Shown: positions 1-64,000 of the stretch, one piece after another | Numbering within the stretch: the stretch's first letter is position 1 | How the letters are laid out: the number at the start of each line of letters is the position of its first letter | NCBI GenBank assembly: GCA_009746045.1 | Contig: RPFO01000090.1 | Coordinates: 1,265,699-1,329,698 of the forward strand | Source of the DNA: Mesostigma viride | Taxonomy: Eukaryota; Streptophyta; Mesostigmatophyceae; Mesostigmatales; Mesostigmataceae | Length of the DNA stretch: 64,000 bases | Direction: 5' to 3' | Made by a program: the position numbers and the translations under genes | The notes under the pieces: generated by a model | Seen by the model: only the letters and a program-made list of their open reading frames with translations | What the model was told of the DNA's origin: nothing | The model's database searches: none

Positions 1-249
1 AGGTTTTCAAGGGAAACAAAAAGAATCCTTTTCTGCCATGCATATTCATGCGACTCGCTGGGCCCTTTGGTCTGACCGCATTTCAGCCCCTCTGCCGGCC
101 CCTCGACCCCACTGCCTCTTCCCGTCTCCTCTCCTCCCCATTTTCTTCCCCTCTTTCCCCTCATAGTGCTGCTCACTGCTATGCCCCTCCTATTGCTGCT
201 ATTTCTTCTTTCCCCTGCTTGAAATGGCCTGCGTCCGGTCCCGCGCCAG

Positions 250-15769
<15,520 letters not shown>

Positions 15770-15804
15770 TCGATATGAGCACTCTTCTTTTCCATTTGAA
15801 AGTG

Positions 15805-15836
15805 GATCAGGACCACGATGACGTGGATGTTTCTTG
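15805..15836 (+). repeat. Copy of the HDAC stop-codon region in the 3' flank
   Basis: GTGGATCAGGACCACGATGA followed by CGTGGATG repeats the coding end at 15737-15765 (ATGGATCAGGACCACGATGA..CGTGGACG). It does not contribute to the reading frame because TGA precedes it. Confidence 0.75.
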
Positions 15837-16572
15837 ATACGCCCTTCATTTCCGCTTGAGGACTCCCTTGAGGATGCTTGCTCTGTGGCGCAGTCATGAG
15901 ATCTAATCAGGCAGCACATGCCTTGGGTTGCTCCGCTCCTCTTGGATGCTAATGCTCTCAAAGATCGAGATAAACGACACGTGTGCAGAGGGTAGGGGGG
16001 CACAGGGGGTGGGGTGGGGGTTGATGGTCGTTGTGGGAGGTTGATGTCCTGAGGCTTAACCTTTGGGCGCCTAGCACACGAATGCAGCATGCTTGGCTGC
16101 ATGGTTTTTCACAATAACTTTGATTTCGAAGTGGAAGATGGCATTTCTTGCAGTAAGCGCAACTTTATTTTCTTTATTTATAACAATTACCTGACAACGT
16201 ATTTTCTGGGAATGGTCCGATTGATTGAAATTGTGAATTCAATATGTAGAATACATGAATGCATATCCGCAAATGGCCGCTCGATCAGCCTGCAGTGTTG
16301 CCCTGATATCATATTGGATCGAGGTCGTGCACCTGGCTAGGTATGCAGCCCGCACAGCTGCCAGGGCGCGCTTCATCCTCACATGGCGAGCCCCTGGCCG
16401 CGCACGGTAATTTTAAGCGGTATATGTGACCAACACTGGACTTGATTCGTGATAGGGTGGGGCTGGACACGAACTACTTACCGCCTCGTCTGCCATTGCA
16501 GTAGAGGACAGCTCGATCGGATGAGGATAAAAGCTGCTGAATCTGGCGCTGCTGCTGTTCTCAAGCGACAAG
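15837..16572. other. Intergenic, probably HDAC 3' UTR and flank
   Basis: No supported gene. Around 16340-16405 a short stretch encodes ILTWRAPGRAR on +, matching the C-terminal tail of the LINE fragment at 16.9 kb, so a small LINE scrap is likely. Confidence 0.5.
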
Positions 16573-16845
16573 ATGCTGCAATCTGCAAACGCAATATCGT
16601 GGTGTGGAACTAGTCCCGAATTAAGGCTCAGTCGCTCTCTCTCGCAAGGGGCCGTTGAGACTGATGCACCACTCCTGGACAGCATCAAGGGCCCTGCATT
16701 CTTGGGCAAGCTGGGCTCGAGCACGTACTTCGTCCGTGTTGAGCGCGCAGCTCGCGTCGGTGGTCCCACTGGGCCTGTCGTGGTGACCACGGCTGATCTG
16801 AACGGGAAGCTGGCTGTCTTGAGGGCCCACAAGGAGCTGCATTAA
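16573..16845 (+). pseudogene. LINE ORF1-like C-terminal fragment
   Basis: About 90 codons with STYFVRVERAARVGGPTGPV and VVTTADLNGKLAVLRAHKEL, resembling the end of an L1-type ORF1 RRM (a basic strand, then P-x-V-V followed by L-hydrophobic-K-x-L). It ends immediately before an ATTAA repeat. ORF1 proteins coat LINE RNA. The assignment is by pattern only. Confidence 0.45.
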
Positions 16846-16866
16846 ATTAAATTAAATTAAATTATA
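16843..16866. repeat. (ATTAA)n LINE tail
   Basis: Four to five ATTAA units followed by ATAACATGCCTCCGTGG, the reverse complement of the 3' end CGGAGGCATGTTATAATTTAA seen at 42.05 kb. This marks a very short, 5'-truncated minus-strand LINE insertion. Confidence 0.65.
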
Positions 16867-17372
16867 ACATGCCTCCGTGGACTCGACGGCGCCGTCACCA
16901 AGATGCTGCGATGTTAACATCCCCTTTGGTTTGCACATTAGTAATGAGGATTTGTACGCTGATTTGCCCTATGTTTCCCACATTATTAGGCACAGGCGCC
17001 TGGGCCTAGCCGGGCACCTGGCCCGCACAGATCAGGTAGATACCTCAGATAGCCTAGCTGGCACCAAGCCCGCCCAGCCTGGGCGATATGTCCTCACCTG
17101 GCGTGCCCCCGGCCGCGCGCGGCAGGGCCGCCACCCGTGGACTTTTCGTGATAGACTCGGCATGGACATGTGCTACACTAGACGTGACGGGCTCACACCC
17201 GGGCAGCCTCCTGGTTTGTCTGTAATATGGAGGCAGATGGTGCGCAAGGATAGATGGCAAGTAGTGATGAAGGAGACCACCCCCAAGCCTGTGGGGGCTC
17301 CGTGTGTGACCAAGTATGGCATTCATAGCGATTCGGGCCGCGGTGCCCACACCCCTGTAACTAGGACCTAGA
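16867..17372 (+). pseudogene. LINE ORF2 C-terminal fragment
   Basis: Encodes LDG.VTKMLR, then IIRHRRLGLAGHLARTDQVD, LTWRAPGRARQGRHPWTF and a degraded RWQ.V.K..TP.PVG ending. The same order of motifs is seen in the minus-strand fragment at 17.7-18.1 kb and in those at 41.8 and 42.3 kb, so it is the post-RT domain of a LINE reverse transcriptase protein. Frameshifted and without an RT core. Confidence 0.7.
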
Positions 17373-17448
17373 TAGCTTATACCATCCATTCCATCCCATG
17401 TTCCCCTCCCACTGAGGACTTATGCTCACGTGACGCAGTCACGTGTCT

Positions 17449-17466
17449 ATTAATTAATTAATTAAT
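17449..17466. repeat. (TTAA)n LINE tail
   Basis: ATTAATTAATTAATTAAT separates the + strand LINE fragment from the minus-strand one. It could be the 3' tail of either. Confidence 0.7.
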
Positions 17467-18123
17467 GCCTCCGTGGGGAGATCATGTAGCACATATTCCT
17501 TGATGGATGGGTGGGGTGGAAGGAGCCGCGTAATCGAACTAACCTAACTCTAGGCTATCTAGTCTAGAAAATCCTAACTACACTACTCATCAAAACGCCT
17601 CCTCCGCTTGGGGGGAGGTGGCTTGCCCACAGGGGCTGGCGTGTGAGCCTTGACAATCTTTTGCCACCGCGTCTTGTTCTGCATGGCAGTCCAAAGAAGG
17701 GAGAGAGAGTGGATGCGGTGTTCAAACTGGGCTGGGTCCACTATAGGTCGTCCAGCAACATCTGGATGTAGTTCGTGACCGATGTTTCCCTACCCTTTTG
17801 GGAATGTCCTTGGGGCCAGGCCAGGTCAGCATATGCCGCCCTGGCTGGCCAAGCCGCTGGGGGCCTGCCAGACCAAGGGCGGTGTCGACCTGGCTGGTGC
17901 GAGCAAGGTGTCCTACAAATGCTATCCTACGCTGCCTAATCTCGTCCGAAATACGAGGCATACCCTGATACAAAGACTCTAATGACGGGCGCTTGGAAAA
18001 CCCTACGTTCAGGACCTTTCGGAGCATCCTGTAAACCGTGCCGTCGAGCTTAGCTGCCAGTGTGGGTGTGATTGTCCACGCCTCGGCGCCATACGTGAGC
18101 ACCCTGAGTTGAATGCCCTTCAC
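17467..18123 (-). pseudogene. LINE ORF2 C-terminus and 3' UTR
   Basis: On the minus strand this reads VLTYGAEAWTITPTLAAKL, DGTVYRMLRKVLNVGFS, RRIAFVGHLARTSQVDTALG, then in another frame RWQKIVKAHTPAPVGKPPPP and a basic end before the stop at about 17.6 kb. About 130 bp of 3' UTR follow, up to a TTAA tail. It lacks the RT core, as in 5'-truncated LINE copies. One frameshift is present. Confidence 0.72.
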
Positions 18124-18269
18124 CGCTGGCTAGCACGCCGGCGATGGAGACGGGATTTTTGTTGTTTGGGGAACCGATTGTGGGAGGCTGAGCCCGCAGC
18201 CGCCACTGATTGCTATTGAACCCTTGCAGCTGGCCAGGCCGCAAGGAGCTCAGCCGCCGGCGCGGCGCT

Positions 18270-18362
18270 AACCGATAAGGCATGCTCGAGCCTCTACCCC
18301 GAGACTACCGGTAGGCTATACCCGATAGTGCATGCTCGAGCCTCTAACCCGAGACTACCGGC
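18270..18362. repeat. 50-bp tandem duplication
   Basis: GCATGCTCGAGCCTCTACCC..GAGACTACCGG occurs twice, 49-50 bp apart. The surrounding 18.12-18.90 kb is GC-rich and has no supported gene. Confidence 0.75.
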
Positions 18363-18903
18363 ACTCAGCGGATCTGTGCTACCGAGGGCGACGGTTCTCT
18401 GACCGTCCCGGCGCGCACTGGCTTCCGTACCTTGCTTAGGCACTGACTAGCATCTAGACATCAATCTTTGATGCCCACCTGACTAGGCGCCCAGGCCGGC
18501 GACTACCGGCCAGCGGATAGATGCCACTCGGGAGCACAACTCCCATCACTTTCTTTTTAAATAATTATCATAAATTATTTAAAGCGAGGGGCAATAGGGT
18601 ACTAGCACTGACCCTATATACGTACGGTCAAGTAGAGAAACACGTAACGGCACACTGGCCGTCCCCAAATCCTAAACCCCAAGGAGGGTGCCCTACGCTG
18701 GGATCTGAGCACGCCAAAAACACCCGGGCTTTGCTCCCGGCCTCCTTTTCTACTTGGGTGCAACTGCACCACATGCATCATTAGTATAGGCACATGCACT
18801 GGCCGCCTGTCAGGTCTAGGGAAATGTATTCATGGATGAAAGAAGCGCCCATTCCCATGCAAAAGACGATGTCAGGTCACACTGTAAAAAAAAACTCATG
18901 TCC

Positions 18904-20249
18904 TCATGAGCTGCCGCAGCAGCTTGTATACTGAGGCCCCGACAGCATCGCTGGCTTGGTCAAGGCATCGGCAATATTCTCGCTCTCGGGGATCCACCGC
19001 CGCTCATCCAACACCGTGGCGGACTCGGCCAACACAAGGTAATCTAGTTTGGTGGTGGAGGCGAGCGGGTTATTCAGAAACTCCATTATTGACTTGCTAT
19101 CTGTGCACAGCCGCATGCGGAGCGACAGCGCCACGCGGGCCTTATCCGCAAGCCATTGCAAAAGTCTGACGCTGCATGCACATAACACGCATGGTCGACA
19201 GAGGAAATGAACGCGCGACACTCCGCGCGGTTGCTGTCTACCACTACCGGCTGATGGATGCGGCTATACCAGTCGACAAGAGTGGGCTGCCCATGCAGTG
19301 GGGCTATCAAGAAAAAAGGTGGCCGCCTCCCGCGCGCGCAGCTGCGTGATGGTACGCGACTCCAGGTTCGCGTCAGAGTAAATGGTCATTGCCACCGGGC
19401 GGGTGATATCAACCCCCCACACGCGCAGGCCCGGCATGATCGACGCCAAGACTTGCGTCCGAAGATGCTGCGCTCCCATGCCCGCAATTAAGCACGGCGT
19501 CGGGCGCAGGCGCGTATAGATGGACAGGTCGGGTCGCACCGTGCCCGCGAGCCACCCCAGGTCCCCAGCTGGCCGCGCAATTGCGGTCCCGCGGACGCAT
19601 CCAGCCGCTCAGGCAGCGATTGCGCGAGCTTGTCCGCGTATTCCTGCTTGCATGGCCGCCATGTCAATGCACCAGCCAACCGGTGTGCGGTGCAAAGTGT
19701 AGGTTAGGCCACAGAAAGGGACGGGGGTGTCGGGGTCCAGCCACAACGTGCGGCTAGTGGGCAAAAGCTTGGCCACAGCGGTTACGAACTGCCGGACCCA
19801 CGCCCGGGGTCCAATAAGCCGCCAGTCATCCCCCTGCCATAATTGCATGAACGCGGGCTCGTGTGGGTTGGGTGTGTGGATGTGAAAGAGGTTGCTATCG
19901 ATGCGAGAAAACACCGCCCCCATGCTAGCAAAGATGCGTTCAGCCGTCTTGCGAAAGATGATGGGGCTAGACTGCAGGCCCTCCACACCAAGGAGAAGCC
20001 GCAAGTACACACACCGCAGCTCCCCCTGCCATGCACACCAAAGGGACCTTGACCACATACTGTCACCGTGCCAAGCCACACTTCCTCGGCCACTGCATGC
20101 CGGGTCGCTATATGGAGAAAGTCCCGCTGAAAATCTGAGCAGGCCATGGCATAGTCCAAACCCCGATCCAACAGCCCCAAGAACACCGATGTTAACACCC
20201 GGCTAGTGGTCTGCGACAGCCCGGGCGTAAACAATTCCTCCTCCGACAA
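18904..20249 (-). pseudogene. Copia-type reverse transcriptase/RNase H remnant
   Basis: Read on the minus strand with several frame changes. Motifs in order: SRVLTSVFLGLLDRGLDYAM (start of the RT palm), GLQSSPIIFRKTAERIFASM with DSNLFHI (the Copia GLKQSPxxW...DPSLF region), MTIYSDANLESRT (RNase H DAD-like), LCTDSKSIMEFLNNP, and RRWIPESENIADALTKPA, the classic end of Copia RNase H. The YVDD core is not clear. This is a decayed pol domain of a Ty1/Copia retrotransposon lying downstream of the Gypsy unit. Confidence 0.68.
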
Positions 20250-20391
20250 CTGTCGCGTCTGCGTACCACAATCTCCGGCGCCACCATGGCGGCTGGCCAT
20301 GCTCAGCTTTGGTAAAACCCAAATGAGCTGAGCTGACGTGCCTGCCTTAACTGCATGCCTGGTGGGGTGGGCGAGGACCTGTCCCATGATT
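20250..20391. repeat. 142-bp direct repeat X (proximal copy)
   Basis: Starts CTGTCGCGTCTGCG and ends GTCCCATGATT. It matches 21558-21699 with about one mismatch. The two copies immediately flank the 1.17-kb repeat Y. Confidence 0.9.
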
Positions 20392-21556
20392 AAAGAAAGG
20401 AGGGCTCTCAGCCGAGGACAAGGAACTGTCCCTCGTGCCTGATGACCACCTTATTGCCTCCCCTGCTGTAGAATACTGCTTTCACAACACACACTTTGCA
20501 CAGTCTGATGATGAAGCCGCACATGCGGAATTTATTGAGAAAGTTAATACAATTACAACACGTTGATAGTCTCAATATCGATGCACTCCATGCTCACGAG
20601 CCCGCAGTTAGGCAGCGCTCCATGACATGCTACCGGCCTTGCTCCCAAGGAAAGGGAGAAACACGAAGGCCACTAACGAGAGACTCGAAGAGACTACACG
20701 CTACGTGAGAGTCCTCTTCGACTATGAACCAAACCATTCGTCATGCCACACGCATGACACACGCCACACTTGTCAGTCCAGCCAGGAATGCCCAAACTAT
20801 CTTGCTGCCTGAACCATGCAAATAGAAACTGCATTCCAGTTGCCGTCCTGGCTTTCTACCACACATGCCAACAAAAGCAGGAAGGCATCCCGACAAATCT
20901 AAATTGCTACCCTGTTGCCGATCTCATCTCCTAGAGGCTCCGGCATTTCTGTCCCTGGGAATGTCCGGCATTGAGTCACGACCACCAAGGTCGAAGCATA
21001 ATATCCTTCAAACAATCTGCACGCTCACACCTTGCGTGTGAGTGGCCCAGCAAACATTGCTTCTAATCTTTCCTTTCTAGAAGAAATCCCTTTGTAGGGC
21101 TGCCAGCGATTTCGCATTCATTCCAGCGATCTGGCTCCGCACCGCAAATTGTCCTTTTCCATTTTCTGTCCAGTCCTCATAACGTTGACCCGCTATTCTA
21201 CACCACAAAGACACCTGGCCTGTCAATAGCCTCGGCGCTGTTGAAGTCCAGCAGTCCAGCTCCAGCTCCAGCTCCAGCTCCAGCTCCAGCTCCAGCTGTC
21301 CACTAACTCGCGTATGATCCTCTCGACGCTGCGCACTTGTGCTGCCGTCCGCTCAAGTACGTCAGTGCTGCGCGCCCAGCCGTGCCTGGCCCGGCGCGCG
21401 CGCACGTGCACTTTCGTCCGCTCTTATGCTGCAAGTGCTAGTGTCCCCCCCCGGTCACTAGCCTTTGTCGAAAATGCGCAGAAAACAAATTCCTTGCGCA
21501 CGTCACCGGTCTTGTGCATAGTGGGCGCCCGGATGACATAGCTCGCGTCCGTGACA
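20391..21556 (-). repeat. Repeat Y, left copy: probable 3' LTR of the Gypsy unit
   Basis: About 1,166 bp matching 38523-40486 almost base for base, once the 770-bp LINE insertion and a roughly 10-bp extra segment are removed from the latter. The two copies flank the minus-strand Gypsy coding region in direct orientation. Read on the minus strand it begins TGTCACGG, with the TG expected of an LTR, but it ends CTTTCTTTA rather than CA. It contains a short (CCAGCT)n tract at 21257-21295. No simple target duplication flanks the unit, so the LTR role is likely but not proven. Confidence 0.6.
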
Positions 21557-21557
21557 G

Positions 21558-21699
21558 CTGTCGCGTCTGCGTACCACAATCTCCGGCGCCACCATGGCGG
21601 CTGGCCATGCTCAGCTTTGGTAAAACCCAAATGAGCTGAGCTGACGTGCCTGCCTTAACTGCATGCCCGGTGGGGTGGGCGAGGACCTGTCCCATGATT
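21558..21699. repeat. 142-bp direct repeat X (distal copy)
   Basis: Second copy of X, lying between the end of the Gypsy coding region and repeat Y. On the minus strand it follows the purine tract AGCGAGGGGGGA at 21700-21712, which looks like a polypurine tract. An alternative reading is therefore that the LTR starts here. Confidence 0.85.
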
Positions 21700-21725
21700 C
21701 CCCCCTCGCTGGCTCTCATGGCTCC

Positions 21726-22556
21726 TCACATGGCCAGCGACCGTGCCAACACCACAGCAGCTAAGGAAATGGTGACGCTACTGGTTGCGAAACGGGCAGC
21801 GACACAAACTGGGCAAAACCACTGGCCCGCTGGCACGGTGGTGAGCGCTGGCTGCAAGCAGTGCATGTGCCACCCACAATTACAGTGATCACACAGCAAC
21901 ATGGTATCCCCCTGGTCTACGCGATGGCAAACCTGACACTGTGCGTCCTTGACCCGCCTGGCCGTGTGCGGGGCGAGGTCAGGCAATAAGTTGGGCAACG
22001 AACACGGACTGAGGTTGCTTACGTTATCGGTGGTGCGACTGCCGTCGACGCCCTCCAAAATGGCGACCCCAGATGGCTTGATGGCGACGATCCGCAAGAT
22101 GGTCGGCCCCGCAGTCACGTCAAGAGTGTCGGTCAGCTGCGTGCGGAGAAATACGAACTGCCCCGGACGAAAATGCAGCTGACGGGCCATGTAAGCGCCC
22201 CCCCGGCGCTGAGCGTAGCGCAGGGTATCTCGGTGCTGGGCGATGAACAAGTTGTTCATGGCGATGGGCATAACCTTGCGGAAAGTAGCCGCCCGTGCGG
22301 TCACCTCAGCCAGAAACTGACTGGCGTTGTCAAACGCCATAGGGGTGGGGTGTGCACTCTGCGCCTCCGTGGGGAGCAAGGGTGCGCGCCCAAACAACAG
22401 GAAATACGGGGAGAAACAGGCGAGCGACTCCTGGGGTGACATTCGGTAACCCATGGCTATCCACGCCAGTTCACGATCCCACATAGTGAATGATGCTGAC
22501 TGCAGGCTCCACTTGCGCAAAGCCTGCTTGACAGTCTGCACCAATCTCTCAGCCAA
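21726..22556 (-). CDS. pol: Gypsy integrase C-terminus with PHD finger
   Basis: About 276 codons. It begins in NGLAERLVQTVKQALRKW with the catalytic Glu, and continues through the integrase C-terminal beta-domain (HFRPGQFVFLR, AGPTILRIVAI). Residues 207-251 are a perfect C4HC3 PHD finger: C207, C210, C222, C225, H230, C233, C248, C251. PHD fingers bind histone H3 tails, which would guide insertion to particular chromatin, like the chromodomain of other Gypsy elements. The stop at 21726 is followed by a purine tract and repeat X. Confidence 0.88.
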   Translation of the reverse strand: MAERLVQTVKQALRKWSLQSASFTMWDRELAWIAMGYRMSPQESLACFSPYFLLFGRAPLLPTEAQSAHPTPMAFDNASQFLAEVTARAATFRKVMPIAMNNLFIAQHRDTLRYAQRRGGAYMARQLHFRPGQFVFLRTQLTDTLDVTAGPTILRIVAIKPSGVAILEGVDGSRTTDNVSNLSPCSLPNLLPDLAPHTARRVKDAQCQVCHRVDQGDTMLLCDHCNCGWHMHCLQPALTTVPAGQWFCPVCVAARFATSSVTISLAAVVLARSLAM

Positions 22557-23200
22557 ACCATTGGCCTGAGGATGCTCCGAGAAGTGCGACGGTGATCAAT
22601 GAGACATGCATCCAACAATTCCTGAAATTCCCCCGAAACTCCCCGCCCTGGTCGGTGACCACCTCCGCGGGGGCGCCAAACCTGGCGATGATGTCGGCGA
22701 AGTGCTTGGCGGTGGTGGCGGCCTGCTTGTCAGCAATGGGGATGAGCTCGACCCACTTGCTAAAACTTTCGACACACACCATGACATACTTGTGGCCATC
22801 TGCACTTTCATCAAAGGGCCCACACAGGTCTACGTGCCAGCGGTAGAAGAGCCCTCTGATGGGTAGGCTCATCAATTCTTTCGCATCGTGGTCCACATTG
22901 AACCGGGCCTTCACCCGGGCACACTGCGCGCAGCGAGCGACGACCTGCGCGACTGTGGCACGCATGCCGTTCCACCAATAAGAGGCGCGCACTAGCGCCA
23001 AAGTGCGGTTACCACCCAGGTGGCCATACCGCTCATGGGCTTGCTGGACGATGGCGACCCGCTTGTGAGGCGGCGGCACCACCACTTTGCGCTTGCCGAT
23101 CATTTTGTGGAGGACCCCGGCATCCCACGAGTAGGTGACCGCCCTATGTTGCACCCTATTCAACTCAGCGTCACGCTGGGCTGAGGACCAATCAACCGGG
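22549..23200 (-). pseudogene. pol: Gypsy integrase, zinc-binding and catalytic core
   Basis: HHCC zinc module (AHERYGHLGGNRT, then ARCAQCARVKARF), followed by the DDE core: first Asp in YRWHVDLCGPFDES, second Asp in VVTDQGGEFRG. The third acidic residue is in the next segment (NGLAERLVQ). Between them the frame changes at least twice (22.55-22.65 kb), and the frame also changes from RNase H at about 23.19 kb. It inserts the cDNA in the family; this copy is not intact as read. Confidence 0.82.
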
Positions 23201-26200
23201 GTGGGGTGAGAGCTATCCCTTGGACCTGCTCCAACACACGCCCATCGAGCCACACATCACCCATGTTGCATTCCACTGTGAGATGGCCAACCAACACCAC
23301 CTGGAGTGCTAGGTATCGTGCCAAGGTATTGTCAATGTCAAAGGACGGAGAATTACCTTCCTCCAACGCGAGGAGGCCAGCGGCAGGGGTGAAGGGAGAA
23401 GGGTGAACTGCATTGCAGCTTGCCGCAAAGTCTGCGACTGTATACTCGACTGCGCGCCAGTCTGCCTCGGCGTCGGCGTCAGCGAAGCCTGCAGCATTAA
23501 CAAAAACCACAGACCCAGGCGAGCTCTCGGCCCCTAGGGCCCGCGCACCAGTGTTGTCAACAGTGGTTGGTAGAGCATACCTGGACAGGACGTCCGCGTT
23601 GGAGTGATCCACACCTGGCCGATGGACGATTGTCAGGTGGTACTCCTGAATGATCATTGCCCACCGGGCCAGCTTACCCGTGAGTTTGTCGCTGGTCATC
23701 AACCACAATAAGGGCTGGTGATCAGTGACAAGTGTGAACACCCGCCCAAAGAGATATGGCCTGAAGTGCTTGATGGCCCACACAACGGCTAACGCTTCCC
23801 CCTCGTAGGAAGAGTACCGACTCTCGGCAGAGTTGTTACTCCGACTAGCGTACGCGATAACATGCTCGCGCCCCGCATCGTCCTTTTGTGCTAGCACAGC
23901 CCCTAGGCCTACCTTGGACCAATCGGTGTAAAGAATGAAGGGCAGAGCATAGTCGGGGGCGCGTAGGATAGGAGCGGCAGTCAGTTCCTGTTTGATGGTA
24001 TCGATGGCTCGCTGCTGAGCCGGACCCCACGCCCAGACATTGCCCTTCTTCAACAACTCAGTCAGGGGTTTGACTTTGGTGCTGAAATTCTGAATATATC
24101 CTCGATAATAGCCAGCTAGCCCGAGATACGCGCGCACCCCCGAGATGTCGATGGGCACTGCGGCGTTGCTGATGGCTTCCACTTTGGCTGCCTCAGGGGT
24201 CCGGCCACCTGGTACAATCTGATGACCAAGAAACCCTATGGTCTGTTGGGCGAACTTGCACTTTTCAGGGTGCAGCCGCAGGTTGGCCTTATCTAGGGCG
24301 ATCCGAACCTGATCGAGGTGAGCTAAGTGCTGGTCAAATGTCTCGCTAAAGACAATGACATCGTCTATGTAGCAGGCTGCAAATGGCAACCCTGCCAGCA
24401 CCTGGTCCATGGCACGTTGGAACACCGCACTAGCGTTGCGATGTCCGAATGGCATGCGAACCCACTCGTACAGACGGGTCCCACCCCAAAAGGCCAGCTT
24501 GCGCTGATCTGCCTCTACGACCTTGATCTGATGGAAGCCGCTACGCAAATCTAGCGACGACACATACTTGACCTGGGGAGATATTTTATCCAAAACATCA
24601 TCGACCCGAGGCATGGGGTACCTATCAACAGGAGTGTGCGCGTTCAGCTGACGCAGGTCAGTGGCCATGCGCATACCTGTCCACTCGCCTGTGATGGTAT
24701 CCTTCTTGGGTGCGACCACCGTGGCAGCTGCATAACTGGAGGATGAAGCGCGGATGATCCCAGCTGCCTCTAGCTCTCGACAGTTAGCATCTACGAATTC
24801 CAGCTCAGCCAAGCTCAGCCTATGCTGCCGCCTGAATAAGGGCTGATCCGTATCTAGTGGGACCCCCATGCAGCCCCCGTTGTAGCACCCTAGTTCTTCA
24901 CTGCTGAAAGCGAAAACTGAGCGTGCAGAATGCAACCAGTGCTCCATAGCCTTGCGTTGCGTGGCGGTGAGGTGCTCACCTATGGCCCATATGTGAGAGG
25001 CAGCAGGATCTGCGACTGCGGCACTCCTACTGTCGAGACAAGGCCCCCGGACAGCGGCATCGTGGAAAAGGGAAAATGCGGCTACACCGGGTGTGACGCT
25101 CACCTGCTGAATGGCACGGACTGCGCGACCGACCGATTGCTGCAGGGTGGGCGCTCCAGCGAACACCGTGCTGGACAACAAGGACGTCATGAGGATAACG
25201 CTCCATAGTTGAAGCAGCCGCGATCTCCATGGCGACCCAGTGCCGCCGGACGCTGTTGGCCGGACACCAGCCGCGTGGGCACTGACAGGCGGTGGCGGTG
25301 TGGGGATATCTCCCCCACCCTGGCGCACTTGCATTGCGGCCCGCAGAACATACCCAACCTGGAAGGCTGACATGGCTTGCCCAACGAGAGACCACCTAGT
25401 GGCCTCTAAAACCCCCTCAGCGGCGGACGCCCCCACATGGAACCCCATGCTCACCTCCCGAAACTCAGCGGGCGGCTGCACCAACAAACCCGTACCGGTG
25501 TCCCATACCAAACCCTTGCCCCGGTCCCTGTAGGCCGATGACCCCTGGTAACTAACCAAGGTGGGAAGAGCGCACATAGGCTTACCTACGTGATTGACGG
25601 GCGCGTAAGGGTGCCGATCGGCGACGTCTACCCGCTGCGTGACCAAATGTGGTGGCAGCGCCACCTCCGCGGGCATGCCGTCGTGCTGTCGTGTGATCGC
25701 ATCTACCACTGCCTGGATGGTGGTGGTGAGTGCAAGGTTGGTCCAGAATGCGCGGTACCTGTGGGTGAGCCCGCCCAATCCTGCATTGTCGCACGTGACT
25801 GGTGCCCCTAAGATGTCCACGATCTGGGCCCAGTCCTTCCTCACTACCTCGTGAGGGCTGTCGTCGGCCACCACGTTCTCAAAAAGATACGCTAGTGGCT
25901 GGTCCTGCAGCTGCTGCAAGAGTCCAACGACTCGAAGCAGATCCCAAAACAACCCGCTCCTAGGATCCGCAAGCCCGCGTCCTACGCCGGCCTGACTCAA
26001 CCCTTGACATTCCCAGCCCGCGAGGACGAGGTCTATCCTCTTGTGCCGCCTCAAAAGGCCTCGCACATGAACCTCCCCAATGGCACGGATATCCTGAGGG
26101 CACTCCCCAAAGGGATCTGTCCACGCAGACGGAGGAAACTGAGATGGATACAGGGCAGACAGCTGGGCACAGTGATGCCTATACACTGCCCGAGCGGTAG

Positions 26201-26840
26201 GAGACGGCTCTACGGCGATCAACGTGTGGCACGTACCGCCTGCAGCGAGAAAGCCAGCCAGCCCCCCTCCCATCCCAGCAAACAATTCTAGCAATACAAC
26301 CCCTTCGGACAAGACCCGCGACTCTGCCACAACATCGGCACAGAAGTTACCTTCGGTTGTCGCGACAGCCACTTGTGACTGCGATTGCCGCGGGAGATGA
26401 GAGAGTTGTTGCTGCCGCACCGCGTTGGTGACGTGCTGACGCAAAAGGGCCTGCCGCGCTTGCGGCTGCTGTCGCGCCGCCCACGTGCTGTGCAATGAGG
26501 CCCGTCCCACCAGCGCTGTTGGGATGCACGGCCGATGCTTATCACGCACAGCCCCCCCAGCTGCCGTGACCTCCCCCATCCGTACCTCCACCACCGCGTC
26601 GTGCGAGCCAGCCTCGACCCGGTTGACCGTCGAGACACGCACTGCCCCAGTGTCCGAGCTGTAGCAGCTCACCGGGATGCTTGCTTGGCGCATGGCGTCA
26701 CCGTCTCTGTCAACGATGTACACCGCGCGACCTTCCCACATGCGTACCTCGAGCCGCATGGGAAACATGACCTCCATGCCGACCAGCACGTCATACGATG
26801 ACTGCTCGGTCACAAGGGCATTCACAGGGATGCAGGCCAT
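23160..26840 (-). CDS. pol: Gypsy pol: protease end, C5 methyltransferase, RT, RNase H
   Basis: 1,226 codons without a stop. Residues 1-45 finish the protease (DVLVGMEV). Residues 183-503 form a cytosine-C5 methyltransferase: motif I LELFAGMGGGLAGF, motif IV-like GWECQGLSQAG with Cys278, motif VI FENV, a motif VIII-like HRYRAFW, and a motif X-like VGQAMSAFQVGYVL. Residues 542-562 are hydrophobic. Residues 650-880 are the RT (APKKD, FHQIKV, MPFGHRNASAVFQ, YIDDVIVFSETF) with intact YIDD. Residues 965-1090 are RNase H (YTDWSK, YEGEALAVVWA, VTDHQPLLWL, VDHSNADVLSR). MTase, RT and RNase H lie in one frame, so they would be made as one polyprotein. Confidence 0.9.
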   Translation of the reverse strand: MACIPVNALVTEQSSYDVLVGMEVMFPMRLEVRMWEGRAVYIVDRDGDAMRQASIPVSCYSSDTGAVRVSTVNRVEAGSHDAVVEVRMGEVTAAGGAVRDKHRPCIPTALVGRASLHSTWAARQQPQARQALLRQHVTNAVRQQQLSHLPRQSQSQVAVATTEGNFCADVVAESRVLSEGVVLLELFAGMGGGLAGFLAAGGTCHTLIAVEPSPTARAVYRHHCAQLSALYPSQFPPSAWTDPFGECPQDIRAIGEVHVRGLLRRHKRIDLVLAGWECQGLSQAGVGRGLADPRSGLFWDLLRVVGLLQQLQDQPLAYLFENVVADDSPHEVVRKDWAQIVDILGAPVTCDNAGLGGLTHRYRAFWTNLALTTTIQAVVDAITRQHDGMPAEVALPPHLVTQRVDVADRHPYAPVNHVGKPMCALPTLVSYQGSSAYRDRGKGLVWDTGTGLLVQPPAEFREVSMGFHVGASAAEGVLEATRWSLVGQAMSAFQVGYVLRAAMQVRQGGGDIPTPPPPVSAHAAGVRPTASGGTGSPWRSRLLQLWSVILMTSLLSSTVFAGAPTLQQSVGRAVRAIQQVSVTPGVAAFSLFHDAAVRGPCLDSRSAAVADPAASHIWAIGEHLTATQRKAMEHWLHSARSVFAFSSEELGCYNGGCMGVPLDTDQPLFRRQHRLSLAELEFVDANCRELEAAGIIRASSSSYAAATVVAPKKDTITGEWTGMRMATDLRQLNAHTPVDRYPMPRVDDVLDKISPQVKYVSSLDLRSGFHQIKVVEADQRKLAFWGGTRLYEWVRMPFGHRNASAVFQRAMDQVLAGLPFAACYIDDVIVFSETFDQHLAHLDQVRIALDKANLRLHPEKCKFAQQTIGFLGHQIVPGGRTPEAAKVEAISNAAVPIDISGVRAYLGLAGYYRGYIQNFSTKVKPLTELLKKGNVWAWGPAQQRAIDTIKQELTAAPILRAPDYALPFILYTDWSKVGLGAVLAQKDDAGREHVIAYASRSNNSAESRYSSYEGEALAVVWAIKHFRPYLFGRVFTLVTDHQPLLWLMTSDKLTGKLARWAMIIQEYHLTIVHRPGVDHSNADVLSRYALPTTVDNTGARALGAESSPGSVVFVNAAGFADADAEADWRAVEYTVADFAASCNAVHPSPFTPAAGLLALEEGNSPSFDIDNTLARYLALQVVLVGHLTVECNMGDVWLDGRVLEQVQGIALTPPRLIGPQPSVTLS
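25332..26294 (-). other. C5 cytosine methyltransferase domain inside Gypsy pol
   Basis: A domain of about 320 residues between protease and RT. It would transfer a methyl group from S-adenosylmethionine to DNA cytosine. Seen: the SAM-binding FAGMGGG, the catalytic Cys in ECQ (Pro of the usual PCQ replaced by Glu), ENV, R-x-R and a degenerate motif X. All core motifs are in order with normal spacing, so the domain could be active. It is probably used to mark element or host DNA; this role is inference. Confidence 0.88.
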
Positions 26841-27268
26841 ATGTCGGATGGCCTGAGCGGGTTGAGGATGACCATTACCTGGACCGCAGTCATGGCAAAG
26901 GGTTTAGCGGCAGGGCCCTGCCAGCCCGCCACGGACACATGACTGTCCCGCAGCCCGCCATTCTCCCTGGTTAGGTTGAGCAACTGGGCCAGCCGAGCAC
27001 TGATAACGAGTGGCTGGGCCCCGCTGTCCAGTTTCACGACCAATTCATGGTCAGTACTGTAGACCACGTTGCTCAGGGGCTCCCCGTGCCCCTGCGCCTG
27101 AAACGCCATTGCTGGCTCGCCATCCGGATATGAGGTGACAGTGGGTGCCCCAGGCACTACGCACGCCCGCTGCGCGTTGTCCAAGACACCATGAGCGACA
27201 TGACCCACGATTACCGAAGCCGATGCAGGGCGATGCCCGACAAATGTGGCTGTCTCAGCGTTGTGCAA
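26822..27268 (-). CDS. pol: Gypsy aspartic protease
   Basis: Retropepsin-like segment with the catalytic motif VVKLDSGAQPLVISARLAQL (D-S-G in place of D-T/S-G, a normal variant) at about 27.01-27.05 kb. Its second half (SYDVLVGMEVMFPMRLEV) is in the next frame, just downstream. The join requires restoring one base near 26.86 kb, between ILNP and AQAIRHMACIPV. It cleaves the polyprotein in the family. Confidence 0.75.
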   Translation of the reverse strand: MHNAETATFVGHRPASASVIVGHVAHGVLDNAQRACVVPGAPTVTSYPDGEPAMAFQAQGHGEPLSNVVYSTDHELVVKLDSGAQPLVISARLAQLLNLTRENGGLRDSHVSVAGWQGPAAKPFAMTAVQVMVILNPLRPSDIWPASL

Positions 27269-27289
27269 CACTAGGAACTCGGGAACCGT

Positions 27290-27625
27290 AAAAGTGGTAA
27301 AAGTGGTAAAAGTGGGTGGTAAAAAGTGGTAAAAAGTGGTAAAAAGTGGTAAAAAGTGGTAAAAAGTGGTAAAAAGTGGTAAAAAGTGGTAAAACGGTGG
27401 GAAAACGGTGGGAAAACGCTAGGAGAAAAGCAGGTGGTAAAATCATTTTACCACCTTTTACCACCCCTTTTACCACCAAAGTGGTAAAAAATACCACCAA
27501 GTGGTAAAAGCGAGGGTGGTAAAAACACGCCACAAAGTGGTAAAAGTGAGGGTGGTAAAAAGTGGTAAAAAGTGGTAAAAATGAGGGTGGTAAAAAAATA
27601 CCACAAAGTGGTAAAAATGACAGTG
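27290..27625 (+). repeat. CACTA left subterminal array
   Basis: Dozens of AAAAGTGGT/AAAAAGTGGT units, some inverted (TTTTACCACC). Its counterpart at 35570-35880 is mainly in opposite orientation. Such arrays are transposase-binding sites in CACTA elements. Confidence 0.85.
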
Positions 27626-28204
27626 ATAAAAAAGGGGAAAATGCAGATTTTGCCAGCATTACAACACAAGCACTGTTAAGAACAGCTTAACAGGCCATCA
27701 TTCCAAATGGTTTCTTTATTAGAAATAATAATACATCCCATTAACAGTTGTCTCTCTTGATTTACAATGAGGATTTAGCCCCACATTGGGCGTCTCATCG
27801 ATACGTTTACACCATTGTGAAATAACACAGGCCGCATCAAGCCCAGCCAATTAATTTACTTCTTCTTCAGGTGTCATCATGATCAATGATGCTTCTTTGC
27901 CTGAACAAAGCCACACAGTTGCCAGCACTCATGCTCTGGAGGCCTGCAGGCACACAGAGCACCACCATTGAAGAGGACACAAGGGCAGCAAGGCAGGGGG
28001 GGGGGGGCAGTCAGGCACGGCAGATAGTTGTTGCCCAGCAAAACATCCTATGCATGGTGAAATGGGTTATGCCTGTGGGTATGATGCATGACCTAGCATG
28101 AGAGTGATACATACATGAGTAACAAAAATATACGCACATGGCAATTGGGTGTGACAACACCACATCACTACATAGCTAAAACGTGCTTCAGAAAAAACAT
28201 TCCA

Positions 28205-30312
28205 CTAAATTACCGGATCAGGAGTCTGACTCTGGGACTCCTTTGCTTGCCGCTCCAGCTCAACTTTCCGCTGCGCTTTTGCCATCATGGCCTTGAGCGC
28301 GGCAAGCTCCAGTTCCGCCTCGGTGAGATCTGGCGCGGAGGGAGCATCGGCAGACGCCGTTGCGGCCGGAGAGCTAGAGGCAGGCGGGATCGCTGGCGCG
28401 GAGGGAGCACCGGCAGACTCCGTTGCGGTCGAAGAGCTAGAGGCAGGCGGGATCGCTGGCGCGGAGGGAGCACCGGCAGACGCCATTGCGGGCGAAGGGC
28501 TAGAGGCAGGCGGGATCGCTGGCGCGGAGGGAGCACCGGCAGACGCTGTTGCGGCCGGAGAGCTAGAGGCAGGCGGGATCGCTGGCGCGGAGGGAGCACC
28601 GGCAGACGCCGTTGCGGTCGAAGAGCTAGAGGCAGGCGGGATCGCTGGCGCGGAGGGAGCACCGGCAGACGCCTTCTCCTTGGGTGGCGCCCGCGCTCGC
28701 TTGGCCGGTACATACTCATCCGACACCTCCTCCTTCTCCTCTGCTGGCCCCCAACTCTCCTTCAATTTCGCACGTGCGCCTCGAAGGTCGTCGTCAGTGA
28801 CGTTGCCCAGAAGGACCCACGCATTCTCGTTGCCCTCGGCGTCACCGTAATGCATCGTGGCAAAGTCAACAAACAGCATTTGCGAGCCCCCATCACGCTC
28901 CACAAACCGCGTGCCGTAAGGGGCCTTGAGCTTCGGCTTCACCTCCACCACTTTGCCAGGCTCCCAAACATACGCAGCCGGCCGCGCCCCATCGCGCTCG
29001 TACTTGTACCTTTGTGCCACGAAGGCCCCGTGCAGTGCTTCTCCGAAACCACCAGGGCCCGGTCGCTCTTGAACCACCGCGGTTGGCAGTAAGGTGCTCA
29101 GATAGTGCGCAAGCCCCAAGTCCATGGGACCACTAGGAAGCTTTCGCTTTGCAGCCGGCTTCTTGCTGGCGGCCGGCTTCTTGCTGGCGGCCGGCTTGTT
29201 GCTGGCGGGCGGCTTGTTGACGGCGGGGCGCGACGTGATGGGCTCGAAGACATCTGGCTTGATGGCAGGCACACGAGCAGGCGGGAGACCATCCGGCATT
29301 GGCAGGTCGGCCAGCTTGGGCACCGTAGTGGGCGGCTCCACGGTGTTGTTGGGCACCGGAGGGGACGGCTGCACAGCGTTGCTGGGCACCGGAGGGGGCG
29401 GCATGACAGGCTGCGTGCCAACGGGAGGGGGCGGCGGTACAACCTTCTTGGCCACCGGAGGGGGCGGCATGACAGGCTGCTTGGGAACGGGAGGGGGCGG
29501 CGGTACAACCTTCTTGGCCACCGGAGGCGGCGGCCTCACATCCGATACCTCCACAGGTGCAGGCGCGTACCCTGCCACTTCCTGCTCTAACTCCTCCTCA
29601 AGGGCTTGGAGCCGAGCTCTGAGTCTCCGAATTTCATCTGCTCGGACGCCTGTGGCATGCTGCACAGGCTTGGCCTCCGGCTTGACCTCCGGCTTTACTT
29701 CCGGCTTTACTTCCGGCTTGACCTCCGGCTTGGCCGCCGGCTTGGCCGCCGGCTTTGCCGCCGGCTTGGCAGCAGGAGTTGTCTGCAAGCAGAGGGCGGG
29801 GCATGGAATAAGGACGTTAACATTCGGGAAGTCGGTTAGTAGCAGACCTGCGATGAAAGAAAAAACCAAGAAGCTTGCAGACTCCTGTAGCTAAAGATAG
29901 CGTTATTACCTTTGGCATGTTGGTCACGTCGCTTAGCGCTTTGGTATTTTCCTTCACGTCATCATCCTCGTCCTCGGCAACTCTGCCTCTTTTTTAAGCT
30001 GGAGTTGCTTAGCCACCGGCTCAGCTCCTTTTTTACGAATTCTTCAACACTTAGGGCTTTGGGTTTGGAGCCCTTGGGCTTCTGGGCGGTGAGCTCACCA
30101 GTCGTCGGGTCTACCACCCAGCTGGATGCCTCATACTTATCCAGCTCTGCACGGTTGTCGTCAGCCACACATGTTTCTAGAAAGTTTATGCAGCTCTTCT
30201 TTACCCGGTTAATGAGAGCATCCACCATGGCGCCATCCTGTTCCTTGAGGACATACCCCTCTACGAGGTATGCACGGCCAAAGGTCGTGATTTGCAGTCT
30301 TAAGGTCCGCAC
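28205..30312 (-). CDS. CACTA second gene, proline/alanine-rich protein
   Basis: Two exons on the minus strand: 30312-29910 (MRTLRLQITTFGRAYLVEGY..) and 29782-28205, separated by an intron 29783-29909 (GTAATA...GCAG). A 6-A run near 29.99 kb shifts the frame by one base within the first exon. Exon 2 has AAKP/EVKP repeats, a probable coiled coil (RRLRARLQALEEELEQEV), proline-rich linkers (PPPPVAKK), a folded middle (PAAYVWEPGKVVEVKPKLKA, SQMLFVDFATMHYGDAEGNE) and six 24-residue SAGAPSAPAIPPASSS repeats at the end. It may be the accessory TnpA-like protein of the element. The upstream open frame (PEEWERFDASEKRKSRNK at about 30.37 kb) may be another exon. Confidence 0.62.
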
Positions 30313-31263
30313 ATATTCCGAGGGAACGACGTTTTGTTTCGGCTTTTCCTCTTCTCGCTTGCATCAAATCGCTCCCACTCCTCAGGACTGCACACGTGAG
30401 CTGGTCGTAGCACTGCTACCCTTCTCGGCATTTACAACGTTCGGTCGCACACCACCATGCGACCAAGGCTGGCTAAGTCCGGAATCCCCCCGTTTTGCGA
30501 ACGGAGACGGTGCCAACGTATACATGACGCACTGCACCTGCCTCTGTCCGCCGTTGGATTCAGCAGATCGACGAACCTGGCAGCATCCCGCGCAAAAATT
30601 TTTTGAACGTCTTTCGCCAAAAGGCACCAACGGCAGCTACACAAACGGCCGGACCGCACGCCTCGCGCGGGGCCCGCACGCCCCGCGCGGCTGCGTGCGG
30701 ATCGGCTAAACTCCGTACTGCTTGGTACAAGTACAGAGGCCTCAGGAGCTAAGGCTGTACCGTTTCAGTAGACTTCTACCAATGAGCCCGTGACTAACCA
30801 ACACTACCGTACACTGACCGTAATATCTACCATTTGAATGACTGAGAAAATGTCCGTTTGATCAAAAGGGATCGACGACATCGAAAGCGTTGGCGAGCAG
30901 ACTCAAACTTGCAACGGGTGACTTAGCGGCTATCACGGCGGCGGGTGGCACCAGAAAGATGGCGGTCCCCCACCCATGGATACCGGAATCGAGCCGAACA
31001 CTTACATCGACACACATGCTAGCTGGCCAAATTTCGTGATGTCTCCTTTCCCTTCCTCCACGGATACCTACATTGTCCAGTTTCATTGGTCATCCTGCAG
31101 GCTTCCTGAGTTTTATCGCCAAATTATGTTGGATGCGTTCCTGGAAATGTCGACTGAGCCGGACTTCATGGTCACGGTTGATTAGTGAGCTGCCAGTGGT
31201 CTCACTGGCGCAGACGCCCTAGCGTGGCTCGATTTGTGATCCCGATGGCGACTGGTTAGCCAC

Positions 31264-31305
31264 GGAGGGCCGGCATTGACCATCAACGGTCGATGCCGGC
31301 CCTCC
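31264..31305. other. Hairpin upstream of the CACTA transposase
   Basis: An 18-bp inverted repeat (GGAGGGCCGGCATTGACC and its near-perfect complement, one mismatch) around a 6-base loop, 15 bp before the tnp2 start codon. It could form a cruciform or an RNA hairpin in the 5' leader. Confidence 0.8.
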
Positions 31306-31320
31306 ATGTAGAGATTGTAA

Positions 31321-34300
31321 ATGCGTCAAGGACAGACAGTCGATGAATTCATGGCCGAGGACCCTGACGACGGGTCGGCCAGTGGAGAGGATGCAGCACG
31401 CCAGTTTGCTAGAAATTATGACGAAGCAGTGGCCAGAGTCAAGGACGATACGCCATTGTACCCGGGATCTGAGAGCAAGGCCTTGATGTTTACATTGCAA
31501 TTGCTGACGCTAATGGGGGAAAACTCATGCCCTCAGAGCTTTGCTGATGAGCTCTTCAAGCTGTTGGGAAACGTTCTCCCCGCGGGCAACACTCTGCCCG
31601 ACAGTATCTGGAAGGCACGGAAAGTGATCAAAGGCTTGGGCTTGGGGTACCGTGTGTACGATGCCTGCCCATGCGAGGGTTACTTGTACAAGGACAAGAT
31701 TACTAAGAGCTGCCCTCTTTGCAAGCTGTCGCGCTACGAGACGTACACTGACAGAAACGGTGACATCGTCAACTCGCGGAAAGCGCATCGCCAGGTTAGG
31801 CACTTCCCCCTGATGGATCGGATTAGGGCCTGGTTCCGAGTCCCGGAAATGGCGGAAGCCCTTCAGTACGCTGCGAAACATGAAAACAGGGAGCCAGACT
31901 CATCCACGCGCGTTGTGGACGGCTTGAAAGGCAGGTTTGCACTTGTTTCTACGCCTTCTGTTATGCAATGTGTGCCAAAGTATCAAGTTCGAGATTTTTC
32001 CTCTTGCGCTTATCTTTTGTTTGTACTGCTCTGATGGATACCTTTCTTTTTACGTCTGGTGTTTCTTGTGCATGGACCTGTTCGTGCAGACAGCCGTGCC
32101 ATCCAGCACATAAAGAACAACTGGGACTTTCGCAGCCAGCCGCGGAACACCATCTTCCTTCTGAATTTTGACGGAGTATGTCCAAGGTCTTTCATGGATA
32201 CCCACAGCAGCTGGCCCGCGTTTGTTTCCTGTGTCAACTTGCCCGAGTGGGTGATGGTGAATGGGCGGTTTTGCCCTATGGTGCTTCTTGTGGGCGCCAT
32301 GAAGGGGAAGGCACCCAAGAACATGACCATTTTTTTGGACTTGATCGCTGAGGACTTCCTGGTACTGTGGAAGGGGTATTACATTTGTGATGTGACGCTG
32401 GACGTGGCGGGTGTTTACACTACGACATTTGTGAGGTCCATTCTTGCTGGCATAATTCACGACTACCCGGCATACTCCAAGTCCCTGAACATTCCAGATG
32501 CAGGGTACTATCAATGCGTCCTACATGGTGATGAGTGGCGTGGGGTTTTTATCTCAAATGGCCGTATCGTTCTCCTTGGCAATGACCGCATGTTTCCCGA
32601 GGGTGACCCCCGCCGGCCGGCTCACGCTCCTGTTGTTCAGGAGATGGACCATGCTGGCTACCTGAAGTACTGTGCTACGCTAAAAAAGCAGCCCGAGCCG
32701 TTTCTCAAGTTACCGTACTGGGTTCACCTGAAGATCCGTCATTCTATTGACGAGTTCCATCTGTGTCCCAACAACTTCAAGCGGGTCATTCATTGCACAA
32801 GCGGTAATTGCTAAACATTTAATTGTATCATTTCATTGTGATTGTTGCATGCATTCATTGACTGTGGCCTATCTGTTCACATGGAAAGCTGATGTAATAT
32901 TGTTTTGTTTTTTTTTTCTGTTTGTACTATATGCAGGGAAGGCTATGGCGACCGGGTCACTTCGTGGCAGGCTGAAGGTCCTCGGTCTGAACCCGGAGCT
33001 GTGGCGGCCTGATGAAGACCCACCACCGGAGGGAGACCCACCACCGGAGGGAGACCACCAAAGTCCACCGAAGAAAGGCCGCAAGAAGAAGAGGGCGCCA
33101 GCACCGCGCCCCGGGTTCCAGCTGACGGCTGAGGAAAAGGCTGATATCAAGCGTAAGTGTGACATTGGGTTTTTATTTTTCCCGTAATTTGGAAATTTAA
33201 TATGTAGGACTGACTATGGTCTGTGTGATTTACATAGGACTGACTATTTTTTTCGGCTGTCGTGTTACTACTATGTGTTATTTTTTTGCGTGTGGTTGTA
33301 ATGCGCAGGTCTCGATGACATCATGGCGCATAGCCTACCCGACTACTTCACCGGCCGGATCAGTGGCTTGCTCTGCGATGCGAAGAGTACTGAAAAATCC
33401 AAGACGCGTGACAAGATCCTCTACTTTTGCAAGCAACTCCCGACCATCTTGCGTGGGCGGTTAGATGACGATGCACGGCAAGCATTTCTCCTTCAATCAG
33501 CGGCCTGGGACTTTGTGTTTTCTAGCGGCCCGGCGACTCAGCAGCAGTTGGATGACTGCGGCGAGATGTTTTTGCTTGCTGCTGTGGCGATGGAGCGTAT
33601 AGCGCCAGCGTCTGAGATGGCAAAATCTGTTCATATGATGGCCCACCTGGCCCAGCAAATCCCCTTGTTGGGTCGATGTGACACCCGCACCATGGCGTCG
33701 GGCGAGCGGATGATGGGGGCCATCACGAAAGCTAAGCTGTCCAACGTCAATGTGGAGTGCTCCATGGACGGAGCATATCGCAAGTCTGAGGCGCTGACCC
33801 ATCTGGCCTATCACATGGTGAAAACCGGGATGGTAAGTACACGCTAGTGACCGATTTTTTTTTTTAATGGATTTGTGTGCAGATTTAGTGTTATGTACGC
33901 GCTCCTTGTGGCACGGTCTTGTGCTGCATGCAGCTAATTTCTGTGCATATTTGTGTGCGCTGCTTGCAATGTCTTGTTTGCTTTCTTTTTTTTCTTTCAG
34001 CCAAAAGACCGCTACTACATCTGGGACGTCATCCACGCAGACCCGTCCAAGAAGGTCGAGTTGGGGGGGCGCAGCCGCAAGAATTTCTACACTTTCACCG
34101 CCGCGGAATCTGATGAAGTGGGCGCGATTTTGTTGGAGTATGCGCTGCCCAATGCGGAGTACAAAGATCCCGAAGTCAACGGCGATGAGGCCTACTGGTA
34201 AGACGCCGCTGTCCTATTATTGTAAGTTGCTATTCTTTGAGCTGATTTTCTTTCAGTATAGGGAACTTCATCTGATTTCCAAGGACTACTGCCGTTATTC

Positions 34301-35430
34301 TAATTTTTTTTTCTTGCATTGCTATCTTGCTTTGTATACGATGTGCATGCAGGCGGCCCTTGTGCAGCGACCTCTCATGGCTCAAAGACTGGATCGGACT
34401 CAACCAGCAGCCGCTGGTCCCGGAGCTTGTCCAGGCTGCAGCAGCCGGCGTGCAGCTCAAGGCTGAGGAGTATGATAGGGTGCACTTGTACGGTTTCAAT
34501 TACCGGACAAAAGAAGCTGACAGGAAGCAAGCATGGCGGACTGCAAACTGTGGTGTAGCCTACCATAAGGAGGGAAGCAGCACTCAGTACGGCTACCTGA
34601 CCCACATTCTCGTGGCAAAGCTGGTGCAGCCGGTGGGGCAGTGGACTCAACAGCTTGTGCTGAGAGTAGAGCTTTTCGATGCATCGGAGGTGGCTTACAT
34701 TCGGGATCAACGCTTGGTGTTGGTCCGCAGCGCCGAGGCACCACGCACGGCAAAGCTAGTGTGGCCAACATCTGTTAGCTCTGTTGGGTTTGTGCTGGAC
34801 CCACGGCATCAGCCCCAGCTTTCGGTCATTCACTGCAAGCTGCCCCGTCACCTGGCAACCGGGTGGGCTTTGGAGAACGAGTTTTTCCAAAGCACGGCGA
34901 CAAGGTGGCAGGAAGACATCAGGTACTTCCCACCTGAGCCGCCCGCTGAACGGCCGCCCGCTGAACCGCCGCCCGCTGATCCGTCGCCCGCGCCATCAAG
35001 CACGGCGGCACGACCTTCACGCGCAGCCCCGCCGCGCAAGAAAAAGAAGCCGCCCGATGAACGGCAGCCCGCGCCGGCAACCACGGCGGCAGGACCTTCA
35101 CGCGCAGCCCCGCCTCGCAAGAAAAAGAAGCCGCCCGCTGAACGGCAGCCCGCGCCGGCAACCACGGCGGCAGAACCCTCACGCGCAGCCCCGCCTCGCA
35201 AGAGAAAGAAGAAATCTGAGGCTTTGGCGCCTGCATCACACAAGGGGAAGGAGCCCATGCCCCCGTTGCGCACAAGTGCACGCGCGCGCACGGTCAGGGA
35301 CTATAGAGAACAAACCCTAGCAACGAGGGGAATGACAGTGATTTTAACGGTAGTGATGCCAAGGATGATTCTGATTGATGCTGCTGCGCCAGCATTTTGC
35401 GGCCTCATTAGATGCTGCTCACAAGTGTAA
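31321..35430 (+). CDS. CACTA transposase (tnp2 type), six exons
   Basis: Exons 31321-31934, 32094-32806, 32937-33152, 33309-33832, 34001-34197, 34353-35430; all junctions GT-AG and in phase, giving about 1,110 residues. N-terminal LPDSIWKARKVIKGLGLGY, CPCEGYLYKDK.TKSCPLCKL and RHFPLMDRIRAWFR match the plant tnp2 family (LPxSxYxAKKxLxxLGL, CPxC, YFPLxPRLQRLF). Exon 2 has SSWPAFVSCVNLPEWVMVNG and DFPAYS. Exon 4 has HMMAHLAQQIPLLGRCDTRT and MASGERMMGAITK (the HLxxE..GP...ERxxG pattern). The last exon resembles DUF4216 and ends with three 26-residue repeats containing SRAAPPRKKKKPP, which would act as nuclear localisation signals. It cuts and joins CACTA ends. No stop or frameshift is seen. Confidence 0.85.
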
Positions 35431-35569
35431 TCATGCCGATATTATGTTGAATAAAGATGCATCATTCATTGTTTGGGCCTAAACTGACTTGTTGTCGGTT
35501 CAGCCCTTGTGTTTTTTACCACTTTTGTGCTCGTCGTGGTGTTCTTTTTACCACTTCAGCCACTTTTTA

Positions 35570-35879
35570 TCACTTTTTACCACTTTTACTGCTTTTTACT
35601 GCTTTTTACTGCTTTTTACTGCTTTTTACTGCTTTTTACCACCATTTTCCACCTTTTACCACTTTTACCACCTCCGTTAGGTGGTAAAAGTGGTAAAAGG
35701 TGGTATTTTTTACTGCTTTTTACTGCTTTTTACTGCTTTTTACTGCTTTTTACTGCTTTTTACTGCTTTTTACGGCTTTTTACGGCTTTTTACGGCTTTT
35801 TACTCCTTGTGGGTGGTAAAAAGTGGTAAAAAGTGATAAAAAGTGATAAAAAGTGATAAAAGTGGTATTTTTTACCACC
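35570..35879 (-). repeat. CACTA right subterminal array
   Basis: Runs of TTTTTACTGC, TTTTTACGGC and TTTTACCACT, ending with AAAAAGTGATAAAAAGTGAT just inside the right end. Two diverged unit types distinguish it from the left array. Confidence 0.85.
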
Positions 35880-35896
35880 CCCGAGTTCCTAGTGAA

Positions 35897-36420
35897 CCTA
35901 CGGGCGTCCATTGTGTCAGCGTACCGCTGTACCTCTGACGCATGCGACCCGAGCACCTCCACGGCTCGCTGACCGAACCACTCGACCACTTGCCGGGGAG
36001 TGTATGCAGGCGTGTCCACGACCGACGGCATAGGGTATAATGGCAACAACCTGCGCCGCTGCTCTGCCCCAGCAGGATTGTCGTGTTCCAGGGTGGAGCC
36101 GGTCCGAGCGGGAGCCATGCGAAAGGACTGAGGCAGCTGCCCCACAGTCTCACTTGGCTGCCCCACCTGAAACGACGGCGGTGCACGTGCTTGCTTCCCT
36201 CGCGCGCCAACTGCGTGGATGTCCAACGCCATCACGTCGGCTGGCCGCCAGAAGTCCTCGTCCCTGTATTGAACCTGCGATCCCCCATCCTCCCTTTCAC
36301 GTCCCCCCGCCTCGCCCGTCGGCTGAATGATGACCACCCCCGCGTCCACCTTCTTGTCCTCCACGCGTCCGCAAAGTGCACCCCCGGCGCTGGGCACTGC
36401 CCCGCGCCAGATGGGTGCGG
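35897..36420 (-). CDS. pol: Gypsy pol N-terminal segment (upstream of CACTA insertion)
   Basis: Open frame overlapping the end of gag in the +1 frame, with RDEDFWRPADVMALDIHAVG and TYTPRQVVEWFGQRAVEVLG. It runs directly into the CACTA insertion after DTMDARR. Removing the insertion with one AA duplication continues in frame into the protease segment at 27,268 (RR|LHNAETA). No known domain; it is the linker before the protease. Confidence 0.6.
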
Positions 36421-38205
36421 ACCGTTGCCGGGTGTGACTTCTTACACGCCTTGGGACAATCACGTTTGATGTGCCCATCCTGACCGCACAGGAAGCAGCC
36501 CGATTTGCGCGCATCCGTCCTACCCGTCTGTGAGGACGTGCCCCCCCCAGCTCGCGTCGGCGGAGCGGCAGCGTCCTTGTTGCTGCCAGCGGCGTTACCC
36601 TGGGTTGCATCATGCGATGAGGCGTTGCGAGACCCCCCTTGGTTCCTGCTAGCACCGTGGCCGCCTTGCGGGCGCGCTTGTCTTGTGGCAGACGACTCAC
36701 CCGACTTGGCCTTGGTCAGCGCGTCGACCTTGGCCTGCAGCTCGGCCACCACCGTGCTTACCGAGATCCGGCCTTGCGCGTGTCGTCGCATCATGGCCCT
36801 GACCTCAATGCACAGTGACCGCAATCGCCACGGCTGGCCGTTGGGCGGCGTGGGCAGCTCCATCTCCTTGGAGCCTAGCGCTTGCAGCCATTTCTGACAC
36901 GCCAGCTTTTCGGACCAGTCCTCCACTTCGCCGGCGAACTCCATCATGAGGCGCTCGTAAGATTGCTCCGGGGTTTCACCCTCGGCTATCTTGAAACTGC
37001 GCCACTCACGCTCTGCCTTGATGGTCTCCACCGGGTATTCCTGGCGAAGGAGGCCCCACAGTTCCTCGGCAGGGTCGACACCATACATGATGTTGTCACA
37101 GTCGGGCTGGCCACGCCCGTCGAAGCCGAACCACACGTCCGTGTGACGCGTGTACAGCGAGACCTCTCTCCACTGCTCCACCAGCCTAGCCACTCGCCTC
37201 AGGGTAAGGCCGTGAAAGAAGAAATGCATGTTGTTCATCACAAACTCATGCATTACAGCGCCTTGCGTAGTCATGTATTGCAGATCAATCCATGACTTGT
37301 ACGCGTTGTAGGCCTGCGCCAGCGTGGCCAGATTGCCGGTTGTGGAGAACTTCTCGCGCATGTCCACCCGTGGTAGGGTGGGCATCTTCGCGCCTTCCGG
37401 TATGAGGCGCACCCTTTGCGGGTACTGCACCCCATCGGCATCCTCCGGCGGTCGCTGAGCTGCGCGTCCCTGCGCCAGCGTGCTTGGGCGTGCTGCCTCC
37501 CGTACTCGGAAAGCCAGCGGCGTGGTTATGTCCTCCATGGGCGGAATGCGCCCGATTGGCACACTTGACCACCGTGCAGTCGACCCGCCGGTCAGCGCCC
37601 CACCGCCTCGCCCAAACGGAATTGAGACCCCGCCTGGCAGCATGCGTCCTGGTGCACCCCTGCGTGGGTCCATCGCGCGCGCCAGCCCTGCCCCGTTCTC
37701 CTCGATCGTGCAATCCGTCTCGCGCTTGATCGAAAGGCAGGCGCCTGGGCGCCAGCGTATACTCGCCCCGTGGCTGACCATCCGCCTCACCAAGCAAGTC
37801 GTGCTGGGTTAGCGACCCAGCCAAAACCCCCGGTTCCATCGGAGCCCTTCCCGCCGCATTACCTGAGGTTGGCGGCTGGTCCCGCTCCCTCGGCTCCGCG
37901 GCAACACCACTTGGGCCCGGCATCGTTGCCTGCCCGTCCCATGGTGTGGACTGCAGATGACGACCCTCTACGGCCACCAATCTGTCGGTCACTTCCCGCA
38001 TCTGCAGCGCCAGTTGCTGCTGCAACTGAAGCGACTGTTGCTGCATCTGCGCTTGCATCTGCGCGAACAGCGCCACCATACTCAGCGGCGCTTCTTGGTC
38101 GCGACTCTCACCCACTGCGGGTACGGCGGGAGGAATCCCGCCATTCGACCCCGGAGCGGGCGTGTCGGCATCTGCTCTATTTGCATCCGCCATGGCTCGA
38201 GTCTG
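36297..38205 (-). pseudogene. gag: Gypsy gag (Q-rich coil, capsid-like region, zinc knuckle)
   Basis: Starts near MADANRADADTPAPG (38.19 kb). A glutamine-rich probable coiled coil (MQAQMQQQSLQLQQQLALQM) follows. A frame change of one base at about 37.77 kb separates it from the capsid-like part, which contains RVDMREKFSTTGNLATLAQA, WREVSLYTRHTDVWFGFDG and EGETPEQSYERLMMEFAGEV, the helix pattern of retrotransposon gag. A CX2CX4HX4C zinc knuckle (CFLCGQDGHIKRDC) at about 36.45-36.50 kb would bind RNA. The frame closes at 36297 while the pol frame is already open, offset +1. Confidence 0.78.
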
Positions 38206-38575
38206 CGCTCGCGTCAGTGGCATGCACCAGCTGACCGATGGGCAAAACAAGAACCAACAAGCCTAGGTTTCGCTGAGATCGAAGAAGCAACAACCAAAGG
38301 CTTTATAACAGGCGTCAAGGATAACGACTCGACTAGCCTGCCAGAAAAAGACAAGAGCCAGCAAATTCTGGCTAGTTCTATTTTCTTAAAATCTGTCTCA
38401 AGACACTTCCTTTACAAACTGTCAGCCAGGCCGTTCCCTGTACTGCTGATGGTTGATAAACACTAAAGCCAACGTCTTGGCTTCGAACAGAAGGAAGCAG
38501 ACTACCGGGTAGTCTCTTCGAGTAAAGAAAGGAGGGCTCTCAGCCGAGGACAAGGAACTGTCCCTCGTGCCTGAT

Positions 38576-39345
38576 TAATTAATTAATTAAACTCGTGCTC
38601 CCGCTGGGGAGTCACGGAGCACCGAAGTGCTTTTAATCCCTGTGTGTGCACTGCAGGAGAAAGGGCAGAGACCCCCAGTCTCCTTCATGCCAAAGGCATG
38701 CCACAGCTGCAATCGGGCGCGGCTAGCTAAAAGGACAGGCTAACGATCCGGCAAACTGTGGGTGCAATAAGACCCATGTGAGCATATCATAGCAAGGAGC
38801 GTGGGCAAGTAATCTGAGCATAGCCAGGGCGTAGCATGGCTGTACTAGGACTAGGCTAAGGCTATGGCTGGTTGTGTACCGTGCGTTGGCGGCACGTGAC
38901 TAGGTGTGTTGGCACAGCTAGGCAACATTCTAGGCATGGCTGCCTTAGCGGCAGTGACGCCAATTGTTACAAGCTAGGGCTAGCTATTCTAGCCCGCTGG
39001 GGGCGTCCACATCTTGTGGTTGATCATCAGGTCCCCGCCCCTCCAGTACACCTTGGGCTTCTGGGGGTCCTGCTTATGGCGGAGGTATTCCGGCCACAGG
39101 TCGCGTCGCTGCTGTTGCTGAGCGGGGGTGAGGTCGTCATCCAGCGTCCAGGTGAGGTCGTGCAACCGCTTGCGACGAGAGAGGAACCGCTGCTTATCCT
39201 CAGGGGAGGGGAGTAGGACTGGTGGGGGGGCCGCCTTGTCCCGTGAGTGGGGAAGGCGGTGGCACCCGCGCAGTTCTACCTCACCTACTACCAGGCCCAT
39301 GAGGGTAAGAAGCTGGTTCTTGAGCTCGTCAGCAAGAGAGGTTGA
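38576..39345 (-). mobile_element. ORF1-only LINE insertion in the 5' direct repeat
   Basis: 770 bp flanked by the 10-bp duplication CGTGCCTGAT (38566-38575 and 39346-39355). The uninterrupted sequence exists at 20.43 kb, which proves the insertion. On the minus strand it reads ORF1 C-terminus, about 400 bp of 3' UTR, then a TTAATTAATTAATTA tail. No reverse transcriptase is present. Confidence 0.9.
38989..39342 (-). CDS. LINE ORF1 C-terminal domain
   Basis: About 117 codons in frame to the stop: STSLADELKNQLLTLMG, SPEDKQRFLSRRKRLHDLTW, TLDDDLTPAQQQQRRDLWPE, YWRGGDLMINHKMW. The LTPAQQxxRRxLWP...YWRGxxLxV pattern is that of the L1 ORF1 C-terminal domain. It aligns with the ORF1 at 53.4-56.45 kb. 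The 5' part of the gene is absent. Confidence 0.72.
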   Translation of the reverse strand, partial: TSLADELKNQLLTLMGLVVGEVELRGCHRLPHSRDKAAPPPVLLPSPEDKQRFLSRRKRLHDLTWTLDDDLTPAQQQQRRDLWPEYLRHKQDPQKPKVYWRGGDLMINHKMWTPPAG

Positions 39346-40599
39346 CGTGCCTGATGACCACCTTATTGCCTCCCCTGCTGTAGAATACTGCTTTCACAAC
39401 ACACACTTTGCACAGTCTGATGATGAAGCCGCACATGCGGAATTTATTGAGAAAGTTAATACAATTACAACATGTTGATAGTCTCAATATCGATGCACTC
39501 CATGCTCACGAGCCCGCAGTTAGGCAGCGCTCCATGACATGCTACTGGCCTTGCTCCCAAGGAAAGGGAGAAACACGAAGGCCACTAACGAGAGACTCGA
39601 AGAGACTACACGCTACGTGAGAGTCCTCTTCGACTATGAACCAAACCATTCGTCATGCCACACGCATGACACACGCCACACTTGTCAGTCCAGCCAGGAA
39701 TGCCATTGCAAGATAGTTTGGCAAACTATCTTGCTGCCTGAACCATGCAAATAGAAACTGCATTCCAGTTGCCGTCCTGGCTTTCTACCACACATGCCAA
39801 CGAAAGCAGGAAGGCATCCCGACAAATCTACATTGCTACCCTGTTGCCGATCTCATCTCCTAGAGGCTCCGGCATTTCTGTCCCTGGGAATGTCCGGCAT
39901 TGAGTCACGACCACCAAGGTCGAAGCATAATATCCTTCAAACAATCTGCACGCTCACACCTTGCGTGTGAGTGGCCCAGCAAACATTGCTTCTAATCTTT
40001 CCTTTCTAGAAGAAATCCCTTTGTAGGGCTGCCAGCGATTTCGCATTCATTCCACCGATCTGGCTCCGCACCGCAAATTGTCCTTTTCCATTTTCTGTCC
40101 AGTCCCCATAACGTTGACCCGCTATTCTACACCACAAAGACACCTGGCCTGTCAATAGCCTCGGCGCTGTTGAAGTCCAGCAGTCCAGCTCCAGCTCCAG
40201 CTCCAGCTCCAGCTCCAGCTCCAGCTGTCCAATAACTCGCGTATGATCCTCTCGACGCTGCGCACTTGTGCTGCCGTCCGCTGAAGTACGTCTGTGCTGC
40301 GCGCCCAGCCGTGCCTGGCCCGGCGCGCGCGCACGTGCACTTTCGTCCGCTCTTATGCTGTAAGTGCTAGTGTCCCCCCCCCGGTCACTAGCCTTTGTCG
40401 AAAATGCGCAGAAAACAAATTCCTTGCGCACGTCACCGGTCTTGTGCATAGTGGGCGCCCGGATGACACAGCTCGCGTCCGTGACACAACTCAGACGAGC
40501 CCCTGAACTCCGTGACACAGGGCCGTACATGAAATGTGACAGGGTCAGTGGGGAGGACCTGCTTATACCGTGGCCTTGTACATGCCCGCCTACTACAGG

Positions 40600-41013
40600 C
40601 ACTATACCAGCGGATGCCTAGCATTTTTAGTCAATGATGTACATGTGTGCCTATGATGAGCCACACCCCAGATGATGCCTAGCTTTATGTAGTTAAGCTG
40701 TGCCCATGCAGAGAGCTGCTCTCTGCTGAGATGCCACGCTCTAGCTTTTGTATAGCTATACTGATCTTCCCCACCTATGACGGGCTCCCCTTAGCTGGGA
40801 GTTGCCCGAGACTCTGGGTGGTGCAGGTGCCCTAGTGCACCTAGAGCAAGTGTTGTTTACATTTCCGCCCTTGCAGGAAGTAGCTTAGAATGTACTATAT
40901 GCCATATGCGCCTTCTCAAGGGCTATGTGCTACAGATACGAGCCCAACGTAGTTATGTTCCTAATTAATTAATTAATTAATTATTTAATTAATTAATTAA
41001 TTAATTAATTAAT
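40600..41013 (+). mobile_element. LINE 3' UTR with (TTAA)n tail
   Basis: Matches, with divergence, the 3' UTR at 56.46-56.89 kb: CACCTAGAGCAAGTGTTG, CCCTTGCAGGAAGTAGC, GTTATGTT.CTAATTAATTAA. It ends in about 50 bp of TAATTAATTAA. It is inserted into the minus-strand LINE reverse transcriptase that starts at 41014. The 5' boundary is uncertain. Confidence 0.68.
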
Positions 41014-41480
41014 AGAGCGTCCCAGAGGACATGAGAATCAAAAGCCTTGATGAAGTCGACGAAGATCAGGATGGCGGGAAACTCACCAGGTTGCAGGAGA
41101 GCGATTTCCTCGAAGAGGCGGCACGCGACGAAGATGGCCATGATGGTGTTGCGCCCAGGACGAAAGCCCATTTGACTTTCCCCTAGGTGACGGTCGAGAG
41201 CAGAACAAAGGCGGTTGAGGATCATGCGCATGAACAACTTGAGTGCGGCGCTCTGGATGCAAACTCCTCGGTAGTTGGCGGGGTCATCAGGGGAACCTTT
41301 GTTTTTGTACAGCATAATACGGTAGCTGTGCTGCCACTCAGGAATCGGCGTCGCGTCGGCAAGCAGGATCCGGTTGCAGACGTCAAGCAGGAACCCCGTG
41401 AGCGCTGTCAGCTTAAACACCGGGGCGGGGAGCTGGTCAGGGCCAACAGCGGCGTAGAAGCGGAGTACGTTGCCCCCCAT
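41014..41480 (-). pseudogene. LINE reverse transcriptase fragment
   Basis: About 150 codons on the minus strand: LPAPVFKLTALTGFLLDVCN, PEWQHSYRIMLYKNKGSPDD, PANYRGVCIQSAALKLFMRM, LGESQMGFRPGRNTIMAI, PAILIFVDFIKAFDS. These are RT blocks 0-3, up to the first catalytic Asp (FVDFIKAFDS). It stops at the tail of another LINE, so the YADD block is missing. It is a near relative of the + strand RT at 51.67-52.2 kb. Confidence 0.85.
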
Positions 41481-41849
41481 GTCGTCTACTAGCTGTTCCT
41501 TGAAAGTACGGACCCGTGAGGGATTACGTCTTGCAAGGGTAGGCCCATGCAGTCCTAGCTGCAGGTGACTGAGGTGAGTAGGTGCCTCCCAGGCTGGGCA
41601 GCTCGAATACCTGCGCTAGGGCCACGGGCCGTGTCAATCTGGTTGGTGCGGGCCAGGTGCCCGGCCAGCTGTTGTGTAGCCTACGTTGCTTGTCAGATGC
41701 TGGGATGGCCACTGATAAGCGGCATACCTAAATACATATCTTCTCTCCGAATATGAATAGTGCTCATAGCCAATACGAAAGATATTACGTAGTAGCATCC
41801 ATCCCAGTTTGAATACCGCATGATTCACTTCTTTGGACTGCCATGCAGA

Positions 41850-42095
41850 ACACGACGCGGTGGCAGAAGATTGTCAAGGCTCACACGCCTGACCCTGTGC
41901 ATGGGCAAGCCACCTCCCCCCAAGAGGAGGCGTTTTGATGAGTAGGGTAGTTAGGATTTTTCTAGACTAGGTAGATTAGCGTTAGGTTAGTTAGATTACG
42001 CGGCTCTCTCCACTCCACCATCCATCACGGAATATGTGCTACATGATCTCCCAACGGAGGCATGTTATAATTTAATTTAATTTAATTTAATCCTG
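41850..42095 (+). mobile_element. LINE 3' end with (TTTAA)n tail
   Basis: Begins with ACGCGGTGGCAGAAGATTGT (RWQKIVKAHTP), then the PPPPKRRRF-like end near 41,935, a 3' UTR (CTAGACTAGGTAGATTAGCG) and ACGGAGGCATGTTATAATTT followed by TTTAA repeats. It is the mirror image of the minus-strand LINE 3' end at 17.47-17.69 kb. Confidence 0.72.
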
Positions 42096-42119
42096 GTAAT
42101 GTCCTTAGGGATGTCCTTA

Positions 42120-42584
42120 AGGCCAGGCAAGACGTGGCGCCGGCCTGGCTGGCCAACCCGCATGGCGGGGGCCGGCCAGGCCAAGGGCGGTGTCCACCTA
42201 CCTAGGGCTGGTTCGTGCAAGATGTCCAGCAAAAGTTATCCTTAGTACGCTGTCTATACTGATCTCGCATGATTCATGCGAGATCATGCGGGGCATTTCA
42301 AATGCGGGGCATGCAAAATTATACAAAGATTCAAGCGACTTGTGGGTGGAAAATCCGACATTCAAAACCTGCCGAAGCATCCGGGTGACCGTGCCGTCCA
42401 GTCGCGCGTTCATGGGCTCCGTGAGCGTCCCGGCCTCAGCCCCATACGTGAGCACCGTGAGGACCAGGACCTTGAAAAGCATGCGCTTACGGGCGATTTG
42501 GTCACTGCCAACACCCGCTTTCCACATAGTCCAGATGCTTTGGTCACACACACCTCGCCAACTGGCACTGAACGCTGCATGCAT
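42120..42584 (-). pseudogene. LINE ORF2 C-terminal fragment
   Basis: On the minus strand: MLFKVLVLTVLTYGAEAGTL, MNARLDGTVTRMLRQVLNVG, ITFAGHLARTS. Same post-RT domain as at 17.7-18.1 kb. No RT core; frames are degraded. Confidence 0.7.
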
Positions 42585-42645
42585 CGCCTAATAATGTTGT
42601 AATGCGCAAGCGTCATCAAGGATCTGTACTAGCTGCTCGCTCGCA

Positions 42646-43607
42646 CTGTGATCCCCGTGGTGCGCTCCGATCATCGCATCGTCACCGCCCGCATCCGCCT
42701 GCGATTCCCCTCGCCCTTTCGTAAGCACGTGGCACCACCTGATTTGCGCACACTTCAGTTGCTTGAGAAATCTGACGACGCTCTGGAGGACTTCCCTGAA
42801 AAACGCGCCCACAATTAAGCGCGCGGCAGAGGCGTTCGTCGACGCGCTGGACATCCCGGCCAGCCACGCCCAGCTGTTCGCTGCCGGCCCGGCATCGGCC
42901 CTTCGGCACCTCGCTGACAAGCTGCCCGCGGCCGGGGCCCTGCTGCCCCCCCGCCGCCCGCCCCGCTTGAATCACCAGCCTGCACTGGCTCCCCACCGTC
43001 ATCCAGGCCCGGCAAGCCCTGCGCGACAACAGCGACCCCGCCCGCTACGCCCGCCTCAAAGCCGATTACCACTCGGCCATCCGGCAGGCGACTATGCAAG
43101 GAGCAGGAGGACCTTCATGTCCGCGAGTACTTCGCCCACCTCAAGGACCAGCACGGCAAGTACGCCAGTGGACACGCCTGCGTCACGCCCAACGGCCCGC
43201 CGGCGGCGCGCAGCCGGCGCCGCGGACGCTCTCTGGCTCACCGCAGCAGCAGCTCGACCAGTGGTATTCCTCCCAGTCCCGGCTGCATGCTCGGCGCCCC
43301 CCCGCCGCCTCCGCCGCTTGGCCCTCTGGCGGCCGCACGTCTGGCAGTAGCGCCTGCAGACGTCCCTGCGCCGCCCACGCCGCCCGCCGCTGCATGCATG
43401 AGCAGGACTACACGTACCCAGCCCTGACGGAACCCCTGCCGGCCGACCCCAACGAGCTCCCGCCGTTCACCGAGCTCGAGCTGAGCACCGCCGCCAAGCA
43501 ACTCCACTTCTACGCCGCCGTTGGACCCAGGTGACCAGCTCCCAGCCCCGGTGATTAAGCTGACGGCGCTCACGGGGTTCCTGCTTGACGTCTGCAACCG
43601 GATCCTG
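42646..43607 (+). pseudogene. LINE endonuclease end and pre-RT region
   Basis: IPVVRSDHRIVTARIRLRF contains the SDH motif that closes an APE-type endonuclease. About 700 bp of degraded linker follow, then LSTAAKQLHFYAAVGPGDQL and PAPVIKLTALTGFLLDVCNR, the start of the RT. There are several frame changes. Confidence 0.7.
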
Positions 43608-44345
43608 AACAACGGTCCGTGCCCCGCCAAAAACGACCATCTTATTCCGTCACCAAATTGGCGCGAGATCCCGAAAATCTGGTGGGTGGGAAGGTGACGA
43701 CGAGGCAAAAAGTCACGCAGCACCCATGGCGGCCGTGAAAATATCCTAGCGACCGTCCTGAGAACACATTACGGACAGCGAATTCATTTTGAGCCTTCAT
43801 AACTCATCTACTTCACGTAGATTTTTTTTTTAAATTTTTTATCCTATAAAGAAATCGGCCCATTTTTTCAGGAAAACAGAAAAAGGGCGGGCATTTTCGC
43901 GAGGTCGGGTCAGGTCCGCTGCATTTTGCAGTGGACCCCCAAAAAGTCACTCCGGAAACTTATCGAAAAGGGCGACAGTGCAGTACGAGGTAAGCCGCTC
44001 CCTCGATTGTATGACTAATTCAAAAATTTTTGACCGAAATTTTTTTTAAAAAAACGACTGCCATTGTAAATGCTGCGCTACCGCAAATTATGTTGTTGCT
44101 GGGAGGTGCTTGCGGGAGCGGTAATAGTGCACTAACGTAAAAATATGCCACTGTTTGGTGGTTTCTTCGAATTTGGTCGTTCCACGTTCTCAGGCCGTTT
44201 AAATGGCTCCCAGAGCACATCCCTCGCTACTCTCGTGCCCAAGGTGCGATGAGCGCCTGCACGCGTCGCTCAACTACGTCTGTGATTCCTGCGGCACAGA
44301 CGCGAGCTGCATGCATGGCTGCATGCATGGAGTCGACACAAGAGA

Positions 44346-44951
44346 GTGGTACGCACACGTCCAGAACCGCATTTACAGCTTAGTAGTGAAGCCCACACCT
44401 TTCGCCAACAAGTTTTTCAGCGTGTCTCCTTTAATCCTGAGCCGATTGAGCGCACCATGTTTACAAATTACGGGCGCCTAATAGAAAACTGGAGCCGCGA
44501 GCGTGAGGATGACCAGGCAGCGCCAAAGAAGCGTAAAGTGCGCCTCTTGATGCTTCCTCGAGACATTCAAGATCTCCTCAAGCAGGCTGTGCCTGGGGAG
44601 AATAAATGGGAGGGAGCAGTGTTGTTTTCAGCTGGCAGTGTAGGTGTTGTGGCCCCTCCCATGAAGCTTGTTTGGACTCAATCTCCCCACGAGGGCATCA
44701 CCAAGTTGACAGTTCACTTCAGCTGGGTCGTGGTAAACCCAATGGGGAGTGTGAATGTGGCTAGGGATCATCAATTCAACGAGCTTGCTGCCAACGGGTT
44801 GGGGGGGAGGAACACGGTAGAAGGGGTGAGGAATTTTGTCCATGCAGCGTGTGGCTGCCTCGCGTGCCTTAGACAGGAGCACAGCCTTAACTGCTCAGTG
44901 CCAGCCATCCCACAAGCCACGCGCGATGCAGCCATGCAATGCAGCTTTTGA
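44346..44951 (+). CDS. Unknown transposon protein with PKKRKV nuclear signal
   Basis: About 200 codons. Contains RTMFTNYGRLIENWSRERED, then AAPKKRKVRLLMLPRDIQDL, where PKKRKV is a textbook monopartite nuclear localisation sequence, and TKLTVHFSWVVVNPMGSVNV. The end is Cys-rich (HAACGCLACLRQEHSLNC). A short upstream frame (44203 on) encodes a probable zinc ribbon, CPRCDERLHASLNYVCDSCG, and may be the true N-terminus after a frame change. No family recognised; its position inside a TIR element suggests a transposition protein. Confidence 0.45.
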   Translation: MVRTRPEPHLQLSSEAHTFRQQVFQRVSFNPEPIERTMFTNYGRLIENWSREREDDQAAPKKRKVRLLMLPRDIQDLLKQAVPGENKWEGAVLFSAGSVGVVAPPMKLVWTQSPHEGITKLTVHFSWVVVNPMGSVNVARDHQFNELAANGLGGRNTVEGVRNFVHAACGCLACLRQEHSLNCSVPAIPQATRDAAMQCSF

Positions 44952-44958
44952 ATAACCC

Positions 44959-45297
44959 ATGCACCTCCTGCCTCATGCAGCACCAATGAACTGGCGTGCT
45001 GACTTGCTTGGCAATGAGGGTAGCGCTAGCGGGAGTGAGGAGGAGGAGGCTCGCCCTGTCACACGTGCACGTGCTCGGCGTGCTGCTGCACCTAGGCTGC
45101 CTCGCCGTGTCACTGCTCGTGATGTGCACATCACAGGCCCGCTGGGGGGGAGGGTGAACACATTGAGCGACGTGGAGCTGGCCCAGATCACCCCTGCCTT
45201 CCAGCGGTTTAGAGAGGCACTGCTGGTAAACAACCTCGGTCACTGGGCCAACAACATCGACTGGTGCCTTCTCCGCCAAGTCAACTATCGTCCTTGA
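44959..45297 (+). CDS. Unknown small basic/acidic protein of the TIR element
   Basis: About 110 codons with an acidic patch (GSASGSEEEEARP), a basic stretch (TRARARRAAAPRLPRRVTAR) and a conserved-looking end (LAQITPAFQRFREALLVNNL). No known domain. A following frame (45394-45600) ends RLVQSLRRQLKSALHDVS and may be the next exon. Confidence 0.35.
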   Translation: MHLLPHAAPMNWRADLLGNEGSASGSEEEEARPVTRARARRAAAPRLPRRVTARDVHITGPLGGRVNTLSDVELAQITPAFQRFREALLVNNLGHWANNIDWCLLRQVNYRP

Positions 45298-45597
45298 GCA
45301 CTCCCCAGTTCAGTTGTGGCAGGTATGGACCTTGCCTTTAATCGTGCATGCCTGGTACTTGTGTTGCTGCTTGTGTGATGACGCGGCATTTTAATGTGCA
45401 TGCAGAGCATGAAGCAAGGCTCGGGAAATCATGACAACCGCCACCATGCCAGGGGCTCAGCTGGGAGGTTTAGGCCAACTCAGGTGTCCACTGTCACGCC
45501 TGTCAGCACTTCGCAGACACGCAGCACGGAACCAAGACTTGTTCAGTCGCTTAGAAGGCAGCTCAAGTCAGCACTGCATGATGTCAGCCTTGGCAAT

Positions 45598-45815
45598 TAA
45601 GAAAAAGCGAAGAAACATTCCGAAAAGGGCTATCTTTGGAAGAATAGAAAAAAGAGCAGTTACTGTAGTGGGAGATCCTTGACTTTCTCGTTGTAAGCGA
45701 GATACTCTACCAACTGAGTTAATTGCCCAATTTTATTTTTCTTTCTTAGCTATCTTTTTTCTAATTCTGTATCTATGTGGGAGCATTCGTCAAAAAAAAA
45801 AAAAAAGATTTAAGG
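45598..45815. other. AT-rich organelle-like insertion
   Basis: About 215 bp much richer in A+T than its neighbours. It contains a partial tRNA-Val and poly-pyrimidine runs. It lies between two coding stretches (..LKSALHDVS and RFKDRETKLTAKVAELEDEL..) that look like parts of one protein. Most likely a nuclear insertion of plastid or mitochondrial DNA. Confidence 0.5.
45674..45728 (-). tRNA. Partial tRNA-Val (UAC), organelle type
   Basis: On the minus strand it starts GGGCAATTAACTCAGTTGG, then TAGAGTATCTCGCTTACAAC, GAGAAAGTCAAGGATC. Acceptor 5' half (GGGCAAT), D-arm (ACTC/GAGT), a perfect anticodon stem TCTCG/CGAGA with loop CTTACAA (anticodon UAC) and the variable loop are canonical. The T-arm 3' half and acceptor 3' half are missing, so it is a truncated pseudo-tRNA. 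Confidence 0.7.
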
Positions 45816-45915
45816 ATCGTGAGACTAAGTTGACAGCAAAAGTAGCAGAGCTGGAGGATGAACTCAACAAGAAGCTAGAAGACTAGAAGGATGGGAGTGT
45901 TTCTTCAGTCCGCTC

Positions 45916-46212
45916 ATGGCTGGAGGGGCCGTGCCAAACCAGCATCACTTAGGGTGGGCAGGAAGGGCACTGAAGGCTGGGTATCAGCCCCCAATTGCAA
46001 GGAAGGCAGACTTGTTGCCACAGGACGATGCTAGGCGGGCACGTTTGCTGTCAAGCGATGTTGCTGAGTTTCTGCAGCAGAGGTATGGGGAGGCAGAGTC
46101 GCTTAAGGTGGATGCACTGGTAGCATTTCACAAAGCCTATACCCCGATATGTCCTCACAAGTCGTGCACGCTGCTGGCATCGACAAGGCAGCCTGTTGCA
46201 GAACAGGCTTAA
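45916..46212 (+). CDS. Unknown protein segment of the TIR element
   Basis: About 98 codons: PNQHHLGWAGRALKAGYQPP, ARLLSSDVAEFLQQRYGEAE. No family recognised. Just upstream (45840-45885) a coiled-coil-like stretch KVAELEDELNKKLED ends in a stop. Confidence 0.35.
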   Translation: MAGGAVPNQHHLGWAGRALKAGYQPPIARKADLLPQDDARRARLLSSDVAEFLQQRYGEAESLKVDALVAFHKAYTPICPHKSCTLLASTRQPVAEQA

Positions 46213-46313
46213 TTCGCCAAGGTCGGAGAGCATGCACTGGAATGCTGAGCTACTAAGCTAGTTCACTTGCAAGGCAGGCTACAGCTAGGGAGGCGTGACT
46301 ACTACCATGCAGC

Positions 46314-47040
46314 TTGCCAGGATGTCCTTGTCTCACACCTACGACGAGGAGGACTGAGGGGGTCTGGGTACCGGTGAAAGTCATGGGCGTTGAGATGCCC
46401 ATGCTGCCTATAGTATTTATGAGTTGGAGAAGCTGCGGCAGTCCATGCACGATCATCCCAGCACAAGTAGAGCAGCGTGATGATGGCCTATTTGTGAGCA
46501 GGTCACTGCATCATGCCCTGGAGAAGGAGATCACCCACCTTGAGAACAAGTTTGGCAATGTCCTGCATGAGGATGGCGTCTTGATACAGGTCATGGCAGA
46601 TGCAGCCTCACTCTCTCGCAGCCAGAAGTATGTCTCCATGGTCATCCATGTGTTGCCTGCAGACCTGGAGCTGGCAAGGGGGTGTCCGATGTCATCCCCC
46701 ACCGACCTGCACTCCATGGTCATGTATGTGGGCTCTGATAGCAACCATGGTGCGCTAAAGGCCCAGTGCTATGCTAGGCTCATCCGAGAGTATGGGGAGG
46801 TCCTTGAAGCGGAGGGGGTGCACTTAGGTGATGGGAGGCGCGTGCCGGTTGTCATGCAGGATGCTCGGGGGGGGGGACAACTGGCATATGTGAATGCAGC
46901 TAGAGAGAGGGCAAGCAGGATGCTCACACCATGCAGTACCCTTGCAACAAGTGCACATGCCCCAAGGCCAAGTTCGGTGACCTGGAGGCATCCAAGCACT
47001 TCTCACCCCGCACTGTGCAGCTGGCGAGCTATATAGGGAG
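46314..47040 (+). CDS. Unknown protein segment, possible transposase core
   Basis: About 240 codons including HALEKEITHLENKFGNVLHE, MVIHVLPADLELARGCPMSS, LKAQCYARLIREYGEVLEAE. It is followed by a Cys-His pair-like module at 47.07 kb (FKCPSPHCGKVFHTQAELRA, then H-rich). No catalytic triad could be identified. Possibly one protein with 47053-47550 and 50170-50710. Confidence 0.35.
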
Positions 47041-47052
47041 CTAGCCCACGAT

Positions 47053-47595
47053 GTGCAGGTTGATCCCACTGCCCCTTTCAAGTGCCCCAGCCCTCACTGC
47101 GGCAAGGTTTTCCATACCCAGGCAGAGCTCAGAGCCACAGAGCCAAGGAACGAGAGCAAGGCAGGGCAGCATGCCCGGGACCACTTTGGCCAGAAGTGGG
47201 GCTGCACCCCTCTCCTCCCCGTTGAGCACTGTAAACACCCAACCTGTCTTCTTCACTGCCTTCTCAATAATGTATGTGCACTCCTGGACAGGACCATCAT
47301 GGCATGGATGCATAAGGGCGAGGAGGCAGAAATGCTGAAGGTGTTGCATGATGAGATGGGCGTGTTTATTAAGGAGAAGTATGTGAAAGCACCATCTAAG
47401 AATGCCAGTGCTAAGGCAGTTGAGAAGCCGCATGTCATTGGAAGGGAGGCTGAGACCTTGCTGGACAAATTCCATCTGTGTGTGAACATTGTTTGCCAGC
47501 ACAACGCTGATGAGGATGCAGAGTCGCATATCTGGACAGGGAGGAGCTGACCAGGGTGTGGCAGGGTTTGAAGGATGTCTGGTCATAATCCACTC
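47053..47595 (+). pseudogene. Unknown protein segment with C2H2-like motif
   Basis: Contains FKCPSPHCGKVFHTQAELRA (C2H2-like), then CKHPTCLLHCLLNNVCALLD and KPHVIGREAETLLDKFHLCV. The open frame breaks shortly before a 2.6-kb insertion and appears to resume at 50.18 kb. Confidence 0.4.
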
Positions 47596-47598
47596 ACG

Positions 47599-50184
47599 GT
47601 CCTAAATTTAGGACTTTGTCCTAAATTGTCCTAGTGGTCACTATAACCGAGGTACCGGGTAGGGGGGGTCACTATATGGTCCAAACCCCATGTGGACCGT
47701 ACCCGGCATGATGTACCCGTGGTACCGGCACTATGGTACCCGGATTCCGTACCCGGGTACCGGGTATTTGGGCGGGAAAGTAGGTACCTCGACCAAAAAT
47801 ATGAACGATTTGGAGCGAAAAAGTGGATGCGGGAACGATGCCTCGCGGTAATGGCGGCCTCAGGGTCGGAGCTCGTGTAAGCGCGTTAGCGTATCTTTTT
47901 GACGAGCCAGGCCAGAGAAGGGAAGATAGGTGGTCCTACCAGCGTGCTGTTGAGGCTGGCGTCAATTGGCGCACGTTTAGGATTTCGGGAGTGCATGGTG
48001 GTTAGTGAGGATCGGTCGGATGTTACCTGCACTTGGGACATCGATGGCAGCACTGAAGCAATAAAAAAAAGGGATTTGCGGGTGGAGGCTGGGCCTGAAA
48101 ATGACGCGGACGATGAGTCTAACCATCCCGAGTCTGATCCCGAAGAGCCAGGCCAGGGCGCGGTCGCTGCTGCCCGGGAGGACTCGATCGGAACCTGACG
48201 ACGACGAATTTCCAGCTGAAAATGTGATCGACCCAGACGAGGAGCTATGGGCGCGGCTGCACATCCTGGGTGCTGGCCAGGAGCCCGCGCCCATGGATAT
48301 CCCGGCCTGGGGGACCGAGCAGACCACGATTCGCGAGTGCCAGCGCCTGATGGCTGGCCACGTCGCGACCTACCCGCCGAGGTTGGTGGGCTTTTGCTGT
48401 CCAGATCCGGCCGCCGCAAGCAACTGGGACTGGTTCAAGCACTTTTTCCCCACGAGTCTGCTGCCGGAGATGGCGAAGCTGATGACGGAAAGGGGTCTGG
48501 CTGGCACGCGGCTACAAGGACTGGAAGGTCACGGAGGGCCTGATTTAATTGGGCGTACATCGCGCTGCGCTGCCTGATGATGGTCTACCATGCTGCCGGC
48601 GGCTATGCGGCTTACTGGCGTCAGGATGGCGTCATTGTTTACGATTTTGGGCGATGGATGCCACGAGTGTTTGAGAAGCTGACTGCCTGCTGGGCTGTGC
48701 CTTTTTACCCTGGAACCCAGGCAACTGACCCTTTTTGGCAGTGCCGGCGGTGGGTCGACGCCATCAATGCCTGCTGGAAGAGCGGGCTGCAGCCTGGCCA
48801 CATTATCGTCTGCGACGAGAGCATGATCACCTGGACTGGCAGCTAGGGCCATGCCCGGCTTCATGAAGGTGGGCAGGAAGCCAAAGCCGCTGGGCAGGGA
48901 GATGAAGACGGTGGCGGATGGCCAGTCCAAGATCATGCTGCACATGGAGGTGCAGGAGGGCGCAGCGGCCATGGCCCTGAAGCCCTATGCCCGGGAGTAC
49001 GGCCCCGCCTGCGCTAACACCATGCGCATGACCTAGGCGTGGCAGGGCTCGGGGCGCGTCGTCCTCGGCGACTCGTGGTTCGGCTCCAGCAAGGCCGCGG
49101 TGCAGCTGTGGAAGCGCGGGCTGTACGCCATCCTCAACGTCAAGACTGGCCACTCCAACTTCCCCAAGCAGGCGCTCTTCAGCGCGCTGGGCATGCGCGG
49201 CAGCCACGTACGGCGTTCGCGGGCGAGGCGCGCACGTTGTCGGGCCCGTGCAAGCTGTTCGCGGTCGCGCACCAGTCCAAGCAGCCCATGCTGCTGGTTT
49301 CAACCTGCTCCACCACGCTGGCTGGCCCGGACCAGGTCAAGACGTGGCCAGTGTCCACCAATGCCCAAGGTGTGCAGGAGGAGCACCGCAAGGTGACCAC
49401 GCAGCCCGAGGTCACGGCCATCTACCGCAAGGACAGCGGTGTCATCAACTGCCACAACCACAAGCGGCAGGGGGCCATGCAAGGTGGCCCTGAGCGATGC
49501 GTGGGGCACCAAGGACGCCGCGGTGCGGGAGAGCAGTGAGTGCATGAGCATCTGCCTCACCAACGCGCACCTGGCCAAGGTGTACGTTCTTCGCTGGCGA
49601 CATGGACCCCCAGGACGCCTTCCTCGATCGAGGGCCGGGCTGGCGGTGGAAATTCTGTCATCCCCGCTGGTGGCGAGTGAGAGGGCGCTGGGATCCATCC
49701 TCCCCCCGCTTCCAGGCGTGGCGCACGAGATGCGGCAGCATGAGAAGCAGGAGAAGTGCACGTACTGCAAGATAAAGTGTGGCTACTATTGTGTCACCTG
49801 CAGCCCCGCTGGCGACAGGCGTATTAACGTGTGTGGCCTGGTCACGGGCCGCCCCTGCTGGAATGACCACCAGCTAGATGGGGAAGTCTCCCCAAGTCCC
49901 CAGGGGTCATATAGGAGGCGCAAGCGGTCGCGTTCTTGAGTGTTTTAGGGCTTGTTTTATATAGTGGTCCTAATGGTCCTAAAACCCACATTTTGGCCAA
50001 ATTCGCGCTTTGAGGTCTGGCAGGTGGCAGGGCCCATTCATGCACTAAATGTAATTATTTGACCCCAGGTTTTTGATAGAAACTAAAAAAGTGTGTTATC
50101 TGTCATGGGCACGAATGCCAGGGTCAAATTTTAATGTTTGCATGATGTATATATTTTAATTCCAAGTGGTCCTAAATTTAGGAC
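47599..50184. mobile_element. piggyBac-like transposon inside the TIR element
   Basis: Flanked on both sides by the 16-bp palindrome GTCCTAAATTTAGGAC (47599-47614, 50169-50184), which could be the element's termini or a palindromic target. GTCCTA motifs recur just inside (47617-47635, 49965-49983). It carries a degraded piggyBac transposase. I could not find the TTAA duplication typical of the superfamily, so the boundaries are approximate. Confidence 0.6.
47899..49939 (+). pseudogene. piggyBac-type DDE transposase (degenerate)
   Basis: Read across several frames and in-frame stops. In order: an acidic N-terminus (DEESNHPESDPEEPGQ-like), NWDWFKHFFPTSLLPEMAKL, HIIVCDESMITWTGS (first catalytic Asp), MKVGRKPKPLGREMKTVADG, IMLHMEVQEG, GSGRVVLGDSWFGSSKAAVQ (second Asp), LYAILNVKTGHSNFPK, HNHKRQGAM (third-acid region) and a C-terminal Cys-rich module CTYCKIKCGYYCVTCSP. 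This order is characteristic of DDE_Tnp_1_7 proteins. Stops at about 48.84 and 49.03 kb and frame changes make it inactive as read. Confidence 0.82.
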
Positions 50185-50711
50185 TTTTTCTGGGAAAACT
50201 AACACTGGGCTCCAGGCCCTGTGTGACTTTGATGATGATGGGCCAGGGGGGCCCAAGCGGGAGGCAAAGGCAGCCGAGGTAGAGGAGCTGGCAGCCACTT
50301 ATGTTGCCTCTTTCATCTTTTTCACTGCCCCCGAGGATGTCACCACATACATGCACGACCTGGTGGCCCACATCCCATCTCAGATCCGTGAGTTGGTTGG
50401 GTGACCTGCGCCTGTTTTCGGGGGAGGCCTTAGAACACCTCCACCATGTGAACAAGGTGACCTATGCACACCGCTCTAACAAGTGTGTCAAAACTGGGAC
50501 TGACAAGCGTGGAAGGGCCATGGGCGTTGGTGCACTTGCGCAGAGCATGCATGCTGGCATGGTGCGCCAAGAGTTGGCACACCGACTCTGCATGCCACAG
50601 GCCACTTTCCTATGCGGAACAACGAGCAAGGAAGAGGATGCTGGATCACATGAGGGCTGCAGCAAAATGAGTCGACGTGCATGCAGGGCATGCAGCTTGA
50701 TGAAGGCATAG
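50170..50711 (+). pseudogene. Continuation of the interrupted TIR-element protein
   Basis: GKTNTGLQALCDFDDDGPGG, VASFIFFTAPEDVTTYMHDL, VAHIPSQIRELGDLRLFSGE (with one frame change at 50.40 kb), ALEHLHHVNKVTYAHRSNKC. The HxxxHIPxQIRxxGxLxxFSGExxExxH pattern is reminiscent of C-terminal segments in several uncharacterised transposase-like proteins. A stop follows at 50709. Confidence 0.4.
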
Positions 50712-51655
50712 CATGACGTTTGCATGCATGCCAGGCGAGCCGGCTCTTCAATGGTGGCCAGTGGGCTCTCCATGTGTTATTGATGTGTGTTATAGACGAA
50801 TAAACTGGCATTCTTATGCTTTCACATGTCACGACTTGGTGATTTTACGATGGCTATCTGCTGGATGTCTCGTTCTCATTGATGTGTATATATCATTATA
50901 CAGAGTGGTACCAAGTTTAAGCTCACTAGGACCTCAGTTGCTTGCTTGGAGGTGTGCACTTTCTAGGAAGTGCGAGTTGTTGGCTGCTGGCACACGTCAC
51001 AGTTTTTTCGCCATCTGATGCGCAATCTCAGTAAAACTTGGGAGACTTGTGTAGCATGGTGCAGCATAACTGCCTGCCAGATTTCAAGCCAAACTGAGAT
51101 CATTCGCACCACCTACGGTGTAATGAATGTCTTAATTTGGCATCGCGGTGACATGTGACAGCAGAATATTGCAATTAAATGTAAGATGCAAGTTCCCAGT
51201 CAGGCTTCATACTTCACAAATGATGTGTTTAACAATTTCTAGGTGAATCTAAGCTCATTTGCATTAATGGAGGCATCAACTTGTTAATAAAATGCCTACT
51301 AAAATAGGCTTTGTGTGACGTTTGACAGCATAATTGCTTTCCAAACCGTGTCTAACTCGGGTGCAATTTGGTAGGTAAGCTAAATGTGATGTAAATAAGT
51401 TATCTACCCATTTACAGGTCAAGCAGACATGATTTGTGATGTTTATGCAATTAATAATGAATAAAATTGGCATTTTTTTGCGTTTTTAATGCTTTTCGAC
51501 GTCACCGTTCAGTAAGCTCCATGTAGCCAGCCAAGGTGCAACTTGGCACATTAAAACTACTTTAGTATCATCATAAGGAAGCTTGCCACCAAGTTTGACC
51601 ATCATCTGAATATAACTGCAGCTAGGAGGAATAAGATGGGTGTTTTTTGGCACTT
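50712..51655. other. Non-coding right flank of the TIR element
   Basis: About 0.94 kb, AT-richer, no supported gene. Related phrases recur (AGCATAACTGCCTGCCAGAT; AGCATAATTGCTTTCCAAAC), spaced by about 260 bp, suggesting a decayed tandem repeat. Confidence 0.5.
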
Positions 51656-51668
51656 TCAGACCGTTGTG

Positions 51669-52212
51669 TGCTTGCCGATCGACGCGCCGCCGATTCTTGA
51701 GTGGCAGCACAGCTACCGTATTACGCTGTACAAAAACAAAGGTTCCCCTGACGACCCCGCCAACTACCGAGGAGTCTGCATCCAGAGCGCCGCACTCAAG
51801 TTGTTCATGCGCATGATCCTCAACCGCCTTTGTTCTGCTCTCGACTGTCACCTTGGGGAAAGTCAAATGGGCTTTCGTCGTGGGCGCAATACCGTCATGG
51901 CCATCTTCGTCGCGCGTCGCCTCTTCGAGGACATTGCTCTCCTGCAACCTGGTGAGTTTCCCGCCATCCTGATCTTCGTCGACTTCATCAAGGCTTTGGA
52001 ATCTGTCCTCTGGGACGCTCTATGGGCTGTACTTGCTCGCGCTCGCGTCCCCACTCCCCTGATTACCGTCATCCGCACGCTGTATGAGGGGTCGACCACT
52101 TCGGTGCGCACTCAACACGGCATTACCCCGCCATGCCCACTGCAGACCGGCGTCTGGCAGGGTTGCGTCCTGTCGCCGTACCTGTTTATTATTGTAGTGG
52201 ATTATGTTATGC
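51669..52212 (+). pseudogene. LINE reverse transcriptase, middle piece
   Basis: LEWQHSYRITLYKNKGSPDD, PANYRGVCIQSAALKLFMRM, LGESQMGFRRGRNTVMAIFV, PAILIFVDFIKALES, TSVRTQHGITPPCPLQTGVW, QGCVLSPYLFIIVVDYVM. RT blocks 1-4 are intact in one frame. Near-identical to 41.0-41.5 kb. It continues after the nested insertion at 56905. Confidence 0.88.
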
Positions 52213-52388
52213 CACGTTTATATTAGTAGTGGATTATGTTAAGTCAAATTCCGGCCACGAGGTAGCCATGGCTGTTGGAGCTCGTAACTTTCACGTTTGA
52301 GCACCGAATTTAGTCGTGAATATCACTATCGCTTCGTCTTTCTAAGACGCACATGCTGATATAATTTCCCGACGCTATTACGCAATGT

Positions 52389-53422
52389 ATGGCGAACAAA
52401 CGCGCCTCGACGCAACGCAGCCTGGCGGCTGCGCTCGGCAATGAAAATACGTCTGCAGCTCAGGCTGCAGCCTCGCCATCAGGTCCGGCAGGCGGCGATG
52501 ACACTAGTCGTGCACTGGACGTGGTCGTCCAGCAACCTCCCGGGCTTAACGCCTCGCCATCTGCATCGCCTGACCCCAAGCGCACCCGCCCAGCCGAAAA
52601 AACAGGAGGGTCTTCACGCCCCTCAGAACCGAGCTTTCGGCCCGGGCCTTTCAAGGTCGAAGATTACGACTGGGCCAACCCGTCTCCGACCGATGCTAAT
52701 AATGCGCTGCATCTTCTTCGGGGATTACGCTTCGCTTTACGACCTGTGCCTCCATCTCCACGCCATCAATCGCCTCCTCGGCCCAGACGGCAGCCGCTGG
52801 GCCAACATCTACCAGCTGTCCGGCTGCCCCCGCCCCCATCTCCAACACGCCATCCTCAACTCCCTTCTCCAGCGCTCTGACGAGTGACGGCGAGATCTGG
52901 GCTCCATCCCTTTCCGCCCCCACCCTCCGCTCCATCCTCACGGAAGCCTTCCAGCAGCACGTGACCCCCCTTGCTGCCGACGTAGCAGCAATCGGCGGCA
53001 CGCTGACTGCTGAACTTCCTCACATTTCCACCGCCACCGCCTCCACCTCCACTGCCATTTCCGCCTCCACTGCCGACATCAAAGCCCAGCTCCTCGACCT
53101 CGACCAACGCCTCCAAGCCACCGCCACCGCCCTTGAGAGCTTGCATGCATGACACCGCCGGCCTCACCGCCCCTGAGGCGGTGAAGGACATCGCCGCCCA
53201 GCCGGCGCCTGCTGGCTCGGCCGGCGATGCTCCCTCCACCTGGGCGGACTTGCTTAAGCATCATACCACCTCCACCACCTCCACCATCTCGGCACAACTC
53301 AAGCAACAAGCCCTCGACCTTCGCGAGGAAGCCGACATCGCCTGGCGCAGCCACAATGTCATCGTCAAGCACTTCGACCAGCCGGCAGGTGAGACCTCCA
53401 CGAGCCTTCTTGAGGCATTTAA
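52389..53422 (+). CDS. LINE ORF1 N-terminal part
   Basis: Starts MANKRASTQRSLAAALGNEN, low-complexity Ala/Ser/Pro, then FRPGPFKVEDYDWANPSPTD. The frame changes near 52.72 and 53.15 kb. Next comes a Thr/Ala-rich heptad stretch (IKAQLLDLDQRLQATATALE), probably the trimerising coiled coil, and then TISAQLKQQALDLREEADIA and SHNVIVKHFDQPAGETSTSL, the start of an L1-type RRM. It ends in EAFK at the TTAA insertion. Confidence 0.65.
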
Positions 53423-53873
53423 GGGGACTGGTCCCTTCTGACCACCCCAAAAGTGAACTCATGTAATAACATTGTAAGTCCACATGATATGTCCAGATTT
53501 GAGTTTGGGGCATCAAAACAACATGTTTGGGCATGCATCCCCCCACCTGTAGGGTTCATGACCCCTGGCTATACACCGGATGCCAGCATAATACGCTAAA
53601 CCATAGGGTCCATGGCACCTAGCGCCTAGGTGCATGGCAAGACCAAATTCAATCAGCCATGATATTTTCTTTAAGTTCCCACTGTTTACAAAAAACCTGG
53701 CTAGTTGGGTCCCCAAAATGGTACTTCAAACTAGTAGGTGTTAAATTTTGACCTAAAAAGGGTCTTTTTTAGCACATAAAAAAATAAATCAAATCAATAA
53801 CACATGTTATATGGCCAGTGGGGTTAAAATCAAATATTACATGGTGGGAAATGTATACCCACCAATTTTCAGC

Positions 53874-54459
53874 TCAATCTGACCAGTAAAACACATATAT
53901 GATCATGGTTATAGCCCTTTTCAGGACTTGGAAAAAACTGGAAAAACTGTCAATCAAGCACACTGTTGCCCCCGTGTCATCACATGCTGCACAAAACCAG
54001 GGATCACCAGGCACGGTGGACAGCGTGAAACCCAAGCACAACATGTGGCCCCCATGGTCGCCCGGATCCTGGTTGGAACACAAGAGAAAGGGGTTCACCT
54101 TCTTGTGCTCTGCACCGCCACACACCGTGCAGAGCACACTGTCACTGCCACTGTCACTGGCTTCCCCCCCCCTTCCTGCCCCGCCACGGGCTGCCCGTAG
54201 ATGGCATAGCCACTGCCATGCTCATACTCCCCCCGGCCTTGTTATCCTTCCGCTTGCCCCCCTGGGCCTCAGTTTTTTTCTTCTTGCGCAGCCTGCGCCA
54301 GTTTGGGTCCCTCTTCTTGGCCTGCTGGCGTGCCCTCTCCAGCTTGAGGGAGGCCAGCTGCTCCTCCACAGCCGGTGTGACCGTGATTCCCAACCACATA
54401 CTACCATCCTCTGCACATATGGTACCTCCTATGTTCAAGGTTTGACGACGTTCTGACAA
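53874..54459 (-). pseudogene. PHD-finger protein remnant in the TTAA element
   Basis: On the minus strand a basic segment (RDPNWRRLRKKKKTEAQGGK) is followed, in another frame, by an acidic Ser linker (SDSGSDS) and a Cys/His module: LCTVCGGAEHKK, PFLLCSN, GDHGGHMLCLGF, PWFCAACDD, spaced like a C4HC3 PHD finger. PHD fingers read histone tails. It may be the accessory or C-terminal module of the element's lost transposase. Confidence 0.55.
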
Positions 54460-55829
54460 GAACTGCCCAAGTTACAACCATTCCAAGACGGCCACCCATG
54501 TAGACACTACAAGGAAATTATAGTAACCATTCAGCCACACTAGCACCTCCTTCTTCATCAAAGACATCTGCAAACTGACCAAAGCACACATGATTAACTC
54601 TTGCACGCTGACGGCAACACATGCTCAACGTGGGGGGTCATTGTGACAAGAACTACTCAAGTTGATGGGTTTCCTATATGACCACCTGACAAGGCGCTAA
54701 GGACCACTCAGTAAGTTAGTAACCCCACAGTGCCACTTCATATGCCATCCAACATGCACCAAAACCATGCTGAGTATGTTTACAATGTACAAACGGGTGG
54801 CCACGCACCTCATATGTGTTCATCATCCCTCCAGCATGGCCAGCCTTGTAAATATGTTCATAGCCTTGACGATGGTAGCCCTAACATGCCTAAGCAGCAT
54901 TTCCTATGTTTCTCCCAGGTTAGAGTGTAAGGTTGATGCCAACCAAGCTAATCAGCTCAACAACACCTCCTAAACTGTCCTCCCCGGCATGGATGACAAA
55001 CTGGGACTATGGAGGGCAAGGAACCAAGTAGGAACACGGTATATATAGCTTGCATGCAGTCATGCATGTCAACCATGGTTGGCTCAGCACATTGTAGTCT
55101 TGTCACATCATCATAACAAAGGAAAGCTCAAACAACCATTGGTGCCAGCTATCTACATGCAGTCACACAAATGCAATATCTCCAACATCATCATCACTAT
55201 AACACTTCCATCCCTGCACGATAAAATGCAAAGAAACCATTGGCGGCCCTTCAGCGCATGAGCGCTGTGATGCCGCTGCGGCCTGCGAAGAGAGGGTGCG
55301 TCACTCTCAAACAACAAGAAGCGTCCATACGCACAACATCCTTGCCAGAACACGTTTTATGAAATGCCTTATACCTTCCCGAAGAGCTATAGGCTGCGAC
55401 TGAAGCGGCCCTGATCACGACATCAACGAAAACAATCTAAAGCTGTCAGGTATTCGGCAACACAACGGCAAGCGACGGCAAGCTAGCTGGCGGAAACTGC
55501 CCAAAAAGAACGCAAAAAAAATCGAACGATGAGCTCATAGAAGAAGGCACTGATAGCATATAACATTCGCGACAAATCTGTAACTCGCCCTCGTAAATCC
55601 CTCGCCCAGGCGCGCAATAACAGCCGTTATTCCATGGACAGGTCAGACACGCACTGCGCAGGTCTGAACAATTACTTACCGATAATGGCCGAAAATATGG
55701 CAAAAAGCACCAGCTCGGTTTAGAATTCGATGCAACCGCCTGCTTCACGGTCAGAACAACCCCCAAAACCGCGATTTTACAGCCGCTATCATGAATTCTA
55801 TTTCATTCCGCGCGACCAAAAAATTCAGA

Positions 55830-56095
55830 TTACCCCCCATGCCGATGGCATAAAAAAACAACAGCGATATTGTAAACCAGCTGATTTCCGCCACAAACTA
55901 ACATCATAAACTCATCGTCTTTTAGATTCGAGTAAAATTTTTGCATTTCGCCTGCCCTAGTGTGGTAGTTTCGCCTGAACGCAGTCGCCATGGCCACTTC
56001 CGCAAGGGGTGCGCGCACCGTGCACGTGAAATTTATGACCTTCGGTACCGGCGCGAATTTTTTGGCGCCAAAAAATTCGGAAGGGACCAGTCCCC
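55830..56095 (-). pseudogene. Terminal reading frame of the TTAA element
   Basis: Encodes INFTCTVRAPLAEVAMATAF, RRNYHTRAGEMQKFYSNLKD and LVCGGNQLVYNIAVVFLCHR. Not a known domain, but the same sequence, diverged, is readable on + at 63.0-63.2 kb (RAPLA..AMATAFRRN), which argues that it is real coding sequence. Confidence 0.45.
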
Positions 56096-56445
56096 TTAAG
56101 CGCGACATTTTTGCCCCCATGCTACTCACTGGTGAGCTGGACACGTCGGCTGTCGGCCTCCCCCGCGCGCGGGGGAAGGCTGGCCCGGCACCCGTGCTCC
56201 TCACCTAGCTTTAAGTACATGGCGGACAAGCTGGCGTTCCTTAAATGCCGCAAGAAGGCTCTCGGAGAGTCGCTTCACGCTGGACGACGACTTGACCCTG
56301 GCCCAGCAACAGCGGCGACGCGAGCTATGGCCGACCTACCTTCAGCTCCGGCAGAGCGCAAGGGGGAAGCCGGTATACTGGAGGGGGGCGGTCATCCACG
56401 TTGACCACAAGCCCTGGCAGCCCCCCCCTGCCACCTCAGACTAGG
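56096..56445 (+). CDS. LINE ORF1 C-terminal part
   Basis: After the insertion: RDIFAPMLLTGELDTSAVGL, PAPVLLTFKYMADKLAFLKC, then with a frame change RFTLDDDLTLAQQQRRREL, PVYWRGAVIHVDHKPWQPPP. It completes the RRM and C-terminal domain. A TAG at about 56204 interrupts between LLT and FKYM. Aligns with the ORF1 end at 38.99-39.34 kb. Confidence 0.68.
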
Positions 56446-56892
56446 GAAAATATACCAGTAGTGTAGATTAGTCAGGCTTAGCCTAGCATGTGGCCCACGC
56501 GCATCATGTGCGCCCATAATGGCCCCCATGGATGATGCCTTCAGAATTTAGCCACGCCCTACCTATAATGGGACCCCCATGGATGTCGCATTAAGACTTT
56601 AGCCATGCTATGCCGTACAGAGAGATGCTCTCTGTCGAGAAGCCATGCCCTAGCTCTTGTATAGCCATGATGATCTTCCCCCCACATGACATACTCCCCC
56701 TTAGCTGGGCATAGTGTGAAGATCATGAGGGTGCAGGTGCCGGTGCCTTGGTGCACCTAGAGCAAGTGTTGCTTACATTCCCACCCTTGCAGGAAGTAGC
56801 CCAGAATGTATTAAAAGCCATATGCCCCTTCTCAGGGATATGTGCTACATGTACTCCCAACAGAGTTATGTTTCTAATTAATTAATTAATTA
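56446..56892 (+). other. LINE 3' UTR and TAATT tail
   Basis: About 420 bp homologous to 40.6-40.96 kb, then TAATTAATTAATTAATTA. There is no second open reading frame between ORF1 and the tail. Confidence 0.75.
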
Positions 56893-57187
56893 ATTATGTT
56901 ATGCGCCAGGCACGTGCTCGCTTTGCTAGCATTGCAGGCCGTGCCCCTGGCCTAGCGATCACGAACGCGCTTGGAGAAGGGGGGCCGACTAACAAGCTGA
57001 ATTTACTAGCTGACCTCATTTATGCCGACGACATCACGCTCATCGAGAAACCGGAGTCTGCCCAACTTTGGCTGGACTGCCTGGCGCTCGAGGCTCGGGC
57101 GGTTGGTCTAGAAATCAGCCCCAAAACGGAGGTCCTGGCCCTCGGCATGGCAGGGCCCCCACCCACACTCCGCCTCTTAGACGATTA
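56893..57187 (+). pseudogene. LINE reverse transcriptase, YADD piece
   Basis: In frame with 52.2 kb: RQARARFASIAGRAPGLAIT, then NLLADLIYADDITLIEKPES with the catalytic YADD, and AQLWLDCLALEARAVGLEIS. It stops at a short TTAATTAATTC; the thumb and C-terminal domain are absent here. Confidence 0.85.
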
Positions 57188-57871
57188 ATTAATTCAATAT
57201 TCATAGCTCCGTTGGGGGCGTCCCCAACATCTACTGCTCCAATTTTGGTACTTTTGAAATTCCATGCCTGGAGCGCAAAGTTTGCAATATATGTGCCGTT
57301 TGTAGCTCTAGCTCTATAATAACCTGACCAACCCCGCATTCCTCAAAGTACTTAGCACTTGTTGCCTATTCTCATTATGCGAATCACATGATTAGGATGT
57401 GCTTCATGATTGCTATTGCTCGAGATTCAATTAAGAATGATTGACATCAATAAATGATGAACCAAATAAACCAAATTAGGCCACTTGACAAGTTCATGAT
57501 CCATTTAAATTGTACAATTAAGCGATTAATTAATTCATAAATCATACATTACATGGGATACCCCCGTCGACGAGCTAGTGGTACGTACAATGAAACATTT
57601 GAGTTTGTAACATGTCTCCATGGATATATACATGTATGCTGGACCTCGCGCATCTCAGCCCTCTAAGAAATGTTATTTGAACTCAGGTCTAGATCTAAAT
57701 ATATACATGATCTGGATAATATTATACACTTCCTTAAAAGAGCATGAATCGAGCTTTACAATTCAGGACAAGGAACTCGTTTGCAAATCACGGCTGAAAG
57801 GCAAGTGCTCACAACGAAGCACGTGCTCTCAAGGCTGTCCACCTCGTCCAACCAAGCCCGGGCGAGCTGGC
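57188..57871. other. Region without supported gene
   Basis: About 0.68 kb, AT-rich from 57.33 to 57.77 kb. It starts next to a TTAATTAATT tract and probably holds the 3' part of another inserted LINE. No coding pattern seen. Confidence 0.5.
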
Positions 57872-58605
57872 CTACTCAACAGGTCTCTTCTTGGCCAAGT
57901 TCGTGAGCCGTTTCTCGACGTCTGTCGGAATGGTCAAGATGGCCTGGCGATTGTTAGCTGGGTTGACAACAATGGTGTGTTCGAACCCCGCGTCCATGCA
58001 CAGGTAGCAATTGACCAAGTTTGGCTGTTCAGCTTGCGCATCGGCGTCCATTTTGAACATCGTCGCCATACCCGGAAATCTGTCCCAGTAGCGCACCCCC
58101 ACCACCCATTGTCCCTTACGGAACAACTCCCTATCGACCTTGCCGTTTCTGTCGGCCACTCGCCTCACGAAAGTAGCGGCCACCTGATAAGGCTCCTGCA
58201 AGACTTCCGCTAGCCAATATGGATGATCTGGATCGTGGGACTCATCACCAGAGTAGGACTCGACGGCAAAAATGTCTCGCAGCTTCAGTCTCCTTCCCAT
58301 CATCGTCCTCTCTGCCTGTAGTCTGTTCAGTCGCGTCCCTGCGTGCCCCCCTTGTCCGTTTGGGTTCCTTTGCACTGGCTCCCCCAGTTTGTGGAGCTTC
58401 ATCCGAGCACCTCCCACATTCCAGCCGTCCATGTCGGTCCACTCCTTTCGACAATCCCACCACCTTTCCTCGGCGCACGCACCGCCACAATAGCAGGAAT
58501 ACTGGCGCAGCATTAAGCGCGTCACATTCGACTTGTCCATGCGCCACCAGTGCGCCTTCTTCACTCCTTTGATTTCGCCGCGCCCTGGGCTGTAAGGAAG
58601 CACCT
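57872..58605 (-). CDS. Transposase-like gene, C-terminal exon with BAH-like region
   Basis: About 243 codons. Starts VLPYSPGRGEIKGVKKAHWW after a GT...CGCAG intron of about 50 bp. A Cys cluster (YSCYCGGACAEERWWDCR) is followed by LKLRDIFAVESYSGDESHD, DHPYWLAEVLQEPYQVAATF, FRKGQWVVGVRYWDRFPGMA and PNLVNCYLCMDAGFEHTIVV. The DIFAV...YWLAEVL...VRYW pattern is that of a chromatin-associated BAH-like fold. It completes the protein encoded by the next two entries. Confidence 0.65.
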
Positions 58606-58654
58606 GCGCGTCGAAGACAAGATTTGCACAAGGGAAAGTTGAAGTTACGAGACC

Positions 58655-60410
58655 ATCGAGCTAGTTGTGTTTTATTAAGCACTCCTGATCGCCAGGACTC
58701 CAAGAACGCCCTAGAAACGACGGCCGGCGTAACTATTCCCTGAACGAGGACTGTACACTTAATTACCTCGGGGAACTCGAAGAAGTTACGCCTGGTCGTT
58801 GTGGTCCCGCCCACCGCCCCCGACGCCAGATTCTCCACCAACTGGGCGGCCGTCTGTTTGTCCTGGTTCTCTTCCCTGATGTGCCACCTCCTCAACATGC
58901 ACTTCACAGTCCCACCAGCTCCATCCACCTCCCCCTTTCCGTGCTGCTCCCCAAAGTAATTCCACTCAAATGACTCCAGGTGCGGATCCTCCGTCAGCAG
59001 CCGGGCCACTTCCGCGATCACATTCCTTGACTTGAACTGCATGGAGCAATTGTCCGACCACCCAATGAAGCGCTTCACCTCTACCCCTTCTGACCGTAGT
59101 GTCGCCAGGATTTTGAGGATAGCAAAACGGAGGGCCCGCCCGTCCCTTTTCATTCCGCCCTGTCCGATGAAGTGAAACTCCCTTCTCACGACCTTTCCCG
59201 ACGCTGGATCCAAGTAGCGCACGATCCAGGGCATAAGGACGAATGTGACTGGATGCCAATACTGTGCTTGGAGATTGTGATAGGTGTAAGACTGGTAGTT
59301 CTCGGCGTAATCTGTGTGGCATACAAGGTCCCCCACCCGCATCCTTGAGAGACATTCCTTGGAGGCGTCCGCTTGCCACCACGCGTTGAAGCAATGCTGG
59401 ATGAAGTCCGGCCACTTGTCCACAATTGCCTCCTTTAGCTCCGTTGGTGTGGACTTGACGTCGACTTGCGTCAATCGCTGCCCACCAGCCTTTGCGATCT
59501 CGTCACAGTCGTCCTGCATATGCGCAGTGTGCACATACAGAAAAGACATCAACTTCGACCCACCAATGACCTGTAGAAAGAAAAAAGACAGGACCTCAGG
59601 AAAAATTGAAAAAGAAACGCCTTGGGGCGCAACCACTCCACTAAAAATTACCTCTGGCCCAAGAACTTCAGGAAACATTGCAAAAGAAACGCCTTGGGGC
59701 GCAACCACTCCACTAAAAATTACCTCTGGCCCAAGAACCGCACCCGGCGGCACATCCTGCATCTCGTATCTGGTCCATGAAATCAGGTGGTTGGAAGCCT
59801 CCTCCCGTTCGCATAACATGAAGTTCCGAATTCCACACTTGGGAGCCAGGCAAGTGCCCAACACACAAGCCTTACGCCGGATCGAGCAAACCCCCAACTC
59901 CTCGCCCAGGTCATGATCGGGCACCCCTTCCTCGTCGTCCAGCACCCTCCCATGCATGGGCAGATCCTCAAGTTCGCCCTGAAAAGGCTGAACCTGCGGC
60001 CGCGACGACCCCACAGACGACCTCGAACCTCCCCCCTCCCTCATCCCCTCCACCTCACAAGTAAACTTGTTCACCCACTCTGTCGTGTGAGTGGCTTTGA
60101 AAATGGAACATGTGGGCACGGACGACCCCACGTCGAGCTGGCTACCATGATCGCACGCGTGGCATTCAGGTCCGCACTCGCATCTGGCATGAAAAGTTGC
60201 ACGAAATTTGGCCAACCCCCCAACCATGGACTGCATGGTAGTGTGGTGCTGGCATGCGCACAAGTTCCGCATTTTCCACCGCCCCTTGACGCATGCGGGC
60301 ATATGCTTGCAAAAAGTAGTGTATCCCACATGAACTGTGCTCTTCTGATTCGTGCGTAGCATTGACATCCCTGCCTCCGTCTCCAAAATCACCTGATTTC
60401 CCCCCCTCAC
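58655..60410 (-). CDS. Transposase-like gene, probable RNase H-fold core
   Basis: Minus-strand core of about 530 codons once a 153-bp intron (59571-59723) is removed. A Cys/His N-terminal part (KMRNLCACQHHTTMQSMVGG, CECGPECHACDHGS) is followed by MRVGDLVCHTDYAENYQSYT (first Asp), YWHPVTFVLMPWIVRYLD, VKRFIGWSDNCSMQFKSRNV (second Asp), then WNYFGEQHGKGEVDGAGGTV (His/Glu/Asp cluster). This D...SDN..QFK...HGKGxxDGxGGTVK order is shared with a family of uncharacterised, multi-copy, transposon-like proteins known to me from invertebrates. I infer a DDE/D-type transposase, but cannot name the superfamily. Confidence 0.65.
59597..59740. repeat. 72-bp tandem duplication spanning a splice donor
   Basis: Two 72-bp copies (59597-59668, 59669-59740) about 93% identical. 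Each contains, on the minus strand, CTTGGGCCAGAG|GTAATTTTTAG, i.e. an exon end plus donor. The 153-bp intron 59571-59723 lies almost entirely in this duplication and is a multiple of three without stops. Confidence 0.85.
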
Positions 60411-60427
60411 ACCCTCCTCTCCCTCCC

Positions 60428-61221
60428 CCCCCCCCCTCCCTACTGTCCATCCGCCGCGGTGGCTTCAACTCCGGATGGCGGGAAATGAACACTTCGTAAA
60501 TCTTCGACTTGGAGACAGTATAGTAGCGCGCACCCTCCGAAAACGCTAGTGTATGTTTGTAATCCTTTCTGGTCCATTCACAATGAACATCCTTCATGTT
60601 CGGAGACGCCCGCGTCAAGTTATCATCCCTCCAGCACGCTTGTATCAGGGCAATGACTTCCGTCGGAAGCTCGTCTTTCCTCCTCCTCCTCTCTGGCGCA
60701 CTCATCAAAAGGTCGTCCTCCCCTTCTTCCATTCCATCCCTGTGACCCCGAACAGTTGCGACAAAGCGCCTGTCAATCCCGAACGCGCGCTCCACAATCC
60801 TGTCCGGGACGCCCTCCATTGCCTTCGTAACAAGTCCACACAAGGCCCACCTAAGCCCACGATCCTTCTCAGATGTTCCCAAGTCGCCAAAAGCCTTCTT
60901 GATGTTATCCCGAAGAGATTCCGCCCAATTTTCAGGAAGCCCGCCGTCACAGTTCTTCCTCTTCTTAATGCCGTTGCTCTCCGCCACCATGGCATTTAGT
61001 CTTGAAGCTGCGCAAGACAGAACCTCCGCGCTCATCTCTGGCGTCCTGTGGTTGTTTGCTTTCACGCGTTCCGCCATGATAGGAAAGATGTCATTGGCAA
61101 TTTTGTACCCCTTGTTCTCGATGTACTTGTCGCTCCAGAGACCGCGAAGTGCAGGCTCCCGGTCGTCATTGGACAAGGGACGCGAACCGTCGGAAACGGC
61201 CCCCCGCCCCGATCGCGCCAT
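60428..61221 (-). CDS. Transposase-like gene, N-terminal part
   Basis: From MARSGRGAVSDGSRPLSN (61221) through ENWAESLRDNIKKAFGDLGT, RRRRKDELPTEVIALIQACW, KSKIYEVFISRHPELKPPRR. A run of twelve C (60427-60440) shifts the frame before the core segment (GGNQVILETEAGM..), so a length error or mutation in that run separates the two parts. The upstream frame to 61356 may add a leader. Confidence 0.6.
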
Positions 61222-61365
61222 CAGACTTTGGTCAGACGGCAGCTGATTTTTTTCGCCTCTTAATCCCGCGGCACCGAAAGCCCTGAGGATGAGTAATGAT
61301 AAATAATCACCATTAAAGACACGACGAAAACGATGGGCATCAAACAAGAACGACAAGCGTCATTA

Positions 61366-61960
61366 ATAACGCCGGCCGGCGCAACTGGATACATGTAAAC
61401 CATACAAAAGTGATTTTATGAAACACATACAGTTTGTCATTAATAACGACGGCCGGCGTAACTCGGGCGCAATTAAAAACCATTAAGAAGCAACTCAGGA
61501 TATGCAGGCAGAAATCCTTCAGGTGTAAAAAAGATGTACAAACACACTTTTGGTAATGGGGCCTGATTGCGCAACTGCAAGATACCATTGGAAACGCCGG
61601 CCGGCGCAACTGGATGCATGTACATAAACCATACAAAAGTGATTTGCACAAAACCCCTACAATTTGTCATGAGTAACGACGGCCGGCGTAACTCGGTTGC
61701 ATTTGAAAACCACAAAGAAGCAACTCAGGTAGTGAAGGCGGAAATCCCAGAGGTGATAAAATGTTTACCAACACAAAATGTTGATAAGCGTGCAAGCTTT
61801 TGCAAGTGCGCGCAAGATACCATTGGAAACGCCGGCCGGCGCAACTGGAACACCAAAACAAAAAACTTGATTTGCACGAAACCCATTCAGTTCGTCATGG
61901 ATAACGACGGCCGGCGCAACTTCATGGCACTCACCACTTTCACCAAATGCCATGTCGCCA
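61366..61960. repeat. Tandem array, three units of about 225-235 bp
   Basis: Units start with the palindrome GCCGGCCGGC at 61371, 61596 and 61831, and carry a second site ACGACGGCCGGCGTAACTCG (near 61447, 61675; variant GCGCAACT at 61905). Units share AACCATACAAAAGTGATTT and AAGAAGCAACTCAGG. The second site also occurs inside the neighbouring gene at about 58716-58735. Confidence 0.85.
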
Positions 61961-62189
61961 TTATATTGAGGAAAGCGAAGTATGCCCACTTGAAGCTGTG
62001 GTCTGCAGAACATTGACACAAAATATGCATGGTATTTCAAGCAATGAATGCTATGTGTCAGGCATCAATGTCTTTATTGTATCCAAATGTGGTTAGGACG
62101 GAGGTTTACATTGGTTGCTATTTTAAGACAATGGCGTATAACCAAACATTGCACACACTCAAGAGTGTACTTATGCTGAACTGGAAAGG

Positions 62190-62385
62190 AACATTAAACC
62201 CCAATAAGGTAGATATTTTTCTTTTACATTTTAATTTTTTATATACTACTTTATATAATATTATATTATATTATATTATATTATGCTATATTATGTTATA
62301 TGAAATAACATTAAAATTAACATAAAATTAAAATTATATATTAATTATAGTATATTATATAATTTATATTATATATTATATTCAC
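62190..62385. repeat. AT-rich low-complexity tract
   Basis: Mostly (TATAT)n/(ATTAT)n with scattered T runs. No gene. Confidence 0.85.
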
Positions 62386-62399
62386 GATGCTCTGTGTAT

Positions 62400-62965
62400 T
62401 AATGACATATCAGACACACCTACATCACATCGCCTTGATGTTTCCGTTGTATGGGTCCGGTCGGGCGTTGGTAGCTGGTCGACAACAATTCTACATTTCC
62501 TAAAAAAAAATGCGACCGTGCCTACATTCGAAGGCGCGCTGTGGCTGACCTGAACTATCGGTGAACACCTCGGCGTCACTTGACCGGCCTAGGTTGACAT
62601 TTCGGCAGAGTAACGCTGCTTAAAGGATCCTTGCGTAGTTCGCGCGATTTGGCTCTTTATATATGTTTTTGGAGACGACGAGCAAGCATCCGATTGGTCA
62701 GCCAATTCCTGTCCAGTCCTCGGACAGTGTCCAATCCGGTGCTTGGGATCCAGAAAACGTGCTCGAGCCTGGCCACTCTGTCGCGGGCGCCGCGCTAGTG
62801 GCGTCGCGCCCAAACCTGACCAGGCCATAGGAAAGGGCGGGGGCGAATGCAAGAATTATTGTTATATCCTGACCTGTCCTGGGGAAGGTCCGGGGCGAAT
62901 GCAAGAATTAATATACCTGCGTATGCAACCAACACGGCCGATCCACATACATAATCCGACTGAGC
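62400..62965. other. Region without supported gene
   Basis: A 20-bp phrase GGGGCGAATGCAAGAATTA occurs twice (about 62838 and 62893), with CTGTCCTGGG/CTGTCCAGTCC nearby. Otherwise nothing recognised. Confidence 0.45.
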
Positions 62966-62969
62966 TGGA

Positions 62970-63215
62970 CGGTACGGACCAAATTTCGGTGCAAATTGAG
63001 GCCCAAAAGCTATGTCGGCATGGTGCGCGCACCCCTTGCGGTAGGGGCCATGGCGACTGCCTTTAGACGAAACGTGACAAATCTGGCACGCGGAAAGCAG
63101 AAATGCTCGATTGTTGGAGAAAATTAGTTACTGATTCTAATTTATGGCGGGATGGTTGCGATCTATAATGTCGCGGGCTTTTTTTCTTTGCCATCGGCAG
63201 GGGGGGTCCGGCCTG
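62970..63215 (+). mobile_element. Partial, inverted second copy of the TTAA element end
   Basis: The segment around 63020-63085 (GGTGCGCGCACCCCTTGCGG, GGGGCCATGGCGACTGCCTT) is the diverged reverse complement of 55970-56030. The encoded RAPLA..AMATAFRRN and, further on, a GG..IYNVA..F.LP..GG pattern align with the terminal frame of the element at 55.83-56.05 kb. The 16-bp terminal repeat is not preserved here. Confidence 0.6.
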
Positions 63216-64000
63216 AATTTCTGTCGGGATGAATAAAGTATATTGGATGCCTGCCGGGTTGATTGTCGATTGTTGCCAGTTTTGATGGTCGTAAGGAAAG
63301 CTAGTTTAATGATGTTTCTAAAGCCGTAAAAATTCCCGCTGCTATCTTTACCTTTCCCGTCATTTTGCGGTAAGATAACATTAGCCCTGCGCGATGCGTA
63401 CTGCCCAACCACTCCATGAAAGGGTGGACTTTCTTGTGCGCCTGGGCACGAATAAATGCCCGTTATGGTACGTTCTTGTGTTAAACGTCTTAAGCTTGCG
63501 TTTTCCTGCTTTCTTACCTCGTTGAGCGTAAGCTTTTTTGCCTTCTTTCCGGCCAGATGCAGCCAGAAAGTTGCGGGTCCTGGCGCTGAGCTGCTCGCTG
63601 GATTCCTGGGTGTCTTTTAGCTAGTTAATCGTCTGTGACGTGGCTGGCTTTCTGCAGCGCGTGGCCCGCAACCTGTCGGGAAGGTGTAATGCTTTTATTT
63701 CCATGCTTCTCTGAAATTTCTTTTGCTTTATAGACAGTTGTGTTCGAGGAAATTCACGCGGTCTCCTAAGCAGCGGCATCATTTTTCCCCAGACACTGAC
63801 GAGCTGGCACTGTCTCCTAAAGAGAGCGGCTCGTGCTTGTTAGAAAGGAGGCAGTGTGCATTTTGCGGGACACAATGCTTTGGGTGGCACATGCGTCAGG
63901 TAGGCTGTTCAATGGTTCTTCACCTTTCCCACTGAGAATGTTAGCATTTGTCATGCTAACCAGAGCAGCTAGCACAGGTTGGCTGGATAAAAGTCAGCTT
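63216..64000. other. Region without supported gene
   Basis: No repeat, RNA or protein pattern recognised. A short frame at 63723-63935 is possible but has no supporting motif. Confidence 0.5.

Follow-up and report, generated by a model that had tools for sequence, protein, structure and literature searches.

The window, as the whole 64-kb stretch of Mesostigma viride DNA analysed here is called, contains a minus-strand open reading frame of 1226 codons (26840..23160) that encodes a C5-cytosine methyltransferase together with a reverse transcriptase (RT) and an RNase H. Pfam matches within this frame are PF00145 at residues 184-323 (E 2.4e-10), RVT_1 at residues 711-875 and RNase H reaching residue 1067. 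This bears out an earlier note on the same DNA, which had claimed a full methyltransferase sharing its frame with RT and RNase H; the span given there, 25332..26294, falls within the refined domain (Table 1). The refined limits extend beyond the Pfam match and were set by the alignment of relatives and an AlphaFold model (333 residues).

Architecture of the element

The reading frame belongs to an element spanning 20251-40486, far larger than the feature first noted. It is interrupted by a CACTA-like DNA transposon of 8.6 kb nested within it, whose own reading frames carry Transposase_21 (32059-32814) and a DUF4218-like domain (33323-33847), and by two smaller insertions. The Pol domains RVT_1, RT_RNaseH, Integrase_H2C2 and rve are those of Ty3/Gypsy-type elements and follow the same order. 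The F2 equivalent of the gag region, in a sister subfamily, is without any Pfam match.

A polyprotein with the methyltransferase between protease and RT had been proposed. The order holds, but the window copy, which belongs to subfamily F1, is not a single continuous reading frame, because the DSG part of the protease lies in a frame next to that of the methyltransferase and RT, and the integrase and PHD finger occupy two more. In F2 the protease through the PHD finger are encoded in a single frame of 2,074 codons. The partnership with a PHD-bearing integrase in one element is likewise found, the finger being encoded in frame 22556..21729. In chromoviruses, a group of Gypsy elements, the integrase has a C-terminal chromodomain. 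The Mesostigma element also has a chromatin-reader module at this place, but here it is a PHD finger. To judge from its sequence, the window copy itself is probably not autonomous, since its integrase frames are interrupted.

Split repeats in the order A-coding-B-A-B are present at 14 of the 16 loci, which correspond to 13 of 15 copies, and the plain LTR-internal-LTR layout of Ty3/Gypsy was not found. A 4-bp target duplication flanks all four copies for which both ends were located (the window copy and three others); in a fifth copy, no A1 could be located at its predicted place. The element begins with TGTC and ends with GACA, and TG...CA ends with a short duplication are marks of DDE integration. 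Inspection by eye gave no obvious tRNA primer site 3′ of A1. The element has the split direct repeats of DIRS elements, but neither their tyrosine recombinase nor their lack of a target duplication. The combination of DIRS-like repeats with 4-bp duplications poses a concrete puzzle over cDNA synthesis and integration.

Table 1. Features of the element in the window, from its 5′ to its 3′ end
Feature	Position	Strand	Remarks
Target-site duplication, 5′ copy	40487..40490	.	4 bp, GTTG
Repeat A1, first part	39346..40486	-	element 5′ end, TGTCACGG
Repeat A1, last part	38520..38575	-	beyond 770-bp insertion (38576-39345)
Leader and gag region	35892..38519	-	contains 64-bp insertion (38270-38333)
Nested DNA transposon	27274..35891	+	splits the element; foreign to it
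Frame with protease DSG motif	26822..27271	-	spotted by eye; no Pfam match
DNMT3-like C5-cytosine methyltransferase domain	25296..26312	-	about residues 177-515 of the 1226-codon frame
Hydrophobic stretch separating methyltransferase and RT	25155..25225	-	by eye; coordinates approximate; F2 has one too
Reverse transcriptase (RVT_1)	24216..24710	-	Pfam
RNase H	23640..24029	-	Pfam
Integrase H2C2 zinc domain and initial DDE core	22549..23253	-	frame broken at both ends
Integrase C-terminal part and PHD finger	21729..22556	-	PHD about 21804-21938
Putative polypurine tract	21700..21709	-	purine-rich, GCGAGGGGGG; immediately before B1
Repeat B1	21560..21699	-	
Repeat A2	20392..21559	-	palindrome GACAGCTGTC across the B1|A2 joint
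Repeat B2	20251..20391	-	element 3′ end, ...GCGACA
Target-site duplication, 3′ copy	20247..20250	.	4 bp, GTTG

Conservation of the methyltransferase across copies

The methyltransferase domain is complete, and its motifs I, IV, VI, VIII and X are arranged as in DNMT3. DNMT3 is its best match by sequence profile and by fold, and the catalytic domain of DNMT3A/DNMT3B is among the closest known systems. The one host DNMT examined (L075) is of a type other than DNMT3. The catalytic cysteine is kept in 93/93 aligned rows, the glutamate of motif VI in 94/94 and the arginine of motif VIII in 92/94 and 91/94. The residue before the catalytic cysteine is glutamate in 79/93 rows and proline in 14/93. 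The window copy is among the former, with Glu-Cys at motif IV in place of the DNMT3-type Pro-Cys. On the tree, proline and glutamate have been exchanged at this position at least seven times.

At least 113 places in the M. viride genome match. RT follows the methyltransferase at all 30 methyltransferase-anchored loci, and the methyltransferase lies ahead of RT at all 12 RT-anchored loci. Five copies are common to both sets, so that these 42 loci represent 37 copies. None lacks the domain; copies without it had been named in the earlier note as evidence that would speak against its claim. Deletion copies do exist, as seen at L042, an internally deleted tandem unit that has no protease left and whose methyltransferase is missing its beginning. 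In the RT search for copies without the domain, 87 of 3,787 candidates were scored, of which 33 have 99-100% identity and the other 54 have 84%; its reach was 84-100% identity, with more distant Gypsy families of the Mesostigma genome lying outside it. Sixteen of the 33 close matches looked truncated, with matches that begin only at residue 3, 12 or 19 or stop short at an end, and in most of these the open frame is 593 or 660 codons long. Just one of them (C887) also has a methyltransferase-anchored locus (L015), where the domain is present and a frame change lies ahead of RT.

Selection on the domain, raised earlier as a point to be checked in other genomic copies, is purifying. Between the F1 and F2 methyltransferases dN is 0.21, with synonymous sites saturated, and among 22 F1 copies N/S is 0.66 vs 2.65 expected. 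Frame changes within the domain are found in many copies.

Relatives, precedents and origin

A protein profile search with about 8,000 scored candidates gave 89 relatives. Their sources include Mesostigma, Haematococcus lacustris, an entry labelled Chrzof1 and many other contigs. The rarity ascribed to the element finds no support, given this number and the high copy number of the family in Mesostigma. Its position had been put forward as distinctive: the placement before RT does stand out, but in 62 of 95 proteins in which a neighbouring domain could be detected, the methyltransferase sits between RNase H and integrase rather than between protease and RT. One relative, P0053, has both PF00385 and PHD listed. 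Another, P0084, was considered as a protease-methyltransferase element and dropped; by eye, its sequence past the methyltransferase resembles the pre-integrase stretch of other relatives, and we take it to be an RNase H-methyltransferase-integrase element with a deletion. No relative was confirmed in collections of viral and of prokaryotic contigs. REM1 of Chlamydomonas was a further candidate relative, for which a literature search gave no paper. No row labelled K. nitens is among the profile-search matches (about 8,000 candidates scored per search). In the search table only 17/89 relatives carry a Pfam methylase label, so that a PF00145 survey, as described in PMC5890265, may miss relatives.

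Retrotransposon cytosine methyltransferases from dinoflagellates and a charophyte alga, named in the earlier note as precedents, are both reported in PMC5890265. The closest precedent is KnitGypsy-Dnmt3 of Klebsormidium nitens, compared here through its published description (de Mendoza et al. 2018, PMC5890265). It too comes from a streptophyte alga and has a non-permuted Dnmt3-related methyltransferase within an LTR Gypsy Pol; the text and the Fig. 4 legend also describe a DIRS-like repeat arrangement and purifying selection. The term PHD is absent from the main text of that paper. The acquisition is read there as specific to the K. nitens lineage, whereas the Mesostigma element has many relatives. 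SymbioDIRS-Dnmt3 of Symbiodinium shares a Dnmt3-like domain in Pol and the split repeats A-coding-B-A-B, and its enzymes are described as producing CG methylation in yeast (PMC5890265). It has a tyrosine recombinase, in contrast to the DDE integrase, TGTC...GACA ends and 4-bp duplications of the Mesostigma element.

With regard to origin rather than function, protease-methyltransferase-RT (Mesostigma-type) and RNase H-methyltransferase-integrase elements may have captured related DNMT3s separately, a history that is conceivable but somewhat doubtful. The methyltransferase positions in Pol differ, and the ratio of methyltransferase to RT distance has a median of 1.33 across types (56 pairs) vs 1.11 within the RNase H-methyltransferase-integrase type (346 pairs). 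However, 1.33 falls in the within-type 5-95% range (0.93-1.43), the Mesostigma methyltransferases are fast-evolving (F1-F2 ratio 2.18), and Glu-Cys at motif IV is common to both types. A tree that includes a distant outgroup unites all rows except the protease-first ones in a single clade (98/90), nested among the protease-first rows, but a protease-first clade is not rejected (p 0.355).

Proposed function of the enzyme and life cycle of the element

With moderate confidence, the element is read as a Mesostigma Ty3/Gypsy-type retrotransposon (F1) with an integral DNMT3-like Pol enzyme, a reading that includes self-methylation, the opening of a repeat joint and help from F2. The DNA of the element itself is the likely substrate of the enzyme. 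Made together with Pol and carried into the particle, the enzyme would place 5mC on the double-stranded cDNA no later than integration, with CG as the most likely target. New copies would thus be already methylated on arrival in a genome described as CG-methylated (PMC6947507, section 2.4.5), and the PHD finger of the integrase may contribute to the choice of chromatin. The idea in the earlier note that the element could write its own methylation and read chromatin is plausible. The A-coding-B-A-B form, the TGTC...GACA ends and the 4-bp duplication would result from the DDE integrase acting on an intermediate, either a circle or a tandem repeat, and opening it at its palindromic B|A joint. Since F1 and F2 have repeat A and gag in common, yet the integrase frames of F1 are interrupted, F1 may be mobilised by F2 proteins.

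Among F1 copies, C-to-T differences are commoner at CpG than elsewhere (odds ratio 1.95, p 0.004), which favours this reading, but host enzymes can be the source of such an excess. The element is not depleted of CpG relative to its surroundings (observed/expected 0.81 vs 0.82), and thus has no strong deamination mark.

It is unlikely that the domain is instead a DNMT3L-like binding or structural module, barely catalytic if at all, that keeps DNA or chromatin in place for integration and is marked by the Pro-to-Glu change at motif IV. The prevalence of glutamate before the catalytic cysteine (79/93 rows) fits such a module, as does the lack of activity in yeast of the K. nitens retrotransposon enzyme, a result that the authors term inconclusive (PMC5890265). 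A dead scaffold, however, would not need the cysteine, the motif VI glutamate and the motif VIII arginine, which are near-universal (91-94 of 93/94 rows), and the repeated swaps between proline and glutamate also argue against it. Less probable still is an enzyme that targets chiefly host DNA or other copies and is kept for damping transposition or silencing competitors, thereby helping the host and, indirectly, the element. Such a role is put forward for retrotransposon DNMTs in PMC5890265, and the CG-methylated host genome (PMC6947507) and the high-copy family are in its favour, but selection on a domain inside Pol most simply reflects a part played in the cycle of the element itself. The window copy does carry nested insertions and frame changes that break it up, but an artefact, whether misassembly or the chance insertion in one copy that the earlier note had allowed for, can be dismissed almost entirely: the same junctions occur in further copies on other contigs, gene models published for M. 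viride contain them as well (P0004, 719/725 identical to F2), and a chance ORF or single-copy insertion is rejected by the 113 or more matching places, the constant order at 30/30 and 12/12 loci and the purifying selection.

In the copies examined, the methyltransferase belongs to the element; it is selectively kept and is related to the domains of many other elements. The many copies and algal relatives suggest that the Mesostigma element with its own Pol methyltransferase is no accident but one branch, so far little noticed, of a kind of element that is known yet rare. More tentatively, the retrotransposons of green algae may include a large class, for the most part unannotated, with cytosine methylation as a core replication function. 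It would combine a long-kept enzyme of DNMT3-like type whose catalytic loop has been remodelled (Trp-Glu-Cys), a single move of this enzyme within Pol from before RT to the interval between RNase H and integrase, and one life cycle of self-methylation, circle-type replication and PHD-guided integration in which the DDE integrase opens an internal palindromic joint.

Retroelements are usually viewed as the victims of DNA methylation, but the Mesostigma family retains the enzyme responsible for it. Given the spread of the domain, its two positions in Pol and its changed catalytic motif, a feature reported from two lineages can now serve to test whether a transposon benefits from self-methylation.

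A methyltransferase domain conserved among element copies

The DNMT3-like C5-cytosine methyltransferase inside the Gypsy-type Pol of the window element has at least 113 matches in the 440-Mb host genome (113 scored out of 531 first-look candidates). Twenty-two belong to F1, the subfamily of the window element, with an identity of 96-100% in 21 and 88% in one, and 91 belong to its sister subfamily F2 at 73% identity; 36 of the 91 F2 matches (counted from the table of matches) sit within a 2,074-codon open frame. RT lies downstream of the methyltransferase in all 30 loci fetched, a protease tail lies upstream in 28, and methyltransferase and RT share one frame in 27. A search with RT-RNase H, in which 87 of 3,787 candidates were scored (33 F1 and 54 F2), led to 12 fetched loci, all with the methyltransferase immediately upstream of RT and several with frame changes within it. 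With five copies common to both sets, 37 copies were examined. An earlier note had placed the methyltransferase between the protease and RT of a Gypsy polyprotein. Copies without the domain were looked for: no full-length copy examined lacks it, nor is it an insertion peculiar to one copy. Late gag through the start of the methyltransferase is gone from an internally deleted tandem unit (L042), which follows an F2 element (L041) head to tail. The nearest protein matches are Mesostigma viride EukProt rows labelled Mesvir1, one of which (P0004) is identical to the F2 copy at 719/725 positions, which makes the host M. viride or a very near relative.

Between F1 and F2 the synonymous sites of the methyltransferase are saturated and dN is just 0.21, with values of 0.13 in RT, 0.07 in RNase H and 0.19 in the integrase core; dN is higher in the protease tail (0.59) and in the subsequent linker (0.69). 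The 22 F1 copies hold 58 distinct methyltransferase variants, 35 synonymous and 23 non-synonymous, giving an N/S of 0.66 versus 2.65 expected without selection; the ratio is 1.14 in RT (2.82 expected) and 1.57 in each of two linkers (2.5 and 2.6 expected), the variants being not fully independent because the copies share ancestry.

Over aligned parts, the A repeats of the two subfamilies are 95.6% identical and their gag regions 97.9%, whereas their methyltransferase DNA is 70% identical and saturated at synonymous sites. On this sequence comparison, one of the two therefore looks recombinant. Integrase frames are interrupted in both F1 copies readable through integrase (the window copy and L040) and the F2 copy has a single long frame through integrase. 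F1 would thus spread using F2 proteins; some of its frame changes may instead stem from errors of assembly.

A quite distinct kind of methyltransferase ORF, Dcm-like (GFPCQ), occurs at L001, L002 and on other host contigs. Near-identical copies are found on many contigs, some bordered by common small ORFs, and are possibly another mobile or viral element.

Element ends and target duplications

The window element is broken by an 8.6-kb insertion and two smaller ones. The large insertion codes for Transposase_21, with a DUF4218 match just under the cut-off, and is a CACTA-like DNA transposon; its ends bear TTTTTACCAC-type repeats in inverted orientation.

The ends of the element differ from ordinary LTRs. 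A 1.17-kb repeat (A1) stands at the 5′ end, and the PHD frame is followed by a purine-rich tract, a 141-bp repeat (B1), a second A (A2) and a second B (B2). A search with B scored 40 out of 609 candidates. Among 16 loci fetched, representing 15 copies (L055 and L060 counted as one), the tract-B-A-B arrangement ending in GCGACA is present in 14 (13 copies) with differing flanks, the two loci of the window copy having a common flank; L061 and L063 are rearranged. Four further copies were probed at the 5′ end, and A1 is present in three, with 4-bp duplications of TTCT, AAAA and TGCT; that of the window copy is GTTG. No A1 was found at the predicted 5′ place of the fifth copy probed.

The B1-A2 joint contains the palindrome GACAGCTGTC, which equals the element 3′ end joined to the 5′ end. 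Integrase would open a circular or tandem-repeat intermediate at this internal joint. DIRS elements have the same repeat order but use a tyrosine recombinase, as described for SymbioDIRS in a passage of PMC5890265, in contrast to the DDE integrase and target duplications of the Mesostigma element. The legend of Fig. 4c in that paper states an identical order for the K. nitens element.

Positions of the element and of other features in the window
Feature	Position	Strand	Remarks
Element (F1)	40486-20251	minus	bounds from comparison with other copies
Nested DNA transposon	27274-35891		8.6 kb
Repeat A, common to F1 and F2 (L041)	20391-21559		95-98% identity
gag, common to F1 and F2 (L041)	36471-38269		95-98% identity
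Stretch between methyltransferase and RT	~25155-25225		hydrophobic, signal-like; F1 and F2 (matching L041 stretch); by eye
ORFs just past B2	19609-20387		resemble degenerate Copia-type RT; by eye
Tandem arrays, two long	3732-5310 and 6392-8242		periods ~41 and ~37 bases (match spacing)

Relatives and origin of the methyltransferase

A profile of seven rows retrieves at least 89 proteins at E ≤0.001 (7,995 candidates scored). Among the relatives are two proteins of Haematococcus lacustris (P0059, P0084) and one with the EukProt label Chrzof1, presumably Chromochloris zofingiensis. Among 95 proteins pooled from the protein searches, the methyltransferase (MT) stands alone in 33; the 62 with a neighbour domain all have the order RT-RNase H (RH)-MT-integrase (IN)-PHD, whole or in part, and 27 have it complete. 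Mesostigma F1 and F2 have the order protease-MT-RT, and a protease-MT piece without RT is seen by eye in P0002, P0004 and P0090; in P0007 the protease is matched weakly by Pfam. The catalytic Cys is present in 93/93 aligned rows, the motif VI Glu in 94/94 and the motif VIII Arg in 92 and 91 of 94. The residue preceding the catalytic Cys is Glu in 79/93 rows and Pro in 14/93. In P0005 and P0009 the last ~120 residues form a further conserved domain-like stretch past the PHD finger, which has no Pfam name in P0005.

Of the 95 proteins, 76 entered a tree of 78 rows together with F1 and F2; the other 19 were left out as short pieces, and P0001, P0007 and P0084 were retained by name. The tree requires seven or more changes of the Pro/Glu state and, under midpoint rooting, a 99/92 branch separates Mesostigma, P0090 and P0007 from the other rows. 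A second tree joins 35 selected family rows with three distant outgroup rows; in it all family rows but the five of Mesostigma, P0090 and P0007, 30 in total and several with no neighbour domain known, form one clade (98/90) nested inside the five. Bootstrap values of both trees had not settled. A constraint grouping the five is not rejected (p 0.355). Within the RH-MT-IN type, methyltransferase and RT distances correlate (r 0.79; 28 proteins, 378 pairs) and their ratio has a median of 1.11 (5-95% range 0.93-1.43), a range that includes the median of 1.33 (range 1.05-1.95) from this type to Mesostigma. Two separate captures of the domain, one for each order, are possible though less likely. The simplest reading is that the domain was captured once and later changed its place within Pol a single time.

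Methylation and the proposed working

CpG observed/expected is 0.81 in the element versus 0.82 in its surroundings. Compared with the window copy, 48 F1 loci (window copy excluded) differ by C-to-T or G-to-A at 32/966 CpG sites versus 54/3,134 other C/G sites, an odds ratio of 1.95 (p 0.004, taking sites as independent); transversions show no significant excess at CpG in these loci (p 0.50). Such an excess fits copies methylated at CG, whether by a host enzyme or by that of the element. 5mC, mostly at CG, is reported for the M. viride genome (PMC6947507, section 2.4.5). Neither the passages retrieved from that paper nor those from PMC7027972 refer to a retrotransposon with a methyltransferase. 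According to a passage of PMC12344493, retrotransposons, among them LTR Copia and DIRS elements, harbour some members of the DNMT3 family, with previous reports in streptophytes and dinoflagellates. A literature search covering few subscription journals and little of bioRxiv gave, among the papers listed, none on comparable Mesostigma or chlorophyte elements.

The main doubt over the proposed working is the Glu-Cys motif of the methyltransferase. In this working the enzyme would be catalytically active, cDNA would be its substrate and the PHD finger would have a role in the element cycle.
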